Below are positions 1 through 49,618 of a stretch of DNA of 49,618 nt, piece by piece. Source of the DNA: SAR202 cluster bacterium (GTDB lineage: Bacteria; Chloroflexota; Dehalococcoidia; UBA3495); assembly GCA_009392775.1 (NCBI GenBank), contig VFFT01000119.1, positions 1-49,618 of the forward strand. Direction: 5' to 3'. The position numbers and the translations under genes were made by a program. The notes beneath the pieces were generated by a model that did no database searches, was not told where the DNA came from, and worked only from the letters and a program-made list of their open reading frames with translations. Each line of letters begins with the position of its first letter. Position 1 is the stretch's first letter.

Positions 1-56
1 CGTCTGAATGGGTTGCGGAATATAATAAACGTAAAGGTATAGAAGAGGAGGAGTAA
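1..56 (+). CDS. C-terminal end of an upstream gene (partial)
   Basis: An open frame enters from the left edge (codons in phase from base 3) and ends at TAA 54-56, encoding a tail that finishes in four consecutive Glu residues. The stop overlaps the ATG of the next gene (TAATG), which indicates translational coupling and one operon. Too little is visible to name it. Confidence 0.6.
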   Translation, partial: SEWVAEYNKRKGIEEEE

Positions 57-2143
57 TGACCTCCCCTAACTATGCTGATATCCGCGCTTCTTTAGAATTT
101 ATCAATATATTAGAAAATTTAATTAAGCAAGGCGGCGCTCCTGCTCCTAGCCAAGATTCTCCAGAGTATGGCAATAAAGGTACTGGCTGGGATTACGCTA
201 GCAGTACCCCTCCTCCTGAAGGTGCACAAACTTTTATTACCCCCGGCGGTGCTACTTGGTGGAGATCATCTGCCACACAAGCTGCTCCTACTTCTGAAAC
301 TGTTTCTCAAACACGACAACCTTCTTCCAGTTTGATTGATAGATACAATGAACTTATCGGTGATCGTATAACGGATGCCGACATAACAGCGACTTGGGAT
401 TCCGGTGACGGAAGTACCGTCAGACTTCTAGCAGAGGCGAAAGGTGTTCGTTCTAACGGTGAAACAGTTTCTGAGTCTATTAAGAATCAGTTAGCTATAC
501 ATCAGAACTTACATCTATTAGTTAAAAAAGATGGCGGCAGCACTCGTTCTTTAAACGAACCTTCTGAAAAGGAAGATGATGCTGGTTTTGATTGGCATTA
601 TTTCAATGCTGACAACATGGATAAAGTAAAACCTCAAGGCGGCGGTGCTAATGAGGGATCTATGTTTAAAGTTACTATGAAAGATGGAAAAGAGTTTCTT
701 TATAAAGTTGCATCTGGTGATGCACAGGGAGAGTCTTATTGGTATTCCTTAGACCGTTACTTCGGTACTAACATATCTCCTCGCATTGCGATGATGAACG
801 TCGGTATAGGTCCGATTGAATCAGCTATTGATGAAGACGTTGGAGCGAGTAAAAGTATTAAAGGTCTTGTAGCCGATAAAAGATTAGACGGTAAGCCCGA
901 TTCTTCTTCTGGTATAGGTAGGATTATTAAAACCTCTATCGCACAGAGATTGAACTGGGTTGAAGAAAGAGTTAATCGGATTAAAAATTCTTCTGATCTT
1001 GGTGGCGGACATTTTATGGAGTGGATGGATGGAGAAAAATGGGTAAAAGACTCCAGTGTGGGTGCTGATATTGTTACCCGTTCTGGCGACAGAGATTTTT
1101 TAGTATCTTGTTTAGATACAACCAGTAAGAGAGAAAGTTTCTACGCCATAACTTTATATGATCTTCTTTTAAACAATTACGATAGAAATATAAATAACTT
1201 TTTATTGAGTCCAGATCGAGGAATTATTCCTATTGATAGCGGTGCTTCAGGAGAACAAAATATTGGCGGCGATTCATTAGCCATGTTTGCAGAAGCTGAT
1301 GAATCTAACATTTTGAATCAAACACCTTGGACTACTTTCAATAACACTAGATTTACTGGTTTTGAGGCATTGGTTGAAAAAGGTGAATCCTCTATAGAAG
1401 ACATAAAGAAAGAGATGTCTGATTTCTTTGATCGCGTATATGACTATGACAAGCTACAGGAATTTTCTAAAATTTCGGGTTTGGAGATGGCTGACCCCTA
1501 TCAAAGTGCGGAATCTTATGAGATGTCAGAATTACTAAAGAATGAAGATAATAAATTTAGAGATCTTTTTGTGAAGAATGTTTCTGATCTAATATTTTAT
1601 GGAGTAAAAGATTCTGATGTCGTAGATATAAAATCAAATAAAAGTCAATCGGATGATTGGATTTCTGATATTAAGGAGGCTGTAGGAGAGAATTCTGGGT
1701 GGGATCAAAGATCTAATGTTATGGACCCTAAAGAAACTATATTTACTGATTCTGATGGAAATGATGTTATGGGAGCGGAACTTGATAAAGATCCCAACGG
1801 GAACCTTCATATTAGTTCTATGCGTTCTTTTGATCGCGGTAAGGGAAACGCAGGTAAGTTTTTAAGCGCATTAACTAGAGCGGCTGATTCTTCAGATACT
1901 ACTATGACATTAATAGCAGAACCTTTCGGCGAGGGTGGCTTAGATAAAGAAGGTCTTAAACGTATATATAAGAGAAATGGATTTGTTTTTAATAATCCTA
2001 ATGATCCTGATACAGGAGTTAGAGAACCGACTAAGCCATTAATTATTAATCCCGATGCTGGTTTTGTTGAAGTTGATATCGGTCCTCCAAAAGAAGAAGT
2101 TCCCAGATATGCTTCAGATGATCAGGAAGACGAATATGAGTAA
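56..2143 (+). CDS. Virion-region protein with kinase-like and GNAT-like domains
   Basis: 695 aa, preceded by a strong GAGGAGG ribosome site. Residues 1-115 are low-complexity (Pro/Ser/Gly) and contain the helix LIDRYNELIG near residue 95. The middle resembles an atypical (PI3/4-kinase or HipA-like) kinase fold: a Lys in FLYKVA near 215, the segment GGHFMEWMD, a catalytic-loop-like NYDRNINN near 374 and a metal-site-like PIDSG near 393. Residues about 580-655 look like a GNAT acetyltransferase. The 766-aa protein at 10359 has the same kinase landmarks, so the two are probably paralogous. Position ahead of the terminase genes suggests a virion or virion-assembly protein. The folds are inferred from motifs only; substrates are unknown. 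Confidence 0.6.
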   Translation: MTSPNYADIRASLEFINILENLIKQGGAPAPSQDSPEYGNKGTGWDYASSTPPPEGAQTFITPGGATWWRSSATQAAPTSETVSQTRQPSSSLIDRYNELIGDRITDADITATWDSGDGSTVRLLAEAKGVRSNGETVSESIKNQLAIHQNLHLLVKKDGGSTRSLNEPSEKEDDAGFDWHYFNADNMDKVKPQGGGANEGSMFKVTMKDGKEFLYKVASGDAQGESYWYSLDRYFGTNISPRIAMMNVGIGPIESAIDEDVGASKSIKGLVADKRLDGKPDSSSGIGRIIKTSIAQRLNWVEERVNRIKNSSDLGGGHFMEWMDGEKWVKDSSVGADIVTRSGDRDFLVSCLDTTSKRESFYAITLYDLLLNNYDRNINNFLLSPDRGIIPIDSGASGEQNIGGDSLAMFAEADESNILNQTPWTTFNNTRFTGFEALVEKGESSIEDIKKEMSDFFDRVYDYDKLQEFSKISGLEMADPYQSAESYEMSELLKNEDNKFRDLFVKNVSDLIFYGVKDSDVVDIKSNKSQSDDWISDIKEAVGENSGWDQRSNVMDPKETIFTDSDGNDVMGAELDKDPNGNLHISSMRSFDRGKGNAGKFLSALTRAADSSDTTMTLIAEPFGEGGLDKEGLKRIYKRNGFVFNNPNDPDTGVREPTKPLIINPDAGFVEVDIGPPKEEVPRYASDDQEDEYE

Positions 2144-2441
2144 AGTTATAGCAGTATCGTGCGGTCAAAGATCTGATTTTCCTAGAGCAGATGCTGTTTG
2201 GTTTTCAGACGGACGGGTGTTTGTTTCGGATACTGACCTCGGTCAAATGTGGAAATTCCGTATAGAAAGAACTACTAAACGAGTTGAATCAGGTATTAAG
2301 AAGAAAAAATACACCCAAAACGATTTCATAGACGTCTTTACAGGTCATTTAAGTGGTCGTTTTGTATTTACTCACCGGATTTTAGACCAAGATGAGGCTG
2401 ATTCTGTCATTAAAGACAGCAAGTTAAGCAAGACTGAGTAG
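2136..2441 (+). CDS. Hypothetical protein, 101 aa
   Basis: Start chosen at ATG 2136: it has an AGGAAG ribosome site about 7 nt upstream and overlaps the previous stop by 8 nt, whereas an upstream start at 2055 would lie deep inside the kinase-like gene. A small basic protein, probably mostly beta at the N-terminus (VIAVSCGQRSDFPRADAVWF). No family recognised. Last gene of the first transcription unit; a promoter-bearing gap follows. Confidence 0.7.
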   Translation: MSKVIAVSCGQRSDFPRADAVWFSDGRVFVSDTDLGQMWKFRIERTTKRVESGIKKKKYTQNDFIDVFTGHLSGRFVFTHRILDQDEADSVIKDSKLSKTE

Positions 2442-2473
2442 CATTTGTAGCTAACATTTTTTGTCTTTTGTTA

Positions 2474-2502
2474 TTGAAAATGTTTTATAGGTCATCTATA
2501 CT
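2474..2502 (+). promoter_or_regulatory. Sigma70-like promoter
   Basis: TTGAAA at 2474-2479, a 17-nt spacer and TATACT at 2497-2502. It sits in the only gap of this block and would drive the packaging operon starting at 2532. Confidence 0.7.
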
Positions 2503-2531
2503 TTTGATATAGCCCAAAAAGGGGGTGTTAG

Positions 2532-2849
2532 ATGACTACTGAAACTTCCACAAAACCGTCTGTCAAAGACATGAAGTTTATGCTGTCCCTGATAAGCGAC
2601 ACTTTACATATCTATGACTACCCCACTTCCTCTATCTTCTCTGCCGTTACTAGGTGTTCGATAGTAGGTTATTTGTATGGGATTGGTTATACAGAGTCTG
2701 AAGAATTAACTAATCGCTCAGTTACTATTTTTCGACATTTGACAAACTATGCACAGAACAACAGTGAGTACGATTGGTTTACTGATTGGTCAAAGAAGCT
2801 GGTTGATTCTGTAAGAGAACGAAAACTAACTGAGGATAGAACGATATAG
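2532..2849 (+). CDS. Hypothetical protein, 105 aa
   Basis: First gene after the 2474 promoter, with a very strong AAGGGGGTG ribosome site. It looks all-helical and acidic with no recognised motif. Its stop abuts the ATG of the next gene with no gap, so the two are co-translated. Function unknown. Confidence 0.75.
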   Translation: MTTETSTKPSVKDMKFMLSLISDTLHIYDYPTSSIFSAVTRCSIVGYLYGIGYTESEELTNRSVTIFRHLTNYAQNNSEYDWFTDWSKKLVDSVRERKLTEDRTI

Positions 2850-3275
2850 ATGTCTTTGTACTGTAATGTTACGGAATGTTCGAATTGGAAAAAAGCTGAT
2901 GAGACTGCAACTACTAAAGGATTGTTAGAACGTACTTATACAGGTACATGTTCTCGCTCTTCTATTAATGTAGAAAAGACCACCATTAAAAAGATTGGTG
3001 GATATAGATTTGATCTCTCTGTTTGTTCAAGTATGAATAGGGATGATGAAGAAGCTTCTGTAGGAATAAATTGTTCTGATGACAATTGTAAATTTAATGC
3101 AGAGAATGCTTGTATTAAATTAAGTCTTGGTGTGGTTGGTGGTGTTAATAGAGATGAAAATGTATATATAGATATTGATGACCGTGGAGTAGCTATCTGT
3201 AAATCACAGGCAGTTAAAAGTCGTAGAGATTTTGTTGACTGGGCAAGACCTTACGACGCTGAACCATTTTCTTAA
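2850..3275 (+). CDS. Cysteine-rich protein with DUF1540-like segment
   Basis: 141 aa with about nine Cys. The C-terminal half carries NCSDDNCKFNAENACIKLSL followed by a late Cys, a spacing reminiscent of the small metal-binding DUF1540 module (C-x4-C-x7-C ... C). An N-terminal pair (YCNVTECSNW) may form a second site. It lies between a helical protein and the gene before terS; metal binding is inferred and the role is unknown. Confidence 0.65.
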   Translation: MSLYCNVTECSNWKKADETATTKGLLERTYTGTCSRSSINVEKTTIKKIGGYRFDLSVCSSMNRDDEEASVGINCSDDNCKFNAENACIKLSLGVVGGVNRDENVYIDIDDRGVAICKSQAVKSRRDFVDWARPYDAEPFS

Positions 3276-3285
3276 GGGGGGCATT

Positions 3286-3624
3286 TTGTACGAGTCAGGC
3301 AGCGAGGAAGATTTTCAGTTTTTATTAGATCCTTTTACAGGTAGAATAGTTTTAGTAGCTCCTGCTCCTATGGTAGCTTTTGAGAATTTACAGTCTTTTG
3401 ATGAATTTGTAGAGATGTTAAATAAGGTTTCTGATACGTTAAACAATGAGATGGCTAAAGAGCGTGACAAGCCTATAGTAAAGCGAACAAAAATAGATGC
3501 TAACTACGCAAAAGAGGTAATAGACGCGTGGCAGAATCAGATGATAAACAAAAACTTACAGGAACTTGGCCCCGAGAAACACGGGAACGAGCCAGAGAAC
3601 TATACCTCTCAGGACAAACCATAG
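3286..3624 (+). CDS. Hypothetical protein, 112 aa (TTG start)
   Basis: Start chosen at TTG 3286 because AAGGGGGG at 3274-3281 lies just upstream and the frame then begins 10 nt after the previous stop; an in-frame TTG at 3232 would overlap the preceding gene without a ribosome site. The C-terminus (about 97 nt) overlaps the start of the small terminase gene. No family recognised; possibly a small packaging accessory. Confidence 0.65.
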   Translation: MYESGSEEDFQFLLDPFTGRIVLVAPAPMVAFENLQSFDEFVEMLNKVSDTLNNEMAKERDKPIVKRTKIDANYAKEVIDAWQNQMINKNLQELGPEKHGNEPENYTSQDKP

Positions 3625-4052
3625 AGGCTATTAGTTACGAGACGACAGTTCCGATCTCCACTCTTAACTATTGGAATAGTCAGGATCAGTGGAAGATGGA
3701 TAAGCGTATTGCTGAGAACGAATCAGCTTTAAGAGAGCTTGATAGTGAGGTATCTATATCAAATGAGGTTCGAGAAAACCTTTTAAGAGGTCTTCGACTC
3801 ATTGGAGAAGCTGGTGAGGATGCTCTTCGTGACGACAAACTGAGATTTAGAGATAAAAAACAAGCTGCCGACGTTATGTTAGAAGGGTTGCGAGGGCAGT
3901 TGGAATTAGAAACAGCGAACCAAACAATGGAATTTCTTCGTGAGATAGCAAAAATAATCAGGGAAGAAGTTAAAGATGACGAAACCCTACGCAGACTCGC
4001 AGTCCGACTCACAGAACTCGGTAGATTATTCAATAATCGGGTCCCTGCTTGA
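3528..4052 (+). CDS. terS: Terminase small subunit (putative)
   Basis: 174 aa with a GTG start (AGAGG upstream). Residues about 15-50 form a helix-turn-helix (RERARELYLSGQTIEAISYE then PISTLNYW), as in many TerS proteins that recognise packaging sites; the rest is a charged helical segment suited to oligomerisation. It lies directly before and overlaps terL by 77 nt, the classic order. The call rests on HTH plus position. Confidence 0.8.
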   Translation: MAESDDKQKLTGTWPRETRERARELYLSGQTIEAISYETTVPISTLNYWNSQDQWKMDKRIAENESALRELDSEVSISNEVRENLLRGLRLIGEAGEDALRDDKLRFRDKKQAADVMLEGLRGQLELETANQTMEFLREIAKIIREEVKDDETLRRLAVRLTELGRLFNNRVPA

Positions 4053-5946
4053 TTTCGGGATTGATCCTGCAGAACAAATAGAATCAGGTGAGTTTGAAGA
4101 TGATCAATATGCTCTCTTTGAACAGAATCCTGTTGATATAGAAACATTTTTATATGGTGAGAATTATTTAAATCTCAATATAAGACTGTCTATTCCTCAA
4201 TTAGAGTTGGTAGATAACCTATCTAATATATTTGATCCACCTATTTACACAGAAGGTGTACTGATGGCGGGACAGGGTTCTGGAAAAGACACCTGCTCTA
4301 TCTTCATCAACCTTAGAATTATCTATTTATTGCATTGTCTTAGAAGTCCGCAACGATTTTTTAATATGGATACCAATAGCTTTATTGATTCCATTAACGT
4401 TGCTCCTAATGCTGACCTAGCAAAGAATATATATTTCAGTACTCTTGCTAATATTCTTCGTGCCGCTCCTTTATTTCAAGAAGGAACTCCTTTTTATATT
4501 CCTCACAAGATAACAGCTAACTTAGTTACATTTAATAAAAATATTCGATTGATTAGCGGTAATTCAGAGAATGAGGCATGGCAGGGATACACTCCAATAC
4601 TTATTGTTTTGGATGAAATTGATGCATTTAAGAGCGATCAGGAGCTTAGAAGGAGTAAAAGTCAGCGATCTATTGGTGCTGAAGGCGTATATGACACGGC
4701 AAAATCACTAGTTCAGTCTCGTTTTCCGGGTACTGGGAAGATAATTTCACTATCTTGGCCCCGTTTTAAGGGTTCTTTTATACAAAAAAGGTTCTTAACA
4801 GGACAAACTGAGAAGAGAACTTACGTTTCTTGTAAGCCTAGTGGCGAACCTTACGCTACATGGGACTTTAATCCTTCAAAAAAGAAAGAAGATTTCGAAG
4901 ATTTTTACGAAACTGATCCTGTTCTGGCACGAGCAAGGTTCGAATGTGACCCTCCATTTGCTAGAGACGCGTTCATTAAGGAAACAGATTCTGTACTTCT
5001 AGCATTTGATGCTGCTTTAGATCCCGTTACTGAGAAAGTAACTCACGTTGGTGCAAAGCCTATTCGTGAAGTTGGGATGATGGACAAGAAACATAAATAT
5101 TATATTCATGTTGATCTAGGTCTTAGACACTCTAATGCAGCTTTAGGTATTGCTCATAAAGAAGAAGACAGAATTGTTTTAGATTTAATACAAGCTTGGG
5201 TTCCTGAGCCTGAAAAAGACGTTCATTTTAAAGATATAGAGAATTTTATTCTCGATCTTAGGGATGAAGGATATAAAATCCTTAGTGTTACTTATGATAA
5301 CTATCAATCAGTAAGCTCTCTTCAAGAGCTACAAAGTAAAAACATTCCCGCAAAGTATAAATCAGTAACCAGAACTAGAGAGGCTTACGATACTTTTAAA
5401 GATTTAATTTATCAAAATAAGATAGATGGGTATTTCGATGAAGAAGTTATTGATGAGCTTTTAGGTTTAGATGTTGTTTACGGTGAGCGTGTTGAACCCC
5501 GCCCCGGAATGAAAAAAGACCGTGCTGATGCTGTTGTCGGGGCCATACATGGAGTTCTTCGTGAGAATTCTGTTGTCACTGGTTTGCGTGTTATGGGTAG
5601 TTTAGCTCCTATATATACGAACCCTGATGTGATTGCTAAAGAAGCTGAACAAAATAAAAATACCAACCTATATGACCCTAGAAAAGATTTCGGTGCGGAC
5701 TCTGTTAAGGCTCGTGTAGTCAGCAGTGTTCCTGATACTTGTACCCTATGTCAGAGGATCGGTGGTGTCGAATACTCCGATACAGCAGGCAATAGGCTAT
5801 TAGACTCTAGTCTAGCAGTCATAAAAGTGTGTATAATTTGCGGAACTAAATGGTCTTTAGATAACGAAGATTGGAAAATTATTAAACCGCCTGATGAAGA
5901 ATCTCTTCGTGAGGTAGCGGGAATATCTATAAATGGGAATTCTTGA
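3976..5946 (+). CDS. terL: Terminase large subunit
   Basis: 656 aa motor ATPase/nuclease that pumps DNA into the prohead. Walker A is MAGQGSGKDT near 97-106 and Walker B with the catalytic Glu is ILIVLDEID near 207-215. The RNase H-like nuclease half follows, with acidic motifs HVDLGLRHSN near 377, TYDNYQS near 438 and DRADAVVGA near 514. Unusual: the C-terminal about 70 residues carry two CxxC pairs (CTLCQR and CIICGTKW), a likely zinc ribbon. It overlaps terS upstream and portal downstream, so expression is coupled. Confidence 0.95.
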   Translation: MTKPYADSQSDSQNSVDYSIIGSLLDFGIDPAEQIESGEFEDDQYALFEQNPVDIETFLYGENYLNLNIRLSIPQLELVDNLSNIFDPPIYTEGVLMAGQGSGKDTCSIFINLRIIYLLHCLRSPQRFFNMDTNSFIDSINVAPNADLAKNIYFSTLANILRAAPLFQEGTPFYIPHKITANLVTFNKNIRLISGNSENEAWQGYTPILIVLDEIDAFKSDQELRRSKSQRSIGAEGVYDTAKSLVQSRFPGTGKIISLSWPRFKGSFIQKRFLTGQTEKRTYVSCKPSGEPYATWDFNPSKKKEDFEDFYETDPVLARARFECDPPFARDAFIKETDSVLLAFDAALDPVTEKVTHVGAKPIREVGMMDKKHKYYIHVDLGLRHSNAALGIAHKEEDRIVLDLIQAWVPEPEKDVHFKDIENFILDLRDEGYKILSVTYDNYQSVSSLQELQSKNIPAKYKSVTRTREAYDTFKDLIYQNKIDGYFDEEVIDELLGLDVVYGERVEPRPGMKKDRADAVVGAIHGVLRENSVVTGLRVMGSLAPIYTNPDVIAKEAEQNKNTNLYDPRKDFGADSVKARVVSSVPDTCTLCQRIGGVEYSDTAGNRLLDSSLAVIKVCIICGTKWSLDNEDWKIIKPPDEESLREVAGISINGNS

Positions 5947-7795
5947 TACATTAGCTAATACTTTCGGTGCTGGTCGTAATGGTGCAGGAAGCAGTTCTAT
6001 GCCCATGCCACAAGGTATGGAAAATTACTCTCGCATGCAGGGTGTTCTTGGAACATTAGACGAGATAGTTAAATCAGCGAACACTGCACAGAATGGAAAT
6101 TCTTCTGCTGGAAGAATGTCTCCTCTTGGATTAGATGCGATTATCCAAGACTGGGTTCGTCAACAGTTTATCTATCGGCGGTCTATCCTTCAGGATCTTT
6201 ATGTACTTTCTTATCAAGTTACAGAGATACGTTCTGTTGTGCTTGCTATACAAAGAGAAGTCTTTAGAAGAGGTTTTGGTACTTGGCAACAGAAATTTGT
6301 AGCTAAATGTCCTGAGTGTGGTAAAGAGACACAAGATGGCGACCAAGCTGATTGTGATGAGTGTTTTGTTTTTGAGATGAATGCAGAACAGGTCTATGAC
6401 AAAGGTCTAGATCAGATGGTTCTGAAAGATGTCAAAAGATTTAAACGTGATGCTGACGGTAAAAGAATTAGAACTGAGTTGACTATCCCTGATCGAAGCC
6501 AACAAAAAGGTTTTGAAGAGCTTACTAAAGATGCAAACAGCTTCCATCAGAACTTAATTGATGTTCTTCAAGAGTTTATGATGGATATACTCATCGCTGA
6601 TGATGGGTTCCTTCTTCTTAACAAAGAATATGAAGTAGATAGAAGAACTGGGGAAGTCACTACTTCTCGAGTATTTGAAATAACTCGACTACATCCCGCT
6701 CTTACTGAATATGATATCGATAGGAAGGATGGTCTTCCTGAAAGATCCCACTGGTTGTGTCCTCTACATAGAGAACAACAAACTCACACATCACCCGGAA
6801 GTTGTGATGTAGTTAATCAAGATGGATTCATTTGTAGTGCTACTCTTGTTCCCGCCATGTTCAGATATTACTGGCGTGGTCGTTATAGGTATTACACTGC
6901 TAATGAAATTATTCATGCATCGTACTTCAACCCATCAAAGACTTATGGATACAGTCCAGTACTGACAGTCTTTGAGAAGATTCTAGCTCTCGTTGGGGCT
7001 GACAGGACCCTTTACAGGTACTGGTATGAGCGCCGTATACCACCGGGATTGTTAATTACTTATACCGATGATCCAGAATCTCTAGAGACAGAGATTGAGC
7101 GGATTAAGATGCAGATGATGAATGATCCGAATACCTTCCCTTGGGTTGCAGCTTCGGCTAGATCCAACAGAGGTAAGACGGACTTCGTCAAGCTTGCCTA
7201 CACATTCCAAGAGCTTGACTATCTCCCTGTAAGACAGGAGATACGAGAGCGTGTTGCTATGTTGTGGGGAGTTACTCCGTTATTCACTGGAGATACTAGA
7301 GGTATCGGTGGTGGATTAGGTGGAGGTAAAGAGTCTGCTCAGACATCAATGCACGAAAATTTGGTTGAGTCTTATCAATCAGTAATAAATAAAATGGTTC
7401 TTCCTAAATTACTTGACGAACTAGGTATTACTGATTGGGAAGTAGTCTTAACTCCTCCTCGTGAGAAGAATGAAGCTGATGATCTAATGATTGAGAAGCA
7501 ACGTATTGATAATGCTGTAGCTATGATGCAGCTAGGATACGAAGCTGTTAAACAGAAAGGTCCAGACGTTAGATTTACATTTAAAAAATTACCTCAAGTT
7601 CCCGGTGCTCAACCCGGCATGCCCGGAGGTCCTGCTGGTCCTCCCGGTGGTATGCCCGGAATGCCTCCCGGTGGCGACCCCGCTGCGGCTCTTGCCGCTC
7701 CTCCAGCAGGAGGTGATGCTGGTGCTGCGTTGCCTGCCCCGCCTCCTATGTCAGAAGGAGGGGCTGGAGTTCCTGAAGGAGAGCCTAACGTATGA
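5933..7795 (+). CDS. Portal protein
   Basis: 620 aa. It follows terL with a 14-nt overlap. Portal-type segments include SYFNPSKTYGYSPV, an aromatic helix LYRYWYERRIPPG and a late TSMHENLVESYQSVINKMV helix. Two features are unusual: a Cys4 insertion at about 123-140 (CPECGKE ... CDECF), plausibly a zinc finger, and a C-terminal tail of about 60 residues made of Pro/Gly/Met/Ala with collagen-like G-P-P and G-M-P steps. The portal forms the dodecameric DNA channel; the tail may project into the capsid or neck. Confidence 0.88.
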   Translation: MGILDTLANTFGAGRNGAGSSSMPMPQGMENYSRMQGVLGTLDEIVKSANTAQNGNSSAGRMSPLGLDAIIQDWVRQQFIYRRSILQDLYVLSYQVTEIRSVVLAIQREVFRRGFGTWQQKFVAKCPECGKETQDGDQADCDECFVFEMNAEQVYDKGLDQMVLKDVKRFKRDADGKRIRTELTIPDRSQQKGFEELTKDANSFHQNLIDVLQEFMMDILIADDGFLLLNKEYEVDRRTGEVTTSRVFEITRLHPALTEYDIDRKDGLPERSHWLCPLHREQQTHTSPGSCDVVNQDGFICSATLVPAMFRYYWRGRYRYYTANEIIHASYFNPSKTYGYSPVLTVFEKILALVGADRTLYRYWYERRIPPGLLITYTDDPESLETEIERIKMQMMNDPNTFPWVAASARSNRGKTDFVKLAYTFQELDYLPVRQEIRERVAMLWGVTPLFTGDTRGIGGGLGGGKESAQTSMHENLVESYQSVINKMVLPKLLDELGITDWEVVLTPPREKNEADDLMIEKQRIDNAVAMMQLGYEAVKQKGPDVRFTFKKLPQVPGAQPGMPGGPAGPPGGMPGMPPGGDPAAALAAPPAGGDAGAALPAPPPMSEGGAGVPEGEPNV

Positions 7796-10359
7796 CGATA
7801 CGAGATAGGGATGTAATTAGTCAGATAGATTCGTACCTGAATCCTGATCCTGTTGATCTGATCGATGGGTATTTGGAGAAAAACTTTCAGGTAGAACCAA
7901 TTATGACAGAGGGCGGCACTGCCCAAGTCCCTGAATCATTCTTCCAAGAGTTCGACATCCTTACTAAGGGTGATATGCGATCTACTCTTTTTGATGAGGA
8001 TTTTCTTCTTGAAGAGATGGATCTTTTAAAGGCTAATGGAATTGTCGGTGCTGTAGGTTCTTTAGGAGCAAGAATAGGTGGTAGACAAGGTCGTGGTGAA
8101 GCTTCTGGGTTAGGTGCGTTAGAAAGAGTACGAAATGCTGCAAGAAGTGTAGGTAGGTCTGCCAGAACTGCTGGTGAGGCTACTGATAAAGGCTGGGGAA
8201 CCGTAAAGAATAATTCATGGTTTGCTCCTTGGTCGGCTGCATGGCGTAATAAAGCTGGAGATATCGCTAGAGAGGGCGGTAAAACTGCAAAACAGGCAGC
8301 AGGTGCATTTAAAGAGGGATATCAGTTACAACGTAGATTAGAAAGAAAAGCTAATCAACCTATTAAAAGTAGGATGTATGAGAGTAATCCTAAAGCTTAC
8401 AACGAGGCTAGAGGTCGTTTAGCTACTAGATATGCCAATGCTCATGCTGATGCAGAGAAATCTTATAAAAGTTCTAGAAATGATTATAAAGCTAGTGCAG
8501 TTCAGAAACTTTCAGAAACGCTTGGTATAGATCCAGCTAGTGGTGAGGAGTTACATACTCTTAAAGAAAAAGACACAAAGACTAAAGCTACTACAGCTAG
8601 ACAAGCTAAGAGTAAGGGACTAGAAGTAATAAATAAATTAGAGGATGGGCGTGTTGAAGTCGCTGCTAATCCCGATACTTATGGAAAATTAACTTGGAAT
8701 GAGAAAGGTCAACGTCGCAATGAGCTTCTTGAGAAACATGGTAATCATGTAGCTAGGAAGGGCGAAGCGCTAACCAATGATGAGAGGAATGAATTACAAG
8801 AAATTAATGATGGTATGAATATCCGTGAGTCCGCTGAAGCAGTTGGTACTGATTTGGATATGGTTGAGTATCATGTTAATCAGATAGAGAGATCGCGGAA
8901 CTCAGCTTTTAGGGCTACTGATAAACGATTAAATAAAGTTATCCCTCCTGCGGATGGATGGCCCGACAGTTTTGGCGGGTCTGATCTTGCTGACGGAGTT
9001 AATAGTCGTTGGGAAGAGAATGGTGCTCCTCAAATTGATGCTGCTATGAAACAACTTGAAGGAGCATTAGAAAAGAAGGGACAGCAGTTACCCGGATTTG
9101 AAGATGCGATGTTGAATGCTCACGTAGATCATATGCAAGGTCAGGAGCATTCACGTACTGGTTCTATGACAGAAGCACAGTTAGCTTCTGAAGTTAGGTC
9201 TGCTAGAGGACCTAGCGGTATAGACGCACAGGCTGCTACACAAACAGGTGGTATTCCTGAAAAGGATCGTGAGTATATAAAACCCGGTCAGTCTGCTCCC
9301 GAGTGGGGAGGTAGTCAGGTACAAGAGATAACCACTCCGGGTGGAGCTAGATACTACTCTAGAAAGCAGTCTGCTCAGTTACGTAGTCAGGCTCAAAAAA
9401 AGAAAGAGTCTTCAGATAAACAGCAGAGAGAAAAAGCAGCTAGGGCTGAGAAAGAACAGGCTGGTAAAGAATCTGGCGCTCGAAGAAAGAAAGCTGAACG
9501 TCAAAGGAAGATTGAAGATACAAAAGAAGCTGTTGGTGGTGCTGTAAAAGGCGCTAAAGAAAAGGCTGGGGCAGCCGCTAGGAAAGCTGCAGAGTCTCCA
9601 GCACTACGTGGCGGTTCTTCAGATAGAGATATAGAAGAGAAGCGTTCAGAAGAAGAAGCCCAACGTAAACAGAAAGAAGTAGAACGTAAGCAGAAACAGC
9701 AACAAAAAGAAGAAGAAAAAACTAGAAAAGAATTAGAAGATGCTATTAAGACAGTATTAGCAGACAATGAGACGGAAGAGCTTAAAAGACGAGCTAAAGA
9801 AGCTTCTGAGGCAGAAGGTGTAGATGAGACTACACAAGAAGCTCTTAGTTGGATAGATCGAGCTTTAGGCGGTACTGCTGAAGATAAGAAGAATAAACCT
9901 ATAAAACCAGCATCTATAGATGATGGGAAAATAGGTGCTTTGTTAGGTCGAATAGGTAGAGCATTAAAACCGCAGATGGAAGGTGAGTGGAGCAGACGTA
10001 AAGTGCAAGAAGCCTTAGAGTCAGAAGCAGATGTTACTAAATCTCTAGATCAATTCTTTAATTTAAAGAAGTCTAAAGATTCGGCGGATACTACTGATGA
10101 GTTGATGTTCTTTTTGGATTCTATAGCTCATGGAGTAGAATATGGATTAACCTTAAAAGAATCTACTAACTTTGCGGTAGATATGGTTTCCAAGTCTAAT
10201 GATGAGTTAGATGATTATCTTGATAGAGTTGCAGTTAGCGGTTCCGTATTTGTAAAAGCTAATCTTGAAAGTTACAGATCTGATCCTGTGAGTGAAGTAC
10301 AAGGAATGATAGACGCTCTTATATTATTGGATAGTGTGAATAGTCTGGAAACTAAATAA
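7792..10359 (+). CDS. Large Ala/Lys/Glu-rich virion-region protein
   Basis: 855 aa, overlapping the portal by 4 nt (ATGA). The N-terminus has the helix DLIDGYLEKNF near 22, and near 100 the segment GRGEASGLGAL, a match to KGEASGHAL in the next gene. Residues about 110-680 are highly charged, Ala-rich and probably long helices or disordered, with a dense KKKE/RKQKEVERKQKQQQ coiled-coil section near 610-650. A segment ITTPGGARYYSRKQ near 510 resembles ITPGGATWWRSS in the protein at 56. Possible internal/scaffold-like virion protein; no enzyme motif seen. Confidence 0.6.
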   Translation: MTIRDRDVISQIDSYLNPDPVDLIDGYLEKNFQVEPIMTEGGTAQVPESFFQEFDILTKGDMRSTLFDEDFLLEEMDLLKANGIVGAVGSLGARIGGRQGRGEASGLGALERVRNAARSVGRSARTAGEATDKGWGTVKNNSWFAPWSAAWRNKAGDIAREGGKTAKQAAGAFKEGYQLQRRLERKANQPIKSRMYESNPKAYNEARGRLATRYANAHADAEKSYKSSRNDYKASAVQKLSETLGIDPASGEELHTLKEKDTKTKATTARQAKSKGLEVINKLEDGRVEVAANPDTYGKLTWNEKGQRRNELLEKHGNHVARKGEALTNDERNELQEINDGMNIRESAEAVGTDLDMVEYHVNQIERSRNSAFRATDKRLNKVIPPADGWPDSFGGSDLADGVNSRWEENGAPQIDAAMKQLEGALEKKGQQLPGFEDAMLNAHVDHMQGQEHSRTGSMTEAQLASEVRSARGPSGIDAQAATQTGGIPEKDREYIKPGQSAPEWGGSQVQEITTPGGARYYSRKQSAQLRSQAQKKKESSDKQQREKAARAEKEQAGKESGARRKKAERQRKIEDTKEAVGGAVKGAKEKAGAAARKAAESPALRGGSSDRDIEEKRSEEEAQRKQKEVERKQKQQQKEEEKTRKELEDAIKTVLADNETEELKRRAKEASEAEGVDETTQEALSWIDRALGGTAEDKKNKPIKPASIDDGKIGALLGRIGRALKPQMEGEWSRRKVQEALESEADVTKSLDQFFNLKKSKDSADTTDELMFFLDSIAHGVEYGLTLKESTNFAVDMVSKSNDELDDYLDRVAVSGSVFVKANLESYRSDPVSEVQGMIDALILLDSVNSLETK

Positions 10360-12659
10360 TGAATAAAGATAAAAAATCAATTGATCTGATTGAAAGATAT
10401 CTTGATAAGCAAGAAGATAAAGCTCGTCTTATTACAGTCGCCGAATTAGCTTTAAAGCTGTTTCAAAAGGCTGCTCCTACAACCACCGAATCTGCTGTTG
10501 GTAAACGTTTAAGGGGTCAAAGAGAGAGGAAAGGCGAGGCTTCCGGTCACGCTTTATTTCCTCATCTACGACCTATGTATCGAACAGTACATAGAAGGAA
10601 ACCTCGTGAATTAGTATTTCGTGCTATTCGCTGGGTTAATCCCGCCCGCATGTTTCCTATTTCTCAATACGATGAAAAGAAATTAAAAAGTCTTTCGGAA
10701 GAAGAATTTGAAGAAGCATTTTCAGAGCTTGCTAAATACAGGCGTGAGGCTGCTGTAATAAATAATAGATATGGTCAGATGATCAACATGATTGATTCTG
10801 GTCAGCTTCCTTACTATATTCCTTTTGCAGAAGTTCCAGAACAGAGATTTGCCGATTTACAGCAATACAGAAATCGTGCAGAACGTTTAGGTAAAGGTGC
10901 TAGTGATTGGGGATGGGAATTAGATACTAAGGCAGAAGAGTTCCGCAAAGTATTTGAAAAGCGTTTCCAGAATATAGACAGTATTGATGGTTTATGGACA
11001 GACGGACCTCCTCCATTTATGAGAGTTAGAGAGGGACGCAAGAACCAGAAACTTATGCGTGCTCAACGTCAGTACCACGATAGATTCGCTATGGAAGTTA
11101 AGATGGAGGATGGCGAGATAATAGAAGCTTTTGTAGCTGCTGAAAGCGAGAATGGGGCTAAAAAGAAATTTTTCGACATGCTTCCTCATCATGATTTTGA
11201 TGAAGATGACGTTAAGATTGAGAACAAAGGTCGTGTGAAACTACCTAAGCAAGCTCAGATTAATGTTCGTGAGTTTGTTGCTGTACCTGCTGAAGAAGTT
11301 CGTGCTGGTGAAGAGAATAGAATGCCTAAAGCACGAGATGTAGATGGTGCTCGAGTATTTTTGCTTCGACAACCTGCTGGACTGGGACATTCTGTGTTAG
11401 GTGATCAGCAATATACTAACGCTGTTAAAGCTGGTCAGGTAAAAGTTGGACCGAAAGGTAACAAGATTAATCTTATTTTTGAAGATGATGCTTGGGTAGA
11501 ACCAGAGATGAGAAGATTGCATCGTTGGACACAACGTGGTCTTGCTCCCCACAGAGGCGGAGCTAGTGAAGTTCCCGGTGGTCACGATGCTGCTCGTAGT
11601 AGACAGATTCCCCAACAGCTAGATATGTTTAATCGCGGTCCTAGACCTTTTAGAGATCCTGAAAGAGTTTATGGTGTAGGCGCTAAACCCGGCGATGAGC
11701 CTGAAGCGAATCCTAGGGCTACTGAAAAGAAAGACAAAGTGCTTTCTGATTTGAATGCTGCTTTTGATAAACACAATATAGATACTTCAGCTATTGCTCT
11801 CGATCCTGAAAAAGATGTTTTTGATGCTGAATATATGTCCGACCCTAGTAACTATGCATCCGTAGAGCGTATTCCTCAGGGAGGAATTCACGCCGCTAAT
11901 ACTATGATTGTTGAGATGAACGATGGGTCTAAGTGGGTTTGGAAAGCTACTCATGGTGAGATGTATGGTGAACTTTCTACTTGGGCGTTAGCCGCTGCAC
12001 TTGGCACACAGATTGTTCCTCATGTTGAGATGGCAGTAATTCCTTGGGATGCTTTACCAGATCAAATAAAAGTATCCGAAAATGCTCAAAAATATTACGC
12101 AGACCAAGGCGGGCATTTTATGCGTTGGGAAGATGCTGGTAGACAAGGCAACAATCGGATGAGAGATCAAGCGCCTGATGGAAGTACTAATAAAACTTCT
12201 GTCAAACTTATGGATACAAAAGAAAAAAGAGCACGTATGTTTACTCTTTCTATCATAGACAACTTTACTGGTAACCGAGATAGGCATGATGGTAATGGTG
12301 TTGTTGATAAAGATGGCGGTGTAGTGGCTATTGACAATGGTTTTGCTGATGGTTGGCATAGAGAAGGATGGCAAGGAGAGGGAAGTTTTGGTAGTAGACT
12401 CCAACTTTCTAATTACGAGCATGACTACCAATATTATGCTAAACAATCCTTAGATAAATCTATTGCTGCTGGAACTGTTAGTGCCGATCAAATAAGAGAT
12501 GAAGCTAGAGAGTGGTTTAAAAGTAATTGGAACGGTGCAGCGTTGGCTGATGTAGCTTCTGCCTTTGTTCCAGATCGTGGAGTTCCTACTAATCTAGAGG
12601 ATATCACTGAAGATGATTTTATTAATGGAGTAGTAAATAAGTATATAGAAGAGTATTAG
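10359..12659 (+). CDS. Virion-region protein with C-terminal kinase-like domain
   Basis: 766 aa, starting on the last base of the previous stop. N-terminus: IDLIERYLDKQEDK, the clearest copy of the shared docking-like helix. Residues about 495-700 look like an atypical PI3/4K- or HipA-like kinase: a Lys in WVWKATHGE near 527, a Glu in GELSTWALA, GGHFMRWEDA, a catalytic loop TGNRDRHDGNG near 640 and the metal-site-like VAIDNGFADG near 657. All key residues appear intact. The same landmarks occur in the 695-aa protein at 56. It could phosphorylate host or virion proteins; substrate unknown. Confidence 0.6.
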   Translation: MNKDKKSIDLIERYLDKQEDKARLITVAELALKLFQKAAPTTTESAVGKRLRGQRERKGEASGHALFPHLRPMYRTVHRRKPRELVFRAIRWVNPARMFPISQYDEKKLKSLSEEEFEEAFSELAKYRREAAVINNRYGQMINMIDSGQLPYYIPFAEVPEQRFADLQQYRNRAERLGKGASDWGWELDTKAEEFRKVFEKRFQNIDSIDGLWTDGPPPFMRVREGRKNQKLMRAQRQYHDRFAMEVKMEDGEIIEAFVAAESENGAKKKFFDMLPHHDFDEDDVKIENKGRVKLPKQAQINVREFVAVPAEEVRAGEENRMPKARDVDGARVFLLRQPAGLGHSVLGDQQYTNAVKAGQVKVGPKGNKINLIFEDDAWVEPEMRRLHRWTQRGLAPHRGGASEVPGGHDAARSRQIPQQLDMFNRGPRPFRDPERVYGVGAKPGDEPEANPRATEKKDKVLSDLNAAFDKHNIDTSAIALDPEKDVFDAEYMSDPSNYASVERIPQGGIHAANTMIVEMNDGSKWVWKATHGEMYGELSTWALAAALGTQIVPHVEMAVIPWDALPDQIKVSENAQKYYADQGGHFMRWEDAGRQGNNRMRDQAPDGSTNKTSVKLMDTKEKRARMFTLSIIDNFTGNRDRHDGNGVVDKDGGVVAIDNGFADGWHREGWQGEGSFGSRLQLSNYEHDYQYYAKQSLDKSIAAGTVSADQIRDEAREWFKSNWNGAALADVASAFVPDRGVPTNLEDITEDDFINGVVNKYIEEY

Positions 12660-12668
12660 ATTAAATTC

Positions 12669-12699
12669 TTGACAAACGTACCTATATTTTTGCTATACT
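12669..12699 (+). promoter_or_regulatory. Phage promoter, TTGACAAACGTA class, plus-strand copy
   Basis: TTGACAAACGTA starts at 12669; a 19-nt spacer separates TTGACA from TATACT (12694-12699), with an upstream TGC extension. This is the only plus-strand copy found of a promoter class otherwise used by the minus-strand genes. It serves the gene at 12728. Confidence 0.8.
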
Positions 12700-12727
12700 T
12701 AGAGTAAATATATAAGTGAGTAAATAA

Positions 12728-13042
12728 ATGGCAATATTAATAATCGCAACTAGCGGAACAAAAGAAGGTGAATATCAAGCAGACGCTGCTGTACTTCCTA
12801 ATGGAAAAATTTTATTAAGTGCTGATGCGGATGATGATATGGCTACCCTTTTAAAAAGACAGATTAAAATGTATAAAGAAATGATTTCTGATACAACTGG
12901 AAATCCTGCTACAGGTGAGCAGCTTTTAGAAGGTATCGCTAGTCGTTGGCAGAATATGTATTCTGCTGCAGAGATATTTGATGATGAGGATGCTGATGAA
13001 GCTAAGAAATTTGTGCAAGAATCAAGGATGAAAAATGCCTGA
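12728..13042 (+). CDS. Hypothetical protein, 104 aa
   Basis: First gene after the 12669 promoter; ribosome site weak (GTGAGTAAATAA). Small acidic protein with an N-terminal beta stretch (MAILIIATSG) and a helical C-terminal half. It overlaps the next gene by 8 nt. Not recognised. Confidence 0.7.
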   Translation: MAILIIATSGTKEGEYQADAAVLPNGKILLSADADDDMATLLKRQIKMYKEMISDTTGNPATGEQLLEGIASRWQNMYSAAEIFDDEDADEAKKFVQESRMKNA

Positions 13043-13445
13043 GGATAAAGAAAAGGACGAGGATAAAAAGTATCCTGAAATATGGAGAATGTTTGACGGG
13101 GTTGGTACGTATCTAGGATACATATCTGAAAATCCTGAAAGTTCTCCTGCTCCTGATAAATTTCACATTCTTGTTAATGGTAGGGAGAATCCCTATCTAG
13201 ATGAGTTGGTATGGACATTTCATACATTAGGTGAGGAGATTTACGAACTACCCGAACACTCTGACGGAGAACCGGGAAGTTACGTGATTGCCCCTGTTGA
13301 TAAAGAAGAAGCTTTAAGCGTTCTTACCGACAGTGGGTTTATGGCTTCTCTATCTACAGACGATGATAACGATGAGTTACTTCGCGAGTTAGATAAGCTA
13401 GAGACTATTAAAGGCGGGGAAAGTAAAAGATATTCGCGTAGTTAA
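13035..13445 (+). CDS. Hypothetical acidic protein, 136 aa
   Basis: Very acidic protein beginning with an E/D/K run, with aromatic beta-like segments in the middle and an acidic linker near 110. It overlaps the previous gene by 8 nt and ends 2 nt before the next. No family recognised. Confidence 0.7.
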   Translation: MPEDKEKDEDKKYPEIWRMFDGVGTYLGYISENPESSPAPDKFHILVNGRENPYLDELVWTFHTLGEEIYELPEHSDGEPGSYVIAPVDKEEALSVLTDSGFMASLSTDDDNDELLRELDKLETIKGGESKRYSRS

Positions 13446-13447
13446 CT

Positions 13448-14920
13448 GTGACAGACAAACTGATTACTCAAATAGAAGAGTTTATTGTAAAGCAGCAATC
13501 ACAGCCTGCTTTAGAATACGTTGACACCGCTGGTCAGGATAAAGCATCTGCCGCGGCTTCTGCTCCTAAGCCTACAGGAAGTGCGGCTCCCTCAGGAAAA
13601 GTTCCCACTAAGATTTATGAAATGGTACGTCGTGGTGGTCGTGTTTTTGAACGTGTAAGGACTGCTTGGGTTAATCCTGATGTAGCTCAACGATTACAAA
13701 GAAGTAAGATGGCTACCGATTGGATTAGAACTCTTGGTAATTATCTTCCTTTATATTTCGTTGGCGGTTACGTCAGAGATAAATTCTTAAAAAAAGCCCC
13801 TAACGATATAGATATTATTTCACTTATACCACTTTCTCAGGTGCGTCCTATATTAAATCGTTTGAATATTCGATTCACTGAGCACAATAATTCCCATGCT
13901 CGTATTAAATTTGAGGTCGGTGGGCTTTCTGTAGATGTAATTCACGTTAAGCCAGATGACTTGAAGAATAATATGTTGTCTCGTGACTTTACTATCAACT
14001 CAGTAGCACAATCTGTTACTGGTCAATTCTTTGATCCCGCTAGAGGATTGGATGACATCAAAGCAAAGATGTTAAAAACTCCGGGTGGTGATCCAGAAGC
14101 TACATTTAAGAATGATCCTATTCGTATTTTAAGAGGGATTAGATTCGCAGCTAGTTATCCTTTAAAGATTGATCCAAAGATTCCTTCCGCTGCAAAAAAG
14201 ACCGCTGAAGGATTATCTAAAAAGAAACCCAGAAGAATTGGGTTTGAGGTTAAAAAGATTCTCCAGACTGAGAAACCTTGGGTAGCTGCAAAGCTTATTG
14301 GAGAATGGGGTATAGCTGAATATATATCTGAGGGTCTTGGAAATGTTGTTAATCTACGACAACGTGGTTCTCAGCATAGATATCATGCATGGGCGCAAAT
14401 GATTGCAGCACTAAAGCGTGCAAAAAGCCGTGAATTAGCTGTAAATGCGGCGATTATGTTCTCCTTTATAGGTAAATATGAAGTTTCCAAAGGTGGGAAG
14501 ACTAACGATTTTACTGGTTGGGAGGATAAAAGTGCTAAAATGGCACACAAAGAATTACTAAATCTAGGATTTAGTAAAGAATATGCAAATAAAATCCATC
14601 TAATTATCTATAACTTGAAGGTTTTAGCTTTAGATAATCCAAGTAAAGACGAATACAGAAAGGTAGCATTGTCCGCAAGAGAAGATTTGCAGAATTATTT
14701 GACAGTAGCAGAAGCATTGATTGGAACAAGTAATATAGATAACGATAAATTTGTTCAACTGAAAAAGAATATTGAAAGATACTCAAAGAACGATCAAGAA
14801 ATTGACGGACAAGAATTAAATACCACGAGTGGTGTAGAAAAATTTGATGACTCTGATAAATTATTAAAATCAGATATTGATTTACTAAAAGAAGCAGGGC
14901 TGCTTCTTAGGAAAATATAA
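13448..14920 (+). CDS. tRNA nucleotidyltransferase / poly(A) polymerase family protein
   Basis: 490 aa, GTG start. Class II nucleotidyltransferase head: GGYVRD near 105, the metal-binding pair DIDI near 119, then SRDFTINS near 178 and FKNDPIRILRGIRFAA. The family adds CCA (or A/C) to tRNA 3-prime ends or poly(A) to RNA. The N-terminal about 70 residues are an extra, low-complexity extension starting with the helix DKLITQIEEFIVKQ, similar in place and style to the shared N-terminal helix of neighbouring virion-region proteins. Placement in a late-type operon is odd for an RNA-repair enzyme and suggests it may be packaged and injected. No tRNA gene was found in this window. Confidence 0.85.
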   Translation: MTDKLITQIEEFIVKQQSQPALEYVDTAGQDKASAAASAPKPTGSAAPSGKVPTKIYEMVRRGGRVFERVRTAWVNPDVAQRLQRSKMATDWIRTLGNYLPLYFVGGYVRDKFLKKAPNDIDIISLIPLSQVRPILNRLNIRFTEHNNSHARIKFEVGGLSVDVIHVKPDDLKNNMLSRDFTINSVAQSVTGQFFDPARGLDDIKAKMLKTPGGDPEATFKNDPIRILRGIRFAASYPLKIDPKIPSAAKKTAEGLSKKKPRRIGFEVKKILQTEKPWVAAKLIGEWGIAEYISEGLGNVVNLRQRGSQHRYHAWAQMIAALKRAKSRELAVNAAIMFSFIGKYEVSKGGKTNDFTGWEDKSAKMAHKELLNLGFSKEYANKIHLIIYNLKVLALDNPSKDEYRKVALSAREDLQNYLTVAEALIGTSNIDNDKFVQLKKNIERYSKNDQEIDGQELNTTSGVEKFDDSDKLLKSDIDLLKEAGLLLRKI

Positions 14921-14925
14921 CTGCT

Positions 14926-15318
14926 ATGTCAAAGATGGGACGTCCAAGATTAGATCAGAAAGAGGGCTTTCATAGGCACGACGGCTATGATCGTTTACAT
15001 CCAATAGAACAACACCATTGGATGGACCTCCATGAAGATTCAATAAAGAAATCTAATGACGCTGATGAAGGCGAGAGCGCTGCGGTTGAGATTGTGCAGT
15101 TATTAGACGATATAGAAACTCTACAAAAGCAGGATGTCGGTAACGAAATGCTGTTAGAATTAGAAAAATCTATTCAGACTTTGTTAGAGATCAAACGTGC
15201 TAAGGCTAATAATAGGCACAATAATAACAATAAGTTAAAAGATCCTAGGGAAGAACAGTCTGCTTTAGGTGATAATGAAGGCGAGGTCAGGGAACCAAAT
15301 ACGATAGGTTTACCATAA
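14926..15318 (+). CDS. Hypothetical protein, 130 aa
   Basis: Hydrophilic, His/Asp/Asn-rich protein; ATG 14926 follows the previous stop by 5 nt and a second in-frame ATG lies at 14935. The central part (EIVQLLDDIETLQKQ) looks helical and the tail (NNRHNNNNK) disordered. Not recognised. Confidence 0.65.
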   Translation: MSKMGRPRLDQKEGFHRHDGYDRLHPIEQHHWMDLHEDSIKKSNDADEGESAAVEIVQLLDDIETLQKQDVGNEMLLELEKSIQTLLEIKRAKANNRHNNNNKLKDPREEQSALGDNEGEVREPNTIGLP

Positions 15319-15334
15319 AAAAGGAAGGTAAGGT

Positions 15335-15652
15335 ATGGCAACTAAAAAGGTAGAAGAAACACCAGCAGTATCTGCATCAGATATAGATGATCTAAAAACA
15401 CAGATAGCATCTATACAAAATCTTGCAGAAGTAACCCACGCGGCTTTAGACGCACTGACGACTAGAGTAGCTGCTATAGAAGATAAGACTTCTGACGGAA
15501 GTGAAACAACCGATGAAGATAAATTTATCATTATGTGGGAATATATCCAGAGACTTAATTCATTAATCAATAAAGGTGGATTGGGTAATCAGATTGACGG
15601 TGCGGCGGAAGAAGCGCTTCAAGAGATTCTTGATAGGGCTGAAGACGATTAA
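15335..15652 (+). CDS. Small coiled-coil protein, 105 aa
   Basis: Good AAGGAAGGTAAGG ribosome site. The sequence from about 17 to 85 has heptad-like hydrophobic spacing (IDDLKTQIASIQNLAEVTHAALDA broken up by acids), suggesting a coiled-coil oligomer, perhaps a small structural protein. Its TAA overlaps the next ATG. Confidence 0.65.
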   Translation: MATKKVEETPAVSASDIDDLKTQIASIQNLAEVTHAALDALTTRVAAIEDKTSDGSETTDEDKFIIMWEYIQRLNSLINKGGLGNQIDGAAEEALQEILDRAEDD

Positions 15653-16065
15653 TGCCTCGTACTCGTGTCTCACGTAGTAGAAAGCCATTCAAACTTAATA
15701 AATCTAAACTACAGACGCGAAAGATAAATAAATCCTCAGCTTTCTGGCAGAAGTTAGCCAGAACTGAACCTAATAATGCAGAGATGACTTTATATGGAAT
15801 CATGTGTTATTTGGATCTACCGTATAAATATACCGGGAGTGGGCAGTTCATATTAATGGGCTGCGCTCCCGATTTTGTTCATAAGGCAAAACGTAAAATA
15901 ATCGAGATGTATGGGGAGCGTTGGCACGCCCCCTCGGAAGAAGAGGAAAGGATAAAACTTTTTGCTATGTCTGACTATCAGACTTTGATAGTATGGCAAA
16001 GAGAATTAAAACCTAATAATAGAAAAAAGTTATACAAGCGGTTACTTGATTTTGAGGCGTTATGA
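15652..16065 (+). CDS. Vsr-like / restriction-fold endonuclease
   Basis: 137 aa. It shows the order typical of very-short-patch-repair and DUF559-type nucleases: YKYTGSGQF..., APDF, KIIEMYGERWH, then YQTLIVWQREL. The D of PDF and E of IIE are the expected metal ligands of a PD-(D/E)xK-type core. The basic N-terminus (RSRKPFKLNKSK) suits DNA binding. It may nick or cut DNA during packaging, repair or host takeover. It overlaps both neighbours by a few bases. Confidence 0.75.
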   Translation: MPRTRVSRSRKPFKLNKSKLQTRKINKSSAFWQKLARTEPNNAEMTLYGIMCYLDLPYKYTGSGQFILMGCAPDFVHKAKRKIIEMYGERWHAPSEEEERIKLFAMSDYQTLIVWQRELKPNNRKKLYKRLLDFEAL

Positions 16066-16508
16066 GCTTAAACGATATCGGATTAATAGTTTCTCTTGTG
16101 ATGGCTCTATTTGCTTGCATAGGGGTCTTATGGGGCTTTGCCTATAGATGGGGCGGTCTGAATGAAAGAATTGCTAATATAGAAGAGAAGCTTAATCTTT
16201 TATATACAGTTTATGTAGAGAATGCTCTCGTCACCCAATATCAATCTGGTAATGTCTCTCACTCTTCTCCATATAGATTAACTAATCAAGGTCAAAGAGT
16301 ATTAATAGGAATTACCGATCTCCTTACACAGTCAGATTTAGTTACACTTAAAACAAATAATCAATCTAGTTCTCAAATTTTTCTTTCGTTAGTGCGTGTA
16401 GTTGGCATGGATCGAATAGTTGAATACTGTTTAGACCATGAAATGACTGTTGCTCAATTCTCAGCGTTAGCAATAGCAGCAGTTAATTCTACAGACGATG
16501 TTACTTAA
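16062..16508 (+). CDS. Membrane-anchored hypothetical protein, 148 aa
   Basis: An N-terminal hydrophobic helix (about residues 6-28, IGLIVSLVMALFACIGVLWG) is followed by a soluble helical domain, so it is probably a single-pass inner-membrane protein. ATGA overlap with the preceding gene. The location suggests a holin-like or lysis accessory role as one possibility, but no lysin is adjacent. Confidence 0.6.
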   Translation: MSLNDIGLIVSLVMALFACIGVLWGFAYRWGGLNERIANIEEKLNLLYTVYVENALVTQYQSGNVSHSSPYRLTNQGQRVLIGITDLLTQSDLVTLKTNNQSSSQIFLSLVRVVGMDRIVEYCLDHEMTVAQFSALAIAAVNSTDDVT

Positions 16509-16950
16509 TCTAACACTTAATGAGTTACTTTATTTAGATGACGGGTTAACCGTGATTCGAGAAGACGGCGATCTTGATACGCGTTATTCTGGATATAGGG
16601 CATTAGCACCAATGGCAGTATCGGCTGCCTCTCCCGAATTATTATTAAAGTTAGGATCGGCTATAGTTGTTTTAACTGATGTTGATGAAGTAATTCCTAT
16701 AGAGTTTGATGAGGATGAACTATGGTTGTTACGAGAAGTATCTCAATCAGTAGTTAATTATAATGGGGAATCAGTAGGAATTAATTTAAAACGAAAGATT
16801 TATCGTGCGTTAAGTAGTTTATACGCAGGAGAGCTTCTTGAAGAACTAGACGACCTCCCTCCAGTAGATGATTCTTTAACTGATGCTGTCGATAAGAAAA
16901 ATAATGATTACTTAGATGCTTATCATTATTTAGAGGATGACTCTGAGTAG
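16498..16950 (+). CDS. Hypothetical acidic protein, 150 aa
   Basis: Last gene of the plus-strand operon; overlaps the previous gene by 11 nt. Acidic and Leu-rich. Its 3-prime end overlaps the 3-prime end of the minus-strand regulator gene by 25 nt, so the two operons converge here without a visible terminator. Confidence 0.65.
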   Translation: MLLNLTLNELLYLDDGLTVIREDGDLDTRYSGYRALAPMAVSAASPELLLKLGSAIVVLTDVDEVIPIEFDEDELWLLREVSQSVVNYNGESVGINLKRKIYRALSSLYAGELLEELDDLPPVDDSLTDAVDKKNNDYLDAYHYLEDDSE

Positions 16951-17507
16951 GCTAATTCTTTTCCAAATTTTATGTGTGACCTGCATGTACCATTTCTACT
17001 TGAAGTTGTAATTAAAACACCGCAAGCAAGACATCTTCCTACATATTTATTTTTTATGCAGTCAGGGCATCTAGCTCTACCATGTAGTTTTAATATATGT
17101 TTCCATGTTTTTGTGTGAGTTCCGCATGCAGAACAAATAGTATCTACGTTACGCGTCATTTTTTTAACACGCCTGTATCGCTCTTCTTTACATTTCGATT
17201 TACCGCAGATAAGCATTTTTAAAGAAGCTACTCTACTAGCGATAGTGCGAACCGGATCACCGCATACTTCACAACTTTGTTCTTCTATTGATCTATTACA
17301 GCAAGTAGATTGGTATTGATAGGAGGGCAGAAACTTTTTATCACAATATGGACAAATTCTTTCTCGGGATTTCCATCCCTTAGTTGTTGAAGTTAATAGG
17401 TACTGACGAACTCTTTCTCGGGAGATGTTTAATAAACGCCCTATTTCAGACTTACTGTGTCCTTGTTCAAATAGTTCATGAGCTTTAATACGATTTTCAC
17501 TGAGCAT
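16926..17507 (-). CDS. HTH (RVRQ-type) and zinc-ribbon regulator
   Basis: 193 aa with an AGGAGG ribosome site 9 nt upstream of ATG. Residues about 5-38 form a sigma-region-4-like helix-turn-helix (GHSKSEIGRLLNISRERVRQYL). At least four Cys-pair modules follow (CPYCDKKF, CEVCGD, CSACGTH, CPDCIKNK, CLACGV). Probably a DNA-binding transcription regulator. The same HTH-plus-zinc layout recurs at 22261. Last gene of the leftward helicase operon. Confidence 0.75.
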   Translation of the reverse strand: MLSENRIKAHELFEQGHSKSEIGRLLNISRERVRQYLLTSTTKGWKSRERICPYCDKKFLPSYQYQSTCCNRSIEEQSCEVCGDPVRTIASRVASLKMLICGKSKCKEERYRRVKKMTRNVDTICSACGTHTKTWKHILKLHGRARCPDCIKNKYVGRCLACGVLITTSSRNGTCRSHIKFGKELAYSESSSK

Positions 17508-17520
17508 AAGAGTTAGCCTC

Positions 17521-19188
17521 CTATTGATAACTCTTTAGCACCTCATCAATCGCACTCTCTTCTGTATCTACTCTTGTATTTTCAAAATTACTATCTAACA
17601 CTTGCTGCATTATTTCGCGCTTACTATCTATGACCTTTGCCATTTTTTCATCAAATGTTTTCTCGACCTGCATGTACTGAATAAGAACTCCATTGTTTTG
17701 TCCTATCCTATGTACTCGGTCTTCCATCTGTTCTTCTAATGCGGGGGACCATTGTCTCTCAACAAATAAAGCATTACTTGCTGCGGTTAATGTAACTCCC
17801 ATACCCATAGCAGAACTTGCTAGAAAAACCATACAGTTTTCGTCTTCTTGGAATATATCTATATACTTTTGTCTGTTTTCATTCGCTGTACTACCGTCTG
17901 CACGTACATATTTAATCTTTGCTTGTCTCACAGTTTCTTCAAGTTTATCGAGTACGTCACGATGATGTGCAAATACGACTAATTTATTGTCTCCTTCTAC
18001 AACTTGCTTAATATAATTACCTGCTAAGTCCACTTTAGCCATACCAATAGTGTGTCTTAACAACCCTAACTTAGCTAATACATCTGGAATTTGGAGATTT
18101 CTATTACTTTTTACTTGTTCTAGACTCCAAACAAGATCCTTTTCAGTTTTAATATACTCTTTTCTATACTTAGAAGGTAGTTCCAAATAGATATTTTGCC
18201 TTCTTTTTTCTGGTAATTCAGTTAATACCTGTGATTTTTTACGTCTTAACATCAAAGATTTAAGTCTTTTTCCTAATTCATCAAGGTTAGTTGCACCAGA
18301 AAATTGCCATATTTGTCTTTTACCGACACGAATTTGTCTTCCACCACAATAACGAGTACCAAAATAGATCCAATTATTGAATTGTTTTGGAGAAATCATG
18401 TTTAAAAAGTTATAAAACTCTATTGGTCGGTTCATAATTGGTGTACCAGATAACCCAATTATGTATTTAGCCTTACGTCCTAAGACTTTAGCGGTCTTAC
18501 TTCTCTTAGCTTTTGATTCTTTAATAGCAGTAACTTCATCAAATACGATAGATTCGACATTAACCTTGTCGATATCTTCCATACGCCAGATTAAGTCATA
18601 GTTAATTACATAGAAATCTTTATCTAATTCAAATTCATCTTTGCCATTACGAATTAATTGAACATTAGCATCCGGTATCCATTTCTTTATTTCTCTATAC
18701 CAGTTTTGTTTAACAGATGCGGGGCAAATTATCATGGCGGGTCTTATTTCTTTATGTATTGATAACCATGCAATAGTTTCAATAGTCTTACCAAGACCCA
18801 TCTCATCAGCAATAAGTACACCTTTACCTTCTTTATAAACTTCTTCCATGTAAGCTACGCATAACTCTTGATATGGAAATAAGTCATAAGGAAGTGAAAG
18901 GGAATTACGTATGTCATTAACATACGCTATGGTGTCAGGATCATTAAGATCGCTAACAGATGCAGCCCCACCAAGTTCTAGCAAGGCTGCGGAAGTTCCT
19001 TTAGTCTGCTCTGCAAGATTAGAAAGACCGTTGGCTATCTCAGGGTAGAAACCACGGATATGGCTAATTGCTAGGTCCGCAAATTCATCCGATACTTCCC
19101 ACGCCTTTTCATCAGGTAACCATGTACGCGTTGGGATAGTCTTTATCTTCTCTATTAGAGCAGGGTTATATGGAAAATTAAGCTTCAT
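17521..19188 (-). CDS. SNF2-family DNA-dependent ATPase/helicase
   Basis: 555 aa. Walker A at 127-135 (ADEMGLGKT), DEVT box at 217-220, motif III LSGTP near 246, and the C-terminal RecA lobe with SSAMGMGVTL and the SNF2 signature DRVHRIGQ near 490. The N-terminal 45 residues (FPYNPALIEKIKTIPTRTW) resemble the HARP-like module of SMARCAL1-type annealing helicases. Phage versions act in replication or recombination. Ends 13 nt before the regulator gene and overlaps its upstream gene by 11 nt. Confidence 0.92.
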   Translation of the reverse strand: MKLNFPYNPALIEKIKTIPTRTWLPDEKAWEVSDEFADLAISHIRGFYPEIANGLSNLAEQTKGTSAALLELGGAASVSDLNDPDTIAYVNDIRNSLSLPYDLFPYQELCVAYMEEVYKEGKGVLIADEMGLGKTIETIAWLSIHKEIRPAMIICPASVKQNWYREIKKWIPDANVQLIRNGKDEFELDKDFYVINYDLIWRMEDIDKVNVESIVFDEVTAIKESKAKRSKTAKVLGRKAKYIIGLSGTPIMNRPIEFYNFLNMISPKQFNNWIYFGTRYCGGRQIRVGKRQIWQFSGATNLDELGKRLKSLMLRRKKSQVLTELPEKRRQNIYLELPSKYRKEYIKTEKDLVWSLEQVKSNRNLQIPDVLAKLGLLRHTIGMAKVDLAGNYIKQVVEGDNKLVVFAHHRDVLDKLEETVRQAKIKYVRADGSTANENRQKYIDIFQEDENCMVFLASSAMGMGVTLTAASNALFVERQWSPALEEQMEDRVHRIGQNNGVLIQYMQVEKTFDEKMAKVIDSKREIMQQVLDSNFENTRVDTEESAIDEVLKSYQ

Positions 19189-19780
19189 GTTCTTCGATTT
19201 TCAGTATTATTGGCTGTCCTTTTGATACAGCCCATTTAACTTTTATCGGTTTGCCGTACATATGTTCCATTATCATGGCATCTTCATATATGGATTGAAG
19301 TTCTTTGTTGTATTCATCAACAATATAGTATCCACTTAAAAATGCACTGGCATACTCTACTTCAGATACCCAATCTCCTCTGGCGTTCCAACCATTCCGA
19401 GATAGATATAAGAACGGTTTACCATCAATAGTGGGGTGTTCATATTCCAGTAACACCATATGTTTAGGTACGATAGGAAAACCTTCTATAAACTTAGCGT
19501 TATCTACATAAACACTAGTAATCATAGTTCCTGAGAACGCAAAGTTAGTGGAGCGACTTACATTACTGTAATCATTAGCAACCTGATGTATTGTGCGGTT
19601 ATCCTTATCATCTATGTCATCGCACCATTCACAGTTACCCCAAGGTTGATCAGTACATCCATTACCGCATGTAGCCACCATACCTTGGTGATATCCTTTC
19701 TTATCGTATTTATACTTACTTGCTAGCATTACCAATTTGTTATAACCATCCTTCCCTGCATTCCATCGCTCTTTTGCCAT
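19178..19780 (-). CDS. Hypothetical protein, 200 aa
   Basis: N-terminal Cys cluster CGNGCTDQPWGNCEWC (four Cys) suggests a metal site; the rest is mixed alpha/beta with many aromatics. It overlaps the upstream gene by 52 nt, more than usual here, so a start slightly further in is possible. No family recognised; co-transcribed with the helicase. Confidence 0.65.
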   Translation of the reverse strand: MAKERWNAGKDGYNKLVMLASKYKYDKKGYHQGMVATCGNGCTDQPWGNCEWCDDIDDKDNRTIHQVANDYSNVSRSTNFAFSGTMITSVYVDNAKFIEGFPIVPKHMVLLEYEHPTIDGKPFLYLSRNGWNARGDWVSEVEYASAFLSGYYIVDEYNKELQSIYEDAMIMEHMYGKPIKVKWAVSKGQPIILKIEEHEA

Positions 19781-20199
19781 TCTCGTAGTTTTCGTGTGCC
19801 ATCTCTGTTGGTATCTATAATTCCTGTATACCCTGCCACTACTCCTTCACCTTTTCTCACTACCATCACTATGGCAATGTCATCTCTATCCTCTGGAGGT
19901 AGGTCACGTATTTGTTTGCCTTGTTCATACATTCTTTCTGCGGATTTTTTGAACGTAGTACCCCACCCTTCATAAACATGAGCATATTGTGTGATGTTCT
20001 TTTCACGTAGAAGTTTTGTTACGCCTTCTATCTGTAATGCTTTCTCCATTTCAGAGTTCCCTAGATCGGGAGTAGTTACTCCCACGATCTCTATGTTGTC
20101 TCCAACGTCTAGAAATATCACAGGAAGTAACTCATCATATACACAAGCTAATTCTGCACCTTGTTTAGCGATTTCAGCTATTGATTCACTATCTAACAT
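19729..20199 (-). CDS. Hypothetical protein, 156 aa
   Basis: Start overlaps the stop of the P-loop ATPase gene (TAATG) with AAGGTAAG upstream. Mixed alpha/beta protein with a beta-rich middle (DIAIVMVVRKGEGVVAGYTG). Not recognised; the position between an ATPase and a helicase suggests a DNA-transaction role. Confidence 0.65.
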   Translation of the reverse strand: MLDSESIAEIAKQGAELACVYDELLPVIFLDVGDNIEIVGVTTPDLGNSEMEKALQIEGVTKLLREKNITQYAHVYEGWGTTFKKSAERMYEQGKQIRDLPPEDRDDIAIVMVVRKGEGVVAGYTGIIDTNRDGTRKLREWQKSDGMQGRMVITNW

Positions 20200-20873
20200 T
20201 ACTTACCTTTGCCCTCCGCATCATCAGGTTTGAACGATACAGTTCCATAAGCCTTACTGACTCTATCGCTCCACCAAGTAGGCATTCTTGAAGGCAACAT
20301 AACTGACTCAGCGGTATGGTAGTTCACCGCATATGCCTTCTTTTTAGAATCGCCTCTCAATGCATTAAATGCATCAAACGCTTTCTTTAGTTCGGGTTTG
20401 AATTCTGTTCTACAGAACCTTAAATGTAGAGCGGTAGGTTTCTTCATAATTACATAATCAGCATCAGCAAGTATTTGAACATCTAACTGTCTGTTGTGTT
20501 GATTAATGAATATAAGTAAGTGACCTTTATGACGGCATACAGCAATCAACTGGAGCCACATCACATTATTAGCGGATTGTGATCTCCTAGCATTCGCTAT
20601 AAAAGACGCCTCATCTAAAACCACAATAGATGGTTTAAGATCAGCCACTTCCTCTACAGAATCTATATGTTTAATTCTTTTAGGTAGAGCTTTACGAGCA
20701 TCTTCGGGTATACCCAAAGCTGCTATTTGTGTTCTCTTTTTTCTTCTTGTGAGTTTCTTTTTGGTTTCTTCTGCAAACCACCATGCAAGTGCAGACTTGC
20801 CCTCACCCCGGTGACCAGTAATGACCACAACTCCTTCAGTAGGCATTTTTGCCCAAGTAATATTTGTCGCCAA
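20199..20873 (-). CDS. P-loop ATPase (Zot/FtsK-like DNA pump type possible)
   Basis: 224 aa. Walker A at 20-27 (GHRGEGKS) and Walker B at 84-89 (VVLDEAS). The later segment HLLIFINQHNRQLDVQILADADYVI resembles Zot-like and FtsK/HerA-like ATPases. Start chosen at TTG 20873 because AAAAGGAG lies 8 nt upstream. First gene after the promoter at 20939, so it heads the helicase operon. Exact role unknown. Confidence 0.7.
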   Translation of the reverse strand: MATNITWAKMPTEGVVVITGHRGEGKSALAWWFAEETKKKLTRRKKRTQIAALGIPEDARKALPKRIKHIDSVEEVADLKPSIVVLDEASFIANARRSQSANNVMWLQLIAVCRHKGHLLIFINQHNRQLDVQILADADYVIMKKPTALHLRFCRTEFKPELKKAFDAFNALRGDSKKKAYAVNYHTAESVMLPSRMPTWWSDRVSKAYGTVSFKPDDAEGKGK

Positions 20874-20938
20874 CGCACGACTCCTTTTATGTTATTTTGA
20901 TGGGCGTAATATACAGCCACGTACCACCCACCAATAAG

Positions 20939-20969
20939 ATTGTACCATATTACTATATACGTTTGTCAA
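20939..20969 (-). promoter_or_regulatory. Phage promoter, TTGACAAACGTA class
   Basis: On the minus strand TTGACA, 19-nt spacer, TGG TACAAT. Drives the ATPase-helicase-regulator operon. Confidence 0.8.
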
Positions 20970-21014
20970 GTACCATATAGTAATTGATTTTATTGTTCGA
21001 CCTAATTCTTTTAT

Positions 21015-21677
21015 CTAATTTGTTATTAAAATACCTTGTGATCGTAAGACCCGAACTTTTTCTGGATCTATAATTATTTCCTCTTCATTTCTTCCATTAA
21101 GGAAGGCTAGTATGTCTTCTTTCTTACACATGCCTTCTGCAATCTTTGCATCTTCTGAACCCCATCTCTTTGCGAATTCTTCCGCCTTTTCATAAGAAAG
21201 AGTCCAACTAATTCCATCGGCATGTTCTTCATCGCCATAACCTCTAAAAACGTTTATGTCTTTATCAGGAAGTCTGGCTAAAACGCGCCTTTCTTTACCA
21301 TTCATTAGTTTTCTTTTGTTAGGTAATTTACGCGTAAACAGTTGTATCCATATATCTTTATTGACTGTTGGGAACTCCGCATCTATCCATATATAAGACA
21401 AGAGTTGCCAATAATCTTTTTTATCAAGTTCTGAGGCTATGCTCATAAACGCATCCAATCTATAAGGACGCTCATGGAGCATTAACCAGTTTTCCCACTT
21501 CTTAGCTTTTCTGGCTTTTTCAGCCTCTTTAAGTTTCGCTTTATAAGCAGAGTTGACTACTTCTATAAAAGAATCGTCATAACCCGCCCAAAAGAGTAGT
21601 GGGTGTTTTATAAAGTCACCTAGGTCCGTATCTCTATCTAAATATAATTTTAAATCTTCATGCAGTTCTTCTAGCAT
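21015..21677 (-). CDS. ADP-ribosyltransferase-like protein
   Basis: 220 aa. The C-terminal part carries an R-S-E triad layout: R145 in VFRGYG, SWT at 157-159 in GISWTLS, and E198-E-E200 before a beta strand (EEEIIIDPEKV), the arrangement of arginine-specific-type mono-ADP-ribosyltransferases. The helical N-terminal about 135 residues would be a targeting or partner domain. Phage ARTs modify host RNA polymerase, ribosomal proteins or RNA; the target here is unknown. It overlaps the zinc-ribbon gene upstream by 20 nt. Confidence 0.7.
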   Translation of the reverse strand: MLEELHEDLKLYLDRDTDLGDFIKHPLLFWAGYDDSFIEVVNSAYKAKLKEAEKARKAKKWENWLMLHERPYRLDAFMSIASELDKKDYWQLLSYIWIDAEFPTVNKDIWIQLFTRKLPNKRKLMNGKERRVLARLPDKDINVFRGYGDEEHADGISWTLSYEKAEEFAKRWGSEDAKIAEGMCKKEDILAFLNGRNEEEIIIDPEKVRVLRSQGILITN

Positions 21678-21831
21678 TCTTTCTTAATTCTTTTTTCCTT
21701 TTTGTTAGTTTTTTGTTTTCTTTTCGTCTGTATGTATCATAATCGGCATAGCCACATGAAACGCATGTAACTACATCGTCTAAATCTTTATAAATATGTC
21801 CATTGCACTTCGGGCATTTAGAATTTGCCAT
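21658..21831 (-). CDS. Small zinc-ribbon protein, 57 aa
   Basis: Read directly: ATG 21831 to TGA 21658. It begins MANSKCPKCNGH, then CVSCGY, giving a CxxC...CxxC ribbon, and ends with a Lys/Arg-rich helix (KKLTKRKKELRKN). Probably a nucleic-acid-binding mini-protein. It overlaps both the preceding membrane-protein gene and the ART gene. Confidence 0.7.
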   Translation of the reverse strand: MANSKCPKCNGHIYKDLDDVVTCVSCGYADYDTYRRKENKKLTKRKKELRKNARRTA

Positions 21832-22027
21832 CTAACATAATATTTATTAAAACTGCTATTAGTATTGTATTTGCTAACGTTGATACTACTAACACGAACA
21901 TTAAGATTCGTGTATTCAATATAGTTCTTCTTAATAAGGGGTGGGTCTGTTCTCGAACCATTTTCTGTAAATCATCTACTCTGTTCTTATAATTTTGTAT
22001 ATCGTGCGTATTCACGTATTTTCCCAA
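21818..22027 (-). CDS. Small membrane protein, 69 aa
   Basis: A charged N-terminal helix (about 10-35) is followed by one hydrophobic helix (about 40-65, LMFVLVVSTLANTILIAVL). N-in single-pass topology is likely. Overlaps the zinc-ribbon gene by 14 nt. No family recognised. Confidence 0.65.
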   Translation of the reverse strand: MGKYVNTHDIQNYKNRVDDLQKMVREQTHPLLRRTILNTRILMFVLVVSTLANTILIAVLINIMLDGKF

Positions 22028-22036
22028 TCAGATCGT

Positions 22037-22258
22037 TCATATAGTTGCCTCCTCACAATCTGCACACATTACTTCACCGGAAGTCCCGACTCGTAGCTGT
22101 GCTGTATTTATCTCTTTGTTACACCTATAACAAATTGTTCTAAACGGTCCCTTTATATTCCCCTGTAAAATATAGGCTAGCTGAGAACACTTCTCACAAT
22201 TGTGAGTGTTGATATGTTTGATAGTGTCCTCAACAAGCCTTCGCAGATTATACGGCAT
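22037..22258 (-). CDS. Double zinc-finger protein, 73 aa
   Basis: Three CxxC pairs (CEKCSQ, CYRCNK, CADCEE) point to two zinc sites. Starts 2 nt after the stop of the HTH/zinc gene. Function unknown. Confidence 0.65.
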   Translation of the reverse strand: MPYNLRRLVEDTIKHINTHNCEKCSQLAYILQGNIKGPFRTICYRCNKEINTAQLRVGTSGEVMCADCEEATI

Positions 22259-22260
22259 TA

Positions 22261-22860
22261 TTACTCCGAATAATCAGCCATGATGTCTCTTAGTGGACGA
22301 TTATTACCATCATCGGTATATTCGTTATATATAGGTGATGTATTCCACCATTTCTTTTTCTTCATAAGTTCATAAAAACATTTCTTATCGCAATATAGAT
22401 TACCTTTGTAGCCACGATCTGGTGAGGTTCTTATTCGATACTGGCTATATGTAAGTACAAATTCCTTGCCACAATTGTTACAAGCACAATTAACTGGCTT
22501 AGGTTTACAAGTAGGGCATATCTTTACTGGTCTATTAGTCCCCTTTATAAGAGGCATCATCGAATTGCATTCTGGACATATATTCGCTACTCGTACAGCA
22601 TCGGGTCCATTTTTTGCATTCGGTTTATCTATATTCATTTTGTTGCAAATCTGCCTCACCCTTTCATGGGAGATGCTGTAATTGCGTTCATCAGTTAACA
22701 GTTGTGCTAATCCTCTTAAACTTAAATCCTTCTGATTTTCTTTATGTTCATCAATTATTTCTTTTATCCTGAGTCCTAGTTGGTAGGTTGCCTCAGTCAT
22801 TCTTATAGTTCCGCTAGCGGTCTTTCTTCCTGACTCGTCTAGGTATACATACGTTTCCAA
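22261..22860 (-). CDS. HTH (RVRQ-type) and zinc-ribbon regulator
   Basis: 199 aa. After a beta start, residues about 25-75 contain a helix-turn-helix ending SISHERVRQICNKM, the sigma-region-4-like RVRQ signature, then zinc modules CPECNS, CPTCKP, CACNNCGKEF and a further C-x3-C (CDKKC). Same architecture as the protein at 16926. First gene after the promoter near 22.9 kb; likely a transcription regulator. Confidence 0.75.
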   Translation of the reverse strand: METYVYLDESGRKTASGTIRMTEATYQLGLRIKEIIDEHKENQKDLSLRGLAQLLTDERNYSISHERVRQICNKMNIDKPNAKNGPDAVRVANICPECNSMMPLIKGTNRPVKICPTCKPKPVNCACNNCGKEFVLTYSQYRIRTSPDRGYKGNLYCDKKCFYELMKKKKWWNTSPIYNEYTDDGNNRPLRDIMADYSE

Positions 22861-22896
22861 ATTTTGTTCTCCTTTTCATTTGCTCTCCTTCTATAA

Positions 22897-22924
22897 TTTA
22901 TATAATATATTCTGTGTTTGTCAA
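22897..22924 (-). promoter_or_regulatory. Phage promoter, TTGACAAAC class
   Basis: TTGACAAAC on the minus strand; the -10 is ambiguous (TATAAA at 16 nt or TAAATT at 18 nt). Drives the regulator-to-ART operon. Confidence 0.65.
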
Positions 22925-22931
22925 CCCTAAA

Positions 22932-23165
22932 TCACTCTTCTTTTAACTTTTTGGTTACTACATATTCTTTTTCCATCTCAAATTGCAGAACATAAGCAAC
23001 GCACCTTTTACAACGACCTTCATGCTCACGCCATTCTTCTTCATTATCAGCCTTAGATAAATTTTCGATCATATGTGCTAAATGGTCTGAGAGATATTCG
23101 GCTAGGTCATCATTATTGTCTAACCTAGCCTTAATCAGTCGAAATAAAATAATCTGAAGTGGCAT
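22932..23165 (-). CDS. Hypothetical protein, 77 aa
   Basis: Helical, acidic small protein with one CxxC (CKRC) near the middle. Last gene of a three-gene unit whose promoter is at 24029; 4 nt after the previous stop. Not recognised. Confidence 0.6.
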   Translation of the reverse strand: MPLQIILFRLIKARLDNNDDLAEYLSDHLAHMIENLSKADNEEEWREHEGRCKRCVAYVLQFEMEKEYVVTKKLKEE

Positions 23166-23169
23166 CTCT

Positions 23170-23484
23170 TTACCTCGCTATAAAGGTTTCCCTTAGTTGG
23201 TACTCACTACCAAACCAATCGTTCTCTGTGCCTTCAAAACCAGTAAGTATGAGATCGGTAATTCCATCACCTTGATCCATCCAATCGGTAATCTGATCTT
23301 TAACAGACCGTATCAAGGTATCTCTTTGCCAATCCTCGAGTTTTTCCCATGAGCCTTCTCCGTACTGCTCATCAAATTTTTCCATCACATCATCGCCCCC
23401 TATTGCAAAGACGGTTCGGTTGCGGTCAAAAGCATCAATCACATTAGCGTGTTTCGCCTGTTCTTTAGTTATTAGATAATTCAT
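23170..23484 (-). CDS. Hypothetical protein, 104 aa
   Basis: AAAAGGAG ribosome site. Acidic, Trp-containing small protein; start overlaps the end of the upstream gene by 20 nt. Not recognised. Confidence 0.6.
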   Translation of the reverse strand: MNYLITKEQAKHANVIDAFDRNRTVFAIGGDDVMEKFDEQYGEGSWEKLEDWQRDTLIRSVKDQITDWMDQGDGITDLILTGFEGTENDWFGSEYQLRETFIAR

Positions 23485-24007
23485 ATATATTCTCCTTTTC
23501 TAGTTCTAATAATTTTTTTCTTAAACTTTGTCTTGATCCATTCAAATCCAGTACCATTCGTTCAGTCCATTCGCTCTTGTCCCATCTATTGCTATATACA
23601 ATTAGTTTTGGGTAATTAACGCGACCTTTAGGTACATCAAATACATAAGCCCAATCACATGCAACGTCATAGTCCTGATCAACGGTCCACTTTTTAGCGA
23701 CAATTTTATTGCCTTCCCAATCCTTTCCCAGATCACCACAACAGGCACATCTAGGATGTCTTTCTTCTTCTTTTAGCGGATCATCATTACTATTGAAGTC
23801 AGGTTCAAGTGACCAGTCACATCCTGCTATAGAACTCCAACCGGACTTGTGTTTTTTGGTCAAGACTTTAATTGCCTCCCTAAGACCAAAGTGGTCAATA
23901 GCCTCTAAGATGCTATAACCAACGCCAGTTGGGTAGCCGTCATAGTGGCAGTATTTCCCTTCAAATCCTTCTTCAGTTTTTATTCCTATTATTGAATGTG
24001 TACTCAT
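23465..24007 (-). CDS. Conserved phage protein (MSTxSxIGI family)
   Basis: 180 aa. The start MSTHSIIGIKTEEGFEGKYC and the motif CHYDGYPTGVG belong to a widespread uncharacterised family seen in phages and bacteria that opens with MSTRSLIGI and has YCHWDGYP. A CxxC (CACCG) sits in the middle. First gene after the promoter at 24029, AAGGAAAA ribosome site. Function unknown. Confidence 0.7.
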   Translation of the reverse strand: MSTHSIIGIKTEEGFEGKYCHYDGYPTGVGYSILEAIDHFGLREAIKVLTKKHKSGWSSIAGCDWSLEPDFNSNDDPLKEEERHPRCACCGDLGKDWEGNKIVAKKWTVDQDYDVACDWAYVFDVPKGRVNYPKLIVYSNRWDKSEWTERMVLDLNGSRQSLRKKLLELEKENIYELSNN

Positions 24008-24028
24008 TTGTATTTTCCTTATATTTAT

Positions 24029-24059
24029 ATTTTATCAAATTCATGTATACGTTTGTCAA
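24029..24059 (-). promoter_or_regulatory. Phage promoter, TTGACAAACGTA class
   Basis: Minus-strand TTGACAAACGTA, spacer 19, TGA TAAAAT. Serves the genes 24007 to 22932. Confidence 0.8.
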
Positions 24060-24421
24060 CTAGCTTTGCGGAAGTAGTGCCAATCCCATTTAGAACATTT
24101 ATCACAACCCCCACAATCAAGTCTTCCGAATCCATGTACAAAATCACATTGAAATACTGGATTGTCGGGATCTTCTATAAATTCATCAAATGTTCTTTCA
24201 CTACATGGAAAACATTGCCATGTGTGGGAATCAAACCATGCTATAAATGTATCGCCTTCAAAGATCGGAAGTGGTACGAACTCATACTGATTAGGCGGAG
24301 TATCGTCTGTAAGATCATTAGTAATGAAGTCATTACATTCGGTACACGGTATGAACATATATTGTTTTTCGGGTTTTGATCGTTGTGCCTCGATCTCAGC
24401 CTCTGTAGCCATTCTAGACAT
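24056..24421 (-). CDS. Zinc-binding hypothetical protein, 121 aa
   Basis: Start set at ATG 24421, which overlaps the upstream stop (ATGTCTAG); longer in-frame starts run into the upstream gene. Cys pairs CTECND, CFPCSE and CGGCDKC suggest one or two zinc sites. Its stop overlaps the TTGACA of the next promoter. Not recognised. Confidence 0.65.
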   Translation of the reverse strand: MSRMATEAEIEAQRSKPEKQYMFIPCTECNDFITNDLTDDTPPNQYEFVPLPIFEGDTFIAWFDSHTWQCFPCSERTFDEFIEDPDNPVFQCDFVHGFGRLDCGGCDKCSKWDWHYFRKAS

Positions 24422-24599
24422 TCTTCTTATCAACCTCTTTGTTGTAGTCGAGATAGGCTTGGAGAGTGTCAACAACCTCATTCCAATAATCATCAGATAT
24501 ATCCATATCCTCTAATATGTGTCGAATGATGGAATCATCTCTATTGGCTATCTCAGTTATGATCTCAGCGGATATTATGTGTGCATCTCTCATATACAT
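24414..24599 (-). CDS. Hypothetical protein, 61 aa
   Basis: Small acidic helical protein; start overlaps the previous stop (TAATG). Seventh of the eight genes in the unit led by the promoter at 27180. Not recognised. Confidence 0.55.
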   Translation of the reverse strand: MYMRDAHIISAEIITEIANRDDSIIRHILEDMDISDDYWNEVVDTLQAYLDYNKEVDKKNV

Positions 24600-24916
24600 T
24601 ATCTAGCACCCCCGAATGCCAATCTAATAACCTCAGATGCCTCTATTTGGAATTTTCTATATCCAATAGTCAAGTTGTATGCAAAGTGTCCTTGAGTCAA
24701 TATATCGGAGAAATGTTCCTGTACTCGTCCGGTTAGATGGGCTATATCGTTTATATCCTCTTCACCGTCTAGGACCATCTCTGTTCCCATAGGCATCAGC
24801 GTGATATCAACCGTATCTTCTTTATCTTTTCTAGCCTCTGCAATAAGTTTATTTATGTCTATATCTTTACGAATCATTGATTCATAGGCGCGTCCTGTAT
24901 ATTCCATTACTATCAT
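24599..24916 (-). CDS. Hypothetical protein, 105 aa
   Basis: AAGGAG ribosome site. Mixed alpha/beta, acidic. Not recognised. Confidence 0.6.
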   Translation of the reverse strand: MIVMEYTGRAYESMIRKDIDINKLIAEARKDKEDTVDITLMPMGTEMVLDGEEDINDIAHLTGRVQEHFSDILTQGHFAYNLTIGYRKFQIEASEVIRLAFGGAR

Positions 24917-24931
24917 TTTGTTCTCCTTTTA

Positions 24932-25252
24932 TTAGTATGGTCTGTTGTATCTTTCGTGAGCGATTCCAGTTGTATATGAGTAAGACCCATCTTTGGTAAA
25001 TCGCCAACTTGTTGGTTTAGCAGTACCGTTTTGAATGCTCTCTATAACATCATTAGTTGTTTCAGCCTGACTTCTATGAACACCTTTAAGCCAACCTATA
25101 TCCCATTGCTCAATGATTTCTTGCATATCAAGCCAATCACTTTCATTCTCAAAGGTCATATTCAATGTGAATACTTTTTTAGGTTCTTCATTCCTATCTC
25201 GGTCAGGGCGAAACTCTTCATTTTCAAATTCCCATTCATTTAATTTTTTCAT
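24932..25252 (-). CDS. Hypothetical protein, 106 aa
   Basis: Acidic, Trp-rich; contains a beta strand VFTLNMTFENESDWLDMQEI typical of small ferredoxin-like folds, then a C-terminal basic/aromatic part. Start overlaps the upstream stop by one base. Not recognised. Confidence 0.6.
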   Translation of the reverse strand: MKKLNEWEFENEEFRPDRDRNEEPKKVFTLNMTFENESDWLDMQEIIEQWDIGWLKGVHRSQAETTNDVIESIQNGTAKPTSWRFTKDGSYSYTTGIAHERYNRPY

Positions 25253-25884
25253 TAGTTTGTCTCCCTTGCAGATATTTCTTCTACTAATATATTGTCAGCA
25301 TCATAGTCATATTCTCTGTTTTCGCATTTATTGACGAGATTATTTACGACACACTCACCCATTTTTCCATTACCCTCTTCATGAGCAATTTCGATAGCAC
25401 CTCTTTCTGAAGTGGCATCTACATAGGAGTCATAGAAGTAAGGAATCCTCACATGGTAGCGTTTGACAGTACAAACGTTGTGTATGCCTTCAGCTACATT
25501 AGCCTCTGTGCATCCGCATGACTCTCGTATTGTTATCGTGGAATCACAATATTGCCCCCACTCATTAATCTCATGAGGATTAGGTAAATCAGACTTACCT
25601 CTTATTAATACATCGATATCGTATTGTTCTGTGGGTTTAGGGATATCATGCGTATCTTGCTCAGGATCAGAAATCCAGTTAACTTCATCAATCATTTTCC
25701 GCAACTCTTCTTCTTTATTTTTCTTGATTAATGAATCCTTTAGCGATTCAAGAACCGCTATCGGTAGGTCTACCTTTTTATTCCTTATCGACTTCAAGTT
25801 ATCTATAGCCGACTGAACCGTAAATTCCATCGGTGTGTGTGCTAATGGATCAAATCCATCTATTCCGTGATCTTCAACTTTCAT
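25252..25884 (-). CDS. Hypothetical protein, 210 aa
   Basis: Two-part protein: a helical N-terminal half and a C-terminal half with a Cys-containing beta region (ESCGCTEANVAEG, CTVKRYHVRIPYFYDSYVDA). The latter resembles small Asp/Tyr-rich modules in phage proteins but no family is assigned. Confidence 0.6.
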   Translation of the reverse strand: MKVEDHGIDGFDPLAHTPMEFTVQSAIDNLKSIRNKKVDLPIAVLESLKDSLIKKNKEEELRKMIDEVNWISDPEQDTHDIPKPTEQYDIDVLIRGKSDLPNPHEINEWGQYCDSTITIRESCGCTEANVAEGIHNVCTVKRYHVRIPYFYDSYVDATSERGAIEIAHEEGNGKMGECVVNNLVNKCENREYDYDADNILVEEISARETN

Positions 25885-26255
25885 TAAACTATTACTCCTT
25901 TTTTATGTACGTTTAATTCGCATTCTTTATCGTGTGTAATCAATCCTGTGTACTGATTAAAATTTCCTGTGCATTTAGGTACAGGTGGGACATCATATAG
26001 AGGGAATTCAATATCAGTAACTTTTATATCCCCTTCTATTCTTTCTAATAAACTATTTAATTCTTTATCTGTAGTATCAATTCTTTCTAGTCGAACTCTT
26101 ATAACGTCATCGGTTCCTGCTGAATCTAAATCTTTTATCTTGTTGTGGATATTATTCATCCAGTTATTACTGCCTACCTTATTGCCTTGATAGGCTTTGA
26201 TCTCTGCAACTATATGTACTTGTCTATATGTATATTCACCTGCAAAATTACCCAT
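25884..26255 (-). CDS. Hypothetical protein, 123 aa
   Basis: Alternating beta and helical segments, ends KKGVIV. Start overlaps the next gene's stop by 8 nt. Not recognised. Confidence 0.6.
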   Translation of the reverse strand: MGNFAGEYTYRQVHIVAEIKAYQGNKVGSNNWMNNIHNKIKDLDSAGTDDVIRVRLERIDTTDKELNSLLERIEGDIKVTDIEFPLYDVPPVPKCTGNFNQYTGLITHDKECELNVHKKGVIV

Positions 26256-26463
26256 TAGTTATCTCCTTTTCTTCATCAGTAGCTATAAAATATGCTTGTG
26301 AATGGCATTTAGGACACAATCTTTCATTCGATTCGTCCTCATTCATGAAGTCATCATGTTCAGACCAGTCATCTCCTGTATATTTACATCGTAGACAATG
26401 ATGAATATCATCCTCATCAATATCTGAAAACTTTATATATCTATATTCTTTTAAATCTGCCAT
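26248..26463 (-). CDS. Zinc-ribbon protein, 71 aa
   Basis: HHCLRCKY and LCPKCHSQ give a four-Cys zinc ribbon separated by an acidic linker. Overlaps upstream gene by 23 nt. Function unknown. Confidence 0.6.
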   Translation of the reverse strand: MADLKEYRYIKFSDIDEDDIHHCLRCKYTGDDWSEHDDFMNEDESNERLCPKCHSQAYFIATDEEKEITNG

Positions 26464-26671
26464 CAGATATCTCCTTTCCTTTTCGATCAGTTATTTTCAA
26501 AGTTACAGGTTGGGGATCAGTAACCTCAAAATTAAATTCAATTTCACCCTTGAGGTATGACCCGACTTGTCTAAGAAATTCTTCCTTTAGTTCTTGATCG
26601 GACGGCTCATTGTCATGAATAAGACTGATACTAAATCCAGTTTCTAAAAATACAGCCCAATTAGTTGCCAT
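26441..26671 (-). CDS. Hypothetical protein, 76 aa
   Basis: Small mixed alpha/beta protein (beta strands FSISLIHDN and EFNFEVTDPQPVTLKI). Start overlaps the upstream stop. Not recognised. Confidence 0.55.
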   Translation of the reverse strand: MATNWAVFLETGFSISLIHDNEPSDQELKEEFLRQVGSYLKGEIEFNFEVTDPQPVTLKITDRKGKEISDGRFKRI

Positions 26672-26958
26672 TACACCAACCTCTCTTGTTCTGCTGTTCC
26701 GCTAGTAAACTCTTCCTCAGATATTTTGTAGTAGTCTGTAAATTCAAAGTCTTCATTTACAGGTTTGATGCCATATGGAAAGGACTGGTCATATAAATCA
26801 AAGTCAGGGTTTTGAACCTTTTCTTCGCCATCTTTATAGATGGTGTACTCACCTTTGAAGTTACCGTCCTCATCGAATATATGTGGAAGGTCATCAGAAC
26901 TTACATAGCCATGAAAGACCGACATACTTGTTGCTCGAATTCTGTAATACGTTGTCAT
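26671..26958 (-). CDS. Hypothetical protein, 95 aa
   Basis: Tyr/Asp-rich, beta-prone small protein (YYRIRATSMSVFHGYV at the N-terminus). Not recognised. Confidence 0.55.
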   Translation of the reverse strand: MTTYYRIRATSMSVFHGYVSSDDLPHIFDEDGNFKGEYTIYKDGEEKVQNPDFDLYDQSFPYGIKPVNEDFEFTDYYKISEEEFTSGTAEQERLV

Positions 26959-26967
26959 AATTTCTCC

Positions 26968-27153
26968 TTATTTAATTACTCCAAAATCAGTTAGATTAAA
27001 ATTTGTCAGCATAGTTATCACAATCCCTGCAATAGCTATTAGATTTAGTACGATCAATACAGATAAGAACCACATAATCTTATTTATCTTTTTAGATAAT
27101 CTTTTTATTTCTCTACCGTTATGAACAATTACTGAATCATATTTTTGTGTCAT
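26968..27153 (-). CDS. Small membrane protein, 61 aa
   Basis: A basic helix (REIKRLSKKINKI) precedes one transmembrane helix at about 28-50 (WFLSVLIVLNLIAIAGIVI). Same plan as the 69-aa protein at 21818. First gene after the promoter at 27180. Confidence 0.65.
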   Translation of the reverse strand: MTQKYDSVIVHNGREIKRLSKKINKIMWFLSVLIVLNLIAIAGIVITMLTNFNLTDFGVIK

Positions 27154-27179
27154 TTACTCTCCTTTTTCCTTATACTCTA

Positions 27180-27210
27180 ATTGTATAAAATTAACAGGTA
27201 CGTTTGTCAA
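27180..27210 (-). promoter_or_regulatory. Phage promoter, TTGACAAACGTA class
   Basis: Minus-strand TTGACAAACGTA, spacer 19 to TACAAT. Serves the eight-gene unit 27153 to 24056. Confidence 0.8.
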
Positions 27211-27225
27211 TCCCTTTGGTGAAAA

Positions 27226-27594
27226 CTATCTACCGTCAAAATCACTCATAACAAAACTCGTTCTAAAGAGCTTGTTTATCTCATCAAGTAATTCGGGATC
27301 TTCCATATAAGTTGTCTCACCAAAGTTCTCTACATCAACTTTTGGTGGAGCATACAAAGTAAAGCCTGTATCAAAGTCTTCTTCTGTACTTATAGCGGGA
27401 GCGTTATATAGTTTTCCATCACCACTAAGCACGATTTGAAATGATCCCCATTTCTCAAAGTAATACATTTTGATATGTTTCTTATCGTATTCATTAGTCT
27501 CAGGATTAAACACATCTACATCAACACTTTGGTCCACGCTTTCTCCGACCTCAGAATGATATCTATGTCTAAATGTTCTTTTTGGATTACACAT
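27226..27594 (-). CDS. Hypothetical protein, 122 aa
   Basis: Start set at ATG 27594 (overlaps upstream TAA as TAATG; GGGGGT upstream) rather than an in-frame TTG 6 nt earlier. Beta-rich. Not recognised. Confidence 0.6.
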   Translation of the reverse strand: MCNPKRTFRHRYHSEVGESVDQSVDVDVFNPETNEYDKKHIKMYYFEKWGSFQIVLSGDGKLYNAPAISTEEDFDTGFTLYAPPKVDVENFGETTYMEDPELLDEINKLFRTSFVMSDFDGR

Positions 27595-28073
27595 TACCAA
27601 CTACCCCCTACCAATTTTCGTAACTCTGGATATCTGGTATCAAGAACGCCGTTGTACTCACCCCATGTGCCATTATGGTAGTAATTTATCCAACGGTTAT
27701 CATCACCTTCTGAGCCGAGCCATTCTATAAAACAGCCCTCATCAACTAACCCATTAAACAAACTTAGAAAGCCGTTTATTTTGTCACTATTAAAGCTATA
27801 TTCGGGGTATACGATATGATCGATATTGCCTTTGTCATCCTCTTCATACTCAAACCCAAAGGTATTAAATATGTCATCTACTACAAAATTCTTAGACTCA
27901 CCTTCATAATAGCTAGACTTTCCATATAACCATTCACTCCAATTTACAGAATAAGGGGATCGTTCTACTGTGACTTGAGAATCCATAAGTTTTTGGAATC
28001 GTACCTCAACCTCTTTAAAATTTTCTTTCCTTAAAAAGAAATTAACTGTCAGACTTTCTGCTTGATATCCCAT
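27594..28073 (-). CDS. Hypothetical protein, 159 aa
   Basis: Start set at ATG 28073, one base after the previous TAA with GAGAAGGTG upstream; a longer frame to 28142 would overlap the upstream gene by 68 nt. Acidic and rich in Trp/Tyr; ends GGSW. Not recognised. Confidence 0.6.
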   Translation of the reverse strand: MGYQAESLTVNFFLRKENFKEVEVRFQKLMDSQVTVERSPYSVNWSEWLYGKSSYYEGESKNFVVDDIFNTFGFEYEEDDKGNIDHIVYPEYSFNSDKINGFLSLFNGLVDEGCFIEWLGSEGDDNRWINYYHNGTWGEYNGVLDTRYPELRKLVGGSW

Positions 28074-28074
28074 A

Positions 28075-28305
28075 TTATTCACCTTCTCCCCATGTCTCTT
28101 CATATCTATGGCACGCATTTCTGAATGCTCTTTTGCTCTCAATGAACTTATACGTGAGGCTCTGTTTAACGTAGTTAACTAAGTCATCCATATCATATGA
28201 ATCAACTATGTGATCTATAACCGCGTCCGCGTATTCTCTATCCACTCCAAAATATTCAGCGGTCTTGATTTCTTCTTTTGTAAGGGACGGCATTAAATTA
28301 CTCAT
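28075..28305 (-). CDS. Hypothetical protein, 76 aa
   Basis: Acidic helical mini-protein, overlapping its upstream neighbour by one base. Not recognised. Confidence 0.55.
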   Translation of the reverse strand: MSNLMPSLTKEEIKTAEYFGVDREYADAVIDHIVDSYDMDDLVNYVKQSLTYKFIESKRAFRNACHRYEETWGEGE

Positions 28306-28577
28306 TAGTTTCTCTCCTTATAGTAGTTACTCAATCTTTTATCGGCATCTTCATCAACAAAGTTTTTGTAATCAGGTCTATATTCATCAATACTTTGCTC
28401 TGCATTCGCAAGAGTATGAAGTGACCATCCGCATAGATGGATAAACACGTTATCTATTACGCCTTTGTCATAGTCATTAGACTGTTCATAAGTCCATAAC
28501 AATTTCTGCATTTCTCTATCACCATCATCATCCGCCATAAATTCATCTAAAAATCTCTCTGCAATATTTACTTCCAT
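28305..28577 (-). CDS. Hypothetical protein, 90 aa
   Basis: Acidic, helical; good AAAAGGAG site upstream. Not recognised. Confidence 0.55.
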   Translation of the reverse strand: MEVNIAERFLDEFMADDDGDREMQKLLWTYEQSNDYDKGVIDNVFIHLCGWSLHTLANAEQSIDEYRPDYKNFVDEDADKRLSNYYKERN

Positions 28578-28592
28578 TTTTCTCCTTTTTCC

Positions 28593-28787
28593 TTAACTGT
28601 ATTGATTCCATCCGCACGATTGGCAGACTTCAGCTATATTTTTTACGAGAGTTCCTGTCTCGTATTGATCCCATTTTTCAAAAACTCCTACCTGATAAAT
28701 CCATTCATTACACATAGGACATTCAGTCTCTACTTTTGCTGTAATGTAATCAGATTCTTCTTCAATTACTTTAACTATTAGTGCCAT
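28593..28787 (-). CDS. Zinc-ribbon protein, 64 aa
   Basis: CPMCNEW and CQSCGW at both ends of a beta-hairpin region form a standard four-Cys zinc ribbon; AAGGAG site upstream. Small phage zinc ribbons often bind nucleic acid. Confidence 0.65.
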   Translation of the reverse strand: MALIVKVIEEESDYITAKVETECPMCNEWIYQVGVFEKWDQYETGTLVKNIAEVCQSCGWNQYS

Positions 28788-28796
28788 TTTTTCTCC

Positions 28797-29006
28797 TTAT
28801 CCGCAACACTTGCAATCGCAATCATCTAAACAATCCCTGTATTCACAACCTTCACCGCTTTGGCAAATTTCATCCGCACAAAGAACGTTGTAGCAAGGGC
28901 AGATTCTTTTGTTACAGAATGTTCCGCAATTACAGATCACATCACTATCTAATATTCCCGAACCTTCACCGCTATGTATGTTCTTTTCTATTCTTGCTAT
29001 CTTCAT
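28797..29006 (-). CDS. Extremely Cys-rich mini-protein, 69 aa
   Basis: Start ATG 29006 overlaps the upstream TGA (ATGA). From about residue 23 to the end there are 13 Cys in about 46 residues, including CNCGTFC, CPC and the terminal CDCKCCG. The density resembles metallothioneins or multi-zinc proteins. Low sequence complexity makes homology calls unsafe. Confidence 0.65.
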   Translation of the reverse strand: MKIARIEKNIHSGEGSGILDSDVICNCGTFCNKRICPCYNVLCADEICQSGEGCEYRDCLDDCDCKCCG

Positions 29007-29203
29007 ATTGTCCAAACCACATCATTTTTTTCGTCATATACGCATACTGCTACCCAGTTGTTTAACGAGTCTAATATTTCTTGACCAGTTACTTTAGGCA
29101 TTAGTTCTCTAGTTGCCGTATTGATAGCATTATTGATGCCGTCTGTTTCGACTTCTATATCTAGATAACCTTCTATTTCAATCTGAACTCTGAATTTAGG
29201 CAT
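29003..29203 (-). CDS. Hypothetical protein, 66 aa
   Basis: Start chosen at ATG 29203 because it overlaps the upstream TAA and has GAGG upstream; the longer frame to 29272 overlaps that gene by 77 nt. A beta-alpha-beta plan (FRVQIEIEGYLDIEVE, helix, VAVCVYDEK). Not recognised. Confidence 0.6.
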   Translation of the reverse strand: MPKFRVQIEIEGYLDIEVETDGINNAINTATRELMPKVTGQEILDSLNNWVAVCVYDEKNDVVWTI

Positions 29204-29558
29204 TGGCTTTAGACCTCGACTTTGCGACTGCTCGATTCCAACGTTTTTCCCATTCCATGTCCTTCTCAACATCCTCAGTCCTCAATCCACGAATAACATA
29301 ATCAGGAGCCTGATGTTGGTCACCGAAAGGAATCCACTTGAGTTGTAACGGCTTTAACTTAACTACTTCATAGTAGGCATAGCTATCAGCCATCTGAAGT
29401 TTCCAAACGAACAACGCCCTTTTCTCTAGATTCTTTAATGCTTTACTTCCCATATCCCATTCATCTTGAACCTCATCAGCATCAAATCTTAAAAAGCCGT
29501 ATTCACTTTTCACCATGCTCTGAAACTCTTTTGGTAATCCTTTTAATAATCTCGCCAT
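29196..29558 (-). CDS. Hypothetical protein, 120 aa
   Basis: Basic, Trp/Lys-rich helical protein; AAGGAG ribosome site. First gene after the promoter at 29582. Not recognised. Confidence 0.6.
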   Translation of the reverse strand: MARLLKGLPKEFQSMVKSEYGFLRFDADEVQDEWDMGSKALKNLEKRALFVWKLQMADSYAYYEVVKLKPLQLKWIPFGDQHQAPDYVIRGLRTEDVEKDMEWEKRWNRAVAKSRSKANA

Positions 29559-29581
29559 TTATATTTTCTCCTTATATTTAT

Positions 29582-29612
29582 ATTGTAACATATTGTAATA
29601 GACGTTTGTCAA
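29582..29612 (-). promoter_or_regulatory. Phage promoter, TTGACAAACGT class
   Basis: Minus-strand TTGACAAACGT, spacer 19, TGT TACAAT. Serves 29558 to 27226. Confidence 0.8.
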
Positions 29613-29620
29613 TACCTGTA

Positions 29621-30232
29621 TTAACGTCTTCCAAACGGTGGCTCTTTATAAAAGAGATAACTTGTAGCCGTTCTTTCCGGTATGTGAGCGGTCATGTCCG
29701 ATCTAAGGTATACGTTCTGAGCGTTATAGATCGCATGTAAATCATCTTTACTGAAGGGCGTAATGTGGTCATCATTCAGAATCATGTGATCTTCATCAAT
29801 AAAGAAATGATCAGCTTTGTAGGGATCGTATTTCACCTGCAACATAATGTTGCGTAACCATTTAGAATGATAGTCGGTTATTTTTGGATTAGACCATGCT
29901 ATTCCTGATCTCACATATGCATGAACATTTTTTCGACCTTCTTCAAGTACGCGTTGTCGGCTCTTTTTACCAACAACGAACTTAGCACCCATTACCGTTA
30001 GAGAAGTTTCATATCCACATATACGTCCAGTTTCCCTATCCTTGATGGACCAACAGTCCCTATTCAAATTTCGATAGATATCCACGTTGTGGTATATCTT
30101 GTTGAATGGGTAATTCTCAGCACCTTTATCTTCTTTGGTACAGCCCACAAAGTTACCTAGTGAGTTATGGCTTTGTTGAGTCACCCATAGACCACCTTTA
30201 TAAACTTTATTTTTTATCCGCAATTCAGTCAT
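29621..30232 (-). CDS. Hypothetical phage protein, 203 aa
   Basis: Start set at ATG 30232, one base after the upstream TAA. Contains CWSIKDRETGRICGY followed by VMGAKFVVGKKSRQRVLEEG and KNVHAYVRSG, a segment that looks like a conserved phage protein of unknown function. Confidence 0.65.
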   Translation of the reverse strand: MTELRIKNKVYKGGLWVTQQSHNSLGNFVGCTKEDKGAENYPFNKIYHNVDIYRNLNRDCWSIKDRETGRICGYETSLTVMGAKFVVGKKSRQRVLEEGRKNVHAYVRSGIAWSNPKITDYHSKWLRNIMLQVKYDPYKADHFFIDEDHMILNDDHITPFSKDDLHAIYNAQNVYLRSDMTAHIPERTATSYLFYKEPPFGRR

Positions 30233-30233
30233 A

Positions 30234-30461
30234 TTATTCATCCTCATTAAATGTTGGTTTGTATCCTATTACTAGGAAATCCATACCGTCTGCATGTTTC
30301 CAATCTTCTGTGTGATCAAGGCTTACCAAATCGACAACATTACCGATCCAACCCCCATCAAAATCAGAGCCGAACCATTTCGTTCCATCCTTTCCACCCA
30401 TCAACTGCCAACCATATTTTTCTAAATCCGCCTTTTGTTTCTCCGTCAAAAAATCTTTCAT
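30234..30461 (-). CDS. Hypothetical protein, 75 aa
   Basis: First gene after the promoter at 30486. Helical start then Gly/Trp/Asp-rich beta region (KWFGSDFDGGWIG). Not recognised. Confidence 0.6.
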   Translation of the reverse strand: MKDFLTEKQKADLEKYGWQLMGGKDGTKWFGSDFDGGWIGNVVDLVSLDHTEDWKHADGMDFLVIGYKPTFNEDE

Positions 30462-30485
30462 TCTTTCACTTACTCCTATAGTTAT

Positions 30486-30516
30486 ATTGTACCATATTAA
30501 TACATACGTTTGTCAA
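30486..30516 (-). promoter_or_regulatory. Phage promoter, TTGACAAACGTA class
   Basis: Minus-strand TTGACAAACGTA, spacer 19, TGG TACAAT. Serves 30461 and 29621. Confidence 0.82.
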
Positions 30517-30528
30517 TACTTGAAATGG

Positions 30529-30900
30529 CAAATAGAGATAAGAACCTATGTTGGGGTTTTTATCTCTGAACTAGGGGTGGCTCCTACAAAGTAGATTATT
30601 CATTAAGGGAGAGGTTTCAACCTGTCATCTAGAATGTATTGCTACACTCCATAATCTAGACCTAAATCTAGAACCAACCTGATCACCTTATACTCCCACT
30701 CACACCCTAGTCGGCTAACTGAGGGATTCGCCTACAATGATTTCTCAAAGCCCTTTCGGGAAAGACCCACCAACTCAGATGACCTAGAGTTAAGAACGAG
30801 GTTAGAAACTGTTCTTATGGGTAGTTAGGTATCCCTTCCATTAATCAGCAGTCCATTACTGAAATCTTCCCCTGATACCGACAGGGCTTAACTCATGTGT
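30529..30900 (-). ncRNA. Candidate structured noncoding RNA, about 370 nt
   Basis: A gene-free stretch with its own promoter (30903) and its own end hairpin. On the minus strand it can form CCCTG/CAGGG near the 5-prime end, AAGAAC/GTTCTT, a CCC-GAAA-GGG GNRA hairpin at about 30756-30765 (GNRA only on the minus strand), TCTAGA/TCTAGA, and a terminal GAGATAA...TTATCTC stem at about 30535-30568. No start codon with a good reading frame was found. No match to tmRNA, RNase P or group I landmarks by eye. Confidence 0.55.
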
Positions 30901-30902
30901 TA

Positions 30903-30933
30903 ACTATATCATATCGTAGGGAACGTTTGTCAA
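30903..30933 (-). promoter_or_regulatory. Phage promoter ahead of candidate ncRNA
   Basis: Minus-strand TTGACAAACGT, spacer 19, TATAGT. The next protein gene downstream is more than 400 nt away and has its own promoter. Confidence 0.75.
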
Positions 30934-30937
30934 GTCC

Positions 30938-31156
30938 CTATTGACTATCCTCGTACCACTTCCAATCTTGAGCTAGAAGTTCTGTTCCGGTGGTTGCAGG
31001 TGGTTCTATCTCATTAATAGTTTGAGTCCATTCAGAATCTAACGCGTTGTCGCCTTTTTCCCATTGAACCTTTACTGCATCAACTTCTCTAGTAGAAAGA
31101 CCAACCTCATCACTAATAAACCAGTTATAGAGAGTAGTTATATTTGGATCAGCCAT
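30938..31156 (-). CDS. Hypothetical protein, 72 aa
   Basis: AAGGA upstream of ATG. Helical acidic mini-protein with several Trp. Not recognised. Confidence 0.6.
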   Translation of the reverse strand: MADPNITTLYNWFISDEVGLSTREVDAVKVQWEKGDNALDSEWTQTINEIEPPATTGTELLAQDWKWYEDSQ

Positions 31157-31238
31157 ATGAGTATTCCTTAAAGAATTATCTATATAAAGACATTATATAT
31201 TATTGATTCATAACCGCATGGCGGGTTTTGTACAGTCA

Positions 31239-31481
31239 TTAGTTAGTAATATTACTTCTATTAATATACCTAGCTTTAATACTATATACACTTAACAACC
31301 ATTCAGCCCATATACCCTTCAACCCATACTTCCAGAACCACCTAGCTGTATCCATCACTACAGCCTCAGATACCTCTACTCCACTATCTACTTTACATTG
31401 GTGTTCTCTATTCCAAGCCTCTCCACAACGACACTCAAAGTATATATCGGAACTGTGTGACTGTGACAAGTCTAACTGCAT
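31239..31481 (-). CDS. Hypothetical protein, 80 aa
   Basis: GGAGAG ribosome site. Contains CRCGEAWNREHQC (possible metal site) then a Trp-rich hydrophobic helix (WFWKYGLKGIWAEWLLSVY). Not recognised. Confidence 0.55.
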   Translation of the reverse strand: MQLDLSQSHSSDIYFECRCGEAWNREHQCKVDSGVEVSEAVVMDTARWFWKYGLKGIWAEWLLSVYSIKARYINRSNITN

Positions 31482-31861
31482 ATCAACTCTCCAATGTATT
31501 TTATAATTTACTGAGGAAATACCTCATGATATTACTAACAAGAACATACGTTTCCTATTGCCGATATCATAACCCATTTGTCAAGCAACCACCAACTCAT
31601 CTGCTCATCAACTCTCAGGCACGAATATATCCCTTTTTGTAAGAGGGGGTATTCGATATGGAGGACCTCCACGAAAAGATGCCCTCGCCATACATTTAGT
31701 ACCATGAAATGCTCATCATATGGCATAAACATAAGGTATTAGCCATAAGACATGAGCATAAACCATCAATCATACATATACGTAGTATATGTATTTTCTA
31801 CCCTGCCACTAGAAACAGTTGTAGTTGAAACAACTTGTTACCAGTGGTAGTGTTAGTTGGT

Positions 31862-32007
31862 GAGTGAGGGGTGAGTGGGTTTGAAGGTAAGGACTGTGTT
31901 CTCTTCCTACCTTGTGATCTAATTGCTTGAGATTACTGTGAGTCACACTTTTTCTATTTGACGACAACTCACACAAATATGTCCCACGTTTCTCCCTCCC
32001 CTCACTC
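31862..32007. repeat. 10-bp inverted repeat enclosing 126 nt
   Basis: GAGTGAGGGG at 31862-31871 is the perfect complement of 31998-32007. The enclosed region has smaller self-complementary parts. It may be the closing stem of an RNA; strand not determined. Confidence 0.5.
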
Positions 32008-32124
32008 CTTGAAATCCTTTTTAGTGTTTATGACTAAATACTTTTGCTAGAAACCACCCACGCGTTTCACCACTTCGAGATCAACCACCTCAGACGTTTG
32101 TCAAATACAGCAGGTCCAGAGGGT

Positions 32125-32136
32125 TAAGGGAAAGAT
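32125..32136 (-). repeat. 12-bp intergenic box
   Basis: Plus strand TAAGGGAAAGAT, 20 nt from a TTGACAAACGT motif. Leftmost of 14 copies. Confidence 0.7.
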
Positions 32137-32167
32137 GACCGGGGCAGGAAACGGGACCCAAAAAAAA

Positions 32168-32368
32168 TCCCCTCGTCATGGGGGTTCTCTCCGTGATAAT
32201 GGTGCTTTCGAGGACGCTGGATCATTTGACGAGGGGGTGAGGTGAGGTATCTGCGAGTTTGTTATCAAATAAACTGGAGGTACAACTGAATGAACAGAAG
32301 TGGTGCAGATACCTCAGGGGAATTATACAACCATACACATAGCTGTGCGACCCATAGAGGGGTTTTTT
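32168..32368 (+). ncRNA. Candidate plus-strand RNA with two long hairpins
   Basis: CCCCTCGTC (about 32171) pairs with GACGAGGGG (about 32228), enclosing about 50 nt; GAGGTATCTGC (about 32243) pairs with GCAGATACCTC (about 32308), and its loop contains the leader-like TTATCAAATAAA plus GGAGGTAC. A GGGGTTTTTT run near 32360 would end a plus-strand transcript. The same arrangement recurs at 35034-35160. Confidence 0.45.
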
Positions 32369-32379
32369 ATACTAAGTAG
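32290..32379 (+). CDS. Possible 29-aa leader-type peptide
   Basis: ATG 32290 is preceded by the same leader found on minus-strand genes (ATCAAATAAA then GGAGGTAC), here on the plus strand and inside the loop and arm of an 11-bp hairpin, which could gate translation. Encodes MNRSGADTSGELYNHTHSC and ten further residues. No homology visible; may not be expressed. Confidence 0.35.
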   Translation: MNRSGADTSGELYNHTHSCATHRGVFYTK

Positions 32380-32524
32380 TAGAATGCTGTTCTTTCCATT
32401 CTTTATAGTCCGATATCAACGCTTCTACAGTATAGTCTCCATTAACTAAATCTCGGATTATTTCTCGGTATTCCGAATCATCGGTTATGAAGTTTTCTAC
32501 ATCGTCATTAGTTATTTTATCCAT
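32372..32524 (-). CDS. Hypothetical protein, 50 aa
   Basis: Found by direct reading: ATG 32524 overlaps the previous TAA (ATGGATAA) and TAG is at 32372. Acidic helical peptide starting MDKITNDDVENFITDDSEY. Overlaps the antisense 29-codon frame end. Not recognised. Confidence 0.6.
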   Translation of the reverse strand: MDKITNDDVENFITDDSEYREIIRDLVNGDYTVEALISDYKEWKEQHSTT

Positions 32525-32684
32525 AGCTCTTAATGTCCTTCCTTAGTTGATCAATTGAATATTTGCTATTAACCAGTTCAAGTATCAGTTCGATCAGGGT
32601 ATTAACGTTCTCACTACCGAACCAGTCCTCGAACTCTTCTTTAGTAACTATTTTGTCTTTTAGTGGAACAAACTCATTAGTCAT
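32517..32684 (-). CDS. Hypothetical protein, 55 aa
   Basis: Found by direct reading: ATG 32684 (TAATG overlap) to TAA 32517. Starts MTNEFVPLKDKIVTKEEFED; acidic and helical. Same operon as the zinc protein upstream. Confidence 0.6.
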   Translation of the reverse strand: MTNEFVPLKDKIVTKEEFEDWFGSENVNTLIELILELVNSKYSIDQLRKDIKSYG

Positions 32685-32884
32685 TATCTAGACTCCGCAA
32701 TAGTCGGAGCTATTCTAGATACCTGCTCCGATGAATATCCTGCATCTCTTAATCTGGCATATGTCACCAAGGTGTCATTGCAGTCGCCACAACATTGTCC
32801 TTCAGCTACTGGTTGGGCGTTATGTCCGCCATCCCAACCATTAGCGTCTGGAAGTATAAAGTCTTTGCATATTACGCAATTCAT
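32684..32884 (-). CDS. Small zinc protein of the GHNAQP family, 66 aa
   Basis: Start set at ATG 32884 (AAGGAGAG upstream). MNCVICKDF, then GWDGGHNAQPVAEGQCCGDCN: a CxxC...CCxxC layout with the GHNAxPV signature known from small uncharacterised phage proteins, including those of marine phages. Likely zinc binding; role unknown. Confidence 0.75.
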   Translation of the reverse strand: MNCVICKDFILPDANGWDGGHNAQPVAEGQCCGDCNDTLVTYARLRDAGYSSEQVSRIAPTIAESR

Positions 32885-32894
32885 AAGACTCTCC

Positions 32895-33140
32895 TTATAC
32901 CAACCCCAGAAGTCCGCCACCATTGGCAACGTCATCTGCGACATCAGGATACATTTCCATGAGCTTGGTAAAGTTAGTACCAAAGCCTTCCATAATTGTC
33001 CTAACAGCCTCTTTATCTAGATAGCCATCAGACTCTTCGATAACAGTTCTGGAATCAAACATATTGGTGATTCCGCTCTGTCGTATTTCTTCATAAGCCA
33101 TAAATTGTTCTCGGGTGATATTTATTTGTTCAGTCGTCAT
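32895..33140 (-). CDS. Small phage protein (EEIRQSGxTNMF type), 81 aa
   Basis: YEEIRQSGITNMFD is a motif recurrent in small uncharacterised phage proteins. Followed by a helical segment and Gly-rich C-terminus. Coupled to its upstream neighbour by a one-base overlap. Confidence 0.7.
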   Translation of the reverse strand: MTTEQINITREQFMAYEEIRQSGITNMFDSRTVIEESDGYLDKEAVRTIMEGFGTNFTKLMEMYPDVADDVANGGGLLGLV

Positions 33141-33373
33141 TAGTTATTTCCTTTTAATTCGTAATTTTTTATTAGTTCGTTAGCTCGGACACGGTCAGAG
33201 ATTATCTGAAACGCCTCGTCTATCTCGGTGTCGTAATTGTTATTATCTAAACCTTCGACTTCTGCGAGGTATCTGAGATGAACCGGATCGATGCATTCCA
33301 TTGAATCTCTAGCTATTGTCAGTACGATGCTTAGAGCCTTTGCCTCTTTCACCTGATATTCCTGTAGGGTCAT
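33140..33373 (-). CDS. Hypothetical protein, 77 aa
   Basis: Helical, acidic; overlaps both neighbours by 1-4 nt. Not recognised. Confidence 0.6.
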   Translation of the reverse strand: MTLQEYQVKEAKALSIVLTIARDSMECIDPVHLRYLAEVEGLDNNNYDTEIDEAFQIISDRVRANELIKNYELKGNN

Positions 33374-33555
33374 AAGGCTTTAGCCAACCTTTTAAGCTCA
33401 TCCCGACTTACTATGAATTCGGGTATGATCTTGGCTTGATCATCTAAACGAGGATTATTGCCTCGTCCATTATGCGTAGCGACTATCGCCACGTTGTCAC
33501 CTCTATCAGTGACCTTGAAGTTCCAGACTCCACCTGCTTTCAACTTAAATTCCAT
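33370..33555 (-). CDS. Hypothetical protein, 61 aa
   Basis: Start set at ATG 33555: AAGGAG is 8 nt away, whereas ATG 33561 would leave only 2 nt. First gene after the promoter at 33579. Beta-rich N-terminus then a helix. Not recognised. Confidence 0.6.
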   Translation of the reverse strand: MEFKLKAGGVWNFKVTDRGDNVAIVATHNGRGNNPRLDDQAKIIPEFIVSRDELKRLAKAL

Positions 33556-33578
33556 ATTCATTTCTCCTTTATGAATTA

Positions 33579-33609
33579 ATTATACCATTTTTGCTTTGAC
33601 GTTTGTCAA
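33579..33609 (-). promoter_or_regulatory. Phage promoter inside the 3-prime end of a gene
   Basis: Minus-strand TTGACAAACGT, spacer 19, TGG TATAAT. It lies within the last codons of the gene 33580-33906; that gene's TAA is part of the -10 hexamer. Confidence 0.8.
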
Positions 33610-33906
33610 CTCATCACCATGACCATCTACTTCGCCTCTCATAAAGAACTCAGCATTGTCGTCAGGTGAGAAGTTCTTGAACTCATACATGCAACCATTG
33701 CCGTACTCGTATTTCGAATCATCTGCAACGGTATAACAGACAGCGACCCAATCAGATTCATTAAAGACCTCAGGTTCATAATCATTCCATGAAGGATCAC
33801 TCGCACTAATCTCGAAATACTGTTCAACCTTTCTTTCGATTCTGAGATCCAGTATTTGTAGGTGGCAATTGGGGCATTCCCTTTCTTTAATTATTTGTAG
33901 CGTCAT
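33580..33906 (-). CDS. Hypothetical protein, 108 aa
   Basis: N-terminal CPNCHLQ plus a later lone Cys suggests a partial metal site; the middle is acidic and aromatic. The coding sequence of its last ten codons doubles as a promoter. Not recognised. Confidence 0.6.
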   Translation of the reverse strand: MTLQIIKERECPNCHLQILDLRIERKVEQYFEISASDPSWNDYEPEVFNESDWVAVCYTVADDSKYEYGNGCMYEFKNFSPDDNAEFFMRGEVDGHGDELTNVKAKMV

Positions 33907-34090
33907 TTTTTCTCTCCTCTATTTCCTCATTTATTGTGTCGTTCATCTTGTCTAAATTGAGACAAGCATCCTCAATAAGTCCGATAACGAACTCCTTGCT
34001 ACTACTAGTCATTCCTTTCTTTACCTCATCGATAGCGATAGTCCCTAAAGCCATCCATCTCGGTGCTACGTTCACGGTTCGTATAGTCAA
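33887..34090 (-). CDS. Hypothetical protein, 67 aa (TTG start)
   Basis: TTG 34090 has AAGGAGGTAC directly upstream. Helical protein (KEFVIGLIEDACLNLDKMND). First gene of the unit led by the promoter at 34122. Confidence 0.6.
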   Translation of the reverse strand: MTIRTVNVAPRWMALGTIAIDEVKKGMTSSSKEFVIGLIEDACLNLDKMNDTINEEIEERKNDATNN

Positions 34091-34121
34091 TTTGTACCTC
34101 CTTTGTACTTGCTATACTTTA

Positions 34122-34152
34122 ATTATACCAAATTTGATATGACGTAAGTCAA
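34122..34152 (-). promoter_or_regulatory. Phage promoter
   Basis: Minus-strand TTGACTTACGT, spacer 19, TGG TATAAT. A 12-bp box lies 20 nt further upstream (34173). Confidence 0.78.
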
Positions 34153-34172
34153 CCCCAATGGAACCAGAGCCG

Positions 34173-34184
34173 TAAGGAAAAGAT
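34173..34184 (-). repeat. 12-bp intergenic box
   Basis: Plus strand TAAGGAAAAGAT. Confidence 0.75.
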
Positions 34185-34206
34185 CACGCGGGCTTCTGGA
34201 GCAGGA

Positions 34207-34233
34207 CAAAAAAATACCCCCTAAAGGGGGTAT
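34207..34233 (-). terminator. Rho-independent terminator
   Basis: ATACCCCC-TAAA-GGGGGTAT hairpin followed on the minus strand by a run of seven T. Ends the unit 34909 to 34263. Confidence 0.85.
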
Positions 34234-34262
34234 CATAAACATCGATGTATTGATGTATTACA

Positions 34263-34493
34263 TTATTCAGTCTCCTCATCCATTAACATACTGATTACAT
34301 CCCAACCTTGTTCTATCATGCGGTCTTGAATATTGCCTTCTTGACTAGCAAGCCAATTTGTTGCCTCTTCATCTGTCCATTCCACCATGTCATTATCATT
34401 TCTGTATTCATGGATATCTGAGATAGACCACCGCACAACAGCATACCAACCGTCTTCTATATCTTTATCGTATTGTGTTTTAGATTCAATCAT
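34263..34493 (-). CDS. Hypothetical protein, 76 aa
   Basis: Acidic, Trp-rich; overlaps its upstream neighbour by one base and precedes a terminator. Not recognised. Confidence 0.6.
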   Translation of the reverse strand: MIESKTQYDKDIEDGWYAVVRWSISDIHEYRNDNDMVEWTDEEATNWLASQEGNIQDRMIEQGWDVISMLMDEETE

Positions 34494-34777
34494 TATTCAG
34501 TTTCCTCTTTTTTATCTTTTATTTCTTTTAATGTATCTGTGAGTAGTGCCTGTTGAAATTCCTTCATGACATCCATCACATAATCTTTAGGTATGGCAGG
34601 TTTTTCACCAAGCATAGCCATACGTAAGTCAGGAACTTCATTAAGCATATCCGTCAGCCAATCTTCGAATTGATCTACTGAATCGAATCCCATCACAGGT
34701 TGTCCGAATGCAAGTGCGACTTCGCCGTCTTTAGGTGATATTAGGATCTTGTATACGTTTACGTTATCTTCGTTCAA
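34493..34777 (-). CDS. Hypothetical protein, 94 aa (TTG start)
   Basis: TTG 34777 directly follows the upstream TAA with GGCAGG before it. Beta-alpha start (VYKILISPKDGEVALAFG) and helical rest. Not recognised. Confidence 0.55.
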   Translation of the reverse strand: MNEDNVNVYKILISPKDGEVALAFGQPVMGFDSVDQFEDWLTDMLNEVPDLRMAMLGEKPAIPKDYVMDVMKEFQQALLTDTLKEIKDKKEETE

Positions 34778-34909
34778 TTATTTACCTGCCTTTTTGTTGA
34801 CCGCACGCATGTACATTCCACGCACGCTGTTGCGGTTATCGTTTTGAAAGTTTTTCTTCGAGAACTTCTTAGCATCTCTGCGTTCCCATCTATTTTTATA
34901 ATCTGACAT
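34778..34909 (-). CDS. Basic mini-protein, 43 aa
   Basis: Found by direct reading: ATG 34909 with AGAGG upstream, TAA 34778. Begins MSDYKNRWERRDAKKFSKKN and is strongly basic, suggesting nucleic-acid or ribosome binding. A longer frame over the same DNA in another phase would run through the promoter and is considered spurious. Confidence 0.65.
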   Translation of the reverse strand: MSDYKNRWERRDAKKFSKKNFQNDNRNSVRGMYMRAVNKKAGK

Positions 34910-34934
34910 CTCTTTACCTCTTTTCTATATTTAT

Positions 34935-34965
34935 ATTCTATCATATTTGATAATACGTTTGTCAA
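34935..34965 (-). promoter_or_regulatory. Phage promoter, TTGACAAACGTA class
   Basis: Minus-strand TTGACAAACGTA, spacer 19, TGA TAGAAT. Serves 34909 to 34263. Confidence 0.8.
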
Positions 34966-34995
34966 GTATCTGTGAGCTTCCTGCTCCGACGGGGT

Positions 34996-35007
34996 TAAGG
35001 AAAAGAT
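34996..35007 (-). repeat. 12-bp intergenic box
   Basis: Plus strand TAAGGAAAAGAT, 30 nt from the promoter. Confidence 0.75.
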
Positions 35008-35033
35008 AACCAGACCCTGAAAAACGTACAAAG

Positions 35034-35176
35034 GGAAACCCCTTATGGCAACACAGACCATAAGGGGCGAGGTGATGTGCAGAGACTAATAGTCGAGGAG
35101 AGACAGAAATAAAGGTTGTCTCTGCACTTTGGGCGGTGGGATACCGTTTCTTCTCCCACTCTTACATTTTTGTGTG
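35034..35176 (+). ncRNA. Candidate plus-strand RNA with tandem hairpins
   Basis: CCCCTTATGG / CCATAAGGGG (10 bp, 9-nt loop, from about 35039) is followed by GTGCAGAGAC / GTCTCTGCAC (10 bp, about 31-nt purine-rich loop containing GAGGAGAG) and a third stem GTGGGA/TCCCAC leading to a T-run. Same order and geometry as the element at 32168, with unrelated stem sequence, which argues for conserved structure. The strand is inferred from the trailing T-run. Confidence 0.45.
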
Positions 35177-35232
35177 GCTAGAGTATGACTCCAACCCGCC
35201 ATAAGGCGTTACCGGTATTTACCCAAGTAAAT

Positions 35233-35412
35233 CTAATGTGCTAAGCGTCGTAACGCGCTCTGTTCTAGCTGTCTGACTCTAGCTACTGACATCTTGAGAT
35301 AGTCGGCAGTATCGTCATATGAATAAGCATTGAGATATAACAACTCAATCACTATTGAATGCGTCAACGGTAAGTCTCGGATTTTATTTTTTATTGCTTC
35401 TGTACTATTCAT
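35233..35412 (-). CDS. Sigma-region-4-like HTH mini-protein, 59 aa
   Basis: Found by direct reading: ATG 35412 overlaps the upstream TAG (ATGAATAG); TAG 35233. The second half, YSYDDTADYLKMSVARVRQL then EQSALRRLAH, is a close match to sigma70 region 4, which contacts the -35 element. It may redirect or block host RNA polymerase at the phage-type promoters of this genome. No region 2 is present. Confidence 0.7.
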   Translation of the reverse strand: MNSTEAIKNKIRDLPLTHSIVIELLYLNAYSYDDTADYLKMSVARVRQLEQSALRRLAH

Positions 35413-35620
35413 TATTTACCTCTATTTTTGATGTTGCATAAGGATGAAGCTCTTTCATGATTATGCTTGCTCTTTCTATTAATGCATCCTTACATTCGAT
35501 AATTTCTTCATCAGTCATTTCATTTAATCCCGAATGCATCTCTTCAGCCTCATTCCACGCTGTATTAATTGCGTCTAATACTTTGGCTGTATAAATTTGA
35601 TTTTCTAGTAAATTACTCAT
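35405..35620 (-). CDS. Hypothetical protein, 71 aa
   Basis: Acidic helical mini-protein; overlaps neighbours at both ends. Not recognised. Confidence 0.6.
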   Translation of the reverse strand: MSNLLENQIYTAKVLDAINTAWNEAEEMHSGLNEMTDEEIIECKDALIERASIIMKELHPYATSKIEVNNE

Positions 35621-35997
35621 TACCCACCAACTACTTTGCTTTTCAGATTGTCATAACCTGTTAACTTGTAAATGTCTTGCCATGTGGCCTCACAGGAATC
35701 ACACTTCACTTCTTGCCATCCGAAACCGCTATCTGTTTCTACATGGTCAGTAGTAGTCACCTCATATGCGTCACAGGAAGGGCATTGCAGTCCTGATGTC
35801 TTGATATATTGCTCGTCTGTTTTGTTTGGTGTGTCCTTTCTGGTTTCTTCATACCAGAAGACTTTGCCATCTTCTATATCGTATTTAGATTCATCTGCTA
35901 AATCTTCTTTGGTATAAGTATCCAAGTATCCCCAATTTGAGTGACCGTAATTCTCTCTGCAATAATCATCTGTAATTTCAGATAAATCCCTAGCCAT
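35620..35997 (-). CDS. Zinc-ribbon protein, 125 aa
   Basis: C-terminal half holds CPSCDAYEV and CDSCEATW, a classic zinc ribbon of the TFIIS/primase type; N-terminal half is acidic and aromatic. Function unknown. Confidence 0.65.
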   Translation of the reverse strand: MARDLSEITDDYCRENYGHSNWGYLDTYTKEDLADESKYDIEDGKVFWYEETRKDTPNKTDEQYIKTSGLQCPSCDAYEVTTTDHVETDSGFGWQEVKCDSCEATWQDIYKLTGYDNLKSKVVGG

Positions 35998-36402
35998 TTA
36001 TTCACCATCCTGTGGAGCATTAGTCATCTTGAGATGTGTTGCTACTACTTTCTCAGTATCGACAATAGCACCTTGCTCATATAGAGCGTTGATGTATTTC
36101 TTAGGTACAAGAGCGAGAATAGTTTCAATGCTTTTAACTACCGTTTTCGGAGTTCTTGATTCATCAACTATCTGTATCTTCTTACCATTAGATATAACAT
36201 CTTCTTGGTTGTTGAGTTCTAAAGACTTGAGCAACTCAGGCTTTAATGTTTTAAACTCATCTTTAATGAGAGTTTCTTGTGCCTTGAGTTCTACAAACCT
36301 TTGAGCCATTTCAGCTATTTGAACATCAACTGCTGTTGCGCCCTTAGTCCAATCTCTTACTACTTCTACTGCTGTTTCTATTTTCGTTGCCAATTTATTC
36401 AC
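35998..36402 (-). CDS. Hypothetical helical protein, 134 aa
   Basis: Long helical N-terminal half (about 25-65) followed by a beta/helix part (VVKSIETILALVPKKYINALYE). It resembles in outline small phage proteins of the replication region, but I cannot assign a family. First gene of a four-gene unit that ends with the sigma-4-like gene. Confidence 0.6.
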   Translation of the reverse strand: MNKLATKIETAVEVVRDWTKGATAVDVQIAEMAQRFVELKAQETLIKDEFKTLKPELLKSLELNNQEDVISNGKKIQIVDESRTPKTVVKSIETILALVPKKYINALYEQGAIVDTEKVVATHLKMTNAPQDGE

Positions 36403-36424
36403 CTCTGAATGTTTTGTTAAGTTT

Positions 36425-36455
36425 ATTATACCATATCGTATTATACGTTTGTCAA
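36425..36455 (-). promoter_or_regulatory. Phage promoter, TTGACAAACGTA-like
   Basis: Minus-strand TTGACAAACGTA, spacer 19, TGG TATAAT. Serves 36402 to 35233. Confidence 0.82.
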
Positions 36456-36464
36456 TACCCTATT

Positions 36465-36905
36465 TTAGAAACCTATTTCTTTGCCTGCTGACCACTGAAA
36501 TAGAGGTTGATTGAGTTTAACAATGTGACCACCAGACGAATCACTTTCAATTGAAAGTATTTCTCTCAGGTTGTCGATAGCGTGCGTTGGATATTCGCTA
36601 TTCTTTATAAAGTCCACAACCATTACAGGTTCAGCATTCGGCACACCTTTGGCTGTCGCAAATTCGCAAATAGCGTCAGTCCAATGGTTTTCCAGTAATG
36701 CGTCAGCACCCTCATCTTGATAGATTTCATCTAGCATGAATAGCACAAAGTCTAGATATGCGGTATCTAATACTTGATCTCGACTTTGTATATCTAAACC
36801 TTCAACACCTTGCACCACAAAGTCTGAATTAATCTGACCTTGTTTACCAACTACGCCTCTCTTCAACTTCTTATTCTTGATCACGTTCTTTACTTGTCTC
36901 TTCAT
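36465..36905 (-). CDS. Hypothetical protein, 146 aa
   Basis: Start set at ATG 36905 (GGAGGTAC 7 nt upstream). A basic N-terminus (MKRQVKNVIKNKKLKRG) precedes an acidic helical domain. Not recognised. Confidence 0.6.
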   Translation of the reverse strand: MKRQVKNVIKNKKLKRGVVGKQGQINSDFVVQGVEGLDIQSRDQVLDTAYLDFVLFMLDEIYQDEGADALLENHWTDAICEFATAKGVPNAEPVMVVDFIKNSEYPTHAIDNLREILSIESDSSGGHIVKLNQPLFQWSAGKEIGF

Positions 36906-36937
36906 TTTTTGTACCTCCAAGTACTTCTGTTTCCTAT

Positions 36938-36968
36938 ATTGTACCACATCTATATATACATATGTCAA
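36938..36968 (-). promoter_or_regulatory. Phage promoter, TTGACATATGTA variant
   Basis: Minus-strand TTGACATATGTA, spacer 19, TGG TACAAT. 12-bp box 29 nt upstream. Confidence 0.8.
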
Positions 36969-36997
36969 CTTTTTTATAATATTTTATTTAAATAGCT

Positions 36998-37009
36998 TAA
37001 GGAAAAGAT
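36998..37009 (-). repeat. 12-bp intergenic box
   Basis: Plus strand TAAGGAAAAGAT. Confidence 0.75.
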
Positions 37010-37049
37010 CACCCGGACTTGAAAAAAAAACGGGACTGTTTTTCCGACA

Positions 37050-37083
37050 TAAAAAAAGACGGTGCATTAATTAACACACCGTC
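37050..37083 (-). terminator. Rho-independent terminator
   Basis: GACGGTG / CACCGTC stem with T-run on the minus strand; ends the 264-aa gene. Confidence 0.85.
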
Positions 37084-37124
37084 ATAAGTTCCGCCACACG
37101 TTGTCATTGCTGTGGCTTGATGGC

Positions 37125-37919
37125 TTACGCCTTATTAGCTATAGCGTTATTAGCTTTCTTGAATGCACCATGGGTAGCTAATCCGATAACCCATTCGCGA
37201 TTCTTAAGTAGTCCAAGGTCGGCGCATTTCATGCAATCAACGCATTGCACTTTAGCATTAAAGTTATTTGGACATGGTAGTACTTTGACACCGTCACGCT
37301 CATGAACTTTATTTGTCTCATGTGACTCATACGTCCACTCACACGCATAACCTAATGCACGAGCTTGATTGATATCGTCAGCAGTCTCACAACTAGCCAA
37401 CACATTAGCACCGTTCCAAGCTGATTCGGGCACGTTATAAGGTGCGTCCCATGCATGGGTGTATGTGAATGCTTGAACGTCATACCCTAGGTCAGCACCA
37501 CGCTTTTCATATCGCACCATCGCATCGCCTAATAACCCGGCAGATATTGAGTTGCTACCATCACCAACAACGTGAACTCGTAAATCTTTATCGGGAACTA
37601 GTTCATCAATTTTCTGAGCTTCAATTTCAGCAAATTGAATTTGTATATGCAACCGTTCCTCAATTCCGTCAATGTCGCCGTATATTGACGGGTAAAATGG
37701 GCAGGATGTCGGGCAGGTTATTTGTGGCGAATATGTCGCGTGCATATTGCCAACTTTAGAATTTTGTGAGTTGCGTACTACTTTCACAGAATCAGCGTCA
37801 ATTTCTGTCAAAGCTTTAGCGTTAATCTTATTGGTAGTGTGTCGAACCATACCAAAATTGGTATAGCATCCATTATTCTCTAGTACTTGTCCGATGTAGA
37901 ATTCTTGAGTTGTAGTCAT
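37125..37919 (-). CDS. Conserved phage Cys-rich protein (DUF7227-like)
   Basis: 264 aa. Signature segments are CPTSCPFYPS near 70, RVHVVGDG near 112, AFTYTHAWD near 150, VLASCETADDINQARALG near 172 and a C-terminal CVDCMKCADLGL. This order is seen in a widespread uncharacterised phage family (recently DUF7227) that may be a metal-cluster TIM barrel. It has its own promoter and terminator. Activity unknown. Confidence 0.75.
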   Translation of the reverse strand: MTTTQEFYIGQVLENNGCYTNFGMVRHTTNKINAKALTEIDADSVKVVRNSQNSKVGNMHATYSPQITCPTSCPFYPSIYGDIDGIEERLHIQIQFAEIEAQKIDELVPDKDLRVHVVGDGSNSISAGLLGDAMVRYEKRGADLGYDVQAFTYTHAWDAPYNVPESAWNGANVLASCETADDINQARALGYACEWTYESHETNKVHERDGVKVLPCPNNFNAKVQCVDCMKCADLGLLKNREWVIGLATHGAFKKANNAIANKA

Positions 37920-37948
37920 TCAGTAAACCTCTTTTATTTGATACTGTA

Positions 37949-37979
37949 ATTATACCACATCGATTAATACATATGTCAA
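37949..37979 (-). promoter_or_regulatory. Phage promoter, TTGACATATGTA variant
   Basis: Minus-strand TTGACATATGTA, spacer 19, TGG TATAAT. 12-bp box 29 nt upstream, exactly as at 36938. Confidence 0.82.
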
Positions 37980-38008
37980 GTTTTGTACATATCTTGACAA
38001 ACTATATG

Positions 38009-38020
38009 TAAGGAAAAGAT
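38009..38020 (-). repeat. 12-bp intergenic box
   Basis: Plus strand TAAGGAAAAGAT. Confidence 0.75.
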
Positions 38021-38057
38021 TGCAGCAGGGTCCGGTGTCCGCCGTATTTTTTGGACA

Positions 38058-38084
38058 TAAAAAAAGACCGCCATAAAGACGGTC
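38058..38084 (-). terminator. Rho-independent terminator
   Basis: GACCG / CGGTC hairpin with seven T on the minus strand; ends the gene 38111-38371. Confidence 0.82.
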
Positions 38085-38110
38085 ATAAGGAAACGGTGTG
38101 GAGACGGAGT

Positions 38111-38371
38111 TTACCAATCGTCCTCGTAAGGATCGTTGTACCCTCCTTCGGTCATCTCCTCGTCTGGGAGATGGTTGAAGGTGTTCATGGGATCTCGGTA
38201 TCCCACGGCAGCCTGAGGGTAAGCCTTCTCGGCTTCCTCTTGGGTAGCGAAGGAGTCCCTATAGGACTTCATCGTCTGCCCTGCAAGCACGGAGCTTCGG
38301 GGATACACCCCAAACTCGTACACGGAGTACCACTTGTACTCGTTGCTGTATTCAATCGTCCAATCGCTCAT
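38111..38371 (-). CDS. Hypothetical protein, 86 aa
   Basis: Acidic, Tyr-rich, with a C-terminal PYEDDW. The coding sequence is visibly richer in G and C than its neighbours. AGAGGTGA ribosome site after the ATCAAATAAA leader. Not recognised. Confidence 0.65.
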   Translation of the reverse strand: MSDWTIEYSNEYKWYSVYEFGVYPRSSVLAGQTMKSYRDSFATQEEAEKAYPQAAVGYRDPMNTFNHLPDEEMTEGGYNDPYEDDW

Positions 38372-38400
38372 CAGTTCACCTCTTTTTATTTGATGTCTCT

Positions 38401-38429
38401 ATTATAGCAGGGTCAGAGCTACCTGTCAA
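38401..38429 (-). promoter_or_regulatory. Phage promoter, 17-nt spacer class
   Basis: Minus-strand TTGACA, spacer 17, TATAAT: full consensus at both hexamers but without the AACGTA extension. Confidence 0.85.
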
Positions 38430-38451
38430 CGTGCAGCACAGGTCCACCGGG

Positions 38452-38463
38452 TAAGGAAAAGAT
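38452..38463 (-). repeat. 12-bp intergenic box
   Basis: Plus strand TAAGGAAAAGAT. Confidence 0.75.
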
Positions 38464-38515
38464 GGCAGGGCGGAAGCTCGGGTGGTAACGGGTGGTGGGA
38501 GGTATGACGAGATAC

Positions 38516-38540
38516 AAAAAAAACTCCCCCGAAGGGGAGT
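38516..38540 (-). terminator. Rho-independent terminator
   Basis: ACTCCCC / GGGGAGT hairpin followed by a minus-strand T-run of eight. Confidence 0.88.
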
Positions 38541-38544
38541 ATAG

Positions 38545-38647
38545 GGCGGAAAGGAATTGCACCTTTCAACTGTGGTATCACCATTAACTTTGTAGCCTCA
38601 AAGCATCCTAGTGATAGGCTATCCGCAGTTCTACTAAGCGACCCATG
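38545..38647 (-). ncRNA. Pseudoknot-rich 3-prime UTR element
   Basis: Between the stop of the 220-aa gene and its terminator. On the minus strand: GCGGA pairs with TCCGC across the element; hairpins CCTA/TAGG, CTTTG/CAAAG and AAAGG-TGCAATT-CCTTT (7-nt T-arm-like loop). TAGCCT matches the AGGCTA loop and TATCAC matches GTGATA, so two pseudoknots are possible; GTGGTAT at the 5-prime end also matches ATACCAC. Resembles a tRNA-like or degradation-resistant element but has no valid acceptor stem or 7-nt anticodon loop. Confidence 0.5.
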
Positions 38648-39310
38648 TTATACCACCTTACAGCGGTTTATTACGGTCTGCTTGATACCGTTGTACTCAG
38701 AGTGGTCTTTAACGGTAGCTTTGAAAGTAAGAGTATCGCCTACTTTACCGAAGTCCCACACAGGATCGCCTGAGGCGAACCATACGAGGTGGTTGGATTC
38801 TTCATCAAGCATTTTGACAAGGAACGTACCCCAAGCATTATTGAGATCACGAGCAGACTCAATGGTAGCGGTAAACTCTTGTCTACCTTTAGTAACACCG
38901 ACCCACTCGGAATTTTTTCCTGCCTCAGCCTCAGCAAGAATTTTCTCAGCACGCTCGGCTTGGCGTATTATGGAGTTTCTGTAACTCGGTAATACGGTAG
39001 CGATAAAACCGAATTGTTTAGCGGTAACAACTCCACGATCTAGGATGTCACCTAGTGTGCGATCAAAGTCTGTAACTCCACGCTCGTAGCTATCCTTGCG
39101 ACTCACGAAGTGTTGGACAGCATTTTGTATTTCCTCAGCGTCCACGACTACCTCAGGCTGAGGATCAAAGCCTTTAACCACACGCTCAATAATACCTGCG
39201 GTGGCAGGCGAGTCCTCAGTCTGCTTGTTTTTAGGTGTGTAACCGAATACAGCGATCACCTTGTAAGCGACGCTCAGGATGTCTTGAATTCCATATTTTT
39301 TGTTAGCCAT
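38648..39310 (-). CDS. Hypothetical protein with OB-like C-terminus, 220 aa
   Basis: Helical N-terminal two-thirds (EAERAEKILAEAEAG-type) and a C-terminal strand-rich segment GKVGDTLTFKATVKDHSEYN then GIKQTVINRCKVV. Such G-x2-F-x-A-x-VKxHxxYxGxKQT segments occur at the end of phage replication-region proteins and look like an OB-fold strand pattern. Single-strand nucleic-acid binding is possible. Own promoter and terminator. Confidence 0.65.
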   Translation of the reverse strand: MANKKYGIQDILSVAYKVIAVFGYTPKNKQTEDSPATAGIIERVVKGFDPQPEVVVDAEEIQNAVQHFVSRKDSYERGVTDFDRTLGDILDRGVVTAKQFGFIATVLPSYRNSIIRQAERAEKILAEAEAGKNSEWVGVTKGRQEFTATIESARDLNNAWGTFLVKMLDEESNHLVWFASGDPVWDFGKVGDTLTFKATVKDHSEYNGIKQTVINRCKVV

Positions 39311-39340
39311 AGTTCTTGTACCTCTTTATTTGATACTTGA

Positions 39341-39370
39341 AGTATAGTCTATTACTATTACGTTTGTCAA
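39341..39370 (-). promoter_or_regulatory. Phage promoter, TTGACAAACGTA class
   Basis: Minus-strand TTGACAAACGTA, spacer 18, TATACT. A second TTGACA lies 10 bp upstream. Confidence 0.8.
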
Positions 39371-39393
39371 GGCTTGACAAATCGGGAGGACCC

Positions 39394-39405
39394 GAAGGAA
39401 AAGAT
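39394..39405 (-). repeat. 12-bp intergenic box (variant)
   Basis: Plus strand GAAGGAAAAGAT. Confidence 0.7.
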
Positions 39406-39446
39406 GCCCAGATCGGAATCTTCTAACTGGTGGTTGGTGCGGGGTA

Positions 39447-39476
39447 TAAAAAAAGCTCTTGCGTTTAACAAGAGCT
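39447..39476 (-). terminator. Rho-independent terminator
   Basis: AGCTCTTG / CAAGAGCT with a minus-strand T-run; ends gene 39538-39798. Confidence 0.87.
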
Positions 39477-39537
39477 TGGCAATCCCTTTCCCAACCTAAT
39501 GTCAGTTGAGTACAGGGCAGTGAGCCTGAGAGGCGTT

Positions 39538-39798
39538 TTACGCGTCAGGTATGCGTGCGATGTAGCGTGCGGTTACGTCGGGGTTGAGGGTGTTGCCGTA
39601 GTCATCCCAGACGTCCTCGGATAGTTCGATGCGATGTCCGCAAGTTGAAGGGGATTCGTTTCCGTAGGGGAGAAGGGAGAAAAGGCATTTTATGCAAACG
39701 ATGAAGGTGCTACCGTTTTCGTGGTTGAGAGGGTAGGCGTGAGGGTCAACCGCGGTGCAGTGGATGCAAGGAATTTGATTGTCGGGTAAAGGGTTCAT
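39538..39798 (-). CDS. Zinc-binding hypothetical protein, 86 aa
   Basis: Start set at ATG 39798 (TTGGAGGTAC upstream). CIHCTA and CIKCLF form two Cys pairs; further Cys and His follow (STCGHRIELS). Not recognised. Confidence 0.65.
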   Translation of the reverse strand: MNPLPDNQIPCIHCTAVDPHAYPLNHENGSTFIVCIKCLFSLLPYGNESPSTCGHRIELSEDVWDDYGNTLNPDVTARYIARIPDA

Positions 39799-39826
39799 TT
39801 TTGTACCTCCAAGTACGATATTCTGT

Positions 39827-39855
39827 ATTATATCAAAATTGATACTATTTGTCAC
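39827..39855 (-). promoter_or_regulatory. Phage promoter, 17-nt spacer class
   Basis: Minus-strand GTGACA, spacer 17, TGA TATAAT. Confidence 0.75.
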
Positions 39856-39875
39856 CTCTGAGACTGGGAGGATTC

Positions 39876-39887
39876 GAAGGGAAAGAT
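39876..39887 (-). repeat. 12-bp intergenic box (variant)
   Basis: Plus strand GAAGGGAAAGAT. Confidence 0.65.
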
Positions 39888-39956
39888 ACGCGGGGAGGTC
39901 CGGTAACTTTTTTGTTGCAGGGGGACAATGCGGAATTGAAGAATTGGGAGTGGGCA

Positions 39957-39987
39957 TAAAAAAAGCCCCTGCTTTTACACAGGAGCT
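39957..39987 (-). terminator. Rho-independent terminator
   Basis: AGCCCCTG / CAGGAGCT-type hairpin with T-run on the minus strand. Between it and the upstream stop lies a second stem, TACGGAGA / TCTCCGTA (about 39997-40070). Confidence 0.82.
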
Positions 39988-40075
39988 AAAGGATAGTTAC
40001 GGAGAAGGGCTTTAATCGGGTTGAAGACCTAGAACCCATGTGAGAGTCATGTCTCGGTTTCTCTCCGTAGCTATT

Positions 40076-40354
40076 TTAGTATTCGTGAGGAAATAGAATG
40101 GTGGTGGCTACCGCATCCTTGATGATCCAAAAGTCACCGTACACACCGAGTATACGTCCGCCCTGTCCCTTGCTGAGAGACTGTGCTGCTGCGTCGTTAT
40201 ATTCGCAGTCTGACCTCCAGTCCTCGTCTGTCAGTTCGGCTGACTTATCGCCCCAGTCCTTCCTTAGAAAGCGTGCCATAGCTTTTGACACATCCTTTGC
40301 GAATTTCTCATCCTGAGCTATTTTTGCGTTTACCTCTGCTGTTGTTACTATCAT
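40076..40354 (-). CDS. Conserved hypothetical protein, 92 aa
   Basis: Pattern: N-terminal VNAKIAQDEKFAKDVSKAMAR, then KDWGD, and a C-terminal GRILGVYGDFWIIKDA then TTILFPHEY. This matches a small family often called plasmid-related protein in Firmicutes and phages (DWGD ... IWIIT ... TVLFPxEY). Function unknown. The ATCAAATAAA leader precedes it. Confidence 0.7.
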   Translation of the reverse strand: MIVTTAEVNAKIAQDEKFAKDVSKAMARFLRKDWGDKSAELTDEDWRSDCEYNDAAAQSLSKGQGGRILGVYGDFWIIKDAVATTILFPHEY

Positions 40355-40382
40355 CTAATACCTTCCTTTATTTGATGTCTCT

Positions 40383-40411
40383 ATTATATATTAAATAATA
40401 CGTCCTGTCAA
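40383..40411 (-). promoter_or_regulatory. Phage promoter, 17-nt spacer class
   Basis: Minus-strand TTGACA, spacer 17, TATAAT. Confidence 0.83.
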
Positions 40412-40443
40412 CTCTTATATCTCGAGCTAGCAGGACCAGACCC

Positions 40444-40455
40444 TAAGGAAAAGAT
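40444..40455 (-). repeat. 12-bp intergenic box
   Basis: Plus strand TAAGGAAAAGAT. Confidence 0.75.
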
Positions 40456-40493
40456 GTACGGGAGGCTGCAGGAAACGCGGAGTATTTCGAGCA

Positions 40494-40542
40494 ATAAAAA
40501 ACCACCGACCTCATTGCTAGTAGTACTAGGGAGTATCGGTGG
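40494..40542 (-). terminator. Terminator with extended hairpin
   Basis: CCACCGA / TCGGTGG stem enclosing an inner CTAGTA/TACTAG stem; minus-strand T-run follows. Confidence 0.78.
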
Positions 40543-40640
40543 GGTCAAAGTCTATAGTAATAGACCTAAAGTATGTTTTTCTTGTTTTAATTTCCCCTTT
40601 CGGGCTTACGGTTTCACATTATTTCTCCTTATTATCCTTT

Positions 40641-40898
40641 TTAAAGTCTCCTAAACGGATCGTAATCTTTAAATCCTGCATATCCTGCAATCGGATTTAT
40701 TCCTTCTGAGCGGTTATCCCAGTATTCGTTTAATACGTCTTTGGGAGATACGCCTTTCTCAACTAGTAGATCTGATAGCTCCTGTACGGATTCCTTAGTT
40801 ATTTCGAAATCAATTTCTAAGTAACCGTGTCGCCCAGACCATTCTGCTAATGCTAGAACTTCCGTTCCGTTTAGCCACTTAGTGTCGAATTTATCCAT
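40641..40898 (-). CDS. Hypothetical protein, 85 aa
   Basis: Start set at ATG 40898, which overlaps the stop of the upstream 31-codon gene and has GGAGG upstream. Mixed helix and strand, Trp/Glu-rich. About 100 nt of non-coding sequence separates its stop from the terminator. Not recognised. Confidence 0.62.
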   Translation of the reverse strand: MDKFDTKWLNGTEVLALAEWSGRHGYLEIDFEITKESVQELSDLLVEKGVSPKDVLNEYWDNRSEGINPIAGYAGFKDYDPFRRL

Positions 40899-40986
40899 AG
40901 TATCCGCCTCCAAGTGTTATCCACATATTTTGTTCTTGTCCCAATTGGTTCAGAAACTTTCTAAACGCTTTCGTTATGCACTTCAT
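40891..40986 (-). CDS. Mini-protein, 31 aa
   Basis: Found by direct reading: ATG 40986 with AAGGAG 9 nt upstream, TAA 40891. Basic start (MKCITKAFRKFLNQ) and Gly-rich end. Its stop overlaps the next start (ATGGATAA), so it may act as a coupling leader or a real micro-protein. Confidence 0.55.
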   Translation of the reverse strand: MKCITKAFRKFLNQLGQEQNMWITLGGGYYG

Positions 40987-41014
40987 ATCTGTTATCTCCT
41001 TATTTGATATAACT

Positions 41015-41044
41015 ATCTTACCATATTAAATATACGTTTGTCAA
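41015..41044 (-). promoter_or_regulatory. Phage promoter, TTGACAAACGTA class
   Basis: Minus-strand TTGACAAACGTA, spacer 18, TGG TAAGAT. Confidence 0.75.
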
Positions 41045-41077
41045 CACCTATACATCCCGCAGCAGGACCGGAGGATG

Positions 41078-41089
41078 TAAGGAAAAGAT
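41078..41089 (-). repeat. 12-bp intergenic box
   Basis: Plus strand TAAGGAAAAGAT. Confidence 0.75.
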
Positions 41090-41125
41090 ACCCGGAGGTT
41101 GCGATCCTGCTAATCGCGGATACGG

Positions 41126-41148
41126 AAAAGCCCTTCGTGTGGAAGGGC
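41126..41148 (-). terminator. Probable terminator
   Basis: GCCCTTC-GTGTG-GAAGGGC hairpin; minus-strand T-run is short (four). Confidence 0.65.
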
Positions 41149-41213
41149 GTGGAAATGCTGGATATGTGTTTTAAGCTACTGCCAGCATTGCAGTGCTGTT
41201 TGTTTGGTCTGGA

Positions 41214-41414
41214 TTAGACCTGAGCGAAGGGGGTGAGGTGCTTTGGGCCTACGGTGACGTAGGTGTTCTGACACCTCTTGCAGGTCACCTTCTCCCACTC
41301 CTCTGTTGTCCTTGTCGGGGCGAGGTTCGGGTTTCCTGTGAACTGACTTCGGTTCGGGAACTTGGCTCCACAGCGAGCACTCCAGTCGTTTCCTGTATGG
41401 TGCATTACCTTCAT
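41214..41414 (-). CDS. Small zinc-binding protein, 66 aa
   Basis: CGAKFPN followed later by VTCKRCQNTY: the CGA...VTCxxC plan common in small actinobacterial and phage zinc proteins. Richer in G and C than its neighbours. Own promoter at 41444. Confidence 0.7.
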   Translation of the reverse strand: MKVMHHTGNDWSARCGAKFPNRSQFTGNPNLAPTRTTEEWEKVTCKRCQNTYVTVGPKHLTPFAQV

Positions 41415-41443
41415 TTAGTATCTCCTCTTTACTTGATAACCCT

Positions 41444-41471
41444 ATTATATACTATTGAGTACGAGCGTCAA
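41444..41471 (-). promoter_or_regulatory. Phage promoter, short-spacer variant
   Basis: Minus-strand TTGACG, spacer 16, TATAAT. Confidence 0.68.
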
Positions 41472-41482
41472 CTCAAAAAGGC

Positions 41483-41494
41483 TAAGGAAAAGAT
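41483..41494 (-). repeat. 12-bp intergenic box
   Basis: Plus strand TAAGGAAAAGAT, only 11 nt from the promoter. Confidence 0.75.
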
Positions 41495-41563
41495 ACCTCC
41501 TGCCCGAGCTTCGCTGCGGGGTCTGGGGATTTCTCCACAGATGGCGATTGGTTTTTTAGGCAA

Positions 41564-41594
41564 CAAAAAACCCTCACCACGTATGTAGTGAGGG
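41564..41594 (-). terminator. Rho-independent terminator
   Basis: CCCTCAC / GTGAGGG hairpin with six T on the minus strand. Confidence 0.87.
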
Positions 41595-41736
41595 ACAAAT
41601 AGGAGGGATCATCCGTCTTCGAGTCCTTGTTTTACGGATTTCTGACTCATACCCTTTATCCAACTCAGTGTTATTAATTAAGCTGTCGTACTATGTCACC
41701 ACCAACTCGATTCTTAGGATGGAGTCTTTTTTCTTC

Positions 41737-41904
41737 TTACTCAGGAAGTTGTTTAATATTTTTAATTTCGTGATCCTTTAATAGAAGATTGTATTCTTCT
41801 CTATAAAAATCTTTAATTAACTCTACAAAGTCTTCTTCCGTCTCGGCTTCCATACCGTGATGGTCAAAGTTTACTTCTATTTCGCACGCCCATTCTTTTA
41901 ACAT
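41737..41904 (-). CDS. Hypothetical protein, 55 aa
   Basis: Start set at ATG 41904 with GAGGTGA upstream; the longer frame begins in promoter sequence. Acidic helical protein (EDFVELIKDFYREEYNLL). Not recognised. Confidence 0.6.
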   Translation of the reverse strand: MLKEWACEIEVNFDHHGMEAETEEDFVELIKDFYREEYNLLLKDHEIKNIKQLPE

Positions 41905-41935
41905 CTTGTTCACCTCGTTTTTATTTGACAAGTCA

Positions 41936-41965
41936 ATCTTATCAAATTGGATATACCTTTGTCAA
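41936..41965 (-). promoter_or_regulatory. Phage promoter
   Basis: Minus-strand TTGACAAAGGTA, spacer 18, TGA TAAGAT. Lies directly after the previous gene's stop. Confidence 0.72.
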
Positions 41966-41968
41966 CTT

Positions 41969-42163
41969 TTACTGCACTTTCCTAAATCCGACTACTTCTT
42001 TAAGTTGATTTACTGTTTCTTGTAAATCTCGGATTGTAGCTTCGGTAGAGTTTTTGAAATGCTTATGCTGTAATGCTTTTCGCATATCTATTTCTGTTTG
42101 TAATGTTCTAATCACATTGATGACAGAAACGTTATCTTTGAAATTAAGTGTTACGGTTTTCAT
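41969..42163 (-). CDS. Hypothetical protein, 64 aa
   Basis: Start set at ATG 42163 (AAGGAG upstream). Beta start (MKTVTLNFKDNVSV) and a helical coiled-coil-like rest. Not recognised. Confidence 0.6.
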   Translation of the reverse strand: MKTVTLNFKDNVSVINVIRTLQTEIDMRKALQHKHFKNSTEATIRDLQETVNQLKEVVGFRKVQ

Positions 42164-42164
42164 A

Positions 42165-42254
42165 TTATTCTCCTTCACAGCAGTTTTGTTCTGGACATGC
42201 GTCACAATATTCGCAATGTCTGTCGTACAGTTCTAAGCAATAGTCGCAGTTCAT
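42165..42254 (-). CDS. Cys-rich micro-protein, 29 aa
   Basis: Found by direct reading: ATG 42254 directly after the upstream TAA, TAA 42165 one base before the next start. Sequence MNCDYCLELYDRHCEYC then DACPEQNCCEGE has seven Cys in 29 residues, compatible with one or two zinc ions. Confidence 0.55.
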   Translation of the reverse strand: MNCDYCLELYDRHCEYCDACPEQNCCEGE

Positions 42255-42404
42255 TTAGTTCACCTCTAGTAGTTTTGATTTATCATCCATGATATCTAGC
42301 AAATCGCTATCGCTCAGCATATCGAAATACTCTTGAGCTTTGTACTCACCAAGTTCCTCAATGCACTCTTCCCAGTAGTTCTCTATAAAAGTATCGAATT
42401 CCAT
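42255..42404 (-). CDS. Hypothetical protein, 49 aa
   Basis: Found by direct reading: ATG 42404 with AGAGAGG upstream, TAA 42255. Very acidic helical peptide (ENYWEECIEELGEYKAQEYF). First of a three-gene unit. Not recognised. Confidence 0.58.
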   Translation of the reverse strand: MEFDTFIENYWEECIEELGEYKAQEYFDMLSDSDLLDIMDDKSKLLEVN

Positions 42405-42434
42405 TTCTTGTGCCTCTCTTTATTTGATAAGTCT

Positions 42435-42464
42435 ATTCTATCATACTATATTTACGTTTGTCAA
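42435..42464 (-). promoter_or_regulatory. Phage promoter, TTGACAAACGTA class
   Basis: Minus-strand TTGACAAACGTA, spacer 18, TGA TAGAAT. Confidence 0.8.
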
Positions 42465-42496
42465 CATTGTGTTATGGCGACGGGAGCTACTGGGGG

Positions 42497-42508
42497 TAAG
42501 GAAAAGAT
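42497..42508 (-). repeat. 12-bp intergenic box
   Basis: Plus strand TAAGGAAAAGAT. Confidence 0.75.
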
Positions 42509-42544
42509 TACCGGGGGACCGCGAAACGCTGCGGGTTTACGGGA

Positions 42545-42581
42545 CAAAAAAATGAGGCTCCACCATTTCTAGTAGAGCCTC
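42545..42581 (-). terminator. Rho-independent terminator
   Basis: GAGGCTC / GAGCCTC hairpin and seven T on the minus strand. Confidence 0.87.
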
Positions 42582-42910
42582 TATCACACCCGCTGAAACA
42601 TCACTGACTAAGTTCACGGGATTGTCGGGTTTAAGGATGTACACTACATTGCAATCTTATGGCGAAACATCACAAGATCACTCTAATGACATTCAATGAA
42701 AGCAAGTTACTGCTAACGTATAACGTACCAAACAATATCAGTATCAGACTGCCACGACTATGAAAAGAATCTCATGTACTTAACGAGCTTACGCCTATCC
42801 CGAGTCAGTTCTATACCCTTGTGACTGAAATGATTATACCTTAAACAATTTCTTGTATTTCGGAATTGGATATCTGGCATATTGCTAATACACCAGATAC
42901 CCTGTCGGGA

Positions 42911-43402
42911 TTAGGCTGTCAGGTTTCCTGCAGGATTCATGTTTTTCGCCTCAACACATGTGTGACGATAGTTCCTCACGTAGAACTTTTCGAAATCGTG
43001 CCAGTGTTGACCATTCCATTCACCCTCAACAATTGGTGTAGTATCGCCATCTACGCCTTTACTCAAGATATCCCTAAATTGTTCGATAGTTATTTTCCTA
43101 CTTAAAACTTGATTATTTCCTTTAGTCCAAACACTTTTTCGATCTCTCATGATTTCCCAAACTTTCTTAGCAGCGTTTCTGTCTGCTTGTTTTCTGTCTG
43201 CTAGTTCTTGCTGTGCGTTTACAGTTTCAATGCTAACCACATCAAAGGTTTTGCCGATAAAACCTAATTCCTGCATGGCAAACTGGTATGCCTCAACTCT
43301 ACCTTTCAGCACTGCTGGTACATCCCTACCAGACGCTCGAATAGCGCTGAGATCATATTGCATCCTCTCGTTTATTTTCCTTGCGATTGTTTCGTTACTC
43401 AT
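42911..43402 (-). CDS. Hypothetical protein, 163 aa
   Basis: GGAAGGTAC ribosome site. Helical, charged protein; a basic middle (KQADRNAAKKVWEIMRDRKS) and a C-terminal HWHDFEKFYVRNYRHTC that could bind metal or nucleic acid. Not recognised. Confidence 0.65.
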   Translation of the reverse strand: MSNETIARKINERMQYDLSAIRASGRDVPAVLKGRVEAYQFAMQELGFIGKTFDVVSIETVNAQQELADRKQADRNAAKKVWEIMRDRKSVWTKGNNQVLSRKITIEQFRDILSKGVDGDTTPIVEGEWNGQHWHDFEKFYVRNYRHTCVEAKNMNPAGNLTA

Positions 43403-43435
43403 ATTTTCTAGTACCTTCCTTTATTTGGTAAGTCC

Positions 43436-43465
43436 ATTTTAGCACATTGAATTTTGGATTGTCAA
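43436..43465 (-). promoter_or_regulatory. Phage promoter
   Basis: Minus-strand TTGACA, spacer 18, TGC TAAAAT. Serves the 163-aa gene. Confidence 0.75.
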
Positions 43466-43518
43466 CGTTATATCTACCCTATTTTCCGCTCATTTGTTCT
43501 ATTTGTATTGAATTACCT

Positions 43519-43530
43519 TAAGGGAAAGCT
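43519..43530. repeat. 12-bp intergenic box, GCT variant
   Basis: TAAGGGAAAGCT followed by GA; located between divergent genes, 53 nt from the minus-strand promoter. Identical through 14 bp to the copy at 44845. Confidence 0.7.
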
Positions 43531-43583
43531 GAGCTAGGGACCGGATAGGCTGCTCGCGAGGTGGTGGTGTTTGAGATATCCTA

Positions 43584-43868
43584 ATGTGGATGGAAAATGA
43601 GATAGGCGTGCTTATAGCTAAATTAGACGGTCTAACGTGGGGTTTTCGTATTGAAAAACTATCTGAGCGTGGCTGTGCGCCCGTTTGGGAGGTTTTTTAT
43701 ATCTCTCCGATAGATAAGGTATGGAGGAGGGAGAAAAACGATAGTCTGATTACCGCTCTAGAGGATTCTGTTCTTTTAATCGAAAGACAGCGTGATGGGA
43801 TTGTGACCGCATTCGATACACAATCCCTCGACGAAAATTTGATGATTGAAACAAGTCACAGCATCTAA
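43584..43868 (+). CDS. Plus-strand hypothetical protein, 94 aa
   Basis: A rare plus-strand gene in a minus-strand region. Residues 1-70 look like a genuine globular domain (LDGLTWGFRIEKLSERGC then APVWEVFYISPIDKVW). The last 93 nt overlap an antisense 54-codon gene. The ribosome site is weak (GAGGTGG about 20 nt upstream). Not recognised. Confidence 0.5.
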   Translation: MWMENEIGVLIAKLDGLTWGFRIEKLSERGCAPVWEVFYISPIDKVWRREKNDSLITALEDSVLLIERQRDGIVTAFDTQSLDENLMIETSHSI

Positions 43869-43940
43869 TGCGTTTTGTGTAGGTTTATCTACAATGACAG
43901 CTTCACCATCTAATAAATCTCTAAGATCATCCCAAGACAT
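43776..43940 (-). CDS. Hypothetical protein, 54 aa
   Basis: Found by direct reading: ATG 43940 with AAGGA upstream, 4 nt after the stop of the previous gene; TAA 43776. Starts MSWDDLRDLLDGEAVIVDKP and contains CIECGHNP with an earlier Cys, a possible metal site. Its end is antisense to the plus-strand gene at 43584. Confidence 0.58.
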   Translation of the reverse strand: MSWDDLRDLLDGEAVIVDKPTQNALDAVTCFNHQIFVEGLCIECGHNPITLSFD

Positions 43941-43944
43941 TTCC

Positions 43945-44169
43945 TTATCCAATTCGGAAACTACTCGTGCGATTGATTACACCAATCCAGTGATTGATCT
44001 TATTGCCGAGGATTCTTTGTTCCTCGTCGTATTCTGCTAGCTTATCCTTGCAATATCGCAAATACTCTACGCTAGTCATTTCTGTTTTCTCCTTTTGTAT
44101 GTCCCATACAACTCCACCAGATAAATGTATTTCTCTTGTTGCTTGTTCCTTCTCGTTGTGATCAGTCAT
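43945..44169 (-). CDS. Hypothetical protein, 74 aa
   Basis: AAGGAGATAT ribosome site. Helical, charged (SVEYLRYCKDKLAEYDEEQR). Not recognised. Confidence 0.6.
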   Translation of the reverse strand: MTDHNEKEQATREIHLSGGVVWDIQKEKTEMTSVEYLRYCKDKLAEYDEEQRILGNKINHWIGVINRTSSFRIG

Positions 44170-44215
44170 TTTATATCTCCTTTTTTATTACTGATTTATT
44201 TTTTTCTAATTGGGA

Positions 44216-44266
44216 AGCATGGTGGGAAGGAGTCAAATTGAGAGATAGGAAACCACCCACCATGCT
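44216..44266 (-). repeat. Perfect 11-bp inverted repeat
   Basis: AGCATGGTGGG at 44216-44226 and CCCACCATGCT at 44256-44266, with a 29-nt purine-rich (plus) loop. It lies between two co-oriented minus-strand genes, just after the stop of 44275-44463. No T-run, so an attenuating or processing hairpin is as likely as a terminator. Confidence 0.7.
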
Positions 44267-44274
44267 AGGTACGA

Positions 44275-44463
44275 TTATATTGGGTCTAATTGATCGTTGA
44301 AATATTCAGGCATTGCCGACATGGCGTTTAAAGCTTTATAGTCGTCTGCTTCCTGTTCAACCAAAAAGTATCCTTTCAAGTTTTCAATTTCTACTACTTT
44401 GGATATTTCGATCTCCTTGATAGTGCCGTCATCATTGTAGACTGTCATTATTATTGCATCCAT
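44275..44463 (-). CDS. Hypothetical protein, 62 aa
   Basis: AAGGAG ribosome site. Short beta-rich acidic protein. First gene after the promoter at 44498. Not recognised. Confidence 0.6.
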   Translation of the reverse strand: MDAIIMTVYNDDGTIKEIEISKVVEIENLKGYFLVEQEADDYKALNAMSAMPEYFNDQLDPI

Positions 44464-44497
44464 ATTTTTTTATCTCGTCTCCTTATTTGTTAATCCC

Positions 44498-44528
44498 ATT
44501 ATAGCACACGCTCTTAATAGTCTGTCAA
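44498..44528 (-). promoter_or_regulatory. Phage promoter
   Basis: Minus-strand TTGACA, spacer 19, TGC TATAAT. Confidence 0.82.
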
Positions 44529-44542
44529 TACCCTCGTAGGGA

Positions 44543-44761
44543 TTACTGAATCCCGTAGGATTTAGCTTGTTTGGTCATTGCTTGTTGCAAACCAGCATCT
44601 GCTTTGATTCCACCCATCCAACCGCTGATATCCATCTCGGATACCCTATATGCAAAGAATGGCTCAGACGCTGTCATTGACGCTATTGCTGAAGTAGCTA
44701 TGTCAAAGATGCCGTATAGTTCCTCGATTCCTTCTATGTTCTCGTCGTAGTAGTTTTCCAT
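44543..44761 (-). CDS. Hypothetical protein, 72 aa
   Basis: GGGGAGATAC ribosome site. Acidic N-terminus and a helical middle (IFDIATSAIASMTAS). Not recognised. Confidence 0.6.
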   Translation of the reverse strand: MENYYDENIEGIEELYGIFDIATSAIASMTASEPFFAYRVSEMDISGWMGGIKADAGLQQAMTKQAKSYGIQ

Positions 44762-44795
44762 TTTTGTATCTCCCCTTGTTTGTTGTTGAGTCCAT

Positions 44796-44823
44796 TTTAT
44801 AGTACGGGATATAGGATCGTCAA
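44796..44823 (-). promoter_or_regulatory. Phage promoter, short-spacer variant
   Basis: Minus-strand TTGACG, spacer 16, TATAAA. Confidence 0.6.
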
Positions 44824-44844
44824 CGTTATATAGGATCAGGACCT

Positions 44845-44856
44845 TAAGGGAAAGCT
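44845..44856. repeat. 12-bp intergenic box, GCT variant
   Basis: TAAGGGAAAGCT followed by GA, between divergent genes. A GC-rich near-perfect hairpin (CCCTGCTGCCGC with GCGGCTGCGGGG, 44861-44887) follows on the plus side. Confidence 0.7.
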
Positions 44857-44904
44857 GACCCTGCTGCCGCGTGGCGGCTGCGGGGATGTTTTTGTTACGA
44901 TAGG

Positions 44905-45372
44905 TTGATGACTAGGAAACATCACTACATATTGACTGATTACCCTGATGGCTGGACGTTGGGACGCTGTAAATGGTGTAAACGTATAGAGCCTTTTCGC
45001 CAATACCCTCTTCACAATTCTTATAATCAGGTTATTGAAGCTACATTAGCTGAGAAAAGAAAATTCTTATCTTCAATCGGAATTACTATTCATTCTTCTA
45101 GATGGCACGATTCTGAAAAACTAGAACTAATTAATTCAGTAAAAAGAATTGGAATTAATCAAACTGCGAAAAAGTTTGGTCTTTCGCCTTCTACTGTCGG
45201 GAAATGGTCAAAAGGTTTGTCGCCTAATAAATCATATTCCGATAAATACTCGAAAGAATTTAAATTGAGATGTGTTGATGAATACGAAAGAAAACAGAAT
45301 TTCTATGGCGTGGCTAAAGAAATGGGAATTCCTAGATCTACGTTACAGCGTTGGGTGAAGGTCGGAATTTAA
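44905..45372 (+). CDS. Double helix-turn-helix protein, 155 aa
   Basis: Plus-strand gene between divergent/convergent minus genes. N-terminal CKWCKR suggests a partial zinc site. Two transposase/Psq-style HTH units follow: NQTAKKFGLSPSTVGKWSKG near 93 and NFYGVAKEMGIPRSTLQRWV near 132. No catalytic domain, so more likely a DNA-binding regulator than a transposase. Its TAA overlaps the TAA of the opposing gene. Confidence 0.7.
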   Translation: MMTRKHHYILTDYPDGWTLGRCKWCKRIEPFRQYPLHNSYNQVIEATLAEKRKFLSSIGITIHSSRWHDSEKLELINSVKRIGINQTAKKFGLSPSTVGKWSKGLSPNKSYSDKYSKEFKLRCVDEYERKQNFYGVAKEMGIPRSTLQRWVKVGI

Positions 45373-45695
45373 CTTGCGGCATCTTCAATGACTATTCTGT
45401 CATTTCCTGTTAAATTCTTGTTTTGTTGAGTTGCTGATTTAAGTTTATTTAAATCAGTGTTGGTTTCTGTTAATTCTCTTACAGTAGTTGATTCGTCTCG
45501 AATTACTCTAGTGTCTTTTCTAATTACAATCGTCTCTTCTTTTAGAATAATTGTTTCTTCTAACAGTCTTTCAGATACTTTAAATATTCTTACACTAATG
45601 TCGTAAATCATTTTGGTAAACCACAATAACCACAAATTAATTCCGACGAGAATTACGCTCGACAGTATGATTAATATTATGACTATTGTGTTCAT
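45369..45695 (-). CDS. Membrane-anchored coiled-coil protein, 108 aa
   Basis: One N-terminal transmembrane helix (about 3-28, VIILIILSSVILVGINLWLL) then a long helix with regular Glu/Arg/Ile spacing (ERLLEETIILKEETIVIRKD). A TATACT lies just upstream of the start, so the transcript may be nearly leaderless. Possible spanin or holin-like accessory, unproven. Confidence 0.6.
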   Translation of the reverse strand: MNTIVIILIILSSVILVGINLWLLWFTKMIYDISVRIFKVSERLLEETIILKEETIVIRKDTRVIRDESTTVRELTETNTDLNKLKSATQQNKNLTGNDRIVIEDAAS

Positions 45696-45715
45696 ACTCT
45701 TAGTATAGCGTAATC

Positions 45716-45940
45716 CTACAATCCACGGCTGGCCCAGTAATTGATTCGGATTTTTCGCAATGCTCTAGTAATGTTAGGCGCATAGCCATTTCCATTTCTG
45801 TTCGGAAACTTGATAATAAATCCTAGTTCTTTGTTTCCTTCTAATGTTCCTGCTAGATGGTTTCCGATGTAAACCTTATTTCCTTGTATCCGCTCATATC
45901 TTAGAGCGGATATTGCATTTGTTGGTACTGATATTTCCAT
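45716..45940 (-). CDS. Hypothetical protein, 74 aa
   Basis: Beta-rich basic protein (VYIGNHLAGTLEGN, GFIIKFPNRNG) ending in a basic helix. 1 nt after the upstream stop. Not recognised. Confidence 0.6.
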   Translation of the reverse strand: MEISVPTNAISALRYERIQGNKVYIGNHLAGTLEGNKELGFIIKFPNRNGNGYAPNITRALRKIRINYWASRGL

Positions 45941-45941
45941 T

Positions 45942-46268
45942 CTATGACCTACCCATTTCCCTAAGCTGGTTTGTGTAGGCTGCTTGTTCAGTCTGATCCA
46001 TTGACCACAATGGTGTATATCGCTGTACCAATGGTGTCGCTGTAGTGATGTCGTAGTCTTGGTTGAAGATGTCTGCCAATTCTTCTAAATGAGCGTCTTC
46101 TTCAGTAACGTGAGCATTGGTACTAAACTTTAGTGTGAAATTGGAATTCAGTAGATCGATTCCGTCAATGTCGATGTCGAGAATGAATTCTTCAATCGCG
46201 CTATTCATAGCTTCGATCAATTCGCCTTCTATGCTCTCGTAGATTCCGTAGTAGTTATCGTTGTTCAT
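45942..46268 (-). CDS. Hypothetical protein, 108 aa
   Basis: AAGGAGAGAC ribosome site after an ATCAAATA leader. Strongly acidic. First gene of the unit led by the promoter at 46299. Not recognised. Confidence 0.6.
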   Translation of the reverse strand: MNNDNYYGIYESIEGELIEAMNSAIEEFILDIDIDGIDLLNSNFTLKFSTNAHVTEEDAHLEELADIFNQDYDITTATPLVQRYTPLWSMDQTEQAAYTNQLREMGRS

Positions 46269-46298
46269 TTTGTCTCTCCTTCTGTATTTGATAAGACC

Positions 46299-46327
46299 AT
46301 TATATAGAAGAAAATATAAAATGTCAA
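46299..46327 (-). promoter_or_regulatory. Phage promoter, 17-nt spacer class
   Basis: Minus-strand TTGACA, spacer 17, TATAAT. Confidence 0.82.
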
Positions 46328-46332
46328 CTCTT

Positions 46333-46554
46333 TTATAACATTCTTACTAATTCCTTGATCGCTACTTTCTCACCATCTCCGAACATCACAATCGCACACA
46401 ATCCGCAGACTGGATGCTTTTTACCATTGCGACGTCTTTGTACTCCGATCAGTCTGGTGAATTGATATTCCATTCCGCATATTTCACAATCGCTATAATC
46501 TTCGGCTGGTTTGGATACGCTATTCGGTTCAGGTTTATATAATCTGTAATCCAT
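46333..46554 (-). CDS. Zinc-finger protein, 73 aa
   Basis: CEICGMEY and CGLCAIVM, separated by a basic loop RRRNGKKHPV, form a four-Cys zinc site suited to nucleic-acid binding. Follows the 57-aa gene by 4 nt. Confidence 0.65.
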   Translation of the reverse strand: MDYRLYKPEPNSVSKPAEDYSDCEICGMEYQFTRLIGVQRRRNGKKHPVCGLCAIVMFGDGEKVAIKELVRML

Positions 46555-46558
46555 ATTT

Positions 46559-46732
46559 CTATCCTTGTTTCTTTAAAGATAGTTTTTTGAAATGTTTGAT
46601 GTTATCTAATTCGAATACATCGGTATAGTCGATTTGGTCTTGAGTAATGTGACCGTCGTATTCCATTTCGAATTCCACCACAACTGTAACCTTGGTACTT
46701 TTGTTCTTGTTTCTTTTGAATATTCCTAGCAT
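46559..46732 (-). CDS. Hypothetical protein, 57 aa
   Basis: Found by direct reading: ATG 46732 with AGGAGAG upstream, TAG 46559. Starts MLGIFKRNKNKSTKVTVVVE; basic head, beta middle, basic tail. Not recognised. Confidence 0.62.
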   Translation of the reverse strand: MLGIFKRNKNKSTKVTVVVEFEMEYDGHITQDQIDYTDVFELDNIKHFKKLSLKKQG

Positions 46733-46762
46733 TTTGTTCTCTCCTATTTATTTGATACTGTA

Positions 46763-46791
46763 ATTATATAGAAAAGAATTCTATTTGTCAA
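46763..46791 (-). promoter_or_regulatory. Phage promoter, 17-nt spacer class
   Basis: Minus-strand TTGACA, spacer 17, TATAAT. Confidence 0.82.
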
Positions 46792-46816
46792 CATCCTATT
46801 GATAATTCCCTACCAA

Positions 46817-46844
46817 CAAAAAAACCAGCCTTGTGTTGGCTGGT
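46817..46844 (-). terminator. Rho-independent terminator
   Basis: ACCAGCC / GGCTGGT hairpin with a minus-strand T-run; ends the 107-aa gene. Confidence 0.87.
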
Positions 46845-46869
46845 CTTTAAGTTTCGATGTATTTGTCGA

Positions 46870-47193
46870 TTAGGCTAGCATTATGACCTTTATGCCTTGA
46901 TAGTCTATGTAGTGTGGCAGATCTGCTAATACTGAATCCTTATCGAAATCGATTCCGAGAAGGAAGTAGCCATCTATTAAACCTTGCTGTACTTCGTCAA
47001 TGCTCATTCCATTCTCATCAGCTAGTCTAGCTACTTCCCAATAAATAGCCTGCTTCCTTGTGAAATGTGTTTTCCAATTTGAAAGATCCCATTTCATTTT
47101 CTCAGTGCCGAATACTTCTGCTGCAACTTCGGAACCTAACTTCTCCTCAATAACTGCTTCGCTCAATATGTTCTCCGCGTTGATCTCTATCAT
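46870..47193 (-). CDS. Hypothetical protein, 107 aa
   Basis: Start set at ATG 47193 because GGGAG is 8 nt upstream; ATG 47199 would leave only 2 nt. Helical protein with Trp and a C-terminal beta strand. Not recognised. Confidence 0.6.
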   Translation of the reverse strand: MIEINAENILSEAVIEEKLGSEVAAEVFGTEKMKWDLSNWKTHFTRKQAIYWEVARLADENGMSIDEVQQGLIDGYFLLGIDFDKDSVLADLPHYIDYQGIKVIMLA

Positions 47194-47222
47194 TCTCATG
47201 TCTCCCTTTTTTTGATATCCTA

Positions 47223-47251
47223 ATTATATCAAAGAAAATACGAGATGTCAA
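47223..47251 (-). promoter_or_regulatory. Phage promoter, 17-nt spacer class
   Basis: Minus-strand TTGACA, spacer 17, TGA TATAAT. Confidence 0.82.
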
Positions 47252-47274
47252 CACCTATTTCCATGACTAGAGAT

Positions 47275-47394
47275 TGTCAAACTTGTATCGGGGTTGATGG
47301 TTTTGAAGGAGAATGCGGAGCGGGCTGCTGCCCCGCACCCTCAAAGGAGTTGTGCTCCTTGTCAACCGGAGTGAATGACAAATATTGAACACGA
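47275..47394 (-). ncRNA. Candidate small structured RNA, about 120 nt
   Basis: Lies between the promoter at 47400 and the next promoter at 47223 and has no reading frame of note. On the minus strand: AAGGAG / CTCCTT and GCGGG / CCCGC hairpins inside an outer GGTTGA / TCAACC stem. GC-rich compared with its surroundings. The AAGGAG strand is hidden in a stem. Confidence 0.45.
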
Positions 47395-47399
47395 CTAAA

Positions 47400-47430
47400 A
47401 GTATATCGGATCAACGCTAGTTTTTGTCAA
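47400..47430 (-). promoter_or_regulatory. Phage promoter at the end of a gene
   Basis: Minus-strand TTGACA, spacer 19, TATACT; overlaps the stop codon of the 121-aa gene. Nothing but the candidate small RNA is immediately downstream. Confidence 0.7.
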
Positions 47431-47792
47431 CCTTCAAACAGTATGTCAGCGACAGCCTTGTTGATGTGTGGTTTAACGCTAAGGTTAGGCGTGATTTCTA
47501 GCGACTCACATGTTGAGTTGTAGACAGCACGCTTTAACTTTAGCTTCTGTCTCTTAGTTAGATTATTCCAGTTAAAGACAAGTTTTTGCCCATTGGCTGG
47601 CTCTATGTCCATGATAGTTATATCGTGGAACTGTTCTTTAAGTCTTGTGTATGACCTTACGTCTACTGTGACACGGTAGTCTTGACTTGGCATATTGTCG
47701 TACTCATGTGGACAGCATGCTGTGTCTGGTGGGAAGTAGAGACGTATGTTGGTCTTATGTACTATGTCATTACGTTGATTTTTATTGCCCAT
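47427..47792 (-). CDS. Hypothetical protein, 121 aa
   Basis: Start set at ATG 47792, overlapping the upstream stop (ATGGGCAATAA) with GAGGA upstream. Basic, with a Lys-rich segment (LTKRQKLKLKRAVYN). Not recognised. Confidence 0.6.
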   Translation of the reverse strand: MGNKNQRNDIVHKTNIRLYFPPDTACCPHEYDNMPSQDYRVTVDVRSYTRLKEQFHDITIMDIEPANGQKLVFNWNNLTKRQKLKLKRAVYNSTCESLEITPNLSVKPHINKAVADILFEG

Positions 47793-48246
47793 TGTCCTCA
47801 TCATCTACATCGATCATATGTTCTATTGAATCGATGTCCTCTTCCTTAAACGTCATATCCACAGGCGTATCAGCAGGCGCTGGTGGGAAGTGACCTTCTA
47901 ATGGATCGATTTCCATGAGCATGAAATCCCACATCCAGCCAGAGTAATGGTTGTATGTTACACGCCTAAACCTTTGCGGTATGCCGTCACATGTTTTTGT
48001 TTCCATCCCTAACACTATCGCACCCACAGGCACGGTGGTCAACCTATCGTCAGGCATGCAGTAGTCACCAAAGCGACGTAGCGTGAATATGCCATGTGCT
48101 GGTTGTGTCCACACCTTGAAGTTGCCTGTGTCGGAGTCTGATACGCTGGGCATTCCAGTAGTGTCGGCATGTGTTGGGCGTGATATAACGAACACCGATG
48201 CGATTAATATGAGTGTGATTGTTCCAATACTGATGAATTTTTTCAT
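47782..48246 (-). CDS. Exported protein, 154 aa
   Basis: Start set at ATG 48246 (AAGGATA upstream). Residues 1-29 form a clear Sec signal peptide: MKKF, a hydrophobic core, then a likely cleavage site after THA. The mature part is beta-rich with a Cys pair (DYC ... TKTC), Trp/Tyr residues and an acidic C-terminus, in outline like an SH3-type wall- or surface-acting domain. Could alter the host surface; unproven. Confidence 0.68.
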   Translation of the reverse strand: MKKFISIGTITLILIASVFVISRPTHADTTGMPSVSDSDTGNFKVWTQPAHGIFTLRRFGDYCMPDDRLTTVPVGAIVLGMETKTCDGIPQRFRRVTYNHYSGWMWDFMLMEIDPLEGHFPPAPADTPVDMTFKEEDIDSIEHMIDVDDEDNGQ

Positions 48247-48267
48247 TATGCTATCCTTGTCATGAGT

Positions 48268-48342
48268 CTGATACGTGGTATAGATCACCTCTCTTAGCAA
48301 CGACCAAAGATTAGCCAATGCTTTGATCGCTCTACGTATCAG
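48268..48342. repeat. 9-bp inverted repeat upstream of the exported-protein gene
   Basis: CTGATACGT at 48268-48276 and ACGTATCAG at 48334-48342, 57 nt apart, directly upstream of the exported-protein gene. Could be an operator pair or an RNA stem. Confidence 0.5.
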
Positions 48343-48374
48343 GCTCGTTATATGTCAGTACGCTCAAAAACAAT

Positions 48375-48401
48375 GGTGCTTTCAACTTCGTTGGCTCTAT
48401 C
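48375..48401. repeat. Possible decayed array unit
   Basis: GGTGCTTTC, 9 nt, GGCTCTATC: resembles box B and box A of the main array with the same 9-nt spacing, but lies about 140 nt outside it and 7 nt out of phase with it. May be a degenerate end unit, or chance. Confidence 0.3.
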
Positions 48402-48524
48402 AGGGCTGGTAGGCTACTCGGATCGGAGTCTGGTGTCGGACCATATTCTGATTATGATCACGTAACCAACGACCCTCCCCCCATAGCTCATACCCCCTTA
48501 TTAGTAGTACGTACTGTATAAATA

Positions 48525-49618
48525 CTTGCTCTTCTTTTGGCGTGATTCACTTCTTTCTTCTGTTGCTTTTCGGGTCCGTGGTTCACTTATCGCATTTGTT
48601 GCTTTCAAAAGGAGTGGGTCACTTCGTCTGTGTGGTACTTTCGCATTAAATGGTTCACTTTGCCTATTTGTTGCTTTTCACGTTACTGGTTCACTTGTCA
48701 CCTTTGTTGCTTTCCAAGAATGTGGTTCACTTATCGCTGATGTTACTATTATCTTTTGTGGTTCACTTCCTTTCCATGTTACTTTTTCCACGAATGGTTC
48801 ACTTCCCGGTCATGTTGCTTTTGTCTTTAATGGTTCACTCGATCACTCTGTTACTTTCTAGTCTGGTGGCTCACTTCTTCTCATTGTTACTTTCTGGGAT
48901 AGTGATTCACTTAAGGGCTTTGTTGCTTTCTTAATAAATGGTTCACTTTCACAATATGTTGCTTTCTGAATGCTCTGGTTCACTTCTCCCTCGTGTTGCT
49001 TTTAGCTTCAATGGCTCACTTGCTCGCGCTGTTACTTTTGTTCACCCTGATTCACTTTTCCTCACTGTTGCTTTCTCATATGGTGGTTCACTTCTTCTGA
49101 ATGTTGCTTTCTTGGCTAATGGTTCACTTGGCTGACTTGTTGCTTTTCTTTCTTTGGGTTCACTTAATATTTCAGTTACTTTTCCCTTCGATGGTTCACT
49201 CAAAAATGATGTTGCTCTCTTATGTACTGGTTCACTTCCTCAAGATGGTGCTTTTTGGAAATTGGGTTCACTTCCTCCTTCTGTTACTTTTCGGTACGAC
49301 GGTTCACTTCTTTTCCATGTTACTTTCTTTCCTTCCGGTTCACTTAATCCACGCGTTGCTTTCCTGCGTTTGGGTTCACTTGAACTGTTTGTTACTTTCT
49401 AATCTGGTGGTTCACTTCCTCCTTGTGTTGCTTTTCCGACAAATGGTTCGTTCTTAGACGATGGTACGTTCTCAAATAGATTGACTCACTCATAAAACCT
49501 GTTGCTTTCATCTCTGTTGGTTCACTTCAAGCTCCTGTTGCTATTTCATTCGGTGGTTCATTCGTTAAAAATGGTACTCTCTGGAGGTATGATTCACTTC
49601 ATTGACCTGTTACTGTCT
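48525..49618. repeat. TIGR-like guide RNA array, 36-nt units (runs off the window)
   Basis: Thirty units start at 48544, 48580 and every 36 nt after. Unit plan: box A GGTTCACTT (18 of 30 exact), 9 variable nt, box B GTTRCTTTY (22 of 30 match), 9 variable nt. The base before each box is nearly always T, so 8 positions per spacer truly vary. Of 29 intervals, 27 are exactly 36; two are 37 and 38 (units 12-13 and 26-27). A partial box B precedes unit 1 at 48525. The plan fits TIGR arrays, processed to 36-nt dual-spacer RNAs for Nop-domain Tas proteins. Sense strand unproven; the minus strand (AAGTGAACC, GAAAGCAAC) is favoured because only it has the GA steps of box C/D-like K-turns. Confidence 0.85.

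Follow-up and report, generated by a model that had tools for sequence, protein, structure and literature searches.

The right-hand end of the DNA analysed here, a 49,618-nt contig assigned to a SAR202 cluster bacterium (VFFT01000119.1, positions 1 to 49,618; hereafter the window), carries at positions 48543–49618 a minus-strand repeat array that is very probably a TIGR array. It would encode about 30 dual-spacer guides of 36 nt, directing a Nop-domain Tas protein, predicted to be encoded beyond the window's right edge, to matching double-stranded DNA. Membership of TIGR follows from an anatomy like that of Salicola phage CGphi29, from a relative (G003) that possesses both an array and a Tas protein, and from the presence of Tas in 41 of 47 viral records retrieved by the repeat pattern; together with a repeat grammar common to Tas-adjoining arrays, these observations support the TIGR reading of the preliminary description of this DNA. 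The system is probably a previously undescribed member, of the TasA type.

Anatomy of the array

On the minus strand, the region comprises 29 complete units and a partial 30th, in which edge and loop repeats alternate around spacers in the order 10-nt edge AAGTGAACCA, 8-nt spacer, 10-nt loop RAAAGYAACA, 8-nt spacer. Thirty edge repeats were chained, enclosing the 29 complete units; all 29 contain both repeats with no more than two mismatches to the consensus, and 27 contain two 8-nt spacers. Both repeats begin with RA and finish with CA, but they differ in box C, the edge terminating in CCA and the loop in ACA. Across the 27 regular units, information content was 1.0–2.0 bits in each edge or loop column and 0.05–0.40 bits in spacer columns. 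One or two repeat substitutions each were seen in several units on the right side (edges at 49563, 49491, 49453, and 49381), while most repeats are intact. Three features of dual-repeat TIGR arrays, namely two distinct alternating repeats of 8–12 nt, short unique spacers, and a 36-nt unit, are present.

That a tandem dual-spacer array exists here is borne out by its periodicity: identity at a lag of 36 (over 252 nt) peaked at 0.635 in the array versus a window mean of 0.291 (SD 0.051), with peaks of ≤0.43 at the other lags tested (34–40). Of 29 occurrences of the two-box motif (≤3 mismatches) in the window, 28 fall inside the array, compared with a mean of 0.25 and a maximum of 2 in 100 shuffles. 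The statement that the variable segments differ in every unit was likewise correct, all 58 spacers being distinct. Several details of the preliminary description needed revision. Its 9 + 9 + 9 + 9 unit is better replaced by 10 + 8 + 10 + 8, since the base preceding each box is also conserved; the array begins at 48543 rather than 48525; and the period, described as strict, is 36 nt in 27 units, 37 nt in one (edge at 48985), and 38 nt in one (edge at 49491). Two different boxes are indeed present, on the opposite strand from the one given: they read AAGTGAACCA / RAAAGYAACA on the minus strand, not GGTTCACTT / GTTRCTTTY.

At the 3' end, regular units stop after a last, full-length edge repeat, AAGTGAATCA (48543–48552, minus strand). 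No terminator was found near this repeat on the minus strand in a simple scan for a hairpin and T-run, which may not be the host's type, and the fold of 48320–48560 (z = −1.64) shows none; a terminator after a TIGR array is typical and not obligatory. At the other end, the loop repeat GACAGTAACA lies at the window edge together with one spacer B, GGTCAATG (49600–49618, minus strand). Because this partial unit lies upstream of the first complete edge, the array continues 5' (rightwards) off the window, as had been claimed, although the thirty units then counted are 29 plus a partial one. Searched against Rfam, the window gave no match at or above a family's gathering score, an absence that is non-decisive for box C/D sRNA genes.

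A tailed virus with a Tas-encoding relative

Genes for the terminase large subunit and portal (3976–7795, plus strand; identified by PHROGs and portal homologues) mark the window contig as a tailed virus and provided the route to its relatives. A portal profile search yielded nine viral loci and no match in GTDB genomes; nearest-gene and single-portal searches of viral contigs gave no relatives, and window positions 30000–49618 matched no phage record at the DNA level. Many portal homologues were found, and as a few of them carry Tara as their source tag, a marine origin is likely. Three portal homologues (P0182, P0189, and P0239) are longer, at 894–925 aa, and contain PF07591 and/or PF14890, which we take to be intein-type domains, so the portal gene of this virus group may host inteins.

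The most informative relative, G003 (IMGVR_UViG_3300009108_000002, 141,341 bp), has about 16 genes in common with window positions 2.5–30 kb in nearly the same order, including the terminase and portal genes (62% and 66% identical, same order). It carries 36-nt arrays at ~74.3–76.6 kb with repeats GAATGAATCA / GA.AGTA.CA, in which unit steps of 36 are accompanied by steps of 35 and by larger breaks. On the array strand, about 10 kb away, it encodes a Tas-like ORF of 366 aa (86547–87647), whose family profile matches TasR (E = 2.7e − 22). In Pfam (E ≤ 0.01), this protein matched only Transposase_20, with no match to HNH or RuvC, and on this sequence evidence it is a Tas of the solo-Nop TasA type. 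G003 was the only one of the nine portal-found records with a Tas match; the other eight, fragments of 20–105 kb, had none. Among these, G008 (105 kb) lacked a TIGR array; the period-36 signal that it did show was weak (0.48) and of a different kind.

The search with Nop/Tas profiles that the preliminary description proposed was thus productive in this relative and came back empty in the window itself: no Tas was detected in six frames of the 49.6 kb with three profiles built from 121 TasH-family sequences, 30 TasA-like proteins, and 13 close ones. As a control, the 30- and 13-sequence profiles and a 19-sequence TasH profile recovered the G003 Tas. The gene on the 3' side of the array, a 178-aa ORF at 47782–48318 (minus strand), had no Pfam or Tas-profile match and is 41% identical to an ORF of G008; it is a flanking virus gene and not a Tas. 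Genes of the relatives' tas–array region had no match in the window.

Two further observations concern the window's other genes. Positions 34493–34777 and 3232–3624 match one and the same place in G003 (~19.9–20.2 kb, tblastn), which suggests a paralogous pair. A tRNA nucleotidyltransferase-like gene lies at 13448–14920 (PHROG E = 9e − 39), and no tRNA genes were found in the window.

Strand and type of the repeats

CGphi29 serves as the TasH example in the TIGR-Tas paper (PMC12045711). Its array, at ~15.35–15.76 kb of NC_020844, directly follows a 309-aa ORF whose translation is identical to PDB chain 21kl_A wherever the two were aligned, and which, judged by that sequence, is the TasH whose structures have been solved. 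The repeats of this array (SpTIGR), AAGCGAGCCA (edge) and AAGACAACCA (loop), resemble the reverse complement of the boxes first described in the window. The two arrays have in common the 36-nt period, 10-nt edge and loop repeats, 8-nt spacers, and a tailed virus as carrier. They differ in edge sequence (AAGCGAGCCA versus AAGTGAACCA) and in loop sequence (AAGACAACCA versus RAAAGYAACA), and while tasH sits directly beside the SpTIGR array, an HNH-Nop gene was not seen in the window.

For a broader comparison, we retrieved 36 viral loci encoding SpTasH relatives and the best 80 of 138 loci encoding relatives of the G003 TasA-like protein, some of them near-duplicates, and chained arrays with an edge-pattern finder. 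Arrays were chained in 30/36 TasH-relative and 68/80 TasA-relative loci, and in all 98 the nearest array lay on the tas strand, at a distance of ≤500 bp in 96. The remaining 18 loci gave no chain, three of them having detached or diverged arrays. Under the edge and loop models of these Tas loci, the window repeats scored well only on the minus strand. Edge positions 4 and 7 vary as if they were paired, the commonest combination being C-G in 40 of 55 loci, T-A in 12, and others in 3; counted by unit, C-G or T-A accounted for 782 of 1070, the rest being mainly A-A (127), T-G (58), and C-A (50). The window edges carry T-A at these positions in 25 of 30.

The window repeats combine a TasH-like edge with a TasA-like loop, a mixed signature that is unusual because the C/D-like boxes of TIGR arrays normally covary between edge and loop. 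Edges were closer to the TasH model in 28 of 30 cases (broader models: −4.2 for TasH versus −10.7 for TasA), and three TasH loci (L036, L040, and L057) have an edge consensus identical to AAGTGAACCA. The better fit of 28 edges leaves the choice between TasA and TasH unsettled by the repeats, and a nuclease-bearing TasH (HNH-Nop) effector that cuts its targets would agree with these edges. Against it, all 29 loops are closer to those of G003, G010, and G011, three phage TIGR-TasA genomes, than to TasH loops (broader models: −9.8 for TasA versus −15.0 for TasH), and the sole member of this virus group with a Tas, G003, has the solo-Nop form. Given a TIGR system, we consider from these sequence comparisons that the effector is likely to be TasA and rather unlikely to be TasH. 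A short contig, L201 (IMGVR_UViG_3300020198_000590, 4009 bp), carries repeats GAAAGTAACA / GAGTGAACCA, near those of the window, and no Tas.

Arrays and Tas genes occur together

From the window and G003 repeats we generalised a degenerate two-edge pattern that, by our estimate, should hardly ever match the viral collection by chance. In one scan, it retrieved 53 stretches in 47 viral records, the 41 with Tas being called at E ≤ 0.001; after excluding records already listed by the Tas searches (G003, G010, G012, and G013), 37 of 43 still encoded Tas. The six records without Tas are fragments of 4.0–30.8 kb. A single edge–loop pair used as a pattern found 23 loci, with no array in the fetched stretches, and these served as a control: Tas was encoded in 0/23, in records that were mostly shorter than the test records and of which 20 were fetched whole and three in part. 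The exact plus-strand two-edge pattern had no match in viral contigs. In GTDB genomes, the two-edge pattern gave one match, in Ammoniphilus resinae (NZ_JAGGKT010000004.1). The Tas match of this locus (L236) is split between a short ORF of 87 aa and another of 41 aa, and may represent a broken or partial gene.

Arrays detached from tas

The phage TIGR-TasA genomes G003, G010, and G011 resemble the window in loop grammar (RANAGTANCA), 36-nt period, and long arrays, G003 belonging moreover to the same virus group. They differ in that their edges are mostly GAATGAATCA versus AAGTGAACCA, and in that their tas gene is seen, at a considerable distance from the array, whereas none is seen in the window. 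The array lies downstream of tas on the same strand, at ~10.0 kb in G003, 8.8–9.2 kb in G010, and 7.5 kb in G011, and no nearer array was detected in any of them. Motif counts, which also give four and two matches outside the arrays, put array length at ~43 units in G003 and ~55 in G010.

The genes between tas and array are partly common to the three genomes, and include a dCMP deaminase and a C5 DNA methylase in G010 and a micrococcal-type nuclease and Hsp20 in G003 (Pfam, run on one genome per gene, with counterparts in the other two judged by eye). Directly preceding tas on the same strand, all three encode an HTH/zinc-ribbon protein (L072:17743–18633; L221:17395–18288; L223:11034–11687; 49–66% identical), possibly working together with TasA in the way of TasParB, described in the 2025 paper. 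Just upstream of the G003 and G010 arrays we also observed a small HNH/endonuclease VII-like ORF (L072:7149–7481; L221:7920–8240; Pfam below cut-off, 71–74% identical), which was not found in G011 and has no similarity to SpTasH.

Across the 41 Tas-encoding pattern records, the nearest pattern match was ≤1.5 kb from tas in 33 and farther in eight, including G003 and G010. Within 8–10 kb around tas in the other six, arrays were found in G020, G041 (weakly), and G053, and none in G034, G047, and G057. These last three (IMG/VR 3300009130_000050, 3300021475_000001, and 3300037424_001256) have array units 21–61 kb from tas and no period-36 array in the 9–10 kb fetched around it.

Detached arrays would have escaped the extraction step of the TIGR-Tas discovery paper, which took the 5 kb flanking each tas gene in both directions (PMC12045711), and we found no title or abstract on them in the open-licence literature searched. 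We tentatively put forward, as a quite possible reading, a detached branch of TIGR with very long arrays set apart from a solo-Nop TasA by 7.5–10 kb (in three genomes) or more, a partly conserved module in between, an HTH/zinc-ribbon gene beside tasA, and, in the window, guides with a TasH-like edge and a TasA-like loop. If so, each half of the Tas dimer would face a different box in the window guides, and TIGR arrays may be commoner, and used at a greater distance, than is known.

Alternative explanations

The array might instead be orphaned or decaying, idle or dependent on the Tas of a co-infecting element, in keeping with the Tas-free window, the substituted right-side repeats, and the six pattern records in which Tas was not seen. 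We regard this as improbable: most repeats are intact and all spacers distinct, the 5' flank of the array lies outside the window, the six records are short fragments, and the relatives keep tas up to 10 kb or more from their arrays. Phages and plasmids commonly carry binding sites in tandem, and the units could in principle be DNA-level elements, such as iterons or centromere or packaging sites, that a protein recognises and that give rise to no guide RNA. The alternation of two different boxes with unique spacers of near-constant length, the strand-specific grammar that recurs in arrays adjoining Tas genes, and the co-occurrence of pattern and Tas make this very improbable.

Protein-coding repeats are hardly credible at all, as the preliminary description had judged. 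A unit of 36 is divisible by three, and the plus strand of the array holds ORFs of 94, 111, and 118 codons; yet every one of the six frames is interrupted by stops (between 6 and 37 per frame, with no open stretch above 118 codons), two indels are frame-shifting, and in G003 the units also follow one another at steps of 35 and with larger breaks. CRISPR, also dismissed at the outset, was rejected: its arrays resemble the window in alternating repeats with unique spacers, but have one repeat of ~25–36 nt and spacers of similar size, in contrast to two 10-nt repeats with 8-nt spacers. Recombinases of the IS110/IS621 type differ in that each element has a single bridge RNA, with no tandem array, and encodes a DEDD catalytic domain (PMC12045711). 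The Tas profiles picked up no gene in the window for a DEDD transposase fused to a Nop-like domain. TIGR-TasR (PDB 9MTY) also differs, with a RuvC nuclease, repeats that start with UG and finish with CCA, and 9-nt spacers (PMC12045711).

Proposed mechanism and implications

As defined in PMC12045711, TIGR arrays have two alternating short repeats and spacers usually of 9 nt, SpTIGR having 16 nt of spacer per guide. By analogy with TIGR-Tas biochemistry in that source, the minus-strand transcript of the window array would be cut within the edge repeats into 36-nt tigRNAs, a Tas dimer would bind the edge and loop repeats, and at a single site spacers A and B would each pair with a different strand of the DNA. 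The predicted effector is a solo-Nop TasA of ~365 aa that lacks a nuclease domain. Its gene, expected on the minus strand, would follow immediately past the array or lie some 7.5–10 kb farther off, the arrangement seen in the three relatives. Such a protein would bind and sharply bend its target DNA, leaving it uncut.

For possible targets within the virus, we searched for 5'-A-(0 to 2)-revcomp(B)-3', a geometry derived from PMC12045711, with shuffled spacer pairings as a control. The search covered 27 of the 29 window units (two with odd spacer lengths were dropped) against the window and against G003 and G008, as well as the G003 and G010 arrays against their own contigs. No self-targets were found, best-match counts being near those of shuffled pairings in every comparison; the largest difference was in G010 against itself (five units at two mismatches versus 2.4 in the control, and none better). 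The lack of a convincing spacer-pair match argues against self-regulation and makes other mobile elements or the host the likely targets. As a putative role, we favour interference directed at other mobile elements.

TIGR-Tas systems were reported in 2025, and their arrays most often hold 5 to 15 guides (PMC12045711). To these the window locus adds a group of viruses whose arrays contain about 30 guides or more. Given how far the relatives' arrays lie from the effector gene, it seems advisable to look for arrays by their repeat pattern itself and not around tas genes. Long arrays also mean many spacer pairs per virus, so that guide targets become directly testable when virus genomes are compared with those of hosts from the same samples.
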